A stretch of 64,000 nt of DNA, from assembly GCA_003155655.1 (NCBI GenBank), contig PMDS01000135.1, positions 1-64,000 on the forward strand, given 5' to 3'. Positions 1 to 64,000 of this stretch are shown here, one piece after another (the stretch's first letter is position 1; every line of letters begins with the position of its first letter). The stretch comes from Melioribacter sp. GTDB lineage: Bacteria > Bacteroidota > Ignavibacteria > Ignavibacteriales > Melioribacteraceae. Below the pieces are notes generated by a model, which saw nothing but the letters and a program-made list of their open reading frames with translations, ran no database searches and was not told where the DNA came from. Position numbers and translations under genes: made by a program.

Positions 1-81
1 ATAACACAGCCTCTTCACGGCGGAGTTAAAGGACTACAAAAAAGTAAAGGGCTTTAGCCCAAATAAAATAAGAAATAAAAA

Positions 82-237
82 ATGCCTTTCGTAAGAATAT
101 TGGCTCATATCGTATTTGGCACAAAAAATATGGAACCACTTTTACTAATAAACAAAGAGTTGGACTTAAGCCAAAAACTTGTTTCTTTATCTATTCAGCG
201 ACTTAAAAGTCGTGATTATAAATTAAATTATGCGTAA
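82..237 (+). pseudogene. RAYT/IS200-like (Y1) transposase relic
   Basis: A short reading frame of 51 codons begins MPFVRILAHIVFGTKN, which resembles the start of REP-associated tyrosine transposases of the IS200 (Y1_Tnp) family, where a V-x-x-V-F-x-T-K-x-R pattern is usual. The rest of the roughly 150-residue domain, including the HUH pair and catalytic tyrosine, is missing, so this is a decayed fragment. A small GGGCTTTAGCCC palindrome lies just upstream (49-60). The sequence at the 3' end (about 217-245) recurs at 15324-15352, in a cluster of hairpins. I infer a dead REP/RAYT element; function is not expected. Confidence 0.55.
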
Positions 238-248
238 GGTGAGTTTGT

Positions 249-283
249 AAAAAAAAAAGCGTCCCAATGAACCGGGACGCTTT
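249..283 (-). terminator. Intrinsic terminator of the M28 peptidase gene
   Basis: Reading the minus strand, AAAGCGTCCC and GGGACGCTTT form a 10-bp stem (256-265 with 274-283) with an 8-nt loop, followed by a run of T (A run at 250-258 on the plus strand). It lies 30 bases past the peptidase stop codon. Confidence 0.85.
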
Positions 284-312
284 CTGAGTTCTGTAAAATG
301 TATATTGAGAAA

Positions 313-2112
313 TTATCTTGCCATTAATTCAACATTGAATGTCATTTCTTTTCCGGCACGTTGAACAACAACATCAACCTTATCACCAGCTTTACAATCC
401 TGAATTGCATACATAAAATCATAAATATTACCGACAGTTTTAGCGCCAAATTTAATTATGATATCACCGGATTTCATACCAACCTTTGCGGCAGGGCTTC
501 CCTCGGTAACACCTGAAATTTTATAACCGGCACCATTGTAACCAAATTCGGGTACAGTGCCAACAGAAACGCGGGCACGACCCGTAGGACGGCTTGCAGG
601 TTCTTCAATCTTCACAAAGTCAGGTTTTTTCTCTAACTGATCAACTACAGTTGCAACGTCAAAAACGAAGTTAGCTACTTTCTCTTCTCCAACCGTATTT
701 ATTTTTTCAGGACGGTCTGATGGTTTATGATAATCGGAATGAGTTCCGGTAAAAAAGAAAAGAACAGGAATATTTTTATTAGAGAAAGATTGATGGTCGC
801 TGCCGCCTGAGCCTCCATCGCTGAATCCTAATTTAAACCCATATTTATTTTTGTCATTTAATAAATCTTTCCATTTTGAAGAAGTTCCAGCGCCAATTAT
901 GGTCAAACTATTTTCGTCATTCAATCTGCCAATCATATCCATATTTAACATAGCTACAATATTTCCTAATTCAACAGGAGGATTATTAGTTAGATAAGTT
1001 GAACCGAGAATACCGAGTTCTTCGCCTGAAAATGCAGCGAAAATAATACTGCGTTTCAACTGGCTTTTGATGTAGCCAAATTTTTCAGCAATCTCCAATA
1101 AACCTGAAGTACCCGAAGCATTATCATCTGCGCCGTTATGTATCATCGGCTCTTTGCCCTTATACATAGATGCTTCTCTTAATTGATCTATTCCAAGATG
1201 ATCGTAATGAGCGCCGATTACAACATATTCATTTTTTAAAACAGGATCATTACCTTCTAGCAAGCCAACAACATTCCGCCCGGTATTTTTGATTTCTTTG
1301 ATTTCTGCAGAAAGATTTACTTTAACATTTTTAAAAGCAAATGACATTGGTTTTTTATTTTGATCAATATTTTTTTGATAATCTGTAAAAGATAATCCTT
1401 GCTGCTTAAACAAATTATCAATTACATCTCTCTTAACGTGTTGAACAAGAACGTCTTTCATAGGCGGAGCGCCGTCGTAATGCAGTTCCATTAAGGGGTC
1501 ATCATCATTCTTTGGTGCAAATCCGTTAACAAAAATTATTGCAAGGGCGCCTTTTTCTTTTGCAACAGTAGCTTTATTTCTGAAAGAAGCATATTTGTCA
1601 AATTCAGAACGGGTGCTGTCGTGTTCAGGCTGATATCTCATAGCAACAACAATTTTCCCTTTAACATCAAGCCCTGCATAATCATCATAATTTAATTTTG
1701 GCGCGGATATTCCATACCCGACAAATACAAGATCCCCAGCCGCTTTGCCGGTGCCGGAATATGAAACTGTTGTAAAATCCTTACCAACTTGAAGGTCTTT
1801 ACTATTGTCGTTAATAAGTATTGCAAGACTGTTTGCGCCGGTCAATTCAACTCTTTCTATAAATGGAAATTCCTGAAACCATTTTCCGTCAAAAGCCGGT
1901 TTCAATCCATAAAATTCAAATTCACTTTTAATATATTCACCTGCTTGTCTTTCTTCAGGGCTGCCGGTAAACCTTCCCTTCATTTGGTCGGAAGCAAGAT
2001 AAAATATATCAGCTTTTATTTCTTCAGCGGTAATTTGCGGATTATGGATTGTATTTTGTGCTTGTATTGAAAGCGTAAGAACAGCTAAAAAGAGAACTAA
2101 AGTTTTTTTCAT
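313..2112 (-). CDS. Secreted M28 family Zn peptidase with PA and PDZ domains
   Basis: A predicted exported metallo-aminopeptidase of about 599 residues. The start is the ATG at 2112, which is preceded by a good GAGG ribosome site; a TTG 12 bases upstream is less likely. Residues 1-19 form a signal peptide ending near QAQ. A protease-associated (PA) region follows (about 115-240), then the M28 catalytic core with the metal-ligand motifs HYDHLG (about 305), NGADDNASG (about 328-336), GEELG, NMDMIGR and GSDHQSF. The last 80 residues form a PDZ domain (GSPAAKVGMKSGDIIIKFG). This order (PA, M28, PDZ) is common in Bacteroidota envelope peptidases and suggests extracytoplasmic peptide scavenging. 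The gene stands alone with its own terminator; no frameshift or missing ligand is seen. Confidence 0.93.
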   Translation of the reverse strand: MKKTLVLFLAVLTLSIQAQNTIHNPQITAEEIKADIFYLASDQMKGRFTGSPEERQAGEYIKSEFEFYGLKPAFDGKWFQEFPFIERVELTGANSLAILINDNSKDLQVGKDFTTVSYSGTGKAAGDLVFVGYGISAPKLNYDDYAGLDVKGKIVVAMRYQPEHDSTRSEFDKYASFRNKATVAKEKGALAIIFVNGFAPKNDDDPLMELHYDGAPPMKDVLVQHVKRDVIDNLFKQQGLSFTDYQKNIDQNKKPMSFAFKNVKVNLSAEIKEIKNTGRNVVGLLEGNDPVLKNEYVVIGAHYDHLGIDQLREASMYKGKEPMIHNGADDNASGTSGLLEIAEKFGYIKSQLKRSIIFAAFSGEELGILGSTYLTNNPPVELGNIVAMLNMDMIGRLNDENSLTIIGAGTSSKWKDLLNDKNKYGFKLGFSDGGSGGSDHQSFSNKNIPVLFFFTGTHSDYHKPSDRPEKINTVGEEKVANFVFDVATVVDQLEKKPDFVKIEEPASRPTGRARVSVGTVPEFGYNGAGYKISGVTEGSPAAKVGMKSGDIIIKFGAKTVGNIYDFMYAIQDCKAGDKVDVVVQRAGKEMTFNVELMAR

Positions 2113-2780
2113 GATTTTCCTCAACTTTATATGAACTTAATTACAAACTTATATTATTCAGAGACATGAACCAACAATACATAAAGTATTTTATTTTATA
2201 GAACGCTACAATACACTAGAAATTGAGAATTGCGAATGGAGAATAAAAATGGAAGACGGGGCTTCGATACAATCCCGATCCGTTTGCTAACGGACTCGGG
2301 ATCACTCAGCCACCTTATAATAATCATGAGCGGTGAGTATCAAGCCCGCAACGGCAGATGAACTTCAAGCGCTAAACCCCCGATAAAATGCATCCCCGCA
2401 ATCAGTTAGTGAACGGAGAATGGGACAAGCGGGACAGGCTATGCCCAACCCTTCGACTTCGCTCATGGCAAGCCATTGAGCAATCCGTTAGTAAACGGAG
2501 GCAGGCAAGTTCAGATTTTAAACGCAATTATTTTTAGGTGCGTAGAGTTTGGATCTTTCTGCAAAGTAAACGGACACTAGACAGGCTGTGGCGTACTAAT
2601 AAGTGTTATTCTGTCAGACGGGGGATGAGTTAATAAAAAATTTCTTTCAGTGTCATCTCAGAGTTCCTACAGGCTTGACTCTTAAAAAATGCAATGTGCG
2701 CGGAACCGCTATGCTTATGGTTTTATAGGGAATAATATTTTTTTAATAGTTATATTTAGAAAAATAGGATTTTAGTTTTA
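2113..2780. other. Gene-free spacer rich in short repeats
   Basis: No credible gene is seen. The stretch holds three variants of the CCGTTAGCTAACGG palindrome family (near 2279-2292, 2405 and 2485-2498). It also holds a segment CTAGAAATTGAGA...AATGGAAGACGG (about 2214-2261) that recurs at 6828-6866, and a 'GTGGCGTACTAATAA' tail that recurs in variants elsewhere. It looks like accumulated repeat debris. Confidence 0.6.
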
Positions 2781-2828
2781 ATGAAAACAAGAGTTTATGT
2801 TGACACTTCTGTTTTTGGAGGTGTTTAA
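2781..2828 (+). pseudogene. PIN-domain toxin, N-terminal remnant
   Basis: An ATG opens a 15-codon frame reading MKTRVYVDTSVFGG and then stops. This is the canonical first strand of a PIN-domain ribonuclease toxin, with the first catalytic aspartate in V-Y-V-D-T-S. The remaining roughly 130 residues are absent and the next gene begins 2 bases later, which points to an internal deletion that removed the toxin body. Confidence 0.6.
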
Positions 2829-2830
2829 AT

Positions 2831-3016
2831 ATGGATAAGAAAATAAATTCTTCTGATAAATTTGACTGCGTTCAAATGAAACACAGAGCGGCTGGAATAA
2901 TAAGTAAAAGATTATCTAAAATGACACGAGAAGAAGAGCTGTCTTACTGGCGTAGTAAAACAAAAAATTCCCATTTAAAGCAATCAAAAACAAAAAGTAA
3001 ATTCACAAAAGTATAA
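2831..3016 (+). CDS. Small antitoxin-like protein, orphan partner of a PIN toxin
   Basis: A 61-residue protein with the segments KFDCVQMKHRAA and MTREEELSYWRS. Small proteins with a K-F-D-C-V-x-M-K-x-x-A start and an M-T-x-E-E-E-x-x-Y-W/F motif are regularly encoded beside PIN-domain genes beginning M-K-x-R-V-Y-x-D-T-S, and are taken to be their antitoxins. Here the toxin gene directly upstream is reduced to 15 codons, so the antitoxin appears orphaned. The GGAGGTG inside the toxin remnant serves as its ribosome site. The assignment rests on motif memory and context. Confidence 0.6.
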   Translation: MDKKINSSDKFDCVQMKHRAAGIISKRLSKMTREEELSYWRSKTKNSHLKQSKTKSKFTKV

Positions 3017-3115
3017 CCGCTTAAATAATTTCCATAGGCTCATCCATCCGGAACTTCGTTACAGCATTGGAAAGCCATGCCCCGCCCAGCAAAATGGCGG
3101 GTAAACTTAAAAAAC

Positions 3116-3553
3116 TTACTTTATACTCATGAATAGTTCTGTCTCTAATTTAGTTTCCTCATTAGTCCAATGTCCATAGACTTCAATGTATGGGTGGATA
3201 ATCTCAAAACCTTTATCTTTTAATTCATTTCTCATATTTGATCCCACTTGCTTTAGTAAGCTGTAAGGGCCAATATGTTTGTAATAAGCATATTTTGTCA
3301 GGGCTATACTTTTATGTTCTAAACCGGTGTCATGGTTGGGAACATTAATAAGTTCAACACCTGCAAATACTTTTTCATTAGATTCGTAAATCTAGATGTT
3401 TATTCCTTTATTGCTCAAATTGTTTTCTTTAACCGTTTGCCACATTTTGTCCATTAGCTTAAATGCTGTTGCAGAATAATCTTTGTTTATAGCCACTCCG
3501 GAAAAACCATAAATCTCAAGCTTGAGTTCTTTATTAAATATTTCTAGTTTCAT
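3116..3553 (-). pseudogene. GyrI-like/AraC effector-binding domain protein with an internal amber codon
   Basis: On the minus strand, an ATG at 3553 opens a frame of 145 codons ending at 3116. It reads as a single small-molecule-binding (GyrI-like) domain: YGFSGVAINKDYSATAFKLM at the start, then VFAGVELINVPN, TKYAYYKHIGPYSLL (the usual Y-x-x-x-x-H-x-G-P-Y motif) and a C-terminal IEVYGHWTNEETKLET. Codon 54 is TAG (3392-3394) in the context KGINI-stop-IYES. Many relatives have tryptophan just after this glycine-isoleucine stretch, so a TGG-to-TAG change is the simplest reading. Everything else in the frame is intact, so the loss is recent, or the base is a sequencing error. Confidence 0.7.
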
Positions 3554-3712
3554 TTCTACTTCCGTTTCTGTAAAATATTTTTAAAGTTATTTATGTTGTA
3601 CATAGCTCTAGAATGCCAAGGAGCAACGAGGCGGATTTTTTCTTGGTATTCGGGCCTTCTGAAGAATATTCAAAACAAACAACTTAATTTCCTACGACCA
3701 CCCCCTCTACTC

Positions 3713-3856
3713 CAATGTTGTCAGGTTAACAAAAATAACTCCTCCCCTTAGTTCCCTTCTCCCTGTAAAAGGCACGGGACAAGCTTACAAAGAGAAGGGG
3801 AAATAGGGGTTGAGTTCATAAGAATAATATGCAAAGCTGCTAACCTGACAGCATTG
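3713..3856. mobile_element. 144-bp MITE-like insertion with terminal inverted repeats and 10-bp target duplication
   Basis: The ends CAATGTTGTCAGGTTA (3713-3728) and TAACCTGACAGCATTG (3841-3856) are inverted repeats matching at 15 of 16 positions. Immediately outside both ends stands the same 10-mer CCCTCTACTC (3703-3712 and 3857-3866), as expected for a target-site duplication. The interior has no reading frame. It sits in front of a CCCCCTCCTT hairpin repeat, so it landed in a repeat. No transposase is present, so any mobility would be in trans. Confidence 0.6.
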
Positions 3857-3865
3857 CCCTCTACT

Positions 3866-3890
3866 CCCCCTCCTTGAAAAAAGGAGGGGG
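3866..3890. repeat. 10-bp stem hairpin of the CCCCTCCTT-AAGGAGGGG family
   Basis: CCCCCTCCTT (3866-3875) and AAGGAGGGGG (3881-3890) form a perfect 10-bp stem with a GAAAA loop, 32 bases downstream of the feoB stop. It has no T tract on the minus strand, so it is not a classic terminator. Similar hairpins occur near 10130-10147 and 12597-12615. Confidence 0.55.
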
Positions 3891-3921
3891 TAATATTTGG
3901 CTTTGGCAGGCGAGCTTAAAA

Positions 3922-5955
3922 TCATATGACAATTTGTGCGACGATTCCACCGATAATGAACGCGGTAATCCAGGTACTAAACCAGATTATCATTCCTTCT
4001 TTCCAGCCTCTTTCTTTAAGCATTACAACAAATGCTGCGATACAGGGAACGAATAATGTAATTGTAATTATTGCAACAGTTTTTTGCATTACTGTCAAAT
4101 TCATGTGGAAAAGTCCGGCTGCACCAAAATCTCTTCTAACCATTCCCATAACAAATGCGTTAGCAGCCTCTTTAGGAAGTTTAAGCCATACTGTAGTCAG
4201 TGGTGAGATTGCATTTTGCCATACTGTAAGAAGTCCGGTAATTTGCATCAAGCCAACACCAAGCGCGCCGATAAAAAACCAGAAACCGGCTTCTTTCATA
4301 AATCCAACACTTCTGAAATAAGTTTTCTTCAAAACATTACTCATTCTTGGGATGCGGACCATCGGAAGATCAATAAGAAGCGGGGAGCTTTCACCGGGGA
4401 GCATTTTATTTAATGTTGTTGAAAGTACTATCAAAACTGTAAATATCACTGAGATGTAAAGTATTATTGGGCCAATTCCCGCGCCGCTTAGCAGCGCTGC
4501 TATAACGGCAAGCTGTGCAGAGCATGGAATTACAAATTGAAGAATTGCAGTAACAATTGATTTCTCCCTTTCCGTTCCAAGCAGGCGGGTAGTAATGTTA
4601 GCCATTGTTATGCATCCAAACCCGAGCATGATAGGAATTACAGCGCGTCCATTCAATCCAACTTTATTGAATGCACGGTCGAGCATAGTTGCAAGTCGGG
4701 GCAGGTAGCCGCTGTCTTCAAGAAATGCCATAACAATATAAAATCCTATTACAAGCGGAAGCAAAAGGAAAAGCAGGTAAGTAACCGTCATTGTTATAAC
4801 GCCAAACTCACCAAAGAAAAGCTGCGGCAGTGCATTATGAAATATAAAGTCGCACTGCACTCCCGGTTTCTTCGACATTACTCTAAATTCATTTTTGAGA
4901 CTTTGGTCATCATCCATACCGGAAGGGAATTGAAAAGTTTTTATAATTACGTCATTTCCGGTATTATCTTTACTGATGAGCTTAATATCAACGGGAGTGT
5001 AATTACCTACAAAAGATTTTACATTGTATTCAAACAAATTTTTGCCGATTGTATTTTCAGTAAAGTTTACAACTCTTTGCGAGATAAATTCACCGATAAA
5101 TAAATATACTAATGCAAACATTACCAAAAGTATCGGGATGCCAGTGGCAGGCTGAAGTGAATACCTTCCAAACAAATTAAATATTTCACCTTTTTTGCTA
5201 TCTTCATATTCAATCTGATCAACAATATCATTCACGCGGTTTCTTCTGCCTATATAAATTTTTTCACGCTCATCGGCAGTTCCGCACGGCCGGGTATATT
5301 TTTCCGCTATCGATTCATTGCCTTCTAAAATTAACAGGGCGTCACTTTGGGGTACTGATTTTTCAATTACATGATTCAGTATTGATTGCAGTTCCAGTGC
5401 CTGCTTACCGGTTCTTGCCATTTTCACAGCGTCTTCAAGCTTATCAAAACCGGCATTATCCACGGCAGTAGTTTCAAAAACCTCAACACCCAAAAGCCCA
5501 GAAAGTTTTTTTGTATCAATTTTTATTTTTTGCTTCTTCAGCTCATCACAAAAATTAAGCAGCACAGAAACTTTTTTCCCCATATCAATAAGCTGAAGCG
5601 TTAGAAAAAGATCCCTATCAAGATTGAGCGCGTTGACAACATTTAAAATAATATCACCGGAAAGAATTATATCCCTTGCAACTTTTTCCTCATCATTGAA
5701 AGAACCAACTCCGTAGATGCCCGGCGTATCAAAGAGATCGTTATTGTGATATTTTCCTTTTGTTATTGAAACAGTTGTACCGGGGAAGTTTGAAACATCA
5801 ACGTACATTCCGCTCATGTAATTAAAGAAACATGATTTGCCTACATTTGGATTGCCCACAAGAACAATTTTTTGGGGTGATGTTTGCCGTTCAGAAGAAA
5901 GAGGGGCAGAACCTGTATTCTTTTTATCCGAACGGGAAACGTTATCTTCTTTCAT
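3922..5955 (-). CDS. feoB: Ferrous iron transporter FeoB
   Basis: A 677-residue Fe(II) transporter of the inner membrane. The N-terminal G domain shows G1 GNPNVGKS (34-41), the G2 threonines (60-61), G3 DTPG (76-79) and a G4 variant NFCD (134-137). Then come a helical regulatory domain and the polytopic membrane domain with the two conserved gate motifs (PCSAQLAVIAALL and PCIAAF with their cysteines). FeoB proteins are usually 700-800 residues, so this one is on the short side with a compact spacer domain. Its ATG overlaps the feoA stop by 4 bases (ATGA), so the two are translationally coupled behind fur. The assignment is firm. Confidence 0.95.
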   Translation of the reverse strand: MKEDNVSRSDKKNTGSAPLSSERQTSPQKIVLVGNPNVGKSCFFNYMSGMYVDVSNFPGTTVSITKGKYHNNDLFDTPGIYGVGSFNDEEKVARDIILSGDIILNVVNALNLDRDLFLTLQLIDMGKKVSVLLNFCDELKKQKIKIDTKKLSGLLGVEVFETTAVDNAGFDKLEDAVKMARTGKQALELQSILNHVIEKSVPQSDALLILEGNESIAEKYTRPCGTADEREKIYIGRRNRVNDIVDQIEYEDSKKGEIFNLFGRYSLQPATGIPILLVMFALVYLFIGEFISQRVVNFTENTIGKNLFEYNVKSFVGNYTPVDIKLISKDNTGNDVIIKTFQFPSGMDDDQSLKNEFRVMSKKPGVQCDFIFHNALPQLFFGEFGVITMTVTYLLFLLLPLVIGFYIVMAFLEDSGYLPRLATMLDRAFNKVGLNGRAVIPIMLGFGCITMANITTRLLGTEREKSIVTAILQFVIPCSAQLAVIAALLSGAGIGPIILYISVIFTVLIVLSTTLNKMLPGESSPLLIDLPMVRIPRMSNVLKKTYFRSVGFMKEAGFWFFIGALGVGLMQITGLLTVWQNAISPLTTVWLKLPKEAANAFVMGMVRRDFGAAGLFHMNLTVMQKTVAIITITLFVPCIAAFVVMLKERGWKEGMIIWFSTWITAFIIGGIVAQIVI

Positions 5956-6191
5956 GAATGCTTTTCAGAAAGTGTAACATGAATTTTTTTTGCCAAGTCG
6001 AACCCCAAAGCAATTTCCTGGCGGTTCTTTCTTACAACAATTGTTCCACCCGGTAATCTTTCTATACATTTTAGAGTGTCACCTTCTGAAATACCTAGAC
6101 GTATGAGCTGGGATTTTATTTCTCCGCCGGGGAGTTTTACAACCGTTATAAAATTTCCTTTTCTTGATTTGTCTAATGTGCTATTTGGCAT
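5952..6191 (-). CDS. feoA: FeoA-domain protein
   Basis: A 79-residue SH3-like FeoA protein that supports FeoB function. Motifs seen are GGEIKSQLIRLGISEGDTL and GGTIVVRKNRQEIALG followed by a final strand ending in the family's usual A-x-x-I-x-V pattern. The frame stays open upstream to 6272, but the ATG at 6191 gives the normal family length and overlaps the end of fur by only 11 bases, so I chose it. It lies between fur and feoB with overlaps on both sides, which indicates a single transcript. Confidence 0.88.
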   Translation of the reverse strand: MPNSTLDKSRKGNFITVVKLPGGEIKSQLIRLGISEGDTLKCIERLPGGTIVVRKNRQEIALGFDLAKKIHVTLSEKHS

Positions 6192-6636
6192 TTTTAATTT
6201 GTCCGCAATTTGGATTAGTACATTTACCATATATATTAAGAGAATAGCTATCCGGCTCAAAACCAATTGCAACTGATAGCTCCTTTACAATTTTCTGAAT
6301 TTTTGGTTCTGAGAATTCCTTAATTGTCCCGCAGTTTGTACAAATTAAATGATCGTGCAGTTTTTTATTAACAATTGATTCATACCTTGTTTTGTTTTCG
6401 CCAAAATTTCTTTTTACAACCAATCCGCATTGGGCAAGCAATTCAACTGTATTATAAACAGTAGCGCGGGAGATATCTGAATTGCTAGTTCTCATCTTAA
6501 TGTATAATTCATCGGCACCAAAATGTCCTTTATAATCCATTGCATGGTCAAGAACTTCAAATCTTTCAGGAGTAATTCTGTTATCTCCTTTTTTAAGGAA
6601 ACTCGTAAATTCTTTATGTGCGGCTTCTTTTGTCAT
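6181..6636 (-). CDS. fur: Fur-family metal-dependent repressor
   Basis: A 151-residue Fur/PerR-type regulator. The winged helix lies in the first 80 residues (ITPERFEVLDHAM; recognition region SRATVYNTVELLAQCGLV). The metal-binding dimerisation half carries the HDH motif (94-96) and two structural zinc pairs, C99-x2-C102 and C139-x4-C144. As first gene of fur-feoA-feoB, it most likely senses iron and represses its own operon. PerR or Zur cannot be fully excluded from the sequence, but the feo linkage favours iron. A palindrome in the leader (6652-6666) may be its operator. Confidence 0.9.
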   Translation of the reverse strand: MTKEAAHKEFTSFLKKGDNRITPERFEVLDHAMDYKGHFGADELYIKMRTSNSDISRATVYNTVELLAQCGLVVKRNFGENKTRYESIVNKKLHDHLICTNCGTIKEFSEPKIQKIVKELSVAIGFEPDSYSLNIYGKCTNPNCGQIKNAK

Positions 6637-6651
6637 TAAGAGTGTTATTAT

Positions 6652-6666
6652 TTAGATTTAGTCTAT
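6652..6666 (-). promoter_or_regulatory. Candidate Fur-type operator (7-1-7 inverted repeat)
   Basis: TTAGATT-T-AGTCTAT is an inverted repeat matching at 5 of 7 positions per arm. It ends 16 bases before the fur start codon, where a core promoter would lie. Fur-family boxes are commonly 7-1-7 palindromes. This is a positional and pattern-based suggestion only. Confidence 0.35.
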
Positions 6667-7613
6667 ATAAAAATAAGGATGGCGGTAAAGAAAAGCAAAG
6701 GAACTCCATTAAAAAAAAGTATAAGGTATAATGTTTAAAGAAGTAAGGAGAACCTGTCCGCCGATCCGTTAGCTAACGGATATCGTAGGCGGAAGAAGAA
6801 AGGACGATTTCCAGTAAGCCGCGGTGCGCTAGAAATTGAGATTTGAGAATAAAAATGGAAGACGGAGGCGGGTCATCTCGATATTTTCTTAACTATGTGG
6901 TGCCTGTGCCAAAGGCAGGTAAATTAATGGAGGCGGATAAACAACCAACAAAAGCCCCAAAAACAAAACCAAACACGCTCTTTGCTAGATGTAACACTTC
7001 TATTTGCCGAAGCATGGTACCAGATTTTGATCGCTCATTACCAGGAATATCCAAATCTTCTATTGGAGTGAGATGGTACTATCGGATAGCGAAATGATGA
7101 TTACAAAATTTTTGTAATATTTTTTTTCTTATTCTATTCAGGCGGTGCCTGGTGATAGTAGTGCCGGTGCGAAATGTTTTAAACTCACTATGAAGGATTT
7201 AGGTTCCATACCCCACCCCGCCAAATGTAATCCAAGTACACACCCGCCACACTATGTCCAATAAATTTTTTATTTGGGAAATTTTTTCCTAAGAATGAAG
7301 CCCTGCAATGATTGACAGAATTAAAGTTAAAAGATGTAGTTCCTTTTTCATTCCTTTGGTCTATTGTACTGTAGTTTATTTTTATATAATATTTTATGCT
7401 AGCACTATGTTTTAGATAAGAATTGAATATAAACATAGGTGTGTATTATGCCTAAGAACTATAAAAAAAATAGTAAGAATATTTAATAACCGAACGATCA
7501 TAAAAGTGGTTAACAAAAGATTCATTCTTCCTATTCTGGTTTTGCTAACTTGTTTCGGGATCTCTTACAGACAATGCTGTTATACGTTTACTTTAAATAT
7601 TGTGGAGATTAAT
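6667..7613. other. Repeat-bearing spacer without a clear gene
   Basis: It contains one perfect CCGTTAGCTAACGG palindrome (6776-6789) and a copy of the CTAGAAATTGAGA...AATGGAAGACGG repeat (6828-6866) also seen near 2214. On the minus strand, about 7016-6895, there is a 41-codon hydrophobic frame (start MLRQIEVLHLAKSVFGFVFG) that could be a membrane-protein remnant; I cannot name it. The rest shows no coding signal. Confidence 0.5.
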
Positions 7614-8948
7614 ATGAGAAAAGTAATTTTAGCCGTTATAGCCGGATTGTTACTATATGCTGATTTTTATGCTCAACAGAAGACATTTGGTTATAAAATA
7701 TCTGGCGGCGGTGATGTTCTTAGTGATGTATTTCTTATCGCAAACGGTATGAAAATAGATAGTATGGTTAATTACACTTCTGCAGAAGGGCTGACATATA
7801 AGTTTGAATATTACCCTAACGGCAAACTTAAAAGTGATTATAATTATATAAGTTTTAAGGAATACAGATCTGGCTACAGAACCTTAGAAATTCCAGCCTA
7901 CAGGCAATATACTTATAATGAAAGAGGAGACATTGACTCAATTGCTTATTATTATTGGTATAATAATAAGCTGGTTGATCAACCTGGTTATAAGTCACGT
8001 TATGTTTATGGTACTGATGGGAAGATTCTTTCACAAGCTGATACAAGAGAAGGTGAAATATTTAGAACGTATGAATATAGTTACGACTCCTTCGGTAATC
8101 TGACACAAACTAAATGGACTTCAATTTACACCGCCCCTACTATCTACTATGATGTTTGGGAATATGATTCTCTTGATAGATTAATACTTAAAAAGTCATA
8201 TGATGATTCAAAATATCCATCCTGGGATCAATATGTATATAAATATAATCCGGATGGAACAATTGATTGTACAATACAAAATGTTAGCACAAGTTCAAAT
8301 TCAGGTACGAAAATAAGTAACTCAGACAACTTCAACCTGCAATTTGATAAGAACGGTAAATTGATCAATGAAACTTTATCTTATTACGACAATCTTGACT
8401 CAACCTGGATAAAATATTTAGAATTTCCGGCAGTTTATGACAGTAAAGGCAGGATAATTGAATTTGGAAATTATAAGGAAATATTGTTCCATTATAATTC
8501 AATTGGCAATTTAGATTCACTGTTATTCAAAAGGGCTGGTAATGAAGGTTATTTTGCAAACAGGGCATCACTAATGGATTCCTATGGCAATAAAATAGCT
8601 TTAGGAGGTTATAGCTTTGGGCTCTACAATTTTTACTATAGCAAGCTGACTACCGGAATAAATGAAAAAAATAATAATATAGATATTAACTTTAGTTTGT
8701 CGCAGAATTACCCTAATCCATTCAATCCAACTACTTTGATAAAATATAATATTCCTCGACTTAGTAAGGTTACTCTGAGTATTTATGATTTACTAGGCAG
8801 GGAAGTTGAAAGATTAGTTGATGAAGAAAAACCGCCAGGTCAATATGAAGTTAAGTTCAATGCCAATGGACTATCGAGTGGGATTTATTTTTACAGGATG
8901 CAAGCCGGAAGTTTTTTTGATACCAAGAAATTAATTTTGCTTAAATAA
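7614..8948 (+). CDS. Secreted YD-repeat-like protein with T9SS C-terminal sorting domain
   Basis: About 444 residues from the ATG at 7614, which has a GGAG ribosome site and opens a clear signal peptide (MRKVILAVIAGLLLYADFYAQ); the frame's earlier TTG would bury this. The middle (about 70-340) has repeated tyrosine- and aspartate-rich segments of the style Y-x-Y-D-x-x-G-N/R-I-x-x (YEYSYDSFGNLTQT, WEYDSLDRLI, YNPDGTID, YDSKGRIIEFGN), like short RHS/YD repeats. The last 85 residues form a type A T9SS sorting domain, with NYPNPFNPTT, a YDLLGREV turn and an IYFYRM...KKLILLK end. It should be exported to the outer surface and is probably cleaved there. Its ligand is unknown. Confidence 0.85.
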   Translation: MRKVILAVIAGLLLYADFYAQQKTFGYKISGGGDVLSDVFLIANGMKIDSMVNYTSAEGLTYKFEYYPNGKLKSDYNYISFKEYRSGYRTLEIPAYRQYTYNERGDIDSIAYYYWYNNKLVDQPGYKSRYVYGTDGKILSQADTREGEIFRTYEYSYDSFGNLTQTKWTSIYTAPTIYYDVWEYDSLDRLILKKSYDDSKYPSWDQYVYKYNPDGTIDCTIQNVSTSSNSGTKISNSDNFNLQFDKNGKLINETLSYYDNLDSTWIKYLEFPAVYDSKGRIIEFGNYKEILFHYNSIGNLDSLLFKRAGNEGYFANRASLMDSYGNKIALGGYSFGLYNFYYSKLTTGINEKNNNIDINFSLSQNYPNPFNPTTLIKYNIPRLSKVTLSIYDLLGREVERLVDEEKPPGQYEVKFNANGLSSGIYFYRMQAGSFFDTKKLILLK

Positions 8949-9038
8949 ATTTTGTAGTGTCAGGACTTCCCGTTGGGATTCTCCGTTGGAGTCCTTTAGA
9001 CTTTCGGGAGAATGCCTGACGCCGCTGGAAAAAATAAT

Positions 9039-9794
9039 ATGATCAAAATTATTTCTTTAGCAATCTTATTAAGTTTTGTCCATGTCCCAGGTGAGTTATA
9101 TTCTCAACCGGATGAAGACGCTAAACTAAATTATCTTATTAAAGCATTTAACAAAAACTCATTTGCAATGTTAAAACAATTCTACGCTAAATGGCAAAGT
9201 GAAATAAAACCGATATCACAAAATGAACGTTCAAAATTGTCCGATACATTACAAAAAGTATATCAAGTTTTCGAGTATTATTCTAATTTGAATGAAAAAC
9301 CAAAAAGATATTATCGTTCTTTATATTGTATGGTTCAAAACCAAATTAAATTCTCCATTGCAAGTGTTGAGCATTTGATTTATCCTGTACCAGATAGCTT
9401 GGTAATTAAGAAAGATTCGTTAATTGACTTTAGGCCTACTCACAAAAAGCTGCAATCAAAGATTGTATATGTATCTAAAAAATATTTATCAATTTTGAAA
9501 TCATTTGTTAATTGTGACACATTAAAAATAAATGATATCGATAAAAAGAATTATAACGAAAAAGATTTTCCCGGATGGCCTCATGCAAGTTTCCTTGCAA
9601 AAATTACAGAAATTAGAGCCAGCACGATGGGATTCCTTTTTATAACTCTACCAATGCTTGACATTGAATTTAACAAAAATATGGATGAAGCTATTGTAAA
9701 TTGGAGTATTGGTTTTGCGTTTGGAGGGGAACTCTTAGTTAAATCCGGTGGAATCTGGAAATACAAAAAAAATCTTTATGATATTACTATGTAA
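9039..9794 (+). CDS. Secreted protein of unknown function
   Basis: About 251 residues from the ATG at 9039. An in-frame ATG at 9012 lies inside a GTCAGG...CCTGAC hairpin repeat and would place nine residues before the signal peptide (MIKIISLAILLSFVHVPGELYSQ). The mature part is lysine-rich with no motif I recognise and no T9SS tail. A late hydrophobic segment (FLFITLPMLDIEF) may be buried. It follows the T9SS protein by 90 bases, separated by the hairpin repeat, so co-transcription is uncertain. Confidence 0.7.
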   Translation: MIKIISLAILLSFVHVPGELYSQPDEDAKLNYLIKAFNKNSFAMLKQFYAKWQSEIKPISQNERSKLSDTLQKVYQVFEYYSNLNEKPKRYYRSLYCMVQNQIKFSIASVEHLIYPVPDSLVIKKDSLIDFRPTHKKLQSKIVYVSKKYLSILKSFVNCDTLKINDIDKKNYNEKDFPGWPHASFLAKITEIRASTMGFLFITLPMLDIEFNKNMDEAIVNWSIGFAFGGELLVKSGGIWKYKKNLYDITM

Positions 9795-9899
9795 AAAATA
9801 CCTAACCCGCGCTTTCCTCCATCCTTAAACACGTTTTAAGCTCACCATGGCGCACCCCCGCAAAAAAACGTCTGGGCAGATTATGTCAACCAGAGGCAG

Positions 9900-9995
9900 G
9901 TAAACCGTTGAAACGGTTACAATTCTTTATCCATTGTTATTAACCAACGGATTAATCCGTTGGTTAATGGAAAAACCTTACTCATTTGAAACGTT
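9900..9995. repeat. REP-like cluster of palindromes, including a perfect 30-bp palindrome
   Basis: Three palindromes follow one another: AACCGTTGAAACGGTT (9903-9918), a perfect 30-bp palindrome at 9939-9968 (arm ATTAACCAACGGATT), and GAAACGTTTC (about 9979-9988). They share the core AACCGTT/AACGGTT sense. The spacing and multiple related palindromes are typical of REP or BIME elements. The surrounding spacer (9795-10456) otherwise holds only the first copy of the 195-bp repeat, one hairpin of the CCCTCTCCTT type, and a short coding-like scrap near 10355-10426. Confidence 0.6.
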
Positions 9996-10161
9996 TCAAC
10001 AGTTTTTATTTTTAATTATCTCTAGCGCGCTACGGTGCACAGTGGCACACTAATAAAGTTATTTTGTAGGGAGGGCTTGCCAGCCAGAGGTTGGTAAACC
10101 TACGGCGACCTCACCCTTTATCCCTCTCCTTAAAAAAAGGAGAGGGATTTTATACGGAAAT

Positions 10162-10356
10162 TTTGTTTGAATAATTAATTTTTATCTTTAAGTTGCATTA
10201 AAATATGGGGTAATCCGTTATCCGTTAGCTAACGAAGACGGATCACCGTTCCCCAATTCCAATTCTATTACTTCTCACTGACCCCATATTTAAGATAAGG
10301 ATGTCTAAAATAAAAATATTCATTCGGCATAAAGGGTGGAAGTCCTGACGCCACAG
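10162..10356. repeat. 195-bp direct repeat, copy 1
   Basis: This stretch aligns without gaps to 11049-11243. Both copies run from TTTGTTTGAATAATTAATTT to a CATAAAGGGTGGAAGTCCTGA end, with about ten substitutions by eye. Each contains a copy of the CCGTTAGCTAACGG palindrome. The two copies bracket the small secreted-protein gene at 10457-10924. Confidence 0.85.
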
Positions 10357-10456
10357 ATAATTATTATAGAACTGTTATTGATGCAGCCAATTATAAATTG
10401 CATTCTGGAATTTCAGGGCAGGGTTGATATATTCCAAAATAATTATGGAAGTTAAG

Positions 10457-10924
10457 ATGATGAAGAAAATGATAAATGTATTCTTTTTTATGATATTTTT
10501 TGGAACTATGTATTTAGAATGTCAACCTAAGTATTTTGATATTGAAAAATTTCTTGTTAAGGAAACACCTATTTCTCTTAAAAGTGATTCATTATTAACT
10601 TTTGAAGGACAATTGGGAGTTGAAAAATTATTTCTAAAAGTTGACACAGCTAATTATGATAATACTTCAAGAATATTAATATTGAAAGGTGCAATAACAG
10701 GCATTGGTAATGATTCTGCAAAAGGTTCTTTTGTTACAATTGGAAAAATTAGAAAGAATCAATATGGAAAATATTTGGCTAGTCCAAGGCAAAAAATATT
10801 GTGCAACGATGGTAGTTTTTCAATTAAAACAATTATTAATAAGGATGATTATTTAATCTTTTCATGCATAGGAAGTTTCTCTAGAGAATACTGGATTGGA
10901 AAATTGGTTAAAGCAGTTAAATAA
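10457..10924 (+). CDS. Small secreted protein, carboxypeptidase-regulatory-like fold possible
   Basis: About 155 residues. I chose the ATG at 10457, with GGAA upstream; TTG 10424 and ATG 10445 are alternatives. A hydrophobic signal segment (MINVFFFMIFFGTMYLEC) ends in a cysteine, but the YLEC context is a poor lipobox, so signal peptidase I cleavage is at least as likely. The mature part has a beta-rich pattern, RILILKGAITGIGNDSAKGSFVTIG, recalling carboxypeptidase-regulatory-like domains. Function is unknown. It is flanked by the two copies of the 195-bp repeat, so it may have been carried or duplicated with them. Confidence 0.65.
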   Translation: MMKKMINVFFFMIFFGTMYLECQPKYFDIEKFLVKETPISLKSDSLLTFEGQLGVEKLFLKVDTANYDNTSRILILKGAITGIGNDSAKGSFVTIGKIRKNQYGKYLASPRQKILCNDGSFSIKTIINKDDYLIFSCIGSFSREYWIGKLVKAVK

Positions 10925-11003
10925 TTACATTAATATTTTTTAAGCCCGCCACGCTGCTCAGTGGAGTACTAATAATTAGTAGTGAGTTAAGAAAATTAAT
11001 AAA

Positions 11004-11035
11004 AACCTCCGTGGTAATGAAAGACCTCGGAGGTT
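11004..11035 (+). terminator. Possible weak terminator hairpin
   Basis: AACCTCCG (11004-11011) pairs with CGGAGGTT (11028-11035) over a 16-nt loop, about 80 bases after the preceding gene. The following GTTTAC is only weakly T-rich. Confidence 0.4.
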
Positions 11036-11048
11036 GTTTACAATAAAA

Positions 11049-11243
11049 TTTGTTTGAATAATTAATTTTTATCTTTAAGTTGCTTTAAAATATGGGGTAA
11101 TCCGTTATCCGTTAGCTAACGGAGACGGATCACCGTTCCCAAATTCCAATTCAATTGCTTCCCACTGACCCCATATTTAGGATAAGGATGTCTAAAATTA
11201 AAATATTCATTCGGCATAAAGGGTGGAAGTCCTGATGCTACAG
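11049..11243. repeat. 195-bp direct repeat, copy 2
   Basis: Gap-free counterpart of 10162-10356. On its minus strand both copies keep an open segment that reads SGLPPFMPNEYF and onward through HPYPKYGVS in this copy, so the repeat may descend from a piece of coding sequence. I do not recognise the protein. Confidence 0.85.
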
Positions 11244-11374
11244 GAATATGTAAAAAAAATGCTATTTTAGGTGCAACCTTCAATGATTTCATGTATCTAA
11301 TGAACATATATTTAATTGCCTTTGTTTTATTCGATAATATACCATAAATTAAAAGTCAATAGAAAGTAATACAT

Positions 11375-11950
11375 ATGACTCTTAGAGAACAAAAAATTCT
11401 CACAGCTATTAAACATTTTGCAAATAAAACACAGCATCTTGGCAGAACAAAATTATTTAAGCTGCTATATTTTTGGGATTTCCGTTATTTTTCAAAACAT
11501 GGTAAAAGTATAACCGGGTTTGATTATTTAACTTATCCTTTTGGTCCTGTTCCCGAAGAATTGTTCCAGGAAATAATCAATAATAAATTACCTAAAGAGT
11601 TTAATGACAATTTTGTATTTGAAGATGATAAGGATATTGATACTGATGATAAATATAAAAGATTTAAGATAAGACTTCTCAAAAAGGAAATCGATTTTGA
11701 TTGTCTAACGAAATATGAAAAAGATGCTCTAGATGAAGTTGTAGAAATATTCAAAGAATGTACAGCTAAAGACATTGTTGAAAGTTCACACCTACCGAAT
11801 ACCCCTTGGAGTAAAACTAAGGATGAAAAAGGGATGAATCAAATTATAGATTATTATCTTGCAATTGATAAAGATACACCCCTTGATATAGAGGAAATCA
11901 GAGAAAGATTTTCACTTCAAAGGGCATTCACTCATAATGGGTATAATTGA
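11375..11950 (+). CDS. Panacea (SocA/DUF4065)-domain antitoxin
   Basis: A 191-residue protein. The first two thirds match the Panacea domain pattern: KILTAIKHFANKTQHLGRTKLFKLLYFWDF, then GFDYLTYPFGPVPEEL, then a DEVVEIFKECTAKDIVESSH segment. A C-terminal tail of about 40 residues follows. In known toxin-antitoxin pairs this domain neutralises very diverse toxins encoded next to it. Here the next gene overlaps the end by 14 bases, the tight coupling expected of such a pair. Expression is likely autoregulated, but no operator was identified. Confidence 0.85.
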   Translation: MTLREQKILTAIKHFANKTQHLGRTKLFKLLYFWDFRYFSKHGKSITGFDYLTYPFGPVPEELFQEIINNKLPKEFNDNFVFEDDKDIDTDDKYKRFKIRLLKKEIDFDCLTKYEKDALDEVVEIFKECTAKDIVESSHLPNTPWSKTKDEKGMNQIIDYYLAIDKDTPLDIEEIRERFSLQRAFTHNGYN

Positions 11951-12353
11951 AAAAGGATTATTTTTTTGGGATCCTCATGCTATGCGCGATTTCCAAGAAA
12001 ATGATAAATATTTTATAGTGCTTACCGATGGTGATTCTGATGATGATCTTTTAGTTTGTTTTAGTCTGAATACTGAAAAAAGAATGGATAAATATAATGT
12101 ACTGTGCAATAAGAAAAGTGCAAAATTTATCTTATCACCTGAAATACACAAATTCACTTTTCTGAAAAAATTCACTTCACTAAATCTTGATGAGCCCTGT
12201 CTTTATTCAGTAAAAGAATTATTTGAAAATCATATCAAAATTTGTGAAAAAGATAAAGCAGGCATTGAACTGGTGCGGCAAATTAAAAATTGTATTGATA
12301 ATGGTTATCTATTACCAAAACATATTTTTTTGATTAAGGACTCATTCAAATAG
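11937..12353 (+). CDS. Putative toxin partner of the Panacea protein
   Basis: A 138-residue protein with no domain I can name for certain. Seen features are an N-terminal FFWDPHAMRDF, then a strand-turn-strand KYFIVLTDGDSDDDLLVCFSL like the start of small PemK/MazF-style beta barrels, a second strand FILSPEIHKFTF, and a basic helical C-terminus. Its start lies within the antitoxin gene (14-base overlap). Position, size and the Panacea partner argue for a toxin; the mechanism (RNA cleavage versus another) is inference. Confidence 0.65.
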   Translation: MGIIEKGLFFWDPHAMRDFQENDKYFIVLTDGDSDDDLLVCFSLNTEKRMDKYNVLCNKKSAKFILSPEIHKFTFLKKFTSLNLDEPCLYSVKELFENHIKICEKDKAGIELVRQIKNCIDNGYLLPKHIFLIKDSFK

Positions 12354-13053
12354 TCTTTTTCTAACCATTTTCCAATCCGCTTTATTCTTGGTATGTATCT
12401 AACCTTTAATTCAGATGTTGTTATTCCTATTCTTTTTTAGCGGCAAGCGATAAGCCATGCCCAACAATCCGTTAGCTAACGGAGGCAGGTAAACTTTCTT
12501 TTTCACGTTTAGCTTCTAGCGTCCAACTTCCCTTCGATCAGTTATCCGTTAGTTAACGGAAACGGACTCAGGGTAAACTTACACACCCCTTCTTTTCCCC
12601 TCTCAAGAGGGGAAGGGTGAGCTTTAGGATTTTAATTGTCTTGATCCGGCAAAGATCTCTTTCCAAACTCATACTTTTATCTTATCCCTCAAAAAGCTAT
12701 CTTGATATACCCAAAATGTTGGCCTCGATACAATCCCGCTCCGTCATTCGTTATCCGTTAGTAAACGTACGCGGGTCAAGCTGTGGCGTACTAGAAAAAA
12801 AAGCAAAAAAAACCTTTTTCTGTGTAGAGTATCAATTAAAAACTGATAATTTGCAATGAAAATTCAATTAAATTTTGATATTTAAAAAGGGGATATAGGA
12901 TTAATAACGTCATCTTGAAAGATAGTATTGACATTTGTAAATCTAATTGGTAAAATGGCACAAGTAAAAAGGATTGACAACCGACTATAACGCGGTTATT
13001 TTCATTTTAAATACTTCTATTCAATGCGATAATAAATGTAAAAAGGATAAAAA
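12354..13053. other. Gene-free spacer with palindrome repeats
   Basis: Three copies or variants of the CCGTTAGCTAACGG family (12469-12482, 12546-12559, 12755-12767) occur here. There is also a CCCCTCTCAAGAGGGG hairpin (about 12598-12613) and a roughly 47-bp segment ending TATCTTGATATACCCAAAATGT (about 12672-12718) that recurs at 14136-14182. No coding sequence is supported. Confidence 0.6.
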
Positions 13054-13299
13054 GTGAGCGAATTACTTAAAAAAGAATACGAATTCTATTTGAAAAATTA
13101 TGATGAATTAATCAAACAATATGCAGGGAAATTTTTGACTATTAAAGACGAAAAAATCATTGGTATTTATAATTCCGATGAGGAAGCATATACTCAAACA
13201 ATAAAGAATCATGAATTGGGGACTTTCCTTATACAATTTTGTTCTGTTGAGGATAAAAAGAACATACAGACTTTTCATTCGAGGGTAATATTTGCCTAA
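13054..13299 (+). CDS. DUF5678-like small protein
   Basis: An 81-residue protein starting at GTG 13054. The pattern YAGKFLTIKDEKIIGIYNSDEEAY is the signature of the small DUF5678 family, often found next to retropepsin-like protease genes. It overlaps the following protease frame by 8 bases, supporting that known pairing. Its biochemical role is not established. Confidence 0.75.
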   Translation: MSELLKKEYEFYLKNYDELIKQYAGKFLTIKDEKIIGIYNSDEEAYTQTIKNHELGTFLIQFCSVEDKKNIQTFHSRVIFA

Positions 13300-13857
13300 T
13301 CAAAAACCACTAGGGAATAAAGTTCTCGCATTTAAAACAGAATATAACGGACTTTCTAATCAAATAATTACTCCAATTAAATTATCAAAACCTTTTAATC
13401 CTCAGACAAATCCAAATCAACAACAACCTACCTTTCATGATATGAATGCATTATGGGATACAGGTGCAACTAACTCAGTAATAACAAAAAAACTGTTCAA
13501 ACTCTCGGATTAAATCCTATCAATGTAACAAAGGTTAATCATGCTGGTGGTGAGACATTACAAAATGTCCATCTTGTAAATATTTATTTACCAAATCAAG
13601 TTGGTTTTGCTTTTGTTCGTGTAACAGAATGTCTGGATATTTCAGGAAATTTCGATGCAATAATTGGTATGGATATTATTACCAAGGGCGATTTTTCAAT
13701 CTCCAATTTCAATGGTCTCACAACTTTATCTTTCAGATGCCCTTCACAAGAAAAAATTGATTTTGTCTCAATTATCAATAAAGCTTCTGCTATTGGAAGA
13801 AACGAACCATGCCCCTGTGGCAGTGGGAAAAAATATAAAAAATGTCATGGAGCTTAA
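13292..13857 (+). pseudogene. Retropepsin-like aspartyl protease with SEC-C tail, split by a -1 frameshift
   Basis: The first frame (TTG 13292 to stop 13513) carries the aspartyl protease motif [12 protein letters not shown]. It then meets a run of seven A (13486-13492). Continuing in the -1 frame from the last A gives TVQTLGLNP, a second half with [16 protein letters not shown] (the usual I-G-M-D-x-x-x-x-G protease motif), and finally the zinc-binding SEC-C motif [15 protein letters not shown] at 13857. The pieces together make one normal protein of about 188 residues. The junction reads A-AAA-AAA in the zero frame, which is also a slippery heptamer. So this may be a loss of one A, a sequencing error in a homopolymer, or programmed -1 frameshifting. 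Confidence 0.75.
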
Positions 13858-14225
13858 TTATTTCTCTATAACATTTTAGTTAAAATAATCCTACTAAACT
13901 CTCAAACCAATAATCTATTGTTCTACAAAGCAACCAATTTTAAAGAAATAGATTGTAAAGATAGGAATTGTCAATTTAACATCTGTTAAAGGATGATTAA
14001 AAGGAGGTTTTAGATTCCTTGAAAGACCGACAAATGGTACACTTGCCAAAAATAGAAATTTCTCAAGCCTTATGCGTAAATTACTCAAAATCGGTTTCCG
14101 GTTATACCTTTATTAGAACAAAGCGCCGGTTGAATACTTTTATCTTATTTTTCAAAAAGTTATCTTGATATACCTAAAATGTAATTTCCCCAAATGGAAC
14201 TTTTCAATAATAGAAAGAGGTTATT
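13858..14225. other. Gene-free spacer
   Basis: No gene is seen. It ends with the second copy of the segment ACTTTTATCTTAT...CTTGATATACCTAAAATGT (14136-14182), which is about 85-90% identical by eye to 12672-12718. That copy sits roughly 45 bases upstream of the dodecin start, where it could contribute promoter sequence. Confidence 0.5.
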
Positions 14226-14429
14226 ATGTCAAAGACGTTTGAAGTAATAGAAAGAGTAGGAATTTCTACCGAAGGTGTTACTGAAGCAGTAAAAGAAGTT
14301 GTTCTTGAAGCCAACGCGGAAAAGAAAATAGGCTGGTTTGAAGTTATGGAGCAGAGAGGCAGGGTTACTTCGGAAGGCAAGGTAGAATTTCAGGTTAAAG
14401 TAAGATTAGGAAGAAAACTAAAAGAATAA
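14226..14429 (+). CDS. Dodecin family flavin-binding protein
   Basis: A 67-residue protein matching dodecin: KTFEVIERVGISTEGVTEAVKEVVLEA, the flavin-stacking tryptophan region KKIGWFEVMEQRGRV, and the closing beta strand VEFQVKVRLGRKL. Dodecins form hollow dodecamers that bind riboflavin, FMN or coenzyme A and buffer free flavins. The gene lies 19 bases before a peroxiredoxin gene with a good GAAGGAG site between them, so both are likely in one transcript, linking flavin buffering with oxidative defence. Confidence 0.92.
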   Translation: MSKTFEVIERVGISTEGVTEAVKEVVLEANAEKKIGWFEVMEQRGRVTSEGKVEFQVKVRLGRKLKE

Positions 14430-14448
14430 TTATTGGAAGGAGTTAAAT

Positions 14449-14931
14449 ATGCCGTTAAAAGTTGGAGATGCTGCGCCAAATTTTACGCTGAGAAATACAA
14501 ACCAGGAATCAGTTTCTTTAGCAGATTTTAAGGGAAAGAAGAATGTTGTTATTTTATTTTTCCCGGCTGTTGGAACAACAGTGTGCGAAAAAGAACTATG
14601 TTCTACAAGAGACAGCATTAAAGATTATGCAAGCCTTGACGCGCAGGTTTTAGCTATAAGTGTTGATAGTCCTTTTTCACAAAAGCTCTGGGCTGATAAA
14701 CTTAAAATCAACTTTCCTGTACTTACTGATTTTAATAAGGAAGTATCGCCGGCTTATGGCGCTTTTTATGATCTATGGCTGCCCGGCAAGTGGGATCTTA
14801 AGGGCGTTTCAAAAAGATCCGCTTTTGTTGTTGATAAAAAAGGCATACTTCAATATGTTGAAGTTCTGGAAGTGGCTGGCGAAGAACCAAATTATAACTC
14901 CATTCAGGAAACATTAAAAAAATTATCATAA
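14449..14931 (+). CDS. Peroxiredoxin (AhpC/TSA family, PrxQ-type cysteine spacing)
   Basis: A 160-residue thioredoxin-fold peroxidase. The active-site stretch PAVGTTVCEKELC places the peroxidatic cysteine at 46 with the preceding threonine at 43. A second cysteine at 51 matches the C-x4-C spacing of PrxQ enzymes with a resolving cysteine in the same helix. The usual P-x-x-F-T-L start and W-x-x-x-L...FPVLTD segments are present. The stretch YDLWLPGKWDLKGVSKRSAFVVD is longer than in typical Bcp. It reduces peroxides with electrons from thioredoxin or a similar donor. It is one of two peroxiredoxin genes within 1.5 kb. Confidence 0.9.
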   Translation: MPLKVGDAAPNFTLRNTNQESVSLADFKGKKNVVILFFPAVGTTVCEKELCSTRDSIKDYASLDAQVLAISVDSPFSQKLWADKLKINFPVLTDFNKEVSPAYGAFYDLWLPGKWDLKGVSKRSAFVVDKKGILQYVEVLEVAGEEPNYNSIQETLKKLS

Positions 14932-15151
14932 AGAGATAGAGATTAATTTACAGTTGCCCGGATAAGAGAAGAAGTTAAAAAAAATAGAACGCAGATATTA
15001 TAAGAGTAAGATTATGATTAAGATTAATCTTAACAGATCATAATTATCACTCATGTTACGCAAAAACGGTATTTACGTCAATTGATTTTAAAATATCATA
15101 ATTCCGAATTTCATTGTTTTGAAGGACATGGTTAACATTAGAACTTCATAA

Positions 15152-15352
15152 CCCCACCGTTTACGGTGGGGACAAGGGATAACAAAAAAGAATAGGGCTT
15201 TAGCCCAACTTTTTGTTTTAAGTAAAAATAATTTCGGTATTAACCTATATCTTCATTTATTTTCTTTGGGCTAAAGCCCAGATTTTTTTACTTGATTACA
15301 CTCCACGTCCTGAAGGACGTGGTTATAAATTAAATTATGCGTAAGGTGAGTT
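15152..15352. repeat. REP-like element with several hairpins and a conserved right end
   Basis: Hairpins: CCCCACCGTTTACGGTGGGG (15152-15171), a GGGCTTTAGCCC and an inverted GGGCTAAAGCCC in the middle, and CCACGTCCTGAAGGACGTGG (15303-15322). The element ends TATAAATTAAATTATGCG and onward (15324-15352), which is identical to the end of the RAYT relic at about 217-245. The whole 14932-15421 spacer holds nothing else that I can support. Confidence 0.7.
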
Positions 15353-15421
15353 ATCATATAAAATCAGCGTTCTATTACTTTTTCATTCTATTCTTCACAT
15401 AAACATAATCCGGATATTTAA

Positions 15422-15880
15422 ATGCTTAAAATTGGGAATAAAGCTCCTTCATTTTCATTGCAAGATGGCAATGGTAAGAATGTATCCTTAAAGGATTTTG
15501 CAGGAAAAAAAGTTGTTCTGTATTTTTACCCCAAGGATATGACATCAGGCTGTACACAGGAAGCATGCGACTTGCGTGATTCATTTCCTGACTTTAAAAA
15601 ATTAAAAGTGAATATATTGGGCGTGAGTATAGATTCAGTTGCTTCTCATAAAAAATTTGCTGACAAATATGATCTTCCTTTTATACTTTTAAGCGACGAG
15701 AAAAAAGAAGTTGTTGAGAAATACGATGTATGGAAAGAGAAAAGCATGTACGGCAGAAAATATATGGGTATTGAGCGGACAACATTCATAATAGATGAGG
15801 AAGGCAGGATCCGGAATATTTTTCCCAAGGTTAAAGTCGCGGGACATGTGGAAGAACTAATGCAGTGCTTAAAAGGATAG
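15422..15880 (+). CDS. bcp: Thiol peroxidase Bcp (PrxQ)
   Basis: A 152-residue thioredoxin-dependent peroxidase. The motif YFYPKDMTSGCTQEACDLRD has the peroxidatic cysteine at 44 and the resolving cysteine at 49, the classic PrxQ arrangement. It is followed by VNILGVSIDSVASHKKFADKY, DLPFILLSDE and the YGRKYMGIERTTFIID stretch diagnostic of Bcp. The stop is 2 bases before the PTPS gene, so bcp may head the pterin operon bcp-ptpS-folE-SDR. That arrangement would fit peroxide protection of reduced pterins; the functional link is inference. Confidence 0.94.
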   Translation: MLKIGNKAPSFSLQDGNGKNVSLKDFAGKKVVLYFYPKDMTSGCTQEACDLRDSFPDFKKLKVNILGVSIDSVASHKKFADKYDLPFILLSDEKKEVVEKYDVWKEKSMYGRKYMGIERTTFIIDEEGRIRNIFPKVKVAGHVEELMQCLKG

Positions 15881-15882
15881 AA

Positions 15883-16293
15883 ATGGTTTACGTAACACGG
15901 CGTGAAATATTCAGCGCATCGCACAGACTTTTTAACCCGGGTTTTTCTGATAAGAAAAACGAAGAGGTTTTTGGAAAATGCAGCAATCCAAACGGGCACG
16001 GGCATAATTATATTTTGGAAGTGATTGTAGCGGGAGACATTGATCCGGAAACAGGCTACGTTATTGATTTAAAATTGTTAAAAGAAATTATCCATGAGAA
16101 TGTATTAGAAAGAGTTGACCATAAAAATCTAAATATTGATGTAGATTTTATGCGCGGAAAAATTCCGACAGCCGAAAATATTGCTGTGGGTATCTGGAAT
16201 GTTCTTGAATCAAAAATTCCATCTGGAAAACTTTACTCGGTTAAGTTATATGAAACAGAAAATAATTATATTGAATATAAAGGGAAGCAATAA
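15883..16293 (+). CDS. ptpS: 6-pyruvoyl-tetrahydropterin synthase, animal-type
   Basis: A 136-residue member of the PTPS/QueD T-fold family. The ATG at 15883 is chosen over an earlier in-frame ATG inside bcp. Zinc ligands and active site are seen: the first histidine in FSASHRLF, and [13 protein letters not shown] with catalytic cysteine and the HxH pair. The [19 protein letters not shown] and [17 protein letters not shown] segments are strikingly like eukaryotic PTPS rather than bacterial QueD, which usually lacks the N-P-N-G-H-G-H form. Its substrate would be dihydroneopterin triphosphate made by the next gene, folE. QueD-like activity (queuosine) remains possible, but no other queuosine gene is nearby. 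Confidence 0.85.
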
Positions 16294-16295
16294 AA

Positions 16296-16862
16296 TTGGA
16301 TCATGAAATAGTAGAAAATAGTATAAAGGCAATACTGGAACAGATTGAAACTGATGCCGGAAGAGAGGGATTAAAAAGCACTCCGCACAGGGTTGCAAAG
16401 GCATACGAATTTTTAACGCAGGGTTATAATAAAAACGTTGAAGAAATTCTTAACAGCGCCATCTTTCATGAGAAGTATGACGAGATGGTAATTGTTAAGG
16501 ATATTGATTTTTACAGTTTGTGCGAACATCATCTTCTTCCTTTCTTCGGGAAAATTCACATTGCATATATACCTGACGGAAAGATTGTGGGGCTTAGTAA
16601 AATACCGCGTCTTGTTGATATGTTTGCACGAAGACTGCAGGTTCAGGAAAGAATGACCCAGCAAATTGCCGATGCTATTCAGCAACATCTTTCTCCCCGC
16701 GGAGTGGGAGTTGTGGCGGAAGCTTATCACATGTGCAAAATGATGCGCGGAGTTGAAAAACAAAATTCAAATACAATTACAAGTGCGATGCTGGGAATAT
16801 TTAAATCTGACGCGCGCACAAGAAGTGAATTCCTTGATCTAATATCCCACAAGAGAATTTGA
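16296..16862 (+). CDS. folE: GTP cyclohydrolase I
   Basis: A 188-residue enzyme converting GTP to 7,8-dihydroneopterin triphosphate. It starts at TTG 16296, two bases after the PTPS stop; the next ATG would remove conserved sequence. Motifs include [36 protein letters not shown] (zinc cysteine plus catalytic histidines), [44 protein letters not shown] (second zinc cysteine) and the late TSAMLG segment. All key residues are present. The TTG start may keep the level low. Confidence 0.96.
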
Positions 16863-17575
16863 TGGATGGGAAGCAAAAAGCCGTATGGATCACCGGCGCA
16901 AGTTCAGGAATAGGTAAAGCACTTTCGTATGAATTTGCCAAAAGCGGTTTCAATGTTCTTGGTACTGCCCGAAGAATTGAACTGCTTGAAGAAATAAAAA
17001 GTGAATTAAAAGAGTTCTCAAATAATTTTCATCCATTCCAATTAGATGTTACCGGTTATAATTCCATCGAAAAATTCTACAATGAAATTTCGAAGTTATA
17101 CCAGGTGGATTGTTTAATCAATAATGCCGGAATGACTTCTTTCAAAAATGCAGTTGATAATTCAATAGATGAAATTCAAAAAATAGTTGAGACGAATCTT
17201 CTTGGTTCGATCTATACAATCAAAACAGTTCTGCCGGATATGATTGAACAGTGCGGCGGGACGATAATAAATATTTTATCGGTTGTAACTCAAAAAATAT
17301 TTACGGCGAGCAGCGCGTACTCAGCGTCTAAATCCGGACTGCAGGCATACACAAAAGTTTTAAGGGAAGAAGTGCGCGATAAAAATATTCATATAATAAA
17401 TGTATCGCCGGGAGCTACTGTAACTCCAATTTGGTCTGACGGAGTGCTGAATAAATATTCAGACAGAATGATGAAGCCTGAAAATATTGCCAGGTTAATT
17501 TTAAAACTTTATTCTGAGAAGGATAATTTTGTAACTGAAGAAGTTGTGATACGTCCTATCAAGGGAGATTTGTAA
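16862..17575 (+). CDS. Short-chain dehydrogenase/reductase, possible sepiapterin-reductase-like enzyme
   Basis: A 237-residue classical SDR. The ATG at 16862 overlaps the folE stop by one base. It shows the NADP(H)-binding TGASSGIG with a downstream arginine pair (TARRIE) favouring NADPH, then NNAG, a catalytic serine in ILSVV, and the YSASK tyrosine/lysine pair, followed by NVSPGATVTPIW. SDRs are too diverse to name a substrate from motifs alone. Its place after an animal-like PTPS and folE matches the three steps of tetrahydrobiopterin formation (GTP cyclohydrolase, PTPS, sepiapterin reductase), so a pterin side-chain reductase is a reasonable inference. Confidence 0.85.
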   Translation: MDGKQKAVWITGASSGIGKALSYEFAKSGFNVLGTARRIELLEEIKSELKEFSNNFHPFQLDVTGYNSIEKFYNEISKLYQVDCLINNAGMTSFKNAVDNSIDEIQKIVETNLLGSIYTIKTVLPDMIEQCGGTIINILSVVTQKIFTASSAYSASKSGLQAYTKVLREEVRDKNIHIINVSPGATVTPIWSDGVLNKYSDRMMKPENIARLILKLYSEKDNFVTEEVVIRPIKGDL

Positions 17576-17621
17576 TAACATAAAATTGAGTGAAATAATC
17601 GGAAATAATGTGCTATAATAG

Positions 17622-17681
17622 GCAATACTTAGCAATACTTAGCAATTCTAAGCAATAATTTGCAATAATTTGCAATAATTG
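17622..17681. repeat. Six tandem 10-bp units (GCAATANTTN)
   Basis: Six consecutive 10-base units: GCAATACTTA twice, GCAATTCTAA, GCAATAATTT twice and GCAATAATTG. The period is close to one helical turn. The array ends 9 bases before the ATG of a small membrane protein and covers its leader. Confidence 0.85.
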
Positions 17682-17690
17682 GAACAAATA

Positions 17691-17849
17691 ATGAACGGAA
17701 AAAATGCTAAAATAATATTTCTAGTTGCATGTATAATACTTGCTATCTTATTATTAACTAAAGTTATAACGCCGATAGCCAGCGGAATTATTTTTGCGAT
17801 TGCGTTAGTACTACTTGGCGGATTATCAGGCGGGTTCAGGAAGAAGTAA
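17691..17849 (+). CDS. Small membrane protein, 52 residues
   Basis: A short frame, MNGKNAKIIFLVACIILAIL then a second hydrophobic segment (PIASGIIFAIALVLLGGLSGGF), ending in a basic RKK. It has two probable membrane helices with a tight turn. A strict ATG and hydrophobic codon pattern make it plausible as a gene, but there is no recognised family and no strong ribosome site. It is directly preceded by the 10-bp tandem array and followed by a bidirectional terminator. Confidence 0.6.
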   Translation: MNGKNAKIIFLVACIILAILLLTKVITPIASGIIFAIALVLLGGLSGGFRKK

Positions 17850-17871
17850 AAAATTTCAATTATATAAAAAG

Positions 17872-17921
17872 AAAAACCCTCATCCGTTATCCGTTAGCTA
17901 ACGGAAACGGAGAGGGTTTTT
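17872..17921. terminator. Bidirectional terminator with a palindromic repeat in its loop
   Basis: AAAAACCCTC (17872-17881) pairs with GAGGGTTTTT (17912-17921), giving a stem that works in both directions between convergent genes. The 30-nt loop is filled by a CCGTTATCCGTTAGCTAACGG repeat copy, which can form its own hairpin. Confidence 0.75.
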
Positions 17922-17932
17922 AGTTTACTTAG

Positions 17933-18472
17933 TTATTTTTTATCAGCATCAGGAGCGGGATGCTTCCATTGGCCATCCATCATTCCGTGTCCTTTCATCA
18001 TACCAGGTCCTCTCATCATTCCTCTTGGCGCACCGGCACCCATTTTACCTCTCATCATATTCATATCAGATGCAGCTCTCATGACCATTTTGATCCAGAC
18101 AGGTTTTTGATCGTCATTTAGAATATTATAGATATCAATAGCGCGTTTAGTAGCTGAATGCTTAATATCTCCTTCTAATTTGCTGGTTTCATCAACAAGC
18201 TGGAGAATAGCTTTTTCATCTATTTTATTATCACCAAGTATCTTTTTAAGATCAAGGCGGTTTTTCTGAATTTTGGAGTGGACGTCTATTACTTCTTTTT
18301 GCTGTAGATAAGTGATATCGTCGAACTTCTTTTCCTGATCCGGAGTCAGTTTAAGCATCTTTTTAGCTCCTTCCATTCTTCCATGCGGAGCATTTCCCGG
18401 TCCAGGCTGAGCATTTATTGTTAGATAAGAAAGGAGGAAGAGTCCTATTATAACCATAATTGATTTTTTCAT
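17933..18472 (-). CDS. Spy/CpxP-like periplasmic protein with Met/His-rich tail
   Basis: A 179-residue exported protein with signal peptide MKKSIMVIIGLFLLSYLTINA. It has a helical LTPDQEKKFDDI motif related to the LTxxQ motif of Spy/CpxP metal-stress chaperones, then long amphipathic helices. The C-terminal 40 residues are rich in methionine, glycine and histidine (MMRGPGMMKGHGMM), which suggests binding of copper or similar metals. It is read away from the sigma-factor operon starting 104 bases to the right, so both may answer the same envelope or metal stress. Confidence 0.8.
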   Translation of the reverse strand: MKKSIMVIIGLFLLSYLTINAQPGPGNAPHGRMEGAKKMLKLTPDQEKKFDDITYLQQKEVIDVHSKIQKNRLDLKKILGDNKIDEKAILQLVDETSKLEGDIKHSATKRAIDIYNILNDDQKPVWIKMVMRAASDMNMMRGKMGAGAPRGMMRGPGMMKGHGMMDGQWKHPAPDADKK

Positions 18473-18575
18473 TTTGTTCTCACTATTGTTGTGGTGAATA
18501 AATTCATTTGTTAATTTGACACAGACCTTATGATTTTGGTTTAAGAGATTGAATTAAACCACTCTTGAGAAGGAA

Positions 18576-19154
18576 TTGTCTATTATAAGTACGAATCAAG
18601 GTGCGGGTAGTGTGCAGGATAATGATCATGAACTGGTAAATAGTTTTTTAGCGGGCAGTGAAGGCGCATTTAACTTGATAGTGAAAAAATATCAAAAAAA
18701 AATTTATTGGCATGCGCGCCAAATGCTTGGAAATCATCTGGATGCAGATGAGGTTACTCAAGAAGTTTTGATTGTAATGTATAACAAGTTGAGGGACTTT
18801 AATTTTAATAGTTCTCTTTATACTTGGATCTATAAAATTGTTAGTACTAGAAGTCTTAACCAGATTCGGAAAAAACAGGTTAAAAGGTTTTTTTCTATTG
18901 ATGAACATGAGGATTTTGACTTGAAGGACAATCACGATATAGTTGAAGATATTGCAAACAAAGAAAAATTAGATAAAGTTAAAAATGTATTACAAAAAAT
19001 TCCCCCTAAACAGAGGGAAATATTTATTATGCGAAATTTCGACGATCTTTCTTATGAAGAAATTTCTAAAATAACCGGGAAGAGTGTTGGAGGATTGAAA
19101 GCAAATTATTTCCATGCTCTTAAAAAGGTTTTGGAGTTAACAAATGAAAAATAA
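18576..19154 (+). CDS. ECF-type RNA polymerase sigma factor
   Basis: A 192-residue extracytoplasmic-function sigma factor. It starts at TTG 18576 with a GAGAAGG site just upstream. Region 2 spans about 22-90 (NLIVKKYQKKIYWHARQML, DADEVTQEVLIVMYNKL, the -10 recognition SSLYTWIYKIVSTRSLN). Region 4 spans about 128-190 (LQKIPPKQREIFIMRNFDDLSYEEISKITGKSVGGLKANYFHALKK). It is followed, with an 11-base overlap, by a membrane protein typical of anti-sigma factors, and then by a Spy-like gene. Confidence 0.95.
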   Translation: MSIISTNQGAGSVQDNDHELVNSFLAGSEGAFNLIVKKYQKKIYWHARQMLGNHLDADEVTQEVLIVMYNKLRDFNFNSSLYTWIYKIVSTRSLNQIRKKQVKRFFSIDEHEDFDLKDNHDIVEDIANKEKLDKVKNVLQKIPPKQREIFIMRNFDDLSYEEISKITGKSVGGLKANYFHALKKVLELTNEK

Positions 19155-19752
19155 TAATGACAAAATATTGAATTATTTATCCGGCAGGATGACCGGTGAA
19201 GAAAATCACTTGTTTGATAAAGAATTATCCGAATCAAAAGAAGTTAAAGCTGAACTTGAATTAGTAAAAGCTAGGCTATCCGATTTGAAATCGACCAGCC
19301 AAATTGAACTTGACGAAAGATATTTTGCTAATCTGTTGCCCAGGATGTTCAATAAATTAGAAACAAAGAAAAAATTATGGAAAATTAGCCGCCTTTATTA
19401 TCTTGTTCCAACAGCAGCAGCAGTTTTTGTACTGTTTCTTCTTTTACCCAGTGCAAAAAATAACTTTGAAATTCAGTATGGAGATTTAACGACCGAGGTT
19501 ATCAATAATATTTCTGATAAAGATGTTTCTGAGAACTACCTGACTGAGTTGGATAATTACCCCTGGAGTGCAATGCTTTCCGGTAATGATGAGATTGCAT
19601 TGAATTTACCCTCTGATCTGAATTTAGACAATGAATCCTTTTCTAAACTTGTTGATAATACTGATAGAGAAGAATATACTTCATTGCACAATCTGTCAGA
19701 CTCTGAACTAGAAAATATTTACAATAAATTAGTAATGAAAACTTCCCGGTAG
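19144..19752 (+). CDS. Putative anti-sigma factor
   Basis: A 202-residue protein whose start lies inside the sigma gene (11-base overlap). The N-terminal 60 residues have the zf-HC2-like or Bacteroidota anti-sigma layout (ILNYLSGRMTGEENHLFDKELSES) but lack the H-x3-C-x2-C zinc motif. One membrane helix follows (about 82-100, YYLVPTAAAVFVLFLLLP), then a periplasmic acidic domain of about 100 residues. Coupling to the sigma gene and this topology support sequestration of the ECF factor at the inner membrane. No sequence signature proves it. Confidence 0.8.
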   Translation: MKNNNDKILNYLSGRMTGEENHLFDKELSESKEVKAELELVKARLSDLKSTSQIELDERYFANLLPRMFNKLETKKKLWKISRLYYLVPTAAAVFVLFLLLPSAKNNFEIQYGDLTTEVINNISDKDVSENYLTELDNYPWSAMLSGNDEIALNLPSDLNLDNESFSKLVDNTDREEYTSLHNLSDSELENIYNKLVMKTSR

Positions 19753-19760
19753 GAATTGAA

Positions 19761-20246
19761 ATGAAAAAAGTATTTACTTTATTGGTCATTTTCTTTGTTG
19801 TCTTTTATTCTGCAGAAGCACAGCAGAGAAATAGAGGAAATAAAAATTTAAATCCTCTTCAAAAAATTCAGCAGCTTGAAAAGGCAAAACTTATTGAAGC
19901 GCTAAATCTTAATGAAGATACAGCAGTGAGGCTCTTTGCCCGTAGGGATGAACACCAGAAAAAGGTTAGAGAGATATTTGATAAAAGAGATGCAATGATT
20001 AGTGAGATTGATAAGAATATCAAAAAAGGTGCAAAACAAAGTGATTCCGAACTCAAAGATCAGGTTAATAATCTTTTAGCTATTGACGAAAATATCGCTT
20101 ACGAAAGAAAGAATTTTTATAAATCGCTGGATGATATCTTGAACCCCGCGCAAATAGCTAAACTGATTGTATTTGAAAACAATTTCAGAAGGGAAATCCG
20201 CGAAACATTGATGAACCGCGGTCCTGGACCTGGACCAAGACAATAA
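19761..20246 (+). CDS. Spy-like periplasmic helical protein
   Basis: A 161-residue exported protein with signal peptide MKKVFTLLVIFFVVFYSAEAQ, an all-helical middle (KLIEALNLNEDTAVRLFARRDEHQKKVREIF) and a second helix pair ending DILNPAQIAKLIVFE, the L-x-P-x-Q style of Spy/CpxP relatives. The tail is Gly-Pro rich (RGPGPGPRQ). It is third gene of the sigma/anti-sigma operon, 9 bases after the anti-sigma stop. In CnrYXH- and CpxP-like systems such a protein senses metal or misfolded protein and acts on the anti-sigma factor; here that is inference. Confidence 0.8.
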   Translation: MKKVFTLLVIFFVVFYSAEAQQRNRGNKNLNPLQKIQQLEKAKLIEALNLNEDTAVRLFARRDEHQKKVREIFDKRDAMISEIDKNIKKGAKQSDSELKDQVNNLLAIDENIAYERKNFYKSLDDILNPAQIAKLIVFENNFRREIRETLMNRGPGPGPRQ

Positions 20247-20321
20247 ATATAAAACTGCCGCTTCCTGTAAGAACTCTCTTGCGTTTTGTTTTCTTCTCTG
20301 ATATTTTTGGCTCAGTTTTTT

Positions 20322-20408
20322 GCGGAAGTGGTGAAATTGGTATACACGCTACTTTGAGGGGGTAGTGCCCGTTAGGGCGTAGGGGTTCAAGTCCCCTCTT
20401 CCGCACCA
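20322..20408 (+). tRNA. tRNA-Leu (anticodon GAG)
   Basis: 87 nt with encoded CCA. Acceptor stem GCGGAAG/CTTCCGC, anticodon stem CTACT/GGTAG with loop TTGAGGG (GAG at 20356-20358), a long class II variable arm (TGCCCGTTAGGGCG), and T arm AGGGG-TTCAAGT-CCCCT. All arms pair. Confidence 0.97.
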
Positions 20409-20710
20409 ATTCCTATCTTATTTTCCTCCAATCACAAAAGGAAGCTTTTTCAGTAAATGGATTTTCTATGAATAAAAACCACTAATTATATAAGAGATGG
20501 GTCCCTGCTGTTTATAAAATAATAATAGCCGTGAGTTTCAAAATTTTGATTACTACTTTCTACTTACTCCTTTTTCATTTAAACATTATACCATATACTT
20601 TACTTTATTCTGTTTTTCCCATTTGCCTTTTACATCAAAGGCTATTTGTTTATATTCGTGCAATTTTTTTTAAATATTCATATCAATTAACTCTACAACA
20701 TACTAAACAC

Positions 20711-21556
20711 ATGATAATTTCGTTCTTAAATACTTTATTTCCCGGACAAAGCAGCATTATGCTCGGAAATTTTTTACTTGGTATTTTAATTGCTGCGGTT
20801 GTTGCAATACTATCATTCAGGGTTAAATTTCTTACCAAAAGCGGAAGTATTGCTACTTTTATTCTTGCCGGATTTATTTTTGGTTTGGGCGGTATAAAGT
20901 GGTCAGTTCCTATAATGACATTTTTTATTTTATCAAGCATTCTATCCAAGCTGCGTAAAAAGAAGAATGAAGAAGTAGAAAAATATTTTGAGAAATCTGG
21001 TGTTAGGGATCATCTACAGGTAATTGCCAACGGCGGTTTAGGCGGTGTTCTGGTAATAATTAATACTTTTTATCCTGACCCTCTTTTTTATTTAATTTAT
21101 ATTTCAACTCTTTCTGCCGTATGTGCCGATACATGGGCTACAGAAATTGGAACCTGGAAAAAGGCCGCTACGTATAACGTAATAAACTGGAAACCTGTTG
21201 AGCAGGGAGTTTCCGGTGGAATTTCCCTGCGTGGAACAATTGGCGCTGCTCTCGGTTCTTTAGCTATTGCGCTTTCCGGTATTTTATGGATTAATCAGAA
21301 TATTGAACTATATATTCTCCTGGTTATTTGTGCGGGATTATTTGGCAGTATTTTTGACAGCATACTTGGAGCTACTATTCAAGCACAGAACAAATGTGTA
21401 GTTTGTAATAAAGTAACTGAGAAAAATATCCATTGCGGTGTGGAATCAAATCACTATGTCGGTTATAAATGGATTAACAATGATGTAGTGAATTTCTTCT
21501 CCGGGCTGGCTGGAGCTGTTATAATTATTATATTGAAAAGTTTAATAGAATCATAA
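20711..21556 (+). CDS. DUF92 family membrane protein
   Basis: About 281 residues starting at ATG 20711. The open frame extends upstream to 20531, but that extension is unlike the family. It has six or more membrane helices. Family features seen: LTKSGSIATFILAGFIFGLGG, an RDHLQVIANGGLGGVL segment, and the signature SAVCADTWATEIGTW, followed by GVSGGISLRGTIGAALGS and a FGSIFDSILGATIQ segment. A short CVVCNKVTEKNIHC cysteine cluster precedes the last helices. DUF92 includes plant VTE6 and cyanobacterial phytyl-phosphate kinases; prenyl-phosphate kinase activity here is only suggested. The gene precedes the TPR operon by 5 bases. Confidence 0.88.
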   Translation: MIISFLNTLFPGQSSIMLGNFLLGILIAAVVAILSFRVKFLTKSGSIATFILAGFIFGLGGIKWSVPIMTFFILSSILSKLRKKKNEEVEKYFEKSGVRDHLQVIANGGLGGVLVIINTFYPDPLFYLIYISTLSAVCADTWATEIGTWKKAATYNVINWKPVEQGVSGGISLRGTIGAALGSLAIALSGILWINQNIELYILLVICAGLFGSIFDSILGATIQAQNKCVVCNKVTEKNIHCGVESNHYVGYKWINNDVVNFFSGLAGAVIIIILKSLIES

Positions 21557-21561
21557 TTCTT

Positions 21562-24528
21562 ATGAAAAAATTTTTTTTAATAATATTTTTTCTTTGCCTT
21601 TCCTTGGAAGCGCAGCAGGGTACTGATAAATTTCTTTCAGCGGTAAATGCTTATAATAATAATGAGTTTGGAACAGCATTCCAATTATTTTCGGATATAA
21701 TAAACAATGAAAATTTGGATGAGCAAAAATATTCTGCGGCTAAATATTATTCAGCCGACTGTCTGCTTAACCTGAATGAATTAGACGGCTCTGCTATAAT
21801 ATTTGAATCATTTATTGATACTTTCAAATTTTCCGCTTTCAGAGTAAATGCAATCTATAAGCTTGGGACAATATATTATGCAAAGGGCGAATATCGAAAA
21901 GCAAGGGAACGTTTAAATGTTCTGCTTACAGAATACCCGGGCTGTGTTTTAATTGGCTCCGCTTATTATTGGATTGGTGAAGCATACTTTGCAGAAAATA
22001 AATTTGTTGATGCTGAAGAGAATTTCCGCGAAGCACTTGGGCATAGAAGCACAAACCAGTTTGTTGTTATTACATTATACACTCTTGCCCAGCTTTATGA
22101 ATTGACGGGCAATTATAATAGTGCAGTTGCAGAATATGATGAACTCCTTTCATATTATAAAGATGATCCGCTTGCCGCAAAATCTCAAATGAGAATCGGC
22201 ATTTGTTATTTCAACCGGAAAGATTATGATAATGCAATTCTTGAATTGACTGATCCGTTGATGAAAAAACTTTCCCCAAAGGATTTGCATGATGCAAAAT
22301 TCTTCCTTGCTAATTCTTACATACGTTTAAAAGAATATAAAGAAGCATATCAGGTTTATAATGATCTTCTCGTTGAAACTAATGATCAGTCATATTCGCA
22401 GAAAATTAAATACAGTCTGGCATGGCTGAAATTTCAACAGAATGATTATGACGGCGCATATGTTATTTTCAATGAACTTTCACAGAAAGCTGCAGATTCA
22501 TTAAAGGCAATTTCTCTTTATTGGAGCGGTGAATGCAAAAGGTATTTAGGAAATGTTAAAGAAGCCGACGAAATACTGAAATCATTTATTGCTAAATATC
22601 CCGAAAATAGTCTTGCATCAAAGGCTCAGCTTGGTGTAGGCTCAATTAATTTGACTCAAAGCAATAGCGCGGAAGGAGAACGGGCGCTGTTAAATGCCAC
22701 TATTTCTAATGATCAATCAACACGCGGCAAAGCATACACGCTTTTAGGTGAAATGCGTCTTAATAAGAAAAATTTTGACGGCGCGGCAAAATTTTTTAAT
22801 GAAGCTATTAAGTTAACAATGGATGAAAAAGATTTAAACAACAGGGCTGTTCTTGGGTTGGCAGTTGCGCAGTTTTATTTAAACAATTATGTTGAAGCCG
22901 CTAAAAATCTTGATAATTTAAAATTACACGCGAGAAATTTTGAGAATGATAAAATTAATTTTTACCTGGCAGAAACTTATTTTCTACAGGGGAAATATTC
23001 CACAGCACTAAAGAATTATAATAGTGTAAGTCCGGCTTCTGAAGATTTGACAAGACAAACCATGCTAGGTAAAGCTTATTGCTATTTTAATTTAAAGGAT
23101 TTTCCAAATTCCACTTTTTATTTTAACGAATTTATTACAAAATATAATAGCGATCCTTCTGTAAGTGAAGCGAAATTAAGGCTGGCGGACAGCTATTTTG
23201 GAACAAAAAGTTTTGAGAAGGCAAGTGCAATCTATCGCGAACTATTTTCGGCAGAGAAAGTGGCTTTGGATAATGATTTAGCTTATTACCAGTACGGTCA
23301 GTCGTTATTTAAATCCGGAAAATCAAAAGAGGCAATTAACACTTTCGGAAATCTTCAGGAAAGATTCCCGCACTCGCAATATGTTACGGAATCTCAATAT
23401 GTTATTGGATGGATTCATTTCCAGGAAAATGATTTTAATTCTGCTATGACTGAATATAAAAAGTTAATTGAAAGGTATCCTCGTTCAAACTTGAAGCCTA
23501 TGACATTCTATTCCATCGGCGACTGCTATTTTAATCTTGGGAATTATGATTCTTCAATTGTATTTTATTCAAAAGTACTGACCGGATTCCCAAATACCCA
23601 ATACGTTTTTGATGCTGTAAATGGAATTCAATTTGCATATGTTGCAAAAGAACAACCTGAAAGCGCAATTAGTTTTATTGATCAATTCATTGATGCAAAT
23701 GCAAATTCAAAATTTGCAGATCAGATATTTTTTAAAAAAGGGGATCTCTATTACAGTATTCAAAAATATGATCAGGCAATTTTAGCATATAAAGATTTCA
23801 TTTCAAGATATCCAAAGAGTGCGATGATTCCGAATGCATATTATTGGATAGGTAAAAGTGCTGCAAATATGAAAAATAAAACTGAGGCAATAAATAATTT
23901 TACAGTTGCAAAACAAAGTGCCGCTAAATCTGAAATTGCCATATCTGCCGCAATCGAACTTGCAGCTATTTACAATGGTGAAAATCAATTCTCGTCTGCG
24001 GTAAATATTCTAAAGGAAACGGTTGATGCAAATCCAGCTTCCAACCGTTTGCCTGAACTTTTATATCTTGAGGGAATTAACCAGGTAAAGGATAATAAGC
24101 TTGATGCTGCTGCTTCCACTTTCGACCAGGTTATAAGTTATTATGAAGGAGTTGTTTTTGCTGCTAAGGCTAAGGTCGAATTGGGAAAAATTTTTATAAC
24201 TAAACATAATTATGCAGGTGCACTGCCGCTGCTTAAAGATGTGGGTGAAAAAAGACTTGATGATATTGGCGCGGAGGCACAATATTATTATGGAGTTTTG
24301 TTGTTTGAACAGAATAAAGTTGATGACGCAATAAGTGCGCTTGTACGCGTGCGTTCTGTCTTTGCCGCTTTTGATGAATTCCATACAAAATCTTTGTTGA
24401 TGCTTGGTGATTGTTATGTTAAGCTGAATGATAAGAAACAAGCGCGCGAAATGTACCGTGATGTATTGAGCAAACATCCATCTGGCGATTTTGCAGCTGA
24501 AGCTAAAAAGAAAATGAAACTACTATGA
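21562..24528 (+). CDS. Large secreted TPR-repeat protein
   Basis: A 988-residue exported protein with signal peptide MKKFFLIIFFLCLSLEAQ. Tetratricopeptide repeats fill almost the whole length, with recurring pairs such as SAYYWIGEAYFAENKFVDAEENF, KPMTFYSIGDCYFNLGNYDS and a final MLGDCYVKLNDKKQAREMYRDVLSKHPSGDFAAEA. The spacing is close to the 34-36-residue YbgF/BamD style that binds envelope partners. It overlaps the next gene by 4 bases (ATGA) and opens a four-gene series with outer-membrane, SPOR and TonB-like products. A periplasmic scaffold role is inferred. Confidence 0.88.
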   Translation: MKKFFLIIFFLCLSLEAQQGTDKFLSAVNAYNNNEFGTAFQLFSDIINNENLDEQKYSAAKYYSADCLLNLNELDGSAIIFESFIDTFKFSAFRVNAIYKLGTIYYAKGEYRKARERLNVLLTEYPGCVLIGSAYYWIGEAYFAENKFVDAEENFREALGHRSTNQFVVITLYTLAQLYELTGNYNSAVAEYDELLSYYKDDPLAAKSQMRIGICYFNRKDYDNAILELTDPLMKKLSPKDLHDAKFFLANSYIRLKEYKEAYQVYNDLLVETNDQSYSQKIKYSLAWLKFQQNDYDGAYVIFNELSQKAADSLKAISLYWSGECKRYLGNVKEADEILKSFIAKYPENSLASKAQLGVGSINLTQSNSAEGERALLNATISNDQSTRGKAYTLLGEMRLNKKNFDGAAKFFNEAIKLTMDEKDLNNRAVLGLAVAQFYLNNYVEAAKNLDNLKLHARNFENDKINFYLAETYFLQGKYSTALKNYNSVSPASEDLTRQTMLGKAYCYFNLKDFPNSTFYFNEFITKYNSDPSVSEAKLRLADSYFGTKSFEKASAIYRELFSAEKVALDNDLAYYQYGQSLFKSGKSKEAINTFGNLQERFPHSQYVTESQYVIGWIHFQENDFNSAMTEYKKLIERYPRSNLKPMTFYSIGDCYFNLGNYDSSIVFYSKVLTGFPNTQYVFDAVNGIQFAYVAKEQPESAISFIDQFIDANANSKFADQIFFKKGDLYYSIQKYDQAILAYKDFISRYPKSAMIPNAYYWIGKSAANMKNKTEAINNFTVAKQSAAKSEIAISAAIELAAIYNGENQFSSAVNILKETVDANPASNRLPELLYLEGINQVKDNKLDAAASTFDQVISYYEGVVFAAKAKVELGKIFITKHNYAGALPLLKDVGEKRLDDIGAEAQYYYGVLLFEQNKVDDAISALVRVRSVFAAFDEFHTKSLLMLGDCYVKLNDKKQAREMYRDVLSKHPSGDFAAEAKKKMKLL

Positions 24529-26135
24529 AAAAAATTATTATAATTATTTTGAGTTTATTCAATACATTTCTATTTGCTCAATCAGAGCAAAGAAATATTG
24601 AACTGCCTGATTTTGTGATTACCGGTAAGCAGAGTGTTCAAATCCCTATTGCAGCAAAGAAAAAACCTGACTTTGTCTCTACAATATCTCAGGAATACTT
24701 AACCCCGCAGTACACTCCGGAAGAACTACCTATTTTAATCTCTTCCAATCCGGTTCCCTTTAATCCTGATATTAATCCTGTTAAAGAATATTTTAATTCA
24801 AGTCTTAAAGTCCAGGTTGGTAAATATTCATGGCCAGATGGGGAGTTTAATTTGAATAAATCTCTGGATAATTATTTATTCAACGTTAAAGCTTGGGGGT
24901 CAAACATAAAAGATTATGTTGAATACGCCGGTTACAATAATTCCGGTGTTTCAACAAACAATGAATTTTTCTTCAGCACAAAATCGGATTTTCTCCCGGG
25001 AGCAAAAGTAAAATTTGGTGCTGATTATTCTAGAGATTCGTACCATTTATTTGGTAGCGATAATCCATCATTCTTAAGAGAGACAAATAACATCAATGCT
25101 AATGCATCAATTTCAAGTTCTTATAGCAGATGGATTAATTTTGAGTTTGGTATAAGCGGTAATGCTTTGTCTTTAAAAGAAAATGACAGTAAAGAAACAA
25201 ATGTAAAGACGAGTGGGCTTTTTGAATTTAAAATGAATAATTATTCATTAGGCATCAAAGGTAATTTTAACAAACAGATGCTTGATAATTATTTCCAAAA
25301 CGGTAACGGTAATTATGTTACTTTAGAAGGGTTTTTTAAAGGAACACCGGTTAGTACATTCCGATGGACTGCTGGTGTCGTTTATGCTTCCGCTTCATCT
25401 GATAATTTTTTCTCTCCTTATGGCTCTTTTGAATTATTAATTGATAAAGGGTTCACCTTATTTGCTGAATATAAACCCCACGCTCAATTATTCGGGGTCA
25501 CAGATTTTCTAAAAAAAAATCCCTACTTTATGACGGGTAATATTGATAATGTTTTTTCGAAGTATAAAATAGACTTTAAAAGCATTCTTAAATATGAATA
25601 TGAAAAAATGTTCAACGTATCGGCAACAATGGGCTATTCAAAGGTGAGCAACTATTTCTATTTTGGTGATATGGCTCATATTACTCCTGGTGATCTAATC
25701 TTATCAAATAAATTTTATTTACTTGTTCTTCCGGAAGCTGAAATTATTTCAGGTGGCTTGAATTTAACTTTTTATCCTTCACTTTACGGCAATTTTGTTG
25801 TTGATTTATTATTTAAGAGTGCAAAAGATAATGCTGGTAATTACATACCGTATGAACCACAAATAACTTCAATATTAGGGTATGGTTTTGATTTTCAGTT
25901 TGGTCTGGGCTTTAAATTAAAGTATATACTGGCTATGGATACATATACTGGTTTGGGCAATTCTGATAAATTGAGCGATTATCACAATATTTCCCTCTTT
26001 CTGGATTATGAATTTTTGAAAGGATTAAAACTTACTGCAGACTTTCAAAACATCTTGAATCGTACTAATTTTACGTGGAAGCAATACCAGGAAAAACCTT
26101 TTGATTTATTAGTTGGTATTGAATATTGCTGGTGA
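24525..26135 (+). CDS. Outer-membrane beta-barrel protein, TonB-receptor-like
   Basis: A 536-residue protein with signal peptide MKKIIIIILSLFNTFLFAQ, then an N-terminal segment NIELPDFVITGKQSVQIP that resembles the start of TonB-dependent receptor plugs. The body has many alternating amphipathic strands rich in aromatic residues and asparagine, and ends with an aromatic strand (DLLVGIEYCW), as expected for barrel assembly. It is shorter than a full receptor and I see no complete plug domain. Its translational coupling to the TPR gene, and the TonB-like gene two genes on, suggest one envelope machine. Confidence 0.75.
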   Translation: MKKIIIIILSLFNTFLFAQSEQRNIELPDFVITGKQSVQIPIAAKKKPDFVSTISQEYLTPQYTPEELPILISSNPVPFNPDINPVKEYFNSSLKVQVGKYSWPDGEFNLNKSLDNYLFNVKAWGSNIKDYVEYAGYNNSGVSTNNEFFFSTKSDFLPGAKVKFGADYSRDSYHLFGSDNPSFLRETNNINANASISSSYSRWINFEFGISGNALSLKENDSKETNVKTSGLFEFKMNNYSLGIKGNFNKQMLDNYFQNGNGNYVTLEGFFKGTPVSTFRWTAGVVYASASSDNFFSPYGSFELLIDKGFTLFAEYKPHAQLFGVTDFLKKNPYFMTGNIDNVFSKYKIDFKSILKYEYEKMFNVSATMGYSKVSNYFYFGDMAHITPGDLILSNKFYLLVLPEAEIISGGLNLTFYPSLYGNFVVDLLFKSAKDNAGNYIPYEPQITSILGYGFDFQFGLGFKLKYILAMDTYTGLGNSDKLSDYHNISLFLDYEFLKGLKLTADFQNILNRTNFTWKQYQEKPFDLLVGIEYCW

Positions 26136-26154
26136 TTAGTAAAAAAGAAAAAAG

Positions 26155-28701
26155 ATGAAAATATCTGAACTTCAAAAAAGGGTAGCTGATGTACTGGGGG
26201 TTTCAATCTCCCAGAAAGAATTATCCTTTGATATTTTTATTGAAACTATTTCAGAAATTCTGGATCATGGTATTACACTTAAAGTTCCGCGTATAGGCTT
26301 CTTTCAGCTTAAACATAACACCCCCAAAGATGAATCTGAAAAAATATTGTTTTCTCCTCTGCCGGAAGATTATTCTCAGGACATGCGCAATCTTTATCTT
26401 ACTATAGACATTGCTACAAAACTTAAAAATACACTGGAATTTGATTCTCACGTTTTTAGTATCGGTGTTGGTAAACCGCTTTTACCTCTTACTCAAGATG
26501 AGTTGCCGGATACAGAGACATCCTATGCAATGTTAAAAAAATCAATCGAAGAGAGAGTTCGTGAACTTATTTCAGAATCAGATCAAATTCCTAATTTTAA
26601 TATTTGGGACGATTATTATAAATCGCCGGAAGCTTTTGAAGAAAGAACTTTTAATGAAACACAATCCCGGTTTAATGATTTAACGTCAGATCTGGAATTT
26701 AAGGAAATTACTGTTCCGCAAAATATTCATCCTGGTTTTTTTGAAGACTATCTTACTTCTAAAGACAGCAGTGATGTACCTGTTGTAGATAATGATTCAG
26801 CTAAATTATTAAAGGACGGAATTACAGTAAACTCAGAAGAAAAATTTGAAGATAATAATTGGCCGAAAATTGATGAAAAAGAATTAATTGATTTTGATAA
26901 AATCCATAATACAATTGAAAAAGAAATTGATGAATTAAATAATCAGGAACCTCCGGTTAGCACGGATAAAAAACAACAGCCTTCCATTGAAAAAAATACG
27001 GATGAAGAAGACGTTGATTATTCAAATGTCGAGACCGGTACCATTGATGATAATAAAAACAGTTCACTAACACTTGCTTATCTTCTTGATGATATTCCAC
27101 AGAACGGGCAATTACAAAATCTAGAAAAAAAGAAGGCAGATTTTCCTGAAAAAAATATTCAACGATCAGCAATTGAAGAAGATTTTTCTAATAGCAAGTC
27201 AAATCCCATTGACCAGCTGGAAGAAAATGAAAAAAAAGATGCAAAAGAAAAACCTGAATCTGTTGATAATGTTGGTCCAGAAATAAAATCAGTTGAAACA
27301 GAAAAGGTTGCTGAATCAAAAGCTGAAGTGGATTTAAATAAGCCGGATAAAATTAACAGGAAAAATGAGATTGAGAAATCGGAGAACAAGGATAAAACAG
27401 AAATAAAAGATAATAAGGGAAAGTTACCTGAATCGGATGAAATAGGTGAACATAATACAGGTTATAAATTTGCCGAATTGGAAAAGATAATAGAAGAAGG
27501 AAAAGCTGAATCGTTTTTAGTGGATACCAGTGAAGAAAAAAGGATTACAAAGGAAGGAAATATTCTTAATAATGATTCTTTGCTAGAAGATGATACATTT
27601 GAACAGAATGAAGAAAGGATAGAATGGAATTGGGGAGATGAGCTAAGAGAAGAATTTGGTATTACAAAGGAGTATTATGAAGATCAAAAAATTGAAAATG
27701 TTCCTGAGTACGATAATTTAGACAATGATCTTGAATTGATTGATGAGCCTATGGAGTCCGACAGGCGCTTTACAAGAGATCTTTTCAAGGAATTGGAAAA
27801 AACACTTGAAAGAGATAAATTATTTGATGATACACCTCCTAGAAAAAGACCAACAATTGTTGAATATCCAAAAGATACCGATCGATCAAAAAAAGTTTTC
27901 TTGGAATTTTCAGGCCCGCCAACCAGATATGAATTTATTGAAGACCGCAGAGTTGAAAGAGAAAAAAGAATGGCTATTAGTCTTGTTGAAGAAGACAGCA
28001 AGCATTTCGTGCCAACGGCGGAAAATCAGCAAATACTTGAAAAAAAATCTGATGAAAAAGAAAAATATTTTGGAAAAACTTTTTTAATAATAATTTCTAC
28101 TTTTATTATAGTAATTGTCACAATTATATTTTTGGTTCTTAGACCAAATAATAAGGAAATTCAGCAGGGTGCTCCCGCAATAAGTCAGCAGAATGCACCT
28201 AATGAAGTTCAGGATAGTCAGGCTGATCAGAATACAGTATCTCGAACTCAAACGAAAATTGAATCCGGCAGCCAGCAAAAAAATGTCTCAACAACGCCGG
28301 TTAATGATGAATTAAGTGATTTTCCAATTTCCGCTACACCACCTGTCCCTATTAAAAATGGTCCCGGTGATAATAGTATTAGTGTAAATAAAAATTTAAA
28401 ACAACCTGCAAACAAACAAGTCCCAGCTTCAACAAATTCAGGTTCCAAAAGTAATCTAAATGAAACTCGAATAGGGAAGTCGATTTATACTGATGGTAAA
28501 TCATTTAATTACCAAACATCCTCCTGGAAAAATAAACAAAAAGCTGAACAGGAGGTAAAACGGCTGCGAAGTATGGGCTTGAGTGCAAATGTACTGGAAG
28601 TTTATCTTCCACAAAAGGGTGGTACATGGTATCGTGTAAGGGTCGGGTCTTTTAAATCTCAAAAAGAAGCAGAAAATAGTATGAAGCAAAATAATTTCTA
28701 G
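26155..28701 (+). CDS. HU-like (CCDC81-type) domain protein with membrane helix and SPOR domain
   Basis: An 848-residue, strongly acidic protein. Residues 1-90 resemble the HU-like DNA-binding fold of the CCDC81 type (ISQKELSFDIFIETISEILDHGITLKVPRIGFFQLK). A long disordered Glu/Asp/Lys region follows (about 130-640), then one membrane helix (about 642-663, FLIIISTFIIVIVTIIFLVL). A periplasmic Gln/Asn/Pro-rich linker leads to a C-terminal SPOR domain (about 780-848, with NYQTSSWKNKQKAEQEVKRL and GTWYRVRVGSFKSQKEAE) that binds denuded peptidoglycan. The topology places the HU-like domain in the cytoplasm and SPOR in the periplasm, so it may tie the nucleoid or a cytoplasmic partner to division-site wall. 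Confidence 0.85.
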   Translation: MKISELQKRVADVLGVSISQKELSFDIFIETISEILDHGITLKVPRIGFFQLKHNTPKDESEKILFSPLPEDYSQDMRNLYLTIDIATKLKNTLEFDSHVFSIGVGKPLLPLTQDELPDTETSYAMLKKSIEERVRELISESDQIPNFNIWDDYYKSPEAFEERTFNETQSRFNDLTSDLEFKEITVPQNIHPGFFEDYLTSKDSSDVPVVDNDSAKLLKDGITVNSEEKFEDNNWPKIDEKELIDFDKIHNTIEKEIDELNNQEPPVSTDKKQQPSIEKNTDEEDVDYSNVETGTIDDNKNSSLTLAYLLDDIPQNGQLQNLEKKKADFPEKNIQRSAIEEDFSNSKSNPIDQLEENEKKDAKEKPESVDNVGPEIKSVETEKVAESKAEVDLNKPDKINRKNEIEKSENKDKTEIKDNKGKLPESDEIGEHNTGYKFAELEKIIEEGKAESFLVDTSEEKRITKEGNILNNDSLLEDDTFEQNEERIEWNWGDELREEFGITKEYYEDQKIENVPEYDNLDNDLELIDEPMESDRRFTRDLFKELEKTLERDKLFDDTPPRKRPTIVEYPKDTDRSKKVFLEFSGPPTRYEFIEDRRVEREKRMAISLVEEDSKHFVPTAENQQILEKKSDEKEKYFGKTFLIIISTFIIVIVTIIFLVLRPNNKEIQQGAPAISQQNAPNEVQDSQADQNTVSRTQTKIESGSQQKNVSTTPVNDELSDFPISATPPVPIKNGPGDNSISVNKNLKQPANKQVPASTNSGSKSNLNETRIGKSIYTDGKSFNYQTSSWKNKQKAEQEVKRLRSMGLSANVLEVYLPQKGGTWYRVRVGSFKSQKEAENSMKQNNF

Positions 28702-28713
28702 AAATGATGAATA

Positions 28714-29415
28714 ATGATATTCAAAGATCCTAAAAATATTTCCTCATTTTTTTCAGTATCCATTCATGTTGCTGTTGTAATGTTGCTTTTATTTTTTAAA
28801 ACGAATAATGAACCTCCGGCAGAAGAATATTTGCTTGTAGGTTTTGGTTCGGGTTTTGGAACCGGAAGTCCGGGTTCCGGAGGAGATATTGGAACTGACG
28901 GCGATCAAAAAGGATTGCCTGAAAAAATTCTTCAGGAAAAAGATGAATTTAAAAAAGTTGAATCTCCTGTATCTAATCAGAATGATGAAGAAAAAATAAA
29001 CAGTAAAACCGATAAGAAAAATGAAAAGGATGAAGTTGGTAATACAAGAGTTAAACCATTGTTCAACGGCAAATCCAAAGGCTCTGGAATTGGAAATGGC
29101 GGAGATGGTGATGGTACGGGGAATGGCGGTTTTGGATTTGAATTAGATTTTGGCGGAGGTGGTAAACGAAAAATTTATAGCTTTACTTTACCGGAATATC
29201 CGGAAGGGGTTTCTAAAGAGATTGATCTTAAAATGCGTTTTACAATTATGGCCGATGGCACAATTACAAATATTTTCCCCGTAATAAAAGCTGACGGCAG
29301 ATTAGAACAAGCGGCTGTAAATTCATTAAAACAGTGGAGGTTCGAGCCTCTTCCTCCTAAAGCAAAACAAGTTGAACAAACTGTTGTGATTATTTTCCCT
29401 TACCGTCTTCAGTAG
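28714..29415 (+). CDS. TonB-like energy-transducer protein
   Basis: A 233-residue protein with one N-terminal membrane helix (about 9-28) and a Gly/Ser-rich then Lys/Glu-rich linker. The C-terminal domain of about 75 residues has the TonB pattern YPEGVSKEIDLKMRFTIMADGTITN, ending AAVNSLKQWRFEPLP and VIIFPYRL. It is the last gene of the TPR/barrel/SPOR series, 12 bases after the SPOR gene. No exbB or exbD is visible in the window, so it would have to use motors encoded elsewhere. Its 3' end overlaps the opposing gene by 26 bases. Confidence 0.88.
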   Translation: MIFKDPKNISSFFSVSIHVAVVMLLLFFKTNNEPPAEEYLLVGFGSGFGTGSPGSGGDIGTDGDQKGLPEKILQEKDEFKKVESPVSNQNDEEKINSKTDKKNEKDEVGNTRVKPLFNGKSKGSGIGNGGDGDGTGNGGFGFELDFGGGGKRKIYSFTLPEYPEGVSKEIDLKMRFTIMADGTITNIFPVIKADGRLEQAAVNSLKQWRFEPLPPKAKQVEQTVVIIFPYRLQ

Positions 29416-29704
29416 CAGATTCATCTTCAATTTTACTTTCACTATAGTAAAATTTATAGAAGAAATATTCTGCAATAGTCAGTAAAGTTAACGAGATTGT
29501 ATCTGAATCGAATTGAATTCCAAATCCCTTACTGTCAATAATTAATTTTACTACAGAAGTTGAAATTGACCATCCCACTGCAAATAAAATAATAATTAAA
29601 GCAAGATTTGTAAATGCTGAACCAATAGATTCATCTTGCCATTTCTTTGTAAAGATTACTGAGATAAAAACAAGATGTGTGCTGAATATTAATGCAGATA
29701 TCAT
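29390..29704 (-). CDS. Small membrane protein of unknown function
   Basis: About 104 residues starting at ATG 29704; a GTG at 29716 inside the upstream gene is an alternative. It has three hydrophobic segments (MISALIFSTHLVFISVIF; FTNLALIIILFAVGWSI; ISLLTIAEYFFYKFYY-like) and an acidic tail. No family is recognised. The last gene of a four-gene reverse-strand cluster, it overlaps the convergent TonB-like gene by 26 bases, so the two mRNAs would be complementary at their ends. Confidence 0.7.
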   Translation of the reverse strand: MISALIFSTHLVFISVIFTKKWQDESIGSAFTNLALIIILFAVGWSISTSVVKLIIDSKGFGIQFDSDTISLTLLTIAEYFFYKFYYSESKIEDESATEDGKGK

Positions 29705-29705
29705 T

Positions 29706-30224
29706 TTACATCGCACCCGGTTGATTATTATTAATCCTGCTGTTTATTATCTGTGAGCCAATCAATGCTCCAACTATGCCGAAAATTGGATTGACAATTA
29801 TGTTGTTGACAAAAACTGAAAATGTATAAAGGTATGAAAATCCATAAGTCATTATATCTTCCCGTACCTTCTGAAATAAATTAAGGACTTCCTTTTTAAT
29901 ATCTTCAGTTATTGGAAATCCTTCAATCATTTTTTGCAATTCTGGGAATGTTGAAATAATATCATTGTGTTTTGTAATTAAAGTAATGAATATTTCAAAA
30001 AAACTTCCAAAGAGTGCCGCATATAATCCGGTAAATAATCCAAATAAAATCGCCTTTTTTGTTAATATTTTATTATGGCTGTTAGTTGATTTTTGCTCTA
30101 AAATAAGGGCAAAAAATGCTGCAAGAGGCATTACTAAACAACATGAAAAACTTTTTAAAAAAGGTACAACTTGTAATACTCCCGCTCCAAAACCGCATAC
30201 TAATGCTGGTAAATATTTTTTCAA
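29706..30224 (-). CDS. Polytopic membrane protein (DUF4199-like)
   Basis: A 172-residue protein starting at TTG 30224 with an AGGA site 6 bases upstream. It has four membrane helices: a glycine-rich first (YLPALVCGFGAGVLQVVPFL), LPLAAFFALIL-like, ILFGLFTGLYAALFGSFFEIF, and a final NPIFGIVGALIGSQII. The loop between helices 3 and 4 carries a charged helix. The pattern is like DUF4199 proteins of Bacteroidota, though I am not certain. It is tightly packed between the DUF2085 gene and the small membrane gene. Confidence 0.7.
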   Translation of the reverse strand: MKKYLPALVCGFGAGVLQVVPFLKSFSCCLVMPLAAFFALILEQKSTNSHNKILTKKAILFGLFTGLYAALFGSFFEIFITLITKHNDIISTFPELQKMIEGFPITEDIKKEVLNLFQKVREDIMTYGFSYLYTFSVFVNNIIVNPIFGIVGALIGSQIINSRINNNQPGAM

Positions 30225-30225
30225 A

Positions 30226-30720
30226 CTATGTCCTGTTTATCTGTTCGTTAAGTAGATTTTTCAATCCATTGCAAAGATATAAAAATCCGGTTGAACCTAA
30301 AAGAAAGCCTGTAATAAAAGCGGCAGTTTTTGTGTATTGATATATCTTTAATGTAGTTAATGCAACATCAACAATCATTGGCAGTGCGGCAACAAACAAA
30401 TATTTTATTCGGAGTTCTATTTTGGGTACGAAGAATAAATAAACTATTGATACAATATATAGTCCTATATAAATTCCTGTACATCTGGCACAGGTAAGTG
30501 TTTCAGATGTTCCCATTGATATTAATTTTAATTTTTCCTGGTGGCATACAAGGGAATAAGTATTTTGTAAAAATGGAAGAAGTATTACAAAATGCTCATC
30601 CAGGGTTATGAACCATTCAATAAATATGCCCGCACACCATATTAGCAGCATGAAAAATAAAATCAACCTGTATCTGATATTCAGTATCAAGTTATTTTGT
30701 GGTAACAATCTTGTATACAA
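30226..30720 (-). CDS. DUF2085 family membrane protein
   Basis: About 164 residues with four membrane helices and the DUF2085 signature: a SLVCHQ motif followed by TCARCTGIYIGLY (C-H-Q ... C-x-R-C-x-G). The start is uncertain: TTG 30720 gives a 29-base overlap with the upstream propeller gene, and in-frame TTGs occur at 30708 and 30690. There is no early ATG. The conserved His/Cys set suggests metal or haem binding, but the family's function is unknown. It lies in the reverse-strand cluster 31552-29390. Confidence 0.85.
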   Translation of the reverse strand: MYTRLLPQNNLILNIRYRLILFFMLLIWCAGIFIEWFITLDEHFVILLPFLQNTYSLVCHQEKLKLISMGTSETLTCARCTGIYIGLYIVSIVYLFFVPKIELRIKYLFVAALPMIVDVALTTLKIYQYTKTAAFITGFLLGSTGFLYLCNGLKNLLNEQINRT

Positions 30721-31552
30721 TTATTGTATTTTTTTCAAGTACGTAAAGCTTTGAATTAAACACACAAGCATCAACAATATCTTCATCAATATTAGGGTTT
30801 AAAACTACCGGATTTATATTTCCAGTTTCAAGGTTAGCATCATTAAATAAGGCTACTTGTTTTGAATTGAATACACAGATTGTTTGATATGAATTATTAA
30901 TATTATCCGGCTGGAATGGTAATTGGAATTTTTTAATACCATTTCCAACCTGATCAAATAATACAAGATTAGGGGAATCGGCCACAAGAAGTTTTGTATT
31001 ACTTGTAAGCACAAATTGAAGAGGATTATTTAGTGCAAATGTTCCGGAATCAAAACCTCCGATTGAAGCCTGGTATTCACCACGCAAATTAAATTTTAAT
31101 ATGCGTTTGTTATCAGAATCTAATATAAAGAGGTCGCCCTGATTTGAAACGGATGAACAAATTGGATAGCGAAAAACTATTCTGTCATCGGTTGAATTTT
31201 GTGTGGAAAATTCGGAGATAAAATTTAAGTCTTTATCAAAAAACTGGATTCTGTTATTATTCTTATCAGATACATATACATTTAGTGTGGTTGCAAAAAC
31301 ATCCTCCGGGGAATCAAAAAGTGTCGGCGACCACCCATATCCGCCTATAAATTTTAGTATCTTTCCAAGTGTATCAATCTTAATTATTTCATTATTTGAT
31401 ATATCAGAGACATAGATTATACCGGCAGAGCTAATGCTAAATGAGCGTGCGGAAGTAAACGACCCAATTTCGCCGGTGTTTATTAATGTCTGGGCTAAAA
31501 TGAATTTTGATATAAAAAAGAGTAAAAATAACATGTAATGTTTAAGTTTCAT
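30692..31552 (-). CDS. Secreted NHL-like beta-propeller protein
   Basis: A 286-residue exported protein with signal peptide MKLKHYMLFLLFFISKFILAQ and an AGAGGAAG ribosome site. Repeats of the NHL/six-bladed propeller type are seen: ISSAGIIYVSDISNNEIIKID, VYVSDKNNNRIQFFD, and LFILDSDNKRILKFN. Each blade is about 45 residues, giving five or six blades. Such proteins act as binding scaffolds at the cell surface; the ligand is unknown. It is first gene of the cluster with DUF2085 and two membrane proteins. Confidence 0.85.
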   Translation of the reverse strand: MKLKHYMLFLLFFISKFILAQTLINTGEIGSFTSARSFSISSAGIIYVSDISNNEIIKIDTLGKILKFIGGYGWSPTLFDSPEDVFATTLNVYVSDKNNNRIQFFDKDLNFISEFSTQNSTDDRIVFRYPICSSVSNQGDLFILDSDNKRILKFNLRGEYQASIGGFDSGTFALNNPLQFVLTSNTKLLVADSPNLVLFDQVGNGIKKFQLPFQPDNINNSYQTICVFNSKQVALFNDANLETGNINPVVLNPNIDEDIVDACVFNSKLYVLEKNTIIVYKIVTTK

Positions 31553-31693
31553 TGCTTCCTCTTTGGGTTGCTAACCTAATTTGATTGATAAATTTAGGCA
31601 CACTTTCTGAAAGAAATTTGTTAATAAAAATAATGAAATTTATTAACTTTACTTAGAGTAGAATTTTAAATTAAATTTAATAATGAGGATGTA

Positions 31694-34600
31694 ATGCAAA
31701 GAGCCATATTTTTATCACTTGCAATCCTTTTAATCCTTTCCTCATGTAAACTCAAAGATACTGTAACTGGTTCTACCGATAATACTTCAGCTACAATAAA
31801 AGTAATTTCTCCAAATGGCGGAGAATCTTTGCAGGAAGGTTCAGCTTACCAGATAACATGGAGCGGAACAGGAACTCCTTTGGTACGAATCAATTATTCT
31901 TTTGATGGCGGATCTACATGGAGTCTGGTTAAAGATAGTTTAAAAAATACTGGAGTCTATAGTTGGTCACCAGTTCCTAATACAAAATCAAATCTATGTC
32001 TAATAAGAGTTTCCAGCATCGACGGAACTACAACGGATCAAAGTGATAATTTTTTCGCAATTGTTAAAAATTCAAGTAAAAGCCTCACAATTCTAGCCCC
32101 GGTTGGCGGCGAATCATGGCATGCGGGAAGTACGCAGCAAATCAAATGGTTAAGTTCAGGAATTGATTCAGTTAGAATTGAATACACGGTTGGTAACAAC
32201 AACAAATGGAATTTAATTGGAGTAGATAAATACAACAGAGGAATCTATTATTGGTCATTAAATCCTAATACACAATCCGGACCTGCATCTATAAAAATTT
32301 CGGATGCAAAAGACACGACAGTTTTTATCCAAAGCCCGGCCACATTCAACATTCTGCCTCCCCCAAAAATTACTGTTGTTACTCCGAACGGAAAAGAAGT
32401 CTGGTATACCGGGGCTGTAAAAGACTCTATTAAATGGACTTCATCATTTATCGATAATGTAAAAATAGATTTTACTACAAATAATGGCGCAACATGGGCT
32501 AATGTTGTGCAAAGTACACCAAGCACAGGTTGGTATCTATGGAACCCAATTCCTAATGTTAATTCCTTGCAGTGCAGGGTAAAAGTTAGCAATGTTATTA
32601 ATGGTTTGCCTTCGGATACTTCCGATGCCAATTTTACTATTACTACTCCAGGCACTAAACTGTTAAATGTTACTAGTCCTAATGGCGGGGAAAAATGGGC
32701 TGCCGGTTTAAAACAAACTATTACTTGGAATGCAGTTGGTATTTCAGATGTTAAAATTGAGTACTCTGTTAACAGCGGATTAAATTGGAATACTATAGTT
32801 GCAACTACCCCAAGCACGGGTTTTTATACCTGGAATCAGGTGCCAAATACACCTTCTACAAATTGTTTGGTAAGAATAACCGATGCCGCTACTGGAATAG
32901 TTTCTGATGTTAGCGACAATCAATTTTCTATTACTCCGGCTACTTTAATTACAATTGTGTCTCCCAACGGTGGTGAAATATTATTTACAAACTCTATTAA
33001 GACAATTCAATATACATCACAGTTTATACCAAACGTTAAAATTGAATATTCAATAGACGGCGGTGCAACTTGGTCTACTATTTCTAATTCTACCCCGGCA
33101 ACTGGAACTTACGATTGGACTGTTCCAAATACAATTTCATCACAATGCAGAATTAAAGTATCAGATGCTTTGTTTGGTGATCCGGTAGCCATTTCAGCTG
33201 CTAATTTTTCTATTACAACTCCCTCCGCTAAAGCGATTAACGTGACAAGTCCTAACGGCGGTGAAAAATGGACAGCTGGTTCAAAACAAACTGTTACTTG
33301 GAATGCTACAGGTATTTCCGATGTTAAGATTGAATATTCAATTAACAGCGGTTTAAGCTGGATTACAATAGTTACATCTACACCAAGCACCGGATTTTAT
33401 ACCTGGGACCAGGTACCAAACACACCTTCTACAAATTGTTTGTTAAAAATAAGTGATGTCGCAACAGGAACAGTCTCTGATATCAGCGACAAGCAATTTT
33501 CTATAACTCCGGCTCCTTCAATTACTGTTGTATCGCCAAATGGCGGTGAAACTTTATTAAGTGGTACAGTAAAAACAATTCAATACACTTCTCAATATGT
33601 GCCTAATGTAAAAATAGATTTTACAACCGATGGAGGCGCCAACTGGTCTAATATTGTGATGTCTACACCTGCAATTGGCACTTACGATTGGACTGTACCA
33701 AATCTAAATTCTGCACAGTGCAGAATAAAAGTTTCAGACGCGCTTTTTGGCGATCCAACTGCTATTTCAAGTAATAATTTTATTATTACAAATGTTGTTA
33801 TTAAATCAATAAAAGTGTTAAGTCCAAATGGAGGGGAAGAGTGGGAAGCCGGAACTAAACAGAACATCACGTGGAGTTCTACAGCAATCAATAAGGTTAA
33901 AATTGAATTAACTACTGATAAAGGATCAAACTGGTCTACTCTTGTTGACAGTGTTGGAGGCGGTGCTTTTGAATGGAACATTGATAACACGTTAAATTCA
34001 ACTCAGTGCCAGATTCGATGCAGCGATGCACATGATAGTAAAATTTCTGATGCCAGTGATGCTACTTTTACAATTGCACCGATTAAATCAATTACTGTTA
34101 CAGCACCTGTTGGACCTCATACTTTCATGGACAGCGATCCCATTACAATACAATGGCAGTCTTCCGGTATTAAAACGGTTGGAATAAAATATACTTGGAC
34201 TAACGGTATTGCGCAACTTCCAAGTATTCCGGCTTACACAGTTCTTGTTGATAAGATTGCCAATACAGGAACCTTTACTACAAGCTTCTCTATTCCGGCA
34301 GATAATCAATATTATGTTATTGTGTATAATGCTGATGATGGATCTAATGGAAATCCAAGCGCTCGCAGTATTGGCAATTTTTCAATAGTTAAAACTCCTG
34401 TTGGGACTATACAAATTAATCAACCAATTGGTGGTGAACAATGGCTTGGAAATCCTGCTAATGTTGCTACTACAGATTATCAAAATTACCATCCTTATGA
34501 AATTAAATGGAATGGTCGAAATTTAAACAAGGTTAAAATTGAATGGAGTACTAACGGCGGCGGTATGTGGTATACTGTACCTGGTGCTGATAGTACAGAA

Positions 34601-35110
34601 AATGATGGTATTTTTGTTTGGGCTCCGGGAAGGTTAGATAACCCACGTCCGGATAGTTCTGATAATTGCAGAATTAAAATTAGTTCAGCTGATAAAGGTG
34701 TTAAAGCTGTCGATACAACTCGCGGATTTTTCTCAATTCATTCAAGTAAAAAGATCAGGGTTGAATTCCCGAATAATGGTGAAGATTTCTTCCCGCCAAC
34801 TGTTATTCCGCCTAAGGCAGATATTCATTGGCCATTGGCTTTCCGGTGGACAAGTTATGCGGTTGCATATGTTGACATCTATTATAGCCTCGATAATGGT
34901 GTATCGTGGAACATCCTGGTTGCTAATTATCAGTCAACCGGAGCTTACGCTTGGGATTTTGTCTGGGGTACTTTTTACGGATTCTATGGGCCAATAGAGA
35001 CCCGGTTCTCTACACTTGGAAGATTGAAAATTGTTGATCACGCGGACAACAAAGTTTGGGATTTAAACGATATTCCATTCTGGTTGAATCTTAAAAAGCA
35101 GGTTCAATAA
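31694..35110 (+). CDS. Giant surface lipoprotein with about ten SPNGGE repeats
   Basis: A 1138-residue protein with a lipoprotein signal (MQRAIFLSLAILLILSSC, lipobox ILSSC at residues 14-18). The body is a series of about ten repeats of 90-100 residues. Each begins V-x-S/T-P-N-G-G-E-x-W/L, then I-x-W-x-S-x-x-I-x-x-V-K-I-E-Y-S, then T-G-x-Y-x-W and N-C-x-I-x-I-S-D-A. This matches Ser-Thr-rich Ig-like (KNH/Kre9-type) adhesin-like repeats. Two repeat pairs (about 32650-33200 and 33230-33790) are close even at DNA level, which indicates recent internal duplication. The last 200 residues are divergent. There is no T9SS tail. It is likely anchored in the outer membrane and exposed. Confidence 0.88.
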   Translation: MQRAIFLSLAILLILSSCKLKDTVTGSTDNTSATIKVISPNGGESLQEGSAYQITWSGTGTPLVRINYSFDGGSTWSLVKDSLKNTGVYSWSPVPNTKSNLCLIRVSSIDGTTTDQSDNFFAIVKNSSKSLTILAPVGGESWHAGSTQQIKWLSSGIDSVRIEYTVGNNNKWNLIGVDKYNRGIYYWSLNPNTQSGPASIKISDAKDTTVFIQSPATFNILPPPKITVVTPNGKEVWYTGAVKDSIKWTSSFIDNVKIDFTTNNGATWANVVQSTPSTGWYLWNPIPNVNSLQCRVKVSNVINGLPSDTSDANFTITTPGTKLLNVTSPNGGEKWAAGLKQTITWNAVGISDVKIEYSVNSGLNWNTIVATTPSTGFYTWNQVPNTPSTNCLVRITDAATGIVSDVSDNQFSITPATLITIVSPNGGEILFTNSIKTIQYTSQFIPNVKIEYSIDGGATWSTISNSTPATGTYDWTVPNTISSQCRIKVSDALFGDPVAISAANFSITTPSAKAINVTSPNGGEKWTAGSKQTVTWNATGISDVKIEYSINSGLSWITIVTSTPSTGFYTWDQVPNTPSTNCLLKISDVATGTVSDISDKQFSITPAPSITVVSPNGGETLLSGTVKTIQYTSQYVPNVKIDFTTDGGANWSNIVMSTPAIGTYDWTVPNLNSAQCRIKVSDALFGDPTAISSNNFIITNVVIKSIKVLSPNGGEEWEAGTKQNITWSSTAINKVKIELTTDKGSNWSTLVDSVGGGAFEWNIDNTLNSTQCQIRCSDAHDSKISDASDATFTIAPIKSITVTAPVGPHTFMDSDPITIQWQSSGIKTVGIKYTWTNGIAQLPSIPAYTVLVDKIANTGTFTTSFSIPADNQYYVIVYNADDGSNGNPSARSIGNFSIVKTPVGTIQINQPIGGEQWLGNPANVATTDYQNYHPYEIKWNGRNLNKVKIEWSTNGGGMWYTVPGADSTENDGIFVWAPGRLDNPRPDSSDNCRIKISSADKGVKAVDTTRGFFSIHSSKKIRVEFPNNGEDFFPPTVIPPKADIHWPLAFRWTSYAVAYVDIYYSLDNGVSWNILVANYQSTGAYAWDFVWGTFYGFYGPIETRFSTLGRLKIVDHADNKVWDLNDIPFWLNLKKQVQ

Positions 35111-35152
35111 AGATTCTGCTAGCTAAGTAGTAATTGGAATAAATTCTTTGTA

Positions 35153-35187
35153 AAAGGTGCAAATGCGAAAGCAGATGCACCTTTTTT
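35153..35187 (+). terminator. Intrinsic terminator of the repeat lipoprotein gene
   Basis: AAAGGTGCA (35153-35161) pairs with TGCACCTTT (35176-35184) over a 14-nt loop and is followed by a T run, 43 bases past the stop codon. Confidence 0.9.
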
Positions 35188-35348
35188 CATTGAGAGTAGT
35201 GAATTAAATAACTTTGACTGAATCCTGATAACCAGCAGCTAGATCTCTGCTTATATCCACTGTTGTAAATTTCCGTCCATTAACTCTTATAATTAAATTC
35301 TAATAATCAGTTCTTTTAATTTTACAATTTTGTTATTAACTTGTAATT

Positions 35349-35699
35349 ATGAAGGGAGGGTTTAGAAAATTTAGGGAATTTATTGAAAGATTTTATCCGG
35401 AAAAACCATTCACAATATCAATTTCTTTCTTTCGGATAGTTATCCTTTTAATAATTTTAGGAGCAGCGGGCGGCATCCTATATCTGCGGTCGCAAAATAA
35501 AAATGAGTTAGAGCTGCTTGAAGCCAGGCATCATGAAATGCAAATGGTCTTAAGCAAATATTTAAAAAGTATGTCAGAAGTAAATATAAATTCCAACGGA
35601 CAGCAGGAACTTAAAAATCAGATAGGCGATTTTCAAAGAAAATTAAAAATTGTTGAAGACGACATAAAACATATCAAGAAGGTTTGGTTTCTGGAATAA
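35349..35699 (+). CDS. Membrane-anchored coiled-coil protein
   Basis: A 116-residue protein: a basic cytoplasmic start, one membrane helix (about 25-45, ISFFRIVILLIILGAAGGILYL), then a coiled coil (NELELLEARHHEMQMVLSKYL; QELKNQIGDFQRKLKIVEDDI) ending KKVWFLE. No family is recognised. Its last 20 or so codons lie inside the tandem 298-299-bp repeat that also carries the tRNA-Gln copies, so fragments of this gene recur at 35938-35998 and 36236-36296. Confidence 0.7.
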   Translation: MKGGFRKFREFIERFYPEKPFTISISFFRIVILLIILGAAGGILYLRSQNKNELELLEARHHEMQMVLSKYLKSMSEVNINSNGQQELKNQIGDFQRKLKIVEDDIKHIKKVWFLE

Positions 35700-35727
35700 T
35701 GTCATTTATTTTTGTGCTAAATTTTTT

Positions 35728-35810
35728 TGCCCCGTAGTGTAATTGGCAACACGTCTGACTCTGGATCATCCCGACAATGTCGGGAAGGTTCGACCCTTGA
35801 CTAAGTAGCA
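35728..35810 (+). pseudogene. Broken tRNA-Gln copy 1
   Basis: The first 41 bases equal the intact tRNA-Gln at 36325. After TGGATCA the 3' half is replaced: the anticodon stem closure and variable loop are gone, and a 17-base palindrome TCCCGACAATGTCGGGA takes their place. The T arm sequence GGTTCGACC remains, but the acceptor 3' strand (CTAAGTAGCA) cannot pair with TGCCCCG. Confidence 0.85.
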
Positions 35811-36026
35811 AAGATATGTTCTGTATAACACAGGATTTTTGTGTTTTAAAGAAATGATGTGATGAAGGTTCTTCAATTTTACAATCATGTTTTCACGATT
35901 TATTTAAAGTTCGCCACGGTACCCGCAGAATGCTAGAAAAATTAAAAATAGTGGAAGAGAATATAAAACATATCAAGAAGGTTTGGTTTCTGGAATAATG
36001 TTATTTATTTTTGTGCTAAATTTTTT

Positions 36027-36109
36027 TGCCCCGTAGTGTAATTGGCAACACGTCTGACTCTGGATCATCCCGACAATGTCGGGAAGGTTCGACCCCTGAC
36101 TAGATAGCA
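36027..36109 (+). pseudogene. Broken tRNA-Gln copy 2
   Basis: Same structure as copy 1, including the identical TCCCGACAATGTCGGGA insert; the acceptor 3' strand reads CTAGATAGCA. The T stem is intact here (CCCCTGA), so this copy is slightly less decayed than copy 1. Confidence 0.85.
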
Positions 36110-36324
36110 AAAATATATCCTGTATAACTCAGGACTTTTGTGTTTTAAAGTAATGATGTGATGAAGATTCTGCAATTTTGCGATCATGTTTTCACGATTT
36201 ATTTTAAGTTCGCCACCGTACCCACAAAACGCTAGAAAATTAAAAATTGTTGAAGACGACATAAAACATATCAAGAAGGTTTGGTTTCTGGAATAATGTT
36301 ATTTATTTTTGTGCTAAATTTTTT

Positions 36325-36397
36325 TGCCCCGTAGTGTAATTGGCAACACGTCTGACTCTGGATCAGAAGACTTCAGGTTCGACCCCTGACGGGGCAG
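36325..36397 (+). tRNA. tRNA-Gln (anticodon CTG)
   Basis: 73 nt including the discriminator base G. Acceptor TGCCCCG/CGGGGCA, D arm GTGTAATTGGCAACAC, anticodon stem TCTGA/TCAGA with loop CTCTGGA (CTG at 36358-36360), variable loop AGACT, T arm TCAGG-TTCGACC-CCTGA. CCA is not fully encoded (GCAC follows). It is the likely attachment site of the adjoining island, since a tyrosine recombinase gene starts 129 bases downstream. Confidence 0.95.
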
Positions 36398-36466
36398 CAC
36401 TTTCAAGCTGCATTCTAAATATCTCGTCTGATTTTCACTGAAATTCTAGGTTAAATTCACTGAACA

Positions 36467-36506
36467 TTTACTGTACATACTTAGAACTTAAATAATGTAC
36501 AGTGAA
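36467..36506 (+). promoter_or_regulatory. Inverted repeat before the first recombinase gene
   Basis: TTTACTGTACAT (36467-36478) and ATGTACAGTGAA (36495-36506) are inverted repeats matching at 11 of 12 positions, ending 19 bases before the ATG and just ahead of the AGGAGG ribosome site. It could be a repressor operator or recombinase arm-binding site. Confidence 0.5.
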
Positions 36507-36525
36507 CATCTTATAGGAGGTTCAC

Positions 36526-37563
36526 ATGTTTTTAGCCCAAAGAGCTAATGGTATCTATTTTATTGAATTTTTTGACCAACAATCTAAAAGAATCAAACGA
36601 AAATCCTTGGGTACGAAAAACCAAACGGAGGCTTACTCTCTTTATTCAAAATTCTTCCAGGAGCCTATATATACTGATAAGAAAGAGAGTTTGCAGAATA
36701 AAAAAAGATTAGAAGAATTCCGAAAGGAATATGTCTCTTCGCTTCAACATACTCATTCTCAAAAGTATATCTCTTCCATTAATCTATCCTTTAAGAAGCT
36801 TATCGAACATTGTGGTAATATTGATTTGAATATTCTTAACACAATACTCATGCAAAAATTTATCAATGAAACCTATGGACGTACTAAAAGAAGCGCGGCA
36901 TTGTATTTTAGAACGCTGAAGGCAGCATTTAATAAAAGTGTTGATTGGGATTATCTTTCAGAAAACCCATTAAGAAAAGTGAAATTGCCTCGAATTGAAA
37001 AATCATTTCCCGTTTTTATAACAGAGAACCAATTGAATACAATTCTTACGAAAGTTAATAATGAAAAATTTGTGAATATCTACAAAACAGCTTTTTATAC
37101 CGGGATGAGACTTGGAGAGATTAGCAATCTTAAATGGAAATCAATCAATCTTAATGAAAAATTAATTGTGGTTATTAATGATGAGAATTTTACTACAAAA
37201 AGTAAGAAGGAAAGAATCATTCCGATTAGTAACAAGTTAATCTCAATTTTTAACAATCTGAAACAGAATGTAAACTCATCAGATAAAGAGGATTATGTGT
37301 TTGGAAAATATCCAGATGTTAAAAGCAGTCAGGATCACGTGAGCCGTAAATTTAAGGATGCCGTACTTGAAACCGGGATTGATTCTAGAATTCATTTTCA
37401 TACACTAAGGCATAGTTTTGCTAGTAACTTAGTTCAAAAAGGGGCATCATTATATGTTGTTAAAGAACTTCTTGGGCATGAAAGCATAACAACCACACAG
37501 ATTTACGCACATTTGCAGAAGGAAAATCTGATTAATGCCGTGAAATTACTGGATAATATTTAA
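36526..37563 (+). CDS. Tyrosine recombinase (integrase) 1
   Basis: A 345-residue site-specific recombinase with a strong AGGAGG ribosome site. The N-terminal SAM-like core-binding domain spans about 60-160. The catalytic domain has the first arginine in YTGMRLGEISNLKW (about 190), a lysine in the TKSKKERIIPI hairpin, HTLRHSFASN (H-x-x-R) near 290, the GHESITTTQ histidine, and the tyrosine nucleophile in QIYAHL near 326. It lies 129 bases downstream of tRNA-Gln, the classic place for an element's integrase. It is clearly related to the second recombinase at 59157. Confidence 0.94.
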   Translation: MFLAQRANGIYFIEFFDQQSKRIKRKSLGTKNQTEAYSLYSKFFQEPIYTDKKESLQNKKRLEEFRKEYVSSLQHTHSQKYISSINLSFKKLIEHCGNIDLNILNTILMQKFINETYGRTKRSAALYFRTLKAAFNKSVDWDYLSENPLRKVKLPRIEKSFPVFITENQLNTILTKVNNEKFVNIYKTAFYTGMRLGEISNLKWKSINLNEKLIVVINDENFTTKSKKERIIPISNKLISIFNNLKQNVNSSDKEDYVFGKYPDVKSSQDHVSRKFKDAVLETGIDSRIHFHTLRHSFASNLVQKGASLYVVKELLGHESITTTQIYAHLQKENLINAVKLLDNI

Positions 37564-37668
37564 AATATAATTTATTCAGGCAATTTCGATGACTTTTGAT
37601 TATTTTTTAATTGTATTAGACAATATTCTATTCTTCCTATTAATAATAATCAAATTCTGACAACTACA

Positions 37669-38991
37669 TTGAAGCTGAAAGAAACTGAAACAATTGAATT
37701 TAAGAAGTCTACTGCTGAACTTAATGATGCACTTAAATCCATTTCAGCAATACTTAATAAACACCAAAAAGGTGAATTATTCTTTGGTTTGAAAAACGAT
37801 GGCTCTCCTGTTAAAAATTCAGTTTCGGAAAAAACTTTGCGTGATATATCCCAATCTATTTCAACTAAAATTGAACCTAAAATATATCCTACTATTGTTA
37901 CTACAACTATAGATGAAGTAGATATAATAAGAGTATCATTCGAAGGCAGCCACATACCGTATTCTGCAGAAGGGAGGTATTTCATTAGAGTAGCCGATGA
38001 AGATAGACAGCTCTCTGCCGCTGAGTTAAAAAAACTCATTATAAGAAATAAGAATTATAGATGGGATTCAGCTGTTAATCATACTGCTTCCTCAAAAGAG
38101 ATCGATATTAAAAAAGTCAAAGAATTCTGCCGTCTTGCAGGGATTACTTTTACTAATGTTCGTGATGTTCTCGAATCATTAAATCTGTATGTAGATGAAA
38201 CATTGACTAATGCTGCTGTCATTTTATTCGCAAAAAACCCTTATAAGTATTTTTTCAACGCCAGACTGATGTGTGCTGTTTTCGCATCAGATAATACTGC
38301 TTCTATCCTTGATCAAAAAGAATTTCACGGTGATTTATTTACACTTATTAGAGAAGCCGAACTTTATATTCTTAAAAATATACATATCGGAATGGAAGTT
38401 GAAGGTTTGTACCGAAATGATGTACCTGAGATCAATCAAGAAGCTATTCGAGAAGCAATTATTAATGCTTTTATACATAGAGATTACACAGAACTTGATT
38501 TCGTTTCCTTAAATGTATTCAAAAACCGGGTTGAAATTAGAAGTCCCGGTGGGTTATTTGGCGGTCTTCAAATCCGGGATATAGTTAAGCGGCATATCTC
38601 AAAAAGAAGAAACGAACTTATTGCTGATCTGTTAAGCCGTGCTCACTATGTAGAGCGTAAAGGAAGGGGTATTTCTTTAATCCTTGGCAAAGAACCCAAA
38701 ACAAAATTCGAAGAGATCGCGGATTTATTTATCACAACTTTCCAGCGCAAACCAGATTTAATCCCTCAGCCCAAAAGGGGAATAAATGAGGGTGTAAATG
38801 AGGGTATAAGTGAGGGTATAAAATCTATATTAGATTTTATAAAAGGGAATCCCGGCATTAATGCTGTTAAACTTTCAGAAGAAACTAATATTCCGTTAAA
38901 GACATTGGAAAGATGGGTAAGGTCGCTAAAAAAGAAACAAGCAATCGAATTCCGAGGAAGTAGAAAAACCGGCGGCTATTTTGTAAAATAA
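37669..38991 (+). CDS. AlbA_2 (Schlafen-type) domain protein with ATP-binding and winged-helix regions
   Basis: A 440-residue protein starting at TTG 37669 (no good ribosome site). Residues 5-125 form the AlbA_2 domain (ETIEFKKSTAELNDALKSISAILN, then GELFFGLKNDGSP and a Y-S-A-E-G-R-Y-F-I-R-V segment). Residues 250-345 match the HATPase_c_4 region (NQEAIREAIINAFIHRDY; KNRVEIRSPGGLFGG; ADLLSRAHYVERKGRGI). A repetitive GINEGVNEGISEGI linker leads to a C-terminal winged helix (about 385-440). Such proteins are often called RecG-like regulators and recur in defence islands. It may regulate or accompany the downstream cassette. Confidence 0.88.
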   Translation: MKLKETETIEFKKSTAELNDALKSISAILNKHQKGELFFGLKNDGSPVKNSVSEKTLRDISQSISTKIEPKIYPTIVTTTIDEVDIIRVSFEGSHIPYSAEGRYFIRVADEDRQLSAAELKKLIIRNKNYRWDSAVNHTASSKEIDIKKVKEFCRLAGITFTNVRDVLESLNLYVDETLTNAAVILFAKNPYKYFFNARLMCAVFASDNTASILDQKEFHGDLFTLIREAELYILKNIHIGMEVEGLYRNDVPEINQEAIREAIINAFIHRDYTELDFVSLNVFKNRVEIRSPGGLFGGLQIRDIVKRHISKRRNELIADLLSRAHYVERKGRGISLILGKEPKTKFEEIADLFITTFQRKPDLIPQPKRGINEGVNEGISEGIKSILDFIKGNPGINAVKLSEETNIPLKTLERWVRSLKKKQAIEFRGSRKTGGYFVK

Positions 38992-39117
38992 TTACATTAT
39001 GTTAAGAAATGTATTTAATTGCTAAAATTCTATTCATACATACTCAATTTTAACAAAATTATTAAAGAGCATTTGTAAATCATAGAAATTTGATTAGTCT
39101 TATTAATATGGCCTGAC

Positions 39118-42100
39118 GTGAAAAATATATTCACCTTACATAATGATATTATGAGCGATTATAAGCTGTATTTAGACAGCTTCATTAATATCGCTGATGA
39201 AGAAATCAATTCCAAAGTTAGAGCCGAGTTGGAGTCAGGCAGATTGTATCCCGAACCACTAATTCAATTTAATCCAACTTTTGAATCCGGGGGAACTGTA
39301 AATGATTTGGTAAAACAAGGTGTTTTACATAGTGACCTCAATAATATTTTTTATGATGAATTAGGCAAATCATGGTCTATTTATAAACATCAGAGCGAAG
39401 CAATCAAACTTGGGAATGAAGGTAGAGGATTTGTTGTTACATCGGGTACCGGTTCCGGTAAAAGTTTAACCTATATTTCTACCATATTTAATTACCTATT
39501 TCAAACTCCTTCCTCAAACGGAATTAAAGCAATAATCGTTTATCCATTGAATGCATTAATAAATTCACAAGAAGTTGCATTAAAGAATTTCAATGAGAAC
39601 TATAAAAAAAGAACGGGTGACAGCTTACCGTTCACCTTTGCTAAATATACCGGGCAGGAAAATCAATCTGATAGAGAAAAAGTAATTACAAGTCCGCCGG
39701 ATATTCTGCTTACAAATTACATGATGTTAGAATTGCTGATGGTTAGAAAAAATGATGAGGATCTGAGAAATTCTTTTTTGGAAAACTTGAAATACCTTGT
39801 CTTTGATGAACTTCACGTTTATAAAGGAAGACAAGGCGCTGATGTTTCACTATTAATTCGGAGATTAAAAGCTGTAAGTAAAAACTCGAATATTATTTGT
39901 ATAGGAACCTCGGCTACGATGGCCTCGGGAACTGTTGCCGAACAAAAAGAGATAGTTGCAAAAGTAGCATGCAACTTCTTTGATTCATTATTTACACCTG
40001 AACAAATTATTGTTGAATCACTTACTTATTCAACATTAGATAAAATACCCGATAAAAATGAGTTAAAAAAAACGATAGAAGAAAAGGTTCAAAATAAATC
40101 TAAAGACGAATTGTTATGTAATCCAATTGCAATTTGGTTGGAACGAAAAATTGGAATTAAAGAGGATGGGAATAATAAAGTAAGAAATAATCCACAATCT
40201 TTGTCGGATATTGCAAAACAATTATCGGTTGAAACAGATAGCTCAGTTGAGAAATGTCAACAAAATATTGTTGAAATCTTAACACAAGCTGAATCGATTA
40301 ACATAAAAAGTGTGCAGGAGAAAAATAAAGAAACGATACTCCCATTCAAATTGCACCAGTTCATTTCACAAACAGGGTATGTTTATGTTACTCTTCAAAA
40401 ATCCGGTGAAAGGTTTATTACGTTGGACACAAGCCCGACCGTAAAATTTTCTGAAAACGGACCCGAAATCCCAGTATTCCAAACAGTGTTCAGCAGAATT
40501 AGTGGACATGAGTTCATCTGTGTAAGAAAAGATTATGATGATCCTGACGGAAAGAAATTTGTATTTCGGGATTTTAATAATAATCAAAATCCTAGAAACG
40601 AAGATGATCTCAAAATAAATGACGGGCTAAAAACACATAAAAGAAAAAGAACCCAGGATGAATTTAAAGACGGCTATTTGCTATTTGAAAAAAATTACAA
40701 CATGAAGATCGAAGAATTCATTGAAATTCTCCCAGCTTCCTGGGTAACAAAATCCGGTAAAATTGATCCATCCAAAGAAATGTTTTTTCCAAAGGAAGTT
40801 TATGTGACTAAAGATGGTTATTTCTCAGAATCACCGAATGATGGAGAAAAAGCCTGGTTTTTAGCTGCACCCCTCATTTATGATCCTACTTGCGGAGTAA
40901 TTTATCAAGAAACAAAACTGAGCGAGAAAACAAAACTTATATCTTTAGGAAATGAAGGGCGATCCACCTCAACAACATTAATTACACTTCAAACATTGCT
41001 TGCACTTTATAAGCATGGAAAACTTCTGAAAGAACAAAAATTAATGAGTTTCACAGATAACAGACAGGACGCTTCATTACAAGCAGGGCACTTTAACGAT
41101 TTTATACAAGTAGTACACCTTCGCTCTGCAATCGAGAAAGTTTTAAGAAATGAAAATTCCGGTTTACCGATATATGATTTGATTTATAAGGTTCAAGACT
41201 CGTTAAATTTATCAGAGACTGAATACGCTCAAAATCCTTCCGGTGATCCCGAATATCCGAATGAAACTAATCGAGCAGCATTAAGAAATTATATTAGTTA
41301 TAGAATTATCCAGGACCTTAAAAGAGGCTGGCGTTACGTTTTGCCAAACTTAGAACAAACTGCGTTACTTGAAATTACCTATCAAAATATTGATACTTAT
41401 TGCGGTAATGAAATGTTTTGGACCGATATTAATTTGTTAAATGAATGGACGCCTCAAGAAAGAAAAGAATTTATCACACAAATCCTAGACTATTTTAGAA
41501 ACAGTTATGCTATTGATTTTGAACTGCTCAGATACGAAAATCGTTTAAGAATCCAAGATGAATTAAATAATACACTAAATAAAGAAAAACTTTGGTCTTT
41601 AGATAAAGGGGAGAGACTCGATGCCCCGAATTTTCTTTCGTTGCAAGGTAGGGATAAAGCCCCGAGAGAAACATACATTCAAAGTATTGGATCACGAAGT
41701 CGTTTAGCCAGGTTTGTTAATTACGAATTTCGTAAATCAAGTCGTCATCAACCTAATTCTGAAGAATACAACAGTTTTATGTCTAAAATTCTAGTATTGC
41801 TGACCGACAAGATGCATTTATTGAAAAGACAAATTATCAAAGCCGAAAAAGGTGAAAAAGAATCTTATCAATTAGTTTTGTCTACGGTACTTTGGAGGAA
41901 TGGAGATCAAGTAAATATAACCACAGACAAGACTTCATACATTACTATTAGTAATGAAAATGAAATTAAAATAAAACCGCATTTATATTTCCAGAAATTA
42001 TATAAGGTAGATTTTTCAAAACTACCTAAATCTTATATAGCAGCGGAACACTCAGGCCAAATATCAACTGAAGAAAAGATTCAAAGAGAAGGGAATTTTA

Positions 42101-44316
42101 ATGATGCTATTGAATTAAGCGCTTTGTATTGTTCACCTACTATGGAATTGGGAATTGATATTTCATCATTAAATATTGTACACATGAGAAATGTTCCGCC
42201 GAGCCCGGCAAACTATGCGCAACGCAGCGGGCGTGCTGGTAGAAGCGGACAATCTGCATTGGTATTTACATACGCGTCAAAATTTTCTTCGCACGATAAA
42301 CATTATTTTGCCGATCCGGTGAAAATGGTATCGGGTATTGTTCAAGCACCGAGAATAGACTTAACAAACGAAGAACTCATAAGATCACATATCAATGCGA
42401 CGGTTTTATATTTTTTGAATGCCGAGGAGTTTAAACCATCCTTGCTTGAATTAATAGATATTGCTGGAAAAACGTATAAGCTAAAAAGCGAGCTTAAAAC
42501 AAAATATCAGGATGTAATTGATTCAAGATTCGATGAAATTTTGCTTTTAGTAAAAAATATTTTAAAAAATATCCGTCTATACGATACCAACTGGTATACT
42601 GATGAATGGTTAGAAATTCAAATTAAAAACGTGCCAATTAAACTTGAAAACTCTTTATTGCGCTGGAGAAAAATGTACTTAGATGCATTGCGCCAAATGA
42701 ATGAGGCACATGAAATTAAAACCAGTCCCATAATAAAAGACCAGGTAGAAAAAAGAATTGCAGATCGATCATATTGGTTGGCGGAGAATCGTATGCATCT
42801 ATTGTTAAATAACTCGGAGAAAAGCAAAAACTCAACACTTTCAGAATTTTATACCTTCCGATATTTAGCTTCCGAAGGTTTTTTGCCGGGATATAATTTT
42901 ACACGTTTACCGATACGTGTATTTCTTGGCGGAAGGGATAGAAACGAATCCTTATCAAGACCGCGATTTTTAGGGCTAAGGGAATATGGACCAAATAATT
43001 TGATATATCATAACGGTGGGAAGTATAAGATTACACGCTATACTCCAAACGATGTTGCTCTGAATCTATCAAAAATCAAAATTTCCAAAGACACTAATTA
43101 TGCTTTCCTAAATGAAGAAGGAGCCGGGAAAAATCAGGATCCGATAACGGGAGTTCAGTTTAACTCAAGCAATTTGGATTTGTACGATAATCTATTTGAA
43201 CTGGAAGAAGCACAATCCGAAAACATAGAGCGCATTTCATGTATGGAAGAAATACGTACTTCCGAGGGATACGTTATTGATTTGTATCTCAATAGTGCGG
43301 ATAATCTTGAGGATGCTACAAAAATAAAATTAACCGTCGATGGGGAAGAGCTTATGAAGCTTTTTTATGTTCCCTCGGCAAAGTTGATTATGCTGAACAA
43401 AAAATGGAGACGTAGCAGCGAAGAAGGATTCTTTATTGGAGAGAAATCAGGATTATTAAAAACACAAAAACAATTGGAGAAGCCAAACCCGGATGATAAG
43501 CCATCGAACGTTCGTCTATTTACTTATGACACTTCGGATGTTTTATATATTCAACCGGTAAAAGCGTTAAACTTGAGCGAAGAAGGTGTAGTAACAATGC
43601 AATATGCTTTGGAAAAAGCTGTAGAATCATATTACAATATTGAGCCTGTTGAAATTGCTGCAAAACTTATGGGAAGTAGTGAATATAAAAATATAATGCT
43701 CTATGAATCGGCTGAAGGTAGCATTGGTGTTTTAAAAGATATAGCGAGAAACCCAGCGAAACTCAGAAGTCTTTTCCAAAAGGCTTATGAAATTTGCGGC
43801 TATGATTATGAATCTAAGAAGGACAATTACCCGGACCGTCCAAAGGCAACCTATGATGATTTATTGAGTTATTATAATCAGATGGATCACAATAAAATAA
43901 ATAGGCATTCCGTGAAGAATGCATTGGAATTGTTGATAATTTCAAATCCGGACGATACACTGGGTTCTACATACGAAGAAAAATATGAAATGTTGAATAA
44001 AGGATTACATCAAAAAAGTGCGGGTGAAAAAACATTATTAGATTTCCTTTTTAATAACGGTTATAGACTTCCTGATTACACTAATTACAATTTGGAGCAG
44101 TTTTATATCCAACCGGATTTTGTCTATGAAAAAGATAGAGTTTTGATTTTTGTAGACGGAGGCATTCATAAAAACACAGCATTAAAAACAAGTGATGAAA
44201 AAAAGCGAAGGGTACTCGAATTGGCGGGTTTTGATGTTTTGGTTTGGGACTATACTGCGGAAGCAGTTTCATCTTTTGTTGAACGACGACAAGATATTTT
44301 CAGAAAAGTTAGATGA
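39118..44316 (+). CDS. DUF1998-type DEAD/DEAH helicase with C-terminal nuclease-like domain (DISARM DrmA/DrmB- or DruE-like)
   Basis: A 1732-residue superfamily 2 helicase of the YprA/DruE group, starting at GTG 39118 or ATG 39151. Motif I TSGTGSGKS (about 108-116), motif II VFDELHVYKGRQGADV (about 228), motif III GTSATM (about 263), and motif VI NYAQRSGRAGRSGQ (about 1035). A DUF1998 (MZB)-like region at about 1490-1610 shows MLYESAEGSIGVLKDI and DDLLSYYNQMDHNKINRH, but the cysteine positions typical of that zinc domain are replaced (TYDD where relatives have CYDC). The last 95 residues resemble a PD-(D/E)xK or VSR/DUF559-like nuclease: QPDFVY, VDGGIHK, then KRRVLELAGFDVLVWDY. It is followed by SNF2 and methylase genes, hence the DISARM comparison. 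Confidence 0.85.
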   Translation: MKNIFTLHNDIMSDYKLYLDSFINIADEEINSKVRAELESGRLYPEPLIQFNPTFESGGTVNDLVKQGVLHSDLNNIFYDELGKSWSIYKHQSEAIKLGNEGRGFVVTSGTGSGKSLTYISTIFNYLFQTPSSNGIKAIIVYPLNALINSQEVALKNFNENYKKRTGDSLPFTFAKYTGQENQSDREKVITSPPDILLTNYMMLELLMVRKNDEDLRNSFLENLKYLVFDELHVYKGRQGADVSLLIRRLKAVSKNSNIICIGTSATMASGTVAEQKEIVAKVACNFFDSLFTPEQIIVESLTYSTLDKIPDKNELKKTIEEKVQNKSKDELLCNPIAIWLERKIGIKEDGNNKVRNNPQSLSDIAKQLSVETDSSVEKCQQNIVEILTQAESINIKSVQEKNKETILPFKLHQFISQTGYVYVTLQKSGERFITLDTSPTVKFSENGPEIPVFQTVFSRISGHEFICVRKDYDDPDGKKFVFRDFNNNQNPRNEDDLKINDGLKTHKRKRTQDEFKDGYLLFEKNYNMKIEEFIEILPASWVTKSGKIDPSKEMFFPKEVYVTKDGYFSESPNDGEKAWFLAAPLIYDPTCGVIYQETKLSEKTKLISLGNEGRSTSTTLITLQTLLALYKHGKLLKEQKLMSFTDNRQDASLQAGHFNDFIQVVHLRSAIEKVLRNENSGLPIYDLIYKVQDSLNLSETEYAQNPSGDPEYPNETNRAALRNYISYRIIQDLKRGWRYVLPNLEQTALLEITYQNIDTYCGNEMFWTDINLLNEWTPQERKEFITQILDYFRNSYAIDFELLRYENRLRIQDELNNTLNKEKLWSLDKGERLDAPNFLSLQGRDKAPRETYIQSIGSRSRLARFVNYEFRKSSRHQPNSEEYNSFMSKILVLLTDKMHLLKRQIIKAEKGEKESYQLVLSTVLWRNGDQVNITTDKTSYITISNENEIKIKPHLYFQKLYKVDFSKLPKSYIAAEHSGQISTEEKIQREGNFNDAIELSALYCSPTMELGIDISSLNIVHMRNVPPSPANYAQRSGRAGRSGQSALVFTYASKFSSHDKHYFADPVKMVSGIVQAPRIDLTNEELIRSHINATVLYFLNAEEFKPSLLELIDIAGKTYKLKSELKTKYQDVIDSRFDEILLLVKNILKNIRLYDTNWYTDEWLEIQIKNVPIKLENSLLRWRKMYLDALRQMNEAHEIKTSPIIKDQVEKRIADRSYWLAENRMHLLLNNSEKSKNSTLSEFYTFRYLASEGFLPGYNFTRLPIRVFLGGRDRNESLSRPRFLGLREYGPNNLIYHNGGKYKITRYTPNDVALNLSKIKISKDTNYAFLNEEGAGKNQDPITGVQFNSSNLDLYDNLFELEEAQSENIERISCMEEIRTSEGYVIDLYLNSADNLEDATKIKLTVDGEELMKLFYVPSAKLIMLNKKWRRSSEEGFFIGEKSGLLKTQKQLEKPNPDDKPSNVRLFTYDTSDVLYIQPVKALNLSEEGVVTMQYALEKAVESYYNIEPVEIAAKLMGSSEYKNIMLYESAEGSIGVLKDIARNPAKLRSLFQKAYEICGYDYESKKDNYPDRPKATYDDLLSYYNQMDHNKINRHSVKNALELLIISNPDDTLGSTYEEKYEMLNKGLHQKSAGEKTLLDFLFNNGYRLPDYTNYNLEQFYIQPDFVYEKDRVLIFVDGGIHKNTALKTSDEKKRRVLELAGFDVLVWDYTAEAVSSFVERRQDIFRKVR

Positions 44317-44326
44317 TATACCGATT

Positions 44327-47194
44327 ATGATTGAAAGTAAATTAAAAAAGCCGGGTAAGCTCGTAAAGTTTAGAGGGAGAAGGTGTGTAGTTCAGCCTTC
44401 TCTTGATACGGATATTATTCTTTTAAAACCATTGGGAGGTACGGACGAAGAAATAATTGCTTTGTTTGAACCGGTTGTTCAGCATTATGAAAAAATTGAA
44501 GACGATCAATTCGAACTGCCTGATGTAACCGATCTCGATAGTTTTCTTACAGCGAAACTTTTATACGATGCAGCACGACTTTCCTTTAGACAGGTTAGTG
44601 GTCCATTCCGTGCAATGGGAAAACTTTCTTTTCGTCCTAGATCATATCAGCTTGTTCCGTTGATAATGGCATTAAAACAACCTATTACAAAACTTTTAAT
44701 TGCCGATGATGTTGGAGTTGGCAAAACGATAGAAGCATTATTGATATTGCGCGAATTAATCGAACGTGGCATAATTAAAAGTTTTGCAATTTTATGCCCG
44801 CCTCATTTGTGTGAACAATGGCAAAAGGAATTAGCTGATAAACTCGATATTGAGGCAGTAATTATTCGTACAAGCACTGTAGCAAGTTTGGAAAGAAAAA
44901 TCGTTGGTGATGATACATTAAACGTGTTTAATTATTACCCGTACCAGGTAATATCAATAGACTATGTAAAAAGCGATAATAAAAAACCCGTATTTCTGAA
45001 AGACGCTCCAGAATTAATAATTGTTGATGAAGTTCATACTTGTGCAAGACCTCAAAATCAAAGAGACAATCAGCAGCAGAGATTCCATTTATTAAAAGAA
45101 TTGTCCAATAATAAAGAAAGGCATACGGTATTTCTTACTGCAACACCTCACAGTGGAAAAGATGAGGAGTTTAAATCGCTCATAAGTCTTCTTAATAGTG
45201 AATTTGATTCCTATAATTTGATGGACCTCGCTGTTTCTGAAAAAAGAAAATTGGCTTCTCACTTTATACAGCGTAAAAGAAAGAGTATTGAAAAATGGCT
45301 GGATGAAACTACACCATTCCCGAAAAGAATAACTGAAGAATTGCCTTATAGACTTTCCGATGAATATCTGGATTTTTACAAAGAAGTATTGAAATTTGCA
45401 AGGGGTATAACCGGCGATGGAGTTTCAGATAATAAAGCGCGCATAAAATACTTTGCGGCATTAACACTTCTTCGCGGAGTAATGAGCAGTCCTTCTGCCG
45501 GTTATGAAATGCTGCAAAGGAGAAAAGCTAAATCGATTGCTGAAGAAGAAAATGACTTCCAAGATGTAAAAGAAAATCCGGTTCTGGAAAAATGGGACGA
45601 ACAGACAGATACTGAACAGCTTGAAATAATCGACAAAGCAAACCTTACAGATTCCGAATGGACTACTTTATATCGTTTATCTCAGAAGATTGACAGCCTC
45701 CGGGATATTTCCAAGGATTATAAACTTAAGCGGGTTGTTGATCAGATTAAAATTTGGGTTAATAACAAACAAAGTCCTATTATTTTTTGCAGGTTCATTG
45801 CGACGGCAAATTATATAGCCGATCAATTAAAAACACTTTTTCCTGCCGACGTCGATATACGTTCTATCACAAGTGAACTAAGCGACGAAGAACGAAGAGA
45901 GAAAATCGATGAAATGGGAAAAAGCAATAAACGAATTTTGGTCGCAACTGATTGTTTAAGCGAAGGAATAAACCTACAAGATAAATTTAACGCGGTTCTT
46001 CATTATGACTTACCATGGAATCCAAACCGGCTTGAACAGCGCGAGGGACGTGTTGACCGCTTCGGACAAATAGGCTGGATTGACAAACATGGCGAATTGC
46101 AAAATACTATCGATGTAAAAGTTTTGTTTGGTGAGGATAACCCTATTGATGTTGTTGTATTAAAAATTATAATTGAAAAAATTCAGAAAATCCAAAATAC
46201 ATCTGGAGTAAGTATTGCTTTGGCAGATGATAACCGCTCCGTTATCGACCGGGTATTGAAAGAAGTGCTGCTTAATCCCGAGAAAGCACACAATCAATTC
46301 AGCAAACAATTGAGAATGGATTTTGGCGCCAGCGAAGAATTGACTGAACTTGATACAGAGATAACAAACGAAATTGAAATGGCAAGAGATAAGGCCGAAA
46401 AAATTCGTTCTATTTTTGCTCATGAAAATATTAAACCCGAAGATGTTCAAAAAGATCTACACGAAGTTGATGAAGCAATCGGCGACGTTGCAACACTCGA
46501 ATCGTTTGTAATATCAGCCGCACAATTGCTGGGGGCAAGATTAGAGCCGGTAAAGGACGGCTACATTTTCCACAAACAAAATATGGATTCATGGTTATCT
46601 GGAATACTTGGCAACGGCGATAAAATTCATATATCGTTTTTGTCACCCACACCACTTGGATATCGTTACATCGGGCGTAATCACCGTTTTGTTGAACAGC
46701 TTTGTCATCGAATTATTGCAAACTCACTGGAAAAAGAAAGTAAAGGTCCAAAAGCGGCAAGGGCCTCGGTTTTCCGAACAGATGCAGTATCAATTCAGTC
46801 CACGCTTATTCAATTCCGTGTACGCAATGTTATAAGAGAAGTAGGTACACAATATGAAATTGTATCCGAAGAAATGTTTTTGTGGGGATATGAACAAACT
46901 ATTGACGGAATTAAAACTTTGGAAATTGAGGAATGTAAAAAACTACTTCACATTGCCAACGCAATCGATATTAGCCAGGAACGGCAGGAAATTTTATTCA
47001 ATAATGAATTGAAACATTTTCAAGAATTACATCCGAATTTTATTAGAGTAGTTGAAAAGAGAGCAGCTGAACTTGTTTACGCTCATTCGCGGTTTGCAAA
47101 ATTTCTTGGCGCTAAAAGATTTGAAGCAGTTACACCGGTTTTACCGCCGGATATTTTAGGTGTATATGTATTAATTCCTAATCCTATTATATAA
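44327..47194 (+). CDS. SNF2/HepA-like helicase, DISARM DrmD-like
   Basis: About 955 residues from ATG 44327, 11 bases past the helicase stop. The open frame extends upstream into the helicase gene, but those 45 codons are just overlap. Motif I LIADDVGVGKTIEALL (about 127), motif II IIVDEVHTCA (about 233), motif III LTATPHSGK, and motifs V-VI ATDCLSEGINLQ...LPWNPNRLEQREGRVDRFGQ (about 545-575). A long helical C-terminal region follows. Length and organisation fit DrmD of class 1 DISARM and related SNF2 proteins found beside DNA methylases in defence loci. It probably moves along or remodels DNA with the neighbouring helicase and methylase. Confidence 0.88.
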   Translation: MIESKLKKPGKLVKFRGRRCVVQPSLDTDIILLKPLGGTDEEIIALFEPVVQHYEKIEDDQFELPDVTDLDSFLTAKLLYDAARLSFRQVSGPFRAMGKLSFRPRSYQLVPLIMALKQPITKLLIADDVGVGKTIEALLILRELIERGIIKSFAILCPPHLCEQWQKELADKLDIEAVIIRTSTVASLERKIVGDDTLNVFNYYPYQVISIDYVKSDNKKPVFLKDAPELIIVDEVHTCARPQNQRDNQQQRFHLLKELSNNKERHTVFLTATPHSGKDEEFKSLISLLNSEFDSYNLMDLAVSEKRKLASHFIQRKRKSIEKWLDETTPFPKRITEELPYRLSDEYLDFYKEVLKFARGITGDGVSDNKARIKYFAALTLLRGVMSSPSAGYEMLQRRKAKSIAEEENDFQDVKENPVLEKWDEQTDTEQLEIIDKANLTDSEWTTLYRLSQKIDSLRDISKDYKLKRVVDQIKIWVNNKQSPIIFCRFIATANYIADQLKTLFPADVDIRSITSELSDEERREKIDEMGKSNKRILVATDCLSEGINLQDKFNAVLHYDLPWNPNRLEQREGRVDRFGQIGWIDKHGELQNTIDVKVLFGEDNPIDVVVLKIIIEKIQKIQNTSGVSIALADDNRSVIDRVLKEVLLNPEKAHNQFSKQLRMDFGASEELTELDTEITNEIEMARDKAEKIRSIFAHENIKPEDVQKDLHEVDEAIGDVATLESFVISAAQLLGARLEPVKDGYIFHKQNMDSWLSGILGNGDKIHISFLSPTPLGYRYIGRNHRFVEQLCHRIIANSLEKESKGPKAARASVFRTDAVSIQSTLIQFRVRNVIREVGTQYEIVSEEMFLWGYEQTIDGIKTLEIEECKKLLHIANAIDISQERQEILFNNELKHFQELHPNFIRVVEKRAAELVYAHSRFAKFLGAKRFEAVTPVLPPDILGVYVLIPNPII

Positions 47195-47208
47195 GAATAA
47201 ACGATAAT

Positions 47209-50200
47209 ATGAACTTCCCTTCAATTGAAATACAAGGTAGTATTCTATCGGCAGATTTACTAAGCAAAATCCGGTCCGAGCAGGCTTCATTTCAACAGGG
47301 AAAAGATTTTAATAATGAATTAACTAATGCCAAACTAAAAGATGAAATTAGTTTTGCTTGGCAGGAAGCTAAAGGACAGTGGCTAATATTTCAAAGTAAA
47401 CTTGCCAGGTTAAAAGAGAACCAAACCGGCACAACCGAAACCCGCAATTTTTGGATAATTCCTCTACTCACAAATCTTAGTTACAATCTTGCTTTTTCAA
47501 GAAGCTCCGATGAACTCAGCGGAAAATTATTTCCTATTAACTACCGGGACAGCCAATTGGACGGCTTTCCGTTATACATCGGAAGTTGCTACGAATCATT
47601 GGATAGACGCCCTGAAAACAAACAACTCCGTGTATCACCTCACGCGATGCTGCAGGAATATCTGAACTACAGCGAACACCTCTACGGAATCGTTACCAAC
47701 GGAAAACAACTCCGTTTACTGCGCGATGCAAGCCGCATTACAAGATTAAGTTACATTGAATTTAATCTTGAAAAAATGATGGAAGAGGATCTTTATTCTG
47801 ATTTTGTATTACTCTTCCGTTTGCTTCATTCTTCACGTATGCCTAAAACCATTGATGGCGGATCGGAAAGCATAATTGAAAAATATCACCAGGAAAGTCT
47901 TGAAGCCGGAAGTACTATCCGAAGCAAACTTGGTGATGCTGTAAAAAATTCGATTAAAAGTTTGGCTAACGGATTTATAAATCATCCCGATAACGCAAAT
48001 CTAAGAGAAGCAGCAAAAAACAATAAATTGCACAACTATGAATATTATCACCATTTACTACGGATAGTTTACCGGCTGCTGTTTTTGTTTGTAATTGAAG
48101 AACGCAACCTTGTATTTGCAGAAAGTAAAACGCCGGAAACAAAACGGTTTAACCAAATCTATTTTAATTACTACAGCTTATTGCGTTTACGAAAGCTTGC
48201 AAAAAAACTTCCACCACCGGATGCCGAACGTAATTACGATTTATGGCAGGGACTTGTAAGCACTTTCGCTTTATTTGAAAAGAAAGAGATCGGTGAGAAG
48301 ATGGGCATTATGAGTTTGGAAGGTGAGCTTTTCAGTTATGACGCGATATGCGGTTCGGAATACGATCTTCATAAATGCAAAATTAGCAATGCGGTTTTGC
48401 TGGGTGTTATAAAATCCCTTACATACTTTGAAAATGAAAACAAAGTATTGATTTCCGTAAACTACGGTGGATTGGATGTTGAAGAATTCGGTTCAGTGTA
48501 CGAGGGATTATTGGAATTGAAGCTGAACATTAGCAAGGTGGAAGGAAGCGAAGATTATAGCTGTAATTTTGATACAAGTACGGAAAGAAGTAAAAGCGGA
48601 AGCCATTACACTCCAGAGGAATTGGTTCAGCCGTTATTAAAACATTCCCTGGAATATTTAATAGAAGATAGAATAAAAGAACCACACTTGTTTGTTCGTA
48701 CGGAAGAAACAAAGAATCTTTCTGTTAAAGAGCAGAAAGTAAATGCGCTTCTCAATTTAAAAGTTTGCGATGTTGCATGCGGAAGCGGACATATTCTATT
48801 AAGCGCGGCAAGAAGAATTTCTTTGGAAATTGCGCGTATACAAAATGACGAAGAACAGCCGAACCCTTTGGCAATTAGAAAAGCAATGAAGGATGTTGTA
48901 CGCCGATGTATTTATGGTGTTGATAAAAATCCGCTTGCAGTTGAATTATGCAAAGTTGCTCTATGGCTTGAAGCACACAACCCGGGCGAACCGCTGAATT
49001 TTTTGGATCACCATATTAAATGCGGCGATTCCATTGTTGGACTAGCAAGAAGGGAAGAGCTTGAAAGAGGAATAGCAAATGAAGCATTTAAATTACTGCC
49101 CAGTGATGACAAAGAGGTTGTAAAAGCTTTTAGAGATAAAAACTTAAAAGAAAGAAAAGATATTGGACAATCTGAATTAAATTTTGAGAAAGTTATTTCT
49201 AAAGAGTTAAAAACAATAATTGAAGAATATGATTGGTTCAAAAAATTACCGGAGAGAACCACAAATGAAGTTGCCGATAAAGGAAAGAAATACAGAAAAT
49301 ATTTGAGATCTGTTGAACACATTCGTTTAAAACAAATTGCCGACTTGCAAGTAGCACAATTCTTTATTCCTAAAACCTTGGAAACAAAGAACTATTTAAT
49401 TACTGATGCGGCTTATAGAGATTTATTATTAAATGTTTCGACAGGATTGGGAGTGATACAAGATCGTAGAGCTGCCTATGCGGAAACCGTTGCCCTTGAA
49501 AAAAAAATCTTTCATTGGTTTTTAGAATTCCCAGATGTGTTTGCTGAAGGGGGTTTTGATTGTATTCTTGGAAATCCCCCATATTTGGGAGGAAGCAAGG
49601 TATCTGGTTTATTTGGAAATCCTTACCTCAATTTTTTGCACAGTATTTATTTCCCCACGGGAGGACAAGCTGATTTAGTCTCATACTTTCTCAGAAGGGT
49701 TTACAACTTGGTCCGAGATAATGGTTTTTTATCATTAATTACTACAAATACAATTTCACAGTCAGAAACTAAGAATGGAGGATTAGATTTACTTCTTCTA
49801 GAAAAAGCAAATATACTATATGCGATTTCTTCTATGAAGTGGCCGGGGGATGCAAAATTGTTTATATCGCTGTTATCAATTGTAAAAGGGAGTTGGAATA
49901 AACCAAGAAACTTAAACAATAGAGAAGTGCAATTTATTGGAAGTGATCTAAGTGTCATAAAAACAATCGGAGAACCTTATCGCCTAATTAAAATGCAAAA
50001 TCTTGTGTTTAAAGGGACAGATTTTGGTGGTGATGGATTCCTTTTGAGTGATGTTAAAATGAAAAATATAATTGCCTTATCGCCTCACAGTCATGAAGTA
50101 ATATTTCCGACAATAAATGGAAAGGAAATTAATTCAGATCCTCAACAATTACCTTCTAGGTATATAATTAATTTTTTTGATTGGGAATTAAGTAAAGCAA

Positions 50201-51069
50201 GTATTTATGAAGAAGCATTTAAAATAGTTGAAGAAAAAGTCAAACCTATTAGAGAAATAAATAAAAGAAAAATATATCGAGACAAATGGTGGCTATATTG
50301 CGAGCGTAGAGTGCAGTTATATGAAAAGCTAAAAAAAATAAAGTATTGTTTCGTTGCTGCAACAACGACTAGATATCTTTCATTCTCAAGGTTAAAAACA
50401 AATATCATCTTTTCAAACGCACTTTTTGTATTTACAACCGATAGGTTTTTAAATTATGCATTGATTCAAAACACAATTCATAATGAATGGGCTAGAAAGT
50501 ATAGTTCTTCTCTAAAAAATGATCTTCGATATGCACCAACTGATAGTTTTGAAACTTTTCCTTTCCCTCAAAACCCTTTAAAAGAAACTGAAGAAGAACT
50601 TGAAAAGATCGGAGAGCAATACCACGAATTCCGTCGCCAACTTATGCTAAACCTGCAGCTTGGTTTAACAAAAACTTATAATTTGTTCCATACAAAACAA
50701 TTCACAGTAGCCAATCCGCACTTAACAAAAGCTAGATTGCAGATACCTATAGAGCAAGCAATTAAAGAAATAGAAACACTGCGCCAACTCCAAAAACAAA
50801 TGGATGAGGGAGTTCTTAAAGCTTACGGTTGGACAGACATAAATTTAGCCCATGACTTTTACGAAGTAGATTACCTGCCTGAAAATGATAGAATCAGATA
50901 TACAATTTCACCCGAAGCCCGCAAAGAAATATTAAAACGTTTATTAGAACTAAACCACAAAATCCACGATGAAGAAGTTGCTGCGGGTTTGTGGGATAAA
51001 AAAGGAAAGAAGAAAGAAAAAGTAGAAACACCAAAACCAAGAGATGAGGGGCAACACGAAATGTTTTAG
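47209..51069 (+). CDS. Large N6-adenine DNA methyltransferase (Eco57I/PglX/DrmMI type)
   Basis: A 1286-residue protein. Residues 1-450 form a mostly helical N-terminal part with no clear nuclease motif. The methylase core has HYTPEELVQPLL, the AdoMet-binding motif I VCDVACGSGHILLSAARR (about 519-536) and the catalytic motif IV NPPY in DCILGNPPYLGG (788-791). A target-recognition-like region and a basic, Lys-rich tail follow. The gamma-class order is that of Eco57I-like type IIG enzymes, PglX of BREX and DrmMI of DISARM. It starts 14 bases after the SNF2 gene. Predicted role: marking self DNA for the cassette. Confidence 0.92.
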   Translation: MNFPSIEIQGSILSADLLSKIRSEQASFQQGKDFNNELTNAKLKDEISFAWQEAKGQWLIFQSKLARLKENQTGTTETRNFWIIPLLTNLSYNLAFSRSSDELSGKLFPINYRDSQLDGFPLYIGSCYESLDRRPENKQLRVSPHAMLQEYLNYSEHLYGIVTNGKQLRLLRDASRITRLSYIEFNLEKMMEEDLYSDFVLLFRLLHSSRMPKTIDGGSESIIEKYHQESLEAGSTIRSKLGDAVKNSIKSLANGFINHPDNANLREAAKNNKLHNYEYYHHLLRIVYRLLFLFVIEERNLVFAESKTPETKRFNQIYFNYYSLLRLRKLAKKLPPPDAERNYDLWQGLVSTFALFEKKEIGEKMGIMSLEGELFSYDAICGSEYDLHKCKISNAVLLGVIKSLTYFENENKVLISVNYGGLDVEEFGSVYEGLLELKLNISKVEGSEDYSCNFDTSTERSKSGSHYTPEELVQPLLKHSLEYLIEDRIKEPHLFVRTEETKNLSVKEQKVNALLNLKVCDVACGSGHILLSAARRISLEIARIQNDEEQPNPLAIRKAMKDVVRRCIYGVDKNPLAVELCKVALWLEAHNPGEPLNFLDHHIKCGDSIVGLARREELERGIANEAFKLLPSDDKEVVKAFRDKNLKERKDIGQSELNFEKVISKELKTIIEEYDWFKKLPERTTNEVADKGKKYRKYLRSVEHIRLKQIADLQVAQFFIPKTLETKNYLITDAAYRDLLLNVSTGLGVIQDRRAAYAETVALEKKIFHWFLEFPDVFAEGGFDCILGNPPYLGGSKVSGLFGNPYLNFLHSIYFPTGGQADLVSYFLRRVYNLVRDNGFLSLITTNTISQSETKNGGLDLLLLEKANILYAISSMKWPGDAKLFISLLSIVKGSWNKPRNLNNREVQFIGSDLSVIKTIGEPYRLIKMQNLVFKGTDFGGDGFLLSDVKMKNIIALSPHSHEVIFPTINGKEINSDPQQLPSRYIINFFDWELSKASIYEEAFKIVEEKVKPIREINKRKIYRDKWWLYCERRVQLYEKLKKIKYCFVAATTTRYLSFSRLKTNIIFSNALFVFTTDRFLNYALIQNTIHNEWARKYSSSLKNDLRYAPTDSFETFPFPQNPLKETEEELEKIGEQYHEFRRQLMLNLQLGLTKTYNLFHTKQFTVANPHLTKARLQIPIEQAIKEIETLRQLQKQMDEGVLKAYGWTDINLAHDFYEVDYLPENDRIRYTISPEARKEILKRLLELNHKIHDEEVAAGLWDKKGKKKEKVETPKPRDEGQHEMF

Positions 51070-51137
51070 GAGGGAAGGAAATATTAACCTAAGTTATTTA
51101 AACAAAAACATAAGTAAGGAATAAGTTTCAATAAAAC

Positions 51138-53879
51138 ATGGGGACTCAAATGAAAGAAAAAGGTTTTAGCTTTGATTGTCATCAAAATGTGATGATTAAT
51201 GAAAATCAAAACATTCCTACAGTAGTTTATAAAAATAAAAGTAAAAAACTAATTGGTTATGAAGCTTTAGAATTAACTTCTGAGATTGACAAAATTAACA
51301 AGAATTTTAAGCTAGATATTGGAAAATATGACAGCTCCAAGAATGTGGATTACCGGTATCACAAAACAGCGGATGGGGAGTATGCATCATCAATTAAATT
51401 ATTCGAAATATTTATGGACAAAATCTTAGATGAAGTTGATAAATCTTTATCTATGATGGGACTTTTACGTCCAAATAGTTTGATGGTTGCTGAACCACTC
51501 GCATTATTGAATACAGAGGAGGGGCCTATTGAAGATAAAGCATGGTTATCCCTCTATCGTGCAAATATAAAAAAATACTTCAGTGCAAAAGGATTTATAA
51601 ATATCCAATTTTTACCTGAGCCTTTTGCTGCATTTCAATACTATAAATACATAAAAAAATTTCCACCTCTTTTTGAAAAAAAGAAATATTATGTATTTGT
51701 AATAGATTTTGGCGGTGGAACTTTCGACACATGCGTTATTGAAACTACTATTGAAGGTGAAATTAATAAAAATGAAAAAAATGCCCGACCAATTGGTGCC
51801 TCATCAATCCCTAAAGGAGGTACCAATCTTGACAAGTTAATTCTCGATGATCTTATCCTAAAAAATAATAAATCAAATAGCGCCGAATTGAAAAGGGCTA
51901 TTAGATATTGCCGCGATGTTCTAAAGGAGAGGAAAAAAATAGAGGATGGAGACGTAGGACATCAATGTTTTTATAAAAATTACCTTCATGCTTTAGATAC
52001 AATTGAAAGTGGTAAAAAAGTATTAACTAATCGTATCAGAGATTGGAGCTTAGACAGTGATGATAATGAAACAATTAACTTTTCTCTACCGGATGATTTT
52101 TTTAGTCCGAATTCAACTTTAAAAAATTATCGATTATCGACTTTTCAATATCGCGACATATTTTGTAATTTTTATGAAAACGAACTAAAAAAAGGTATTA
52201 GTAGGACTTTAGATAATTCAGAGCAATATCTATCTAAAAATATTGATTATATATTGTTATCTGGTGGGTCCTGTCAAATATCATGGTTAAAAGAATTGAT
52301 AACACGTGATTTTCAACGTGTATTAAATCAAAGTGAGTTTATTAAACTTAATAATTATAAAGAAGTTGTTTCGGGGGGATTGGCAATAGAAAGTGCTAGA
52401 AGGTTTTATACTCCAAATGGGGATTTTGCTGATACAACCTATAACACTATAAATCTAATATTAAATCCCAATGATAGAGGATATGAAATACCCACCTACA
52501 AATGTGAAACATTAATAACTGACGAAAACACTAAAGAGGGTGTACTAATCCCTTCAGCAACATTTATGCGAAATATATTTGATAAGAAGATATCATGGAA
52601 ATTCAGGTTGAAATCAGAACCGAAACATACTTTAGCACATTATTTTCTAAGAAACACATTGGATATATTTAAAGAATCTGAAATTGATGGTGATAATAAA
52701 TATGCGGATAATTTATTAAATATAATGAACACCCAAGTGGACGTTAAAGCTAAAATATTTGATCAACACTGTCGGCTTGAATTGGAAATAAAAGAGGACG
52801 GCACTGTGTATCCAGAGTTTATATTTAATAAATTAAATAGTCCTGACTCTAGAGTAAAACCAAAACCATTTGTAATTGATATGACTTATGGCGATGAAAA
52901 TATAGACACAAACGCATACCTAGGAATTGATTTTGGAACATGTAATAGTTCAGTTAGTTATGTGAGCCAAAAAGACATTGCACTCTACGACACCAAGAAA
53001 AAATCCTCAATTAACGACACTATGATTACTATTATTAAGGAAGGCAATTACCCAATAGCTTATACTTTAGCTCACTATTACAAAGAATCCGAGGAAGAAC
53101 TGCGAATAAAAAGATTTGCTCGATTCTATGAAAACACACTTACACTCATGCTTTTTGTTATAATTTCGGAACTTCAGGAAGGAAAGAAAAAATATAACAT
53201 CGAGCTTAGTAAATATATGAGATCTGCCGGGTCAATACTAAGTAACATAAAACAATTAATTACTTATATCAATAACGATTGCCATTTCTCAAATCAAATA
53301 AAATTAATATTGTCTAAAGAAGTCATTTCAAAATTAGAAAAGGGAGTTAGTATTATTAATAGTGATAAGCACACATCTCAGAATAATAGTTCCCTCTTGG
53401 AGGAAAACTGTACACTATTAATTGATATAATAGAGAAAATTTTTACTCGATTAAATTTTGGTTTCTTTGAGAACATCAGATCCCAACCATTTTCTCCTCT
53501 TTTAGAAGGAGATTTTATAAACGCTCATGGGAATAGTTTATTTATAGAGAAAATGAAATATAAAGGAAATGAGAACTATGCCAAACAGTTTGCTTTTTTT
53601 GTAGATATAGCAAATGGCAAAGCTCTTAACCTGTTCCCACTAGTCTTATGGGAGAGTTGTAATAAACACTTTGATGCTGACTATGGCCACTGCTATTTCT
53701 TTAGTCTTATTCGTAAAAATGACGGAGTAATCGTTTATAATTCTGCAGATGGATTATGCACAAAAGAAATTAAACCTGGTGAGAAGACCTTCAAATCATT
53801 TTATTCCGAACTCGAAAAAAGTTTTGCTGGTGTAAATAAAAATAATATTTCTAAAGTTGAGATTTCAGAGGTTATTTAA
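51138..53879 (+). CDS. Hsp70/actin-like ATPase with rearranged nucleotide-binding motifs
   Basis: A 913-residue protein; ATG 51138 follows an in-frame stop, and ATG 51150 is an alternative. Residues 25-420 follow the Hsp70 NBD from the strand after phosphate-1: NIPTVVYKNKSKKLIGYEAL, LPEPFAAFQYY, phosphate-2 VIDFGGGTFDTCVIE (D190) and the adenosine motif LLSGGSCQ (about 376). The usual N-terminal phosphate-1 loop (DxGTTNS) is absent from the start. A fitting copy, GIDFGTCNSSVSYV (D598), lies 400 residues later with no second GGGT after it. The arrangement suggests a circular permutation or a split NBD. The remaining C-terminal 300 residues are helical and unknown. It sits in the defence cassette 69 bases past the methylase gene. 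Confidence 0.75.
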   Translation: MGTQMKEKGFSFDCHQNVMINENQNIPTVVYKNKSKKLIGYEALELTSEIDKINKNFKLDIGKYDSSKNVDYRYHKTADGEYASSIKLFEIFMDKILDEVDKSLSMMGLLRPNSLMVAEPLALLNTEEGPIEDKAWLSLYRANIKKYFSAKGFINIQFLPEPFAAFQYYKYIKKFPPLFEKKKYYVFVIDFGGGTFDTCVIETTIEGEINKNEKNARPIGASSIPKGGTNLDKLILDDLILKNNKSNSAELKRAIRYCRDVLKERKKIEDGDVGHQCFYKNYLHALDTIESGKKVLTNRIRDWSLDSDDNETINFSLPDDFFSPNSTLKNYRLSTFQYRDIFCNFYENELKKGISRTLDNSEQYLSKNIDYILLSGGSCQISWLKELITRDFQRVLNQSEFIKLNNYKEVVSGGLAIESARRFYTPNGDFADTTYNTINLILNPNDRGYEIPTYKCETLITDENTKEGVLIPSATFMRNIFDKKISWKFRLKSEPKHTLAHYFLRNTLDIFKESEIDGDNKYADNLLNIMNTQVDVKAKIFDQHCRLELEIKEDGTVYPEFIFNKLNSPDSRVKPKPFVIDMTYGDENIDTNAYLGIDFGTCNSSVSYVSQKDIALYDTKKKSSINDTMITIIKEGNYPIAYTLAHYYKESEEELRIKRFARFYENTLTLMLFVIISELQEGKKKYNIELSKYMRSAGSILSNIKQLITYINNDCHFSNQIKLILSKEVISKLEKGVSIINSDKHTSQNNSSLLEENCTLLIDIIEKIFTRLNFGFFENIRSQPFSPLLEGDFINAHGNSLFIEKMKYKGNENYAKQFAFFVDIANGKALNLFPLVLWESCNKHFDADYGHCYFFSLIRKNDGVIVYNSADGLCTKEIKPGEKTFKSFYSELEKSFAGVNKNNISKVEISEVI

Positions 53880-53934
53880 ATAAATGCTCGATTCAATTAA
53901 ATTATGCGTTATATGATTTAATAGAAGGATGGAT

Positions 53935-55701
53935 ATGAAAAAGAAAGCAACATTATCAGAACTAAAAAATGAAATTACATTAATTAAAAAGCGTTATCCC
54001 GCTCTAAAAGACGATGCTGCATTCGTATTTTGGTTTCTTCATGCCTACTTAGTTGATAAAGAAGAACTTGCAAAAAACTCCTTAACAGGAAAAGTTGGGG
54101 GAAGAACTGGTGAAAAAAATATTGATGCGATATACATTGACCATAAGGCAAGGCAATGTAATGTTATCCAAGCTAAGTATCATAATGTTGAGAATGTATC
54201 TGAAAATAGGAATGATGTTTTAGCCTTTGCTGGATTAGGATTATTACCATGGGTTGATAAAGCAACTCTTGAAACATTTTATAAAAAACTTGATCCAACA
54301 GCTCTGTCAAAATTACAAGAGATCATTCATTGTGTGAAATCGAAACATTACAAATTAAATCTTTATTTTGTAACTACTGGGAAATGCACCTCAACAATCG
54401 TTGATGATGCAAAATCGTCATTGAGAGATGTTCAGGGTGATGTAGACCTTTTCATAATAGCATTCGATCAACTAATGACAATATTCAAAAACTATTTAGA
54501 GGGTATTGCCCCAGCTGTCCCAATTCTTAAATTAAGGATTGTTTCTGATGGAGCAGTTCAACACGAAGGAATTATTCATAGATTTGATCCAAAGACAAGA
54601 ATAGAATCTTGGGTATTTTCGATGTCAGGAAAAGATATAGGTAGTTTATTCACAAAAACTGGGATTCGTTTATTTGCTAAAAATATCCGAGGATATTTAG
54701 GGTCCACAGATATAAATAATGCGATGATTGATACAATAAAGAAAGAACCTGTAAATTTTTGGTACTTCAATAATGGGGTCACAATCGTATGCGATAATGC
54801 GAAAAGAGAAGTTGAGGCGAATGAAGATGTTCTCATTGTGGATGGTGCGCAAGTAATTAATGGTCAACAAACAACAAGAACCTTAGCTATTAATATTTCA
54901 GATAATACGAATGTGCTTGTTAAAGTAATAAAAATACCAAGAGACGACGATGAAAATATTAGCTATGACCAACTTGTAAATTCAATTGTTAGATCTACAA
55001 ATTGGCAGAATCACATTGAGCCCTCTGATCTGGTTTCAAATGATTATATTCAAATCTTACTTGAACGCGAATTTCGAAAAAAGAATTATCAATATATCCG
55101 AAAAAGAATGAGCAAATCTGAAGCTAGGAGTATTTATGGTCAAGGATATTGGCAGATTGATAAAAGAGAACTAGCGCAAGCTGTGGCAGCATGTTTATTT
55201 GATCCGGTAATTGTGCGTAAAGGTAAAGAGGGTCTTTTTGAAGATCCTTTTTATAAATCAATTTTTGGATCAACACAAATATCCTTTTACATTTCCAAAT
55301 TTTGGTTAATGAAACGGATTCAAAGTGTCTCGTATGGTTATCCTGAACGAGCCTATGCAAAATGGGTTGTATTAAATTATTCATGGTCAGTTTTAAAGAA
55401 ACAGATCGAATCGGGGACAAAGGAAAGAAAATTTCGTCTGGTCTGTGAGCAAAAAGATAAAAGGGTAATTGACCCTTTGTCTAATTATCTCGAATTGTTA
55501 TTTAAACTTGCCCTTAATATGTACAAAATTCAGAGAGGTCAGGGAGAAGAAGCTAAAGACATTTCGTCTTTTTTCCAATTAACGAAACTTGATCAAGCGT
55601 TTGTAAAATTTTATAGATCTTCTAAAAACAGGAAACGGAATAGACTAAATTATTACTATACTAAATTTGTTACTAGACTTTCACTTGTAGAACTTGAATA
55701 A
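53935..55701 (+). CDS. AIPR-family protein with N-terminal nuclease-like motif
   Basis: About 588 residues from ATG 53935, which is well spaced from AGAAGG; ATG 53929 touches that site. The central part carries the AIPR (abortive infection phage resistance) signature: RLFAKNIRGYLGSTDINNAM, FWYFNNGVTIVCDN and VDGAQVINGQQTTR. Before it, residues 55-85 read TGEKNIDAIYIDHKARQCNVIQAKYH, a D...Q-x-K pattern like Mrr/PD-(D/E)xK nucleases. AIPR proteins are known from phage-resistance loci and are often fused or linked to nucleases. It lies 55 bases after the Hsp70-like gene, and most likely acts with, or as an independent part of, the cassette. Confidence 0.88.
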   Translation: MKKKATLSELKNEITLIKKRYPALKDDAAFVFWFLHAYLVDKEELAKNSLTGKVGGRTGEKNIDAIYIDHKARQCNVIQAKYHNVENVSENRNDVLAFAGLGLLPWVDKATLETFYKKLDPTALSKLQEIIHCVKSKHYKLNLYFVTTGKCTSTIVDDAKSSLRDVQGDVDLFIIAFDQLMTIFKNYLEGIAPAVPILKLRIVSDGAVQHEGIIHRFDPKTRIESWVFSMSGKDIGSLFTKTGIRLFAKNIRGYLGSTDINNAMIDTIKKEPVNFWYFNNGVTIVCDNAKREVEANEDVLIVDGAQVINGQQTTRTLAINISDNTNVLVKVIKIPRDDDENISYDQLVNSIVRSTNWQNHIEPSDLVSNDYIQILLEREFRKKNYQYIRKRMSKSEARSIYGQGYWQIDKRELAQAVAACLFDPVIVRKGKEGLFEDPFYKSIFGSTQISFYISKFWLMKRIQSVSYGYPERAYAKWVVLNYSWSVLKKQIESGTKERKFRLVCEQKDKRVIDPLSNYLELLFKLALNMYKIQRGQGEEAKDISSFFQLTKLDQAFVKFYRSSKNRKRNRLNYYYTKFVTRLSLVELE

Positions 55702-55807
55702 TTTTTTGGGGGCTAGTATTTATTAATAAAGAACTGTTGACATTAAGTTATTAGGTCTCAAATAATGTTTTACTGATATTATAATTATAAGAGCGCGGTA
55801 ATAATAA

Positions 55808-56023
55808 AATAAACTAACCTCGAGGTCTATTAACTCTGTCGTAGGGATACAGGAACAACTTATAAAGTTGAAACAGCTTGGGATAGAAATAAATGGTTTT
55901 TACATTGCATCTCATGCAAATTTCTTATTTGTGTCAACAAATGAAAATATATTAATAACTATTAAAAATAATCTTCTTGGAATTAGAATTCCAAGTACAA
56001 GAATCATAAAGAATTGTTCTTAA
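55808..56023 (+). pseudogene. Open segment without a start codon, possible gene relic
   Basis: In a 500-base spacer (55702-56202) a frame stays open for 71 codons with coding-like composition (EQLIKLKQLGIEINGFYIAS, then HANFLFVSTNENILITIKNN) but no ATG, GTG or TTG in its first part. I do not recognise the product. The rest of the spacer shows no signal. It could be the tail of a gene cut by recombination. Confidence 0.35.
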
Positions 56024-56202
56024 AGAAAAGTCGGAGACATTATATTTAGATCTATTGAATAACATAATTTAGAAAAATATTTGATTGATATTGTCAATGA
56101 AATAATTGTTCCAGTATAAGTATAGTCAAAAGGATAATCCTGTAAGTGACATATTACACTCCATGCACTAAGTATAAAGTACTGATTTAGAGGTAGAAGC
56201 AA

Positions 56203-57057
56203 ATGAATGATATTGATCTAAAATTCTCACTTAAAGAATTCCTAAACAGCCGCACAGAATTAAAAGAAAATAAAGAGATTATTAAAGTTGAAAAGCAACT
56301 TAAAGACTTTAAACAAAAAATACATACGCATAATTTAAAGAGTAAAATAGAGAACAATGCGAAAACAGATGAATTGATAAATCAGAATAACCTTTTAGTG
56401 AATACCTATGCACGTTTAATTCAAAATAGAAGTAATAGAAATTGTATTAAAAACTTCAAGGGTGATTATCCAAAATTTTATAAAATCCTTATAAATGGAC
56501 TCAATGTATTTTATACAAATTGGATGGCGGCGATAAAACATACAGATGAATTAAAAGAAATAAAAATTGAATTAGTGTGTTTATACATCCAATCTATAAA
56601 TGACGCACTTAACTCAAATATTGTTGTAAAAAGTGCCGTGTTGGAATTTGAGAAATCAAAAAGGATTGAATTTGATATGTATGAAAAATTATTATTCTAT
56701 CACGTGCTAAATAGATTACTTTATATTCCTCAATTAGTGCTGACTTCTTTTGGGTCAAGTATTGACTTACTTAAGAAACAGATTGACGATTTTATAATCC
56801 AATCTCATGATTTGACCAGACAGAATTATTTATTAAATCGCGAATTAGATTATTTAAATAAACCAGATAAAAGAGAACCAAAGAGAACCGCCGATTCTTA
56901 TATCAAAGAATATTTAGACGAATTCGGATTTATTAAATCTATTACAAATCAGTTAAGAGCAGAACAATTCTTAATATGGCTTAGCAAAAAATATCCCGGA
57001 GTACACTTATCTGATAAAACAATCCGGCCTAAATTTTCCTACATCAAGCTTTCCTAA
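56203..57057 (+). CDS. Hypothetical helical protein
   Basis: A 284-residue, lysine- and leucine-rich protein with a coiled-coil start (EIIKVEKQLKDFKQKIHTHNLKS is too long to be a tight motif but is clearly helical) and a second helix near 205-225. The last 55 residues (AEQFLIWLSKKYPGVHLSDKTIRPKF) look like a small helical DNA-binding or primase-associated tail. No family is recognised. It has a GAGG ribosome site and precedes a strong inverted repeat and the replication genes, so a role in control or replication of the element is possible. Confidence 0.6.
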   Translation: MNDIDLKFSLKEFLNSRTELKENKEIIKVEKQLKDFKQKIHTHNLKSKIENNAKTDELINQNNLLVNTYARLIQNRSNRNCIKNFKGDYPKFYKILINGLNVFYTNWMAAIKHTDELKEIKIELVCLYIQSINDALNSNIVVKSAVLEFEKSKRIEFDMYEKLLFYHVLNRLLYIPQLVLTSFGSSIDLLKKQIDDFIIQSHDLTRQNYLLNRELDYLNKPDKREPKRTADSYIKEYLDEFGFIKSITNQLRAEQFLIWLSKKYPGVHLSDKTIRPKFSYIKLS

Positions 57058-57062
57058 TCACA

Positions 57063-57091
57063 TTTGTGTTCAAAAAGAGTTTGAACACAAA
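57063..57091. promoter_or_regulatory. 12-5-12 perfect inverted repeat ahead of the replication module
   Basis: TTTGTGTTCAAA (57063-57074) and TTTGAACACAAA (57080-57091) are perfect inverted repeats with an AAGAG spacer, 6 bases after one stop codon and 87 bases before the RepO-like start. No T tract follows, so an operator or origin-linked site is as likely as a terminator. Confidence 0.5.
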
Positions 57092-57177
57092 AATAAACAC
57101 GTATTAATTAGTTCCCAGAAGTTTGGAAAAATAGTAATTATGTGATCCTTATTTATAATGAATTAAGATATTGAATT

Positions 57178-57897
57178 ATGGCTTCACCCAAGAAAGAAAA
57201 CGGATTTACAGCAATACCAAATGAACTCTTTGAAGCGATTCTTATGAGTTCATTGACTTTAAGAGAGCTAAAGATAGTTTTATTTGTTATCCGATATACT
57301 TATGGATTCCAACGACAAGAAGCCAAGCTTTCAGTAAGATTTATTGCTGAGGGAACGGGAATAAAGTTTAATCATATAGCTACATCTATTAAATCACTTC
57401 TACAAAAAAATATATTGTATCTCTACGAAAATTATTCTCATCGTAAAGGTAGAATCATAACCCTGAATACAGATTATGAATCATGGTATTTAAAAAATGC
57501 AATAATTCTTAAGAGTTACCAAAAGAGGAACAGATATGTTCCTATAAAAGTCACTAATAAAGTTCCTGAAACAGTAACAAAGAAAGAAAACGGTAAAGAA
57601 AAAAATAAAGAAAGGTATTGCTCGGCTAAAGTAATATATCTGAATAATTTTCAATCGGAAGACAATTCACAGAATTATAAAATAGCTAAAGAAGATAATT
57701 ACACCCTTAATGAAAAACATCAAAACAATGATCAACCTCAAGCGGTAGATGAGACACATTTACAAATCTCCAATAAATATAATCTTCAGAGTATAGTAAG
57801 TAAAGGAAGCAATAAAGGAAATCTCTTTTCCGCTGGACAAAAAGCAATGTCTAAAAAATGGAGCGATGCTAACATTGCTACAACAAAATATAAATAA
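57178..57897 (+). CDS. Phage replication protein O-like (winged helix)
   Basis: A 239-residue protein. Residues 5-110 follow the phage replication protein O N-terminal domain: ENGFTAIPNELFEAILMSSLTLRELKIVLFVIRYTYGFQRQEAKLS, IAEGTGIKFNHIATSIKSLLQKNIL, a winged helix that binds the origin. The remaining half is low-complexity and polar, the usual linker that recruits a helicase loader. Its end overlaps the DnaC-like gene by 32 bases, the lambda O/P-like arrangement. This indicates that the element can initiate its own replication after excision. Confidence 0.85.
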   Translation: MASPKKENGFTAIPNELFEAILMSSLTLRELKIVLFVIRYTYGFQRQEAKLSVRFIAEGTGIKFNHIATSIKSLLQKNILYLYENYSHRKGRIITLNTDYESWYLKNAIILKSYQKRNRYVPIKVTNKVPETVTKKENGKEKNKERYCSAKVIYLNNFQSEDNSQNYKIAKEDNYTLNEKHQNNDQPQAVDETHLQISNKYNLQSIVSKGSNKGNLFSAGQKAMSKKWSDANIATTKYK

Positions 57898-58474
57898 GGA
57901 TTGGATCCCTTTAATTACGGGAATACCAAAAAGATATCAACAGTATAGTTTTAACAATTTTATTGAAAGAGGAGATAAATACAAGGAAGCTAAATTATGC
58001 TGCAAAGAGTATTTCAACTATAAGTCACATAAATCAGGATTATTTATTGGCGGGCCTCCAGGAGTGGGAAAGACACATTTGGCGGTAGGTACCATTAGAA
58101 ATCTTGAAATAATTACAGAGAATGGAATCCCAAGGAAAGCAAAAGCAAAGATGATCGATGCTGATGAATACTTTAATCTACTATATAATGCCATTAATTC
58201 AAAACAAAGCAAAGATAAGGTCATCCAGGAATTATATCGATATAATGACGTTCTTCTATTAGATGATTTAGGGCTTATAAATATGACGATGGCTAAACAA
58301 GAAAATCTTTACCTCTTGATTAATTACACATATATGCACCTAAGCAAAATAATTATCACAACAAATTTTACTTTAGATGAATTTGCAAAATACGATGAAA
58401 GAATTTCTAGCCGTCTATATGAAATGTGCCATATAATAGTTTTAACAGGTGAGGATTATCGACTAAAACAATAA
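57866..58474 (+). CDS. DnaC/IstB-like AAA+ helicase loader
   Basis: A 202-residue AAA+ ATPase. Walker A GGPPGVGKTHLAVG (about 63-76), Walker B LLLDDLGLINMT (about 130), sensor I region IIITTNF, and the arginine-finger area DERISSRLYEMCHII. Both length and motifs fit DnaC-type loaders rather than IstB of IS21, since no istA is adjacent. It should load the host DnaB helicase at the origin bound by the RepO-like protein. Confidence 0.9.
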   Translation: MLTLLQQNINKDWIPLITGIPKRYQQYSFNNFIERGDKYKEAKLCCKEYFNYKSHKSGLFIGGPPGVGKTHLAVGTIRNLEIITENGIPRKAKAKMIDADEYFNLLYNAINSKQSKDKVIQELYRYNDVLLLDDLGLINMTMAKQENLYLLINYTYMHLSKIIITTNFTLDEFAKYDERISSRLYEMCHIIVLTGEDYRLKQ

Positions 58475-58505
58475 TTATGAAAATATTATTATAAATGAGA
58501 TCAAA

Positions 58506-58808
58506 ATGAGTAAAAAAATAGCAAAAAATAGCTCAAATCATAAGGGGAAATCCCCGCAAGCTATTGAAATAGATAAAGTTAGCGAAAACATCCTGGGGGT
58601 AAGCTTTGGTAAAAAAATTCTTAAACCACGTGATATTAAAAGGATACACTCAAAATTAATCACAACTTTTATTCAAGGCAATATTACTTCTGAAAGAGCC
58701 AAAACTCTATCATATTTATGTCAGTCTTATCTTCAAGCATTAGGGTTTATCGAAATGGAAGAAAGAATAAAAGCACTAGAAGAAAAAACGGGAGCTAATC
58801 ATGTTTAA
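58506..58808 (+). CDS. Hypothetical protein, 100 residues
   Basis: A basic, helical protein with a lysine/asparagine-rich start and a final coiled-coil segment (MEERIKALEEKTGA). The middle (ITSERAKTLSYLCQSYLQALGF) recalls small phage and conjugative-element proteins that mediate oligomerisation. No family can be named. It overlaps the next gene by 8 bases. Confidence 0.6.
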   Translation: MSKKIAKNSSNHKGKSPQAIEIDKVSENILGVSFGKKILKPRDIKRIHSKLITTFIQGNITSERAKTLSYLCQSYLQALGFIEMEERIKALEEKTGANHV

Positions 58809-59055
58809 TATGTCTAGGAATCTTAAAAGAATAGAAAATTTAGAGAAACAATTGATACCGAAAAGAAAGATACTATGGATAAGTATGAAGAGTAGTGAAT
58901 CAAAGGAAGAATTAATAAAAAAATATGAAGAGGAAAATGGTAAAATTGATTATTCACTCATTAAAGAAACATGTATTATGTCAATACATCCTGATATTGC
59001 TGGTTCTAATTTTCAATCCTCAGTTAATATACTAGATGAACCGCAAATCAGGTGA
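58801..59055 (+). CDS. Hypothetical protein, 84 residues
   Basis: A small protein with a leucine-zipper-like N-terminus (NLKRIENLEKQLIP) and a beta segment (KRKILWISMKSSES). No recognised family. Its 8-base overlap with the preceding gene and the 100-base gap to the recombinase suggest it ends the replication operon. Confidence 0.55.
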   Translation: MFNMSRNLKRIENLEKQLIPKRKILWISMKSSESKEELIKKYEEENGKIDYSLIKETCIMSIHPDIAGSNFQSSVNILDEPQIR

Positions 59056-59156
59056 AGATTAAAAAATTACGGTACAGTTGACAATGTTGAGAGAAAATAA
59101 TGCAATAGCAAAGCAAATACTTTTAACTGAGTTTTATTATTTATAAATGTTAAATA

Positions 59157-60134
59157 ATGGACTATTTAATACAACAAATAAATGAAAATTATTCTTTGGA
59201 TGAAATTTCCAAATTGGAGGTTCTTCTTAAGAACATAAAAGAAAAAAAGGAGAGAGAACATAATGCATCTCCTTCTCTATACAAATTTTCATCAGAATAT
59301 GAATTATATATAGGCAATACTTTCACTCCGAAATACCTAAGTTCTGTAAGGTCATCATTTATACATTTGAAAAAGTATTTTGGCGAAGCTAAATACATGA
59401 CTGATATTTCTTGTAAGGATGCAGAGAACTTTAAGAATTATCTCATAAACAGGGTACCTAAGGGCTATGCTGTATATCTCAGAACGGTCAAAGCAAGTTT
59501 TAATGTTGCCTTAAAGTGGGGATATGTAACTGCAAACCCTTTTCAAAAAATAAAATTTCTAAAAAAACAACTTTGTAAACCAATATTCTTAAAGCCAAAA
59601 GATTTAGATCATATTCTAACTTTTCTAAGCAACCAAATGATAAAAGAAATTGTAATTTTTGGTTTTTATACCGGCTGCAGATTGAGTGAGATTATCAACT
59701 TAAAGTGGAATAACATTGATCTAAGCAAAAAAATAATCTTAATAGGGGATGATCAATTTAGAACAAAATCAGGTAAGCAAAGAGTTATACCAATCTGCAA
59801 GGAAGTAAATAAAATATTAACGGATCTTTCAAAAAAAACAAACAACGCTGAAGGTTATGTTTTTGCTAAATCGAATGGTTTTCCATACAACAAGGATTAT
59901 GTTTCCAGTAGCTTCAAGGAAGCCAGTAGGAAGGCCAGGATTGATGAAAAAATCCATTTCCACACACTACGCCACTCATTTGCTTCAAACCTTGCTAACA
60001 AAGGGGTTCCTATTGTTGTTATAAAGGAATTAATGGGTCATGCGGATATATCAACTACCCAAATCTATTCACATACCAATCTTGAATCTCTCAAAGCGGC
60101 AATAAATAAATTTGATTTAGAAGAAAACGACTGA
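59157..60134 (+). CDS. Tyrosine recombinase (integrase) 2
   Basis: A 325-residue site-specific recombinase related to the one at 36526. SAM-like domain about 55-140; catalytic residues in YTGCRLSEIINLKW (first arginine), TKSGKQRVIPI (lysine), HTLRHSFASN (H-x-x-R), GHADISTTQ and the tyrosine of QIYSHT. The two proteins share almost identical HFHTLRHSFASN and STTQIY-type blocks but differ elsewhere, so they are paralogues, not a fresh duplication. Recombinases at both edges suggest either a composite of two elements or paired recombinases acting together. Confidence 0.93.
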   Translation: MDYLIQQINENYSLDEISKLEVLLKNIKEKKEREHNASPSLYKFSSEYELYIGNTFTPKYLSSVRSSFIHLKKYFGEAKYMTDISCKDAENFKNYLINRVPKGYAVYLRTVKASFNVALKWGYVTANPFQKIKFLKKQLCKPIFLKPKDLDHILTFLSNQMIKEIVIFGFYTGCRLSEIINLKWNNIDLSKKIILIGDDQFRTKSGKQRVIPICKEVNKILTDLSKKTNNAEGYVFAKSNGFPYNKDYVSSSFKEASRKARIDEKIHFHTLRHSFASNLANKGVPIVVIKELMGHADISTTQIYSHTNLESLKAAINKFDLEEND

Positions 60135-60200
60135 ACATTTACACAGTTCTAAATAAAAACCTGCAATTATAGCCCCAAATTGATATAATTTAATTGATCT

Positions 60201-60232
60201 AGAGGACACAAAAAGGAATGAAGTCCTCTTTT
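60201..60232 (+). terminator. Intrinsic terminator after recombinase 2
   Basis: AGAGGAC (60201-60207) pairs with GTCCTCT (60223-60229) over a 15-nt loop and runs into TTTT, 67 bases past the recombinase stop. Confidence 0.75.
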
Positions 60233-60363
60233 CAAAATGATTAAGCCGATGTTGTTAAAATCACAGCTATGCAAATTATACAATCTTGATTAAAATATTG
60301 GAAGCAGGAGAATAATTAATTACTTAAATTATATCATATAATAATAGCAGTGCTTTTTTGCTT

Positions 60364-60507
60364 TAGGCTGAAAACTGGCAAATTTCAAAATCCAAGGAAG
60401 CAACAAAGGAGAACTGCGTCCATATTGGACGCACTTTCTTATGTTTCTTTGGATAGGTACGCCAGTACCTCAGCCTAGAACATTTGGAGGTTGCGTCCAT
60501 TTTTTTT
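60364..60507 (+). ncRNA. Strongly structured non-coding element, possible attenuator or small RNA
   Basis: Nested complementary arms fold 114 bases into one long hairpin: TAGGCTGA with TCAGCCTA (60364-60371, 60470-60477), ACTGGC with GCCAGT (60374-60379, 60461-60466), TCCAA with TTGGA (60391-60395, 60449-60453) and an apical TGCGTCCA-TAT-TGGACGCA (60415-60433). After it comes a second TGCGTCCA (60492-60499) followed by eight T, which could pair instead with TGGACGCA to make a terminator. An alternative small stem AGGTAC/GTACCT (60455-60470) competes with the second stem. I do not recognise a known RNA family; no reverse transcriptase is near, so a retron is not supported. Confidence 0.45.
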
Positions 60508-60517
60508 AGGCGAAATT

Positions 60518-60736
60518 ATGAAAAGCTTTTTCATTCTTGTTTTTTCATTACTCCTTTTAGTCCATGCTAAAGTATATAACCATGAATCAAGAGCAGAAAA
60601 AATCTATGAATGAGTATCGGATGAAGTAGTTGTAATTCTAGCTTATGACGAAAACAATGAACTAGCCACACAGAGAAACGGTGTAGTATTTAACAATATT
60701 AAAATAATTTTTCAAAACATTAAAGCTGAGGGTAAG
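60518..60736 (+). pseudogene. Relic of an exported trypsin-like serine protease start
   Basis: A signal peptide (MKSFFILVFSLLLLVHAKVY) runs into EKIYE and then TGA at 60611-60613. The frame continues past the stop with VSDEVVVILAYDENNELATQ and NGVVFNN, a pattern like the N-terminal part of S1C (DegP/HtrA-type) proteases, where a tryptophan or lysine codon may have stood at the stop. The frame remains in phase up to the ATG of the next gene at 60737. The catalytic part is missing. Confidence 0.5.
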
Positions 60737-61990
60737 ATGAAAAAATCATTTTGTTCTTTATTAATACTACTTGCTGTTAATTACAGAGATCTATTCTCAC
60801 AATGGCAACTTACTGGACTAAAAAATGTTCAAGATACCTGTAAAAACATTTGCTCAATAGCGACTAATGGTTCAAATATATTTGCAGGTAATACCGAAGG
60901 AAAAGTGTATAGGTCACTTGATAATGGAATTAGCTGGCAAAGAATTTTAAATCTATATGAAACTAATAATGCTTATAAAATCTATTCCTTGACAGTAAAT
61001 GATAATAATGTTTTTGTTGGCACACAAAAAGGAATATATCTTTCACGAGACAATGGTTCAACGTGGAGAGAAGCTTTAGCAATTAATAAAACTGTGTACT
61101 CAATTGTAACTAGTGGAACAAATGTATTTGCCGGAACTAATCAAGGGCTATACTTATCAACTAATAATGGGATTAGCTGGAGACAAGTGGATAATATTCT
61201 TAATAACTCAAGTATATATACACTTGGTTTTAGTAATTCAGTATTGTATGCCGGATTTGGTAATGGAAAATTAAATTCTATTGGTGGCATATATATTTCA
61301 TCTGATTTAGGTAGTAACTGGACACCTATTTTAGAAGTGAATAACCTTGTAACTAATTTAGCAGTAAATGGGGTAAATATCTTTGCAAGTACGGATACGG
61401 GAAAAGTGTATCTATCAACTAATAATGGTTACAAATGGACTCCGGCAAATGTAGGTGTAATCTATCCTACAGTGTGGTCTACTTCCATTAGCGGAAACAA
61501 TATTTATACAGCAACTGAATATGGAGGGGTATATGTTTCAACTGATTTTGGCAACACCTGGGGTATGGAAAGTGATAGATTAATCTTTGATAAGATAACT
61601 TCATTGAATATCAACAATCAATATGTTTTTGTCGGGACATATGATAAAGGATTATGGAGACGATTAATAAGCGATGTATTAAAATTAGTAACCTCAATAG
61701 ATACAAAGGGCATGTCTAAAATCCCGATTAATTATCATCTTGAACAAAATTACCCCAATCCATTTAATCCCACTACCAAAATTCAATTTAGCTTACCTAA
61801 ATCAGTTAATGTACGATTAAGTATCTATAATTTACTTGGACAAGAAATTTCGACTTTAATTGACCAAGAGTTACCGGCAGGGACTCATTTGGTTGATTTT
61901 AACGCCTCGAAATTGAGTAATGGAATATATTTCTATAAAATATCAGCTGGAGACTATTCAGCTACAAAAAAAATGATATTAGTTAAATAG
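60737..61990 (+). CDS. Secreted BNR-type beta-propeller with T9SS C-terminal sorting domain
   Basis: A 417-residue exported protein. The signal peptide begins MKKSFCSLLILLAVNYRDLFSQ, with a GAGGGTAAG site. About seven propeller blades carry the Asp-box/BNR pattern (S-x-D-N-G-x-S/T-W): RSLDNGISWQ, LSRDNGSTWRE, LSTNNGISWRQ, ISSDLGSNWTP, LSTNNGYKWTP, VSTDFGNTWG. The last 80 residues form a T9SS type A sorting domain (NYPNPFNPTTKIQ, YNLLGQEIST, IYFYKI...KKMILVK). It is sent across the outer membrane by the type IX system; the function is likely binding rather than catalysis. Confidence 0.88.
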   Translation: MKKSFCSLLILLAVNYRDLFSQWQLTGLKNVQDTCKNICSIATNGSNIFAGNTEGKVYRSLDNGISWQRILNLYETNNAYKIYSLTVNDNNVFVGTQKGIYLSRDNGSTWREALAINKTVYSIVTSGTNVFAGTNQGLYLSTNNGISWRQVDNILNNSSIYTLGFSNSVLYAGFGNGKLNSIGGIYISSDLGSNWTPILEVNNLVTNLAVNGVNIFASTDTGKVYLSTNNGYKWTPANVGVIYPTVWSTSISGNNIYTATEYGGVYVSTDFGNTWGMESDRLIFDKITSLNINNQYVFVGTYDKGLWRRLISDVLKLVTSIDTKGMSKIPINYHLEQNYPNPFNPTTKIQFSLPKSVNVRLSIYNLLGQEISTLIDQELPAGTHLVDFNASKLSNGIYFYKISAGDYSATKKMILVK

Positions 61991-62171
61991 TATCAAATGA
62001 TGACGTAAATTTACTGAAAGTGGACTGGGCAAAAATCAATTAAAGTAATATTTCGTGTAACTCTAATTTGAAAGAAACAAATGGGGGAGTAATGATTTAA
62101 ACATTGAACAAATTGATGTTTTTTTAAATTTATATTCTTAAATTACATTCATCTTACCAGAGGGTGGTAAA

Positions 62172-63719
62172 ATGAAGCCAACATTCACTATCGGGGTTAC
62201 GGGGCATCGTGTGCTTAATAATGAATCTCAAATTAATGAACTAGTTCTAAAAATTATACACAAATTATCCAATACTTATTGTCTAGGAAATTTATCGGAT
62301 TTTTCATTTAAAGTGCTAACACCACTTGCTGAAGGTGCAGACAGGATCGTTGCGAATCAAATACTAAAACTGCCAAATTCAAATATAAAGGTTGTATTAC
62401 CTTTTAATAAAAAAGAGTATAAAAAAGATTTTATTTCTAAGTCATCAAGACTAGAATTCGAATCTCTTTTAGCTAAAGCCAAAGAAGTCATTACTCTAAA
62501 TGCAAATAAAATTAGTAATAATGAACAAAGAAATATTGCTTATTTAAATTGTGGCAAATATAATGTTGATAATTGCGACTTATTAATAGCCATTTGGAAT
62601 GGAAATCCCGCCTCTGGTGTAGGTGGAACTGGTGATATAGTGCAATATGCAAGGGAAGTAAAAAGAGAGTTAATTATTATTAATCCTGAAAATTTAGATG
62701 TTATTTCAGAAGGGGAGTATAAAGATTATTGTTCGGAATTGAATAAAACAGTAATCAAAGGTGCAATACTTGAAAAACATTATAATGAACTCTTTTCAAG
62801 TGAGAGTAATAATATCAATGATTCCCTTACAAGATTATCACTACAGTATAAAGAAGTGATTATTAAAAAAATGTTGCCCGATTATGTAAAATCTGACAGG
62901 CTTTCAATAAAAAGTCAATCCATATTTAGAAAATCGATGATGATCTTTTGGTTTACCTTCATTGCATTGTTTCTCATTAGTGCAGGAATTTCATTTGGCA
63001 ACCGTGAAATACCCTCTTATCTTATTATTCTTGAGCTTGTTGTATTAATTCTAGCATTTATCGACTACTATTTTACAAAGAACCGTTCACACCCTGGCTG
63101 GATTGAAAACAGAATGATGGCCGAATATATTCGAATTTTCATGTTCACTTCGATTTTCCCTTCAGATGCAATAGTAAATTTAATTAGAATGAGAAGAAAA
63201 TATATATGGGCAAATAGAATAATTCTTATGCTGCTAATTAAAATTACCCCAATAAAATTTAAGAATTCATCCTTAGCAAATATCAAAGAGTTTTTAGGCA
63301 AATGGCTTTCATCTCAAATTGAATATCATTCAGCCAATAAAATCAGACACTATATTAAAGACGAACGCTGGAATAAAATATCAATTATTTGTTTCTGTCT
63401 TGCATTTATTGTTGTGATAATACATTTAACTGTTCAAACCTCATCAATTATTGAATCGACTTTGATCTTCCTGACCTTTGTATTACCGGCTTTTGTATCT
63501 ACAATCGCTGCATTGCGGTATGTCAGAAATGATAAGGCTTACTCATTTAACAGTGAAATCATGTTTTCTATAATAGAAGAATATCAAAACAAGTTAGATA
63601 AATGCATGACTATAAAAGAAATTGGAAAAATAGTTGAAGAATTAGGTTTTATTTTTATAAATGAATTAGAACGGTGGTATATAACAGCTAAATCGCATGA
63701 ATTAGAACTGGCGCTATAA
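62172..63719 (+). CDS. SLOG-domain protein with four membrane helices (Thoeris-like effector candidate)
   Basis: A 515-residue protein with a GAGGGTGG ribosome site. Residues 1-210 form a SLOG (SMF/DprA-LOG) Rossmann domain: FTIGVTGHRVL, PLAEGADRIVANQIL, CDLLIAIWNGNPASGVGGTGDIVQYAREV with the ligand-binding GGTGD turn. Four membrane helices follow in two hairpins (about 255-273, 281-301, 402-421, 427-447), with a basic cytoplasmic stretch between the pairs. This resembles SLATT-like effector regions. The SLOG domain of ThsA binds cyclic ADP-ribose isomers made by TIR proteins, and a TIR gene follows 118 bases downstream. I infer a nucleotide-gated membrane effector; pore formation is unproven. 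Confidence 0.75.
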   Translation: MKPTFTIGVTGHRVLNNESQINELVLKIIHKLSNTYCLGNLSDFSFKVLTPLAEGADRIVANQILKLPNSNIKVVLPFNKKEYKKDFISKSSRLEFESLLAKAKEVITLNANKISNNEQRNIAYLNCGKYNVDNCDLLIAIWNGNPASGVGGTGDIVQYAREVKRELIIINPENLDVISEGEYKDYCSELNKTVIKGAILEKHYNELFSSESNNINDSLTRLSLQYKEVIIKKMLPDYVKSDRLSIKSQSIFRKSMMIFWFTFIALFLISAGISFGNREIPSYLIILELVVLILAFIDYYFTKNRSHPGWIENRMMAEYIRIFMFTSIFPSDAIVNLIRMRRKYIWANRIILMLLIKITPIKFKNSSLANIKEFLGKWLSSQIEYHSANKIRHYIKDERWNKISIICFCLAFIVVIIHLTVQTSSIIESTLIFLTFVLPAFVSTIAALRYVRNDKAYSFNSEIMFSIIEEYQNKLDKCMTIKEIGKIVEELGFIFINELERWYITAKSHELELAL

Positions 63720-63837
63720 ATTATTATGGAGGCTATAGTAAAAGCTCCAATCGTTTAATTACATAATATATTTGAAGAATTATACTTTTGGTCGATATTT
63801 AATAATATAAGCTAAGAATAATTATTTAGAGGGAACT

Positions 63838-64000
63838 TTGCCACACGATGTTTTTATCTCTCATAAATCAGAAGACCGTAGAATCGTCAATAAAGTCATA
63901 TCAATCCTCCAGGATGTCAATATTAGATGCTGGGTATCGCATAAAGATATTCCTGAAGAAATATATAAGGAAACAGACCTTTGGCCTCCATTAATAAATC
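63838..64000 (+). CDS. TIR-domain protein, cut by the window end
   Basis: A TTG start (63838) with a GAGGGA site 3-8 bases upstream opens HDVFISHKSEDRRIVNKVIS, the first strand and helix of a bacterial TIR domain (the usual H/Y-D-V-F-I-S-H motif), then DVNIRCWVSHKDIP, the BB-loop region with R-C-W in place of the usual W-Y-A. The frame is open to the last base; the catalytic glutamate would be outside or near the end. As neighbour of a SLOG membrane protein it is the probable NAD-consuming signal maker. Confidence 0.85.
   Translation, partial: MPHDVFISHKSEDRRIVNKVISILQDVNIRCWVSHKDIPEEIYKETDLWPPLIN

Follow-up and report, generated by a model that had tools for sequence, protein, structure and literature searches.

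A probable ARMADA Type I operon with a helicase devoid of zinc modules, carried by an element in a Melioribacter tRNA-Gln gene

The stretch of DNA analyzed here, called the window, comprises 64,000 nucleotides of a Melioribacter sp. contig (PMDS01000135.1). It contains a trio of consecutive genes directly preceded by a gene for a Schlafen-type protein:

37669-38991, plus strand: protein with Schlafen AlbA_2, RecG-C-like, and winged-helix parts (Pfam), directly upstream of the trio
39118-44316, plus strand: YprA-family SF2 helicase, 1732 aa, assigned to a zinc-free branch of ARMADA Type I; core, DUF1998 canopy, and Vsr tail
44327-47194, plus strand: SNF2/RapA-like (BrxHII/DrmD/DpdE-like) helicase, 955 aa (profile scans)
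47209-51069, plus strand: PglX/DrmMI/MmeI-like N6-adenine DNA methylase, 1286 aa, with NPPY at residue 789 and an MmeI-type target recognition domain

An earlier note on this DNA had described three closely spaced genes, and this arrangement was borne out. The open reading frames (ORFs) are open and run in one direction, separated by 10 nt (helicase/SNF2) and 14 nt (SNF2/methylase); the helicase ORF starts with GTG. Profile scans identified the 1732-aa product as a DEAD/DEAH helicase, the 955-aa product as an SNF2 helicase, and the 1286-aa product as an Eco57I/MmeI-type N6-adenine methylase. The helicase motifs SGTGSGKS, DELH, SAT, and QRSGRAGR are unbroken, as is the methylase NPPY motif. The upstream AlbA_2 protein is possibly a regulator of the operon. 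At related loci, extra small genes sometimes lie between the SNF2 and methylase genes: one for an AlbA_2 protein of the same architecture in L001, an AlbA_2-looking ORF in L003, and one for a four-helix-bundle-like protein in L001 and L002.

The trio had been taken for a DISARM-like core, and a variant of class 1 DISARM in which DrmA and DrmB are fused and DrmC is replaced by the fused nuclease would account for several features. The SNF2 helicase had DpdE and DrmD as its top profiles (DrmD, 278 to 303 bits), the methylase matched DrmMI with 764 bits in addition to the Eco57I, MmeI methylase, and MmeI target-recognition domains, and the predicted canopy of the YprA-family helicase resembles DrmB. 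However, the top PADLOC profile of that helicase was DruE3 (293 bits, versus 42 bits for DrmA), the DrmB profile was unmatched, and its full-length relatives belong to ARMADA I operons, with which the window shares its gene order. Class 1 DISARM has separate DrmA and DrmB proteins and a PLD nuclease, DrmC, whereas the window encodes a single fused helicase with a Vsr nuclease. A DISARM variant is therefore very unlikely, and the DISARM label of the earlier note does not hold. Its remark that drmC is missing and could be replaced by a C-terminal nuclease-like domain agrees with our scan of seven proteins at the locus, which gave no PLD, DrmB, or DrmC profile match. Its proposed drmA/drmB fusion stands only insofar as a DrmB-like fold is predicted within the helicase; these are not fused DISARM genes. 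According to the main text of the preprint that defined ARMADA (Bell et al. 2025, bioRxiv; PMC12458937), the fused helicase/DUF1998 form is usual in the YprA family and the DrmA/DrmB split is peculiar to DISARM. A DrmA profile search of 148 genomes of the phylum returned only weak helicase-core matches; the helicase tree therefore contains no DISARM helicase (DrmA), and the question of a DrmA clade rests on the profile scores, which favor DruE.

The DruE3 match would also fit a system akin to Druantia Type III, with DruE at its center, and Druantia Type III (DruE/DruH) likewise has a YprA-family helicase with a C-terminal nuclease. That nuclease is of the PLD type, though, rather than the Vsr type, and its partner is DruH, the profile of which was not found among the scanned neighbors of the trio. 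Druantia III also lacks the SNF2 and methylase partners, and its helicases are more distant (30% identity over 230 residues) and fall outside the clade. Solved DruE, unlike the window helicase, has zinc clusters. We regard this reading as highly improbable.

The assignment that we favor instead is ARMADA Type I. As laid out in the main text of the preprint (PMC12458937), Type I consists of genes for a YprA helicase with a Vsr nuclease at its C terminus, a BrxHII/RapA-like helicase, and a PglX-like methylase, in that order; many cyanobacteria and archaea have the opposite arrangement. The window has this gene content and order, with the YprA gene first, and we encountered the reversed order among relatives in Chroococcidiopsis and Haloquadratum. 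Two further Type I traits are predicted for the helicase, namely, a fused OB-CON-DUF1998 canopy (in a model of modest confidence) and a C-terminal Vsr-type nuclease with conserved catalytic-type residues; another model predicts helices at residues 313 to 400, after RecA1, which are candidates for the BrxA-like helical insertion that Type I has there. In the trees, the helicase clusters with Type I helicases, apart from ARMADA II and Druantia, where "Type I" is a label derived from gene order and from the reversed cyanobacterial and archaeal order of the preprint in a tree without the named reference WP_108720193.1. ARMADA Type II of E. coli NCTC 12900 and ATCC 8739 has a homologous helicase, a RapA-like helicase, and a methylase and is also found on tRNA-integrated elements. 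Its order differs, however, from that of the window (RapA-like helicase, methylase, YprA, and then a GajB-like helicase with a RelE-like domain), ArmD is absent from the window, and the two YprA helicases are about 35% identical over only about 230 residues. MrfA/YprA (6znp) shares the helicase core and the DUF1998 fold but is a DNA-repair protein with zinc and without a nuclease tail.

Taken together, the trio is very likely an ARMADA Type I anti-phage operon that belongs to a helicase branch devoid of zinc modules and travels on an integrative element inserted in tRNA-Gln. While the window helicase resembles Type I helicases, as described in the preprint's main text, in its fused canopy and Vsr nuclease, it differs in having no zinc-binding module, the DUF1998 cluster included. 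The CxxC modules of the beta-barrel/OB insertion and the four-Cys DUF1998 cluster, usual for Type I, are absent from 22/22 branch members, and we therefore file the branch as a variant of this known kind, one without a description in the main text of the preprint. The PADLOC labels for the trio scatter over DruE, DpdE, DrmD, and DrmMI, and the ARMADA assignment corrects the automatic DISARM reading.

The loss involves all three modules and is shared by the window helicase and 21 relatives. A census of 42 distinct helicases yielded 22 without clusters (one of which, L015, runs off the end of its contig, leaving only the first module visible), 20 with all 11 scored Cys positions, which are all of the other ARMADA I helicases (20/20), and no intermediates. 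Identity to the window protein was 37.8 to 72% for the zinc-free helicases versus 24.8 to 34.1% for the zinc-type helicases. No more than one or two lone Cys residues are left in branch members, at position 592 in five of them and at position 1341 in several. In an alignment of 29 ARMADA I helicases, FCRxCG is replaced by FSRxSG and FCLxCG by DPTxG in the zinc-free branch, both CxxC pairs of the OB insertion are S..T/D..T or similar, and the DUF1998 motif CYxCLLSYxNQ has become SYDDLLSYYNQ. Because the zinc-motif cysteines are substituted, the window helicase contains no CxxC motif over its whole length and is unmatched by the Pfam MZB/DUF1998 profile, which also had no match in its own genome. 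CxxC motifs are kept in ARMADA II, Druantia III, and archaeal ARMADA I, all of which lie outside the branch, indicating that the zinc loss is derived. The main text of the preprint (PMC12458937) names Dpd as the only system in which nothing is left of the four-Cys DUF1998 cluster, and it ascribes at least two CxxC motifs to the beta-barrel in this lineage; judged by its sequences, the zinc-free branch is an exception to both statements. Zinc modules are held to be characteristic and structurally important in YprA-family defense helicases, and in the solved DruE structure, four zinc clusters lie beside the DNA channel (PMC13192584), where they brace neighboring elements. A large, coherent branch working without zinc would be a natural control for the role of zinc in ARMADA, Druantia, and DISARM.

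AlphaFold2 models were built from the window sequence and sequences of related loci. They predict two domains in the C-terminal part of the helicase:

43267-43938, plus strand: DUF1998 (OB-CON-DUF1998 canopy) fold, residues 1384-1607, from the predicted structure; the four zinc Cys are absent
44005-44313, plus strand: Vsr-type (PD-(D/E)xK) nuclease domain, residues 1630-1732, from a structure match to 1cw0 and conserved residues

The C-terminal model, made from 9 sequences, had a pLDDT of 68 and a pTM of 0.40. Its residues 1384 to 1607 matched the C-terminal part of MrfA (6znp; Z of 12.9 over 173 residues) and DrmB (7s9v_B; Z of 9.9 over 198 residues). Since this segment has no zinc cysteines, the canopy fold is predicted to persist without them. 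The "DUF1998-type" label of the earlier note is thus apt for the predicted fold but not at the profile level. The suspected nuclease-like domain at the C terminus was confirmed as a Vsr endonuclease match (residues 1630 to 1729 versus 1cw0; Z of 8.6 over 94 residues, rmsd of 2.5 Å). The residues E1637, D1667, D1680, and H1684, of the Vsr catalytic type, are present in 21/21 complete branch members, and several zinc-type ARMADA I helicases are without some of them. The NCBIfam vsr profile matched the tail at 7.9e-4, below its cutoff. The model of the N-terminal 1100 residues matched the MrfA core (Z of 25.1 over 406 residues) and also Lhr. With Foldseek alone, MrfA was the sole match above background. 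Fold matches to LuxS and MobM were judged incidental.

Every one of the 17 intact branch loci (the window, L001 to L003, L024 to L029, L031 to L033, L045, and L082 to L084) has the full trio with an unchanged gene order; these loci are spread across several families of the phylum, including Bacteroidales metagenome-assembled genomes, with one on a Caballeronia plasmid. A single branch clade was recovered in the helicase, SNF2, and methylase trees (SH-aLRT support of 100, 100, and 97, respectively), indicating that the three genes were inherited together. The support for the helicase clade remained 100 after cysteine columns were masked, and ARMADA II and Druantia III from the locus of E. coli ATCC 8739, a strain used in the preprint (PMC12458937), were placed outside the branch. 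The earlier note had named, as the outcome that would count against it, a helicase grouping firmly with DruE or a non-defense YprA family in a trio that is not conserved; the helicase does lean toward DruE over DrmA, yet the three genes are conserved together. A conserved defense-type cassette with two gene families in common with class 1 DISARM is what remains of that proposal. No full-length relative of the helicase was found in phage records. Four related genomes contain copies of the zinc-free helicase truncated to the N-terminal part (L074 to L077 and L085 2458-3912; 477 to 485 aa). These copies, which are likely remnants, stop just past what was the first zinc motif, and in one of them DELH is changed to DEPH. 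At a zinc-type ARMADA I locus, L086 (G325), the helicase is split into ORFs of 385 and 1442 aa.

Loss of the cysteines could reflect decay, that is, an inactive remnant under relaxed selection, a view to which the truncated copies in related genomes (L074 to L077) might lend weight. It is scarcely credible for the branch itself, as all ORFs and catalytic motifs are unbroken, several replacement residues are fixed across 22 divergent sequences, and the Vsr residues are fully conserved. Alternatively, fixed Asp, Ser, and Thr residues might bind another ion, so that the modules would still be metal sites. Asp 589 (22/22 sequences) and Asp 1581 (21/21), both at former Cys positions, are compatible with such a replacement, but at the other former ligand positions Ser, Thr, Arg, Lys, or Leu predominate, and His/Glu clusters are absent, making it unlikely. 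Returning to loss of zinc in a working system, we tentatively raise the possibility that this branch constitutes a functionally distinct type of ARMADA, one that lost all three modules before its known members diverged, with a helicase that senses or grips DNA differently and a Vsr domain under stronger constraint than in zinc-bearing relatives.

In the main text of the preprint (PMC12458937), Type II is the only ARMADA type for which phage protection is demonstrated; in E. coli, each of its genes is needed, along with most catalytic motifs tested, including the helicase ATPase and the methylase NPPW, and protection is nonabortive, with cells surviving. We infer an anti-phage function of the window operon by analogy, and the consequence of the zinc loss from the predicted scaffold and the substitutions of its helicase. 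Based on the gene and motif requirements and the nonabortive protection of Type II, we propose self-marking by the methylase combined with attack by two translocases and the Vsr domain. The MmeI/PglX-type recognition domain of the methylase would select the site at which host DNA receives its N6-adenine mark. The RapA-like translocase and the YprA helicase would engage phage DNA that lacks this mark, whether it is entering or replicating, and the Vsr nuclease at the helicase C terminus would then cut or nick it without killing the cell. A DruE study locates a related helicase-nuclease on replication intermediates that contain ssDNA. The retained scaffold and the fixed Ser, Asp, and Thr residues suggest that the DUF1998 canopy and beta-barrel folds may be held by protein packing in place of zinc.

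The operon lies inside an element of about 40.8 kb integrated in tRNA-Gln, with a 48-bp direct repeat and an adjoining integrase:

36325-36398, plus strand: tRNA-Gln (ctg), the integration target, at the same position in three same-genus genomes
36356-36403, plus strand: attL, an exact 48-bp direct repeat of the 3' part of tRNA-Gln; second copy at contig positions 77094-77141, beyond the window
36526-37563, plus strand: tyrosine integrase adjoining attL (Pfam)
57178-57897, plus strand: O-like replication initiator of the element
57866-58474, plus strand: DnaC-like helicase loader of the element

Same-genus genomes are syntenic with the window on the left side, up to and including tRNA-Gln, and have nothing in common with it past that point; in a search of these genomes for an empty site, the right flank was unmatched within the contig. 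ARMADA II is described in the main text of the preprint (PMC12458937) as carried on tRNA-integrated elements, and the present locus adds a Type I example of such carriage for the lineage of this genome. A second tyrosine integrase within the element (59157-60134) suggests a composite or tandem element. Two incomplete tRNA-Gln-like copies, spaced by about 299 bp, precede the intact tRNA-Gln at 35704-36100; in these, a CCCGACAATGTCGGG hairpin replaces some of the 3' half. Another copy of this sort is found at contig positions 77240-77288.

Downstream of the trio are genes for an Hsp70/actin-ATPase-like protein with two half-Hsp70 regions (51138-53879) and an AIPR-family protein (53929-55701; AbiU-like, 124 bits). 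We rejected these as parts of the system, as no homologs were found beside the trio in the relatives examined; they are possibly a separate defense pair. The same element contains a row of four ORFs (window 62172-63719 and L043 4217-16772, contig 64216-76774), none of which had a PADLOC match (0/4) and the last three of which had no Pfam match. In order, they encode a weakly SLATT/SLOG-like protein of 515 aa, a protein of 612 aa, a giant protein of 3134 aa, and a protein of 434 aa.
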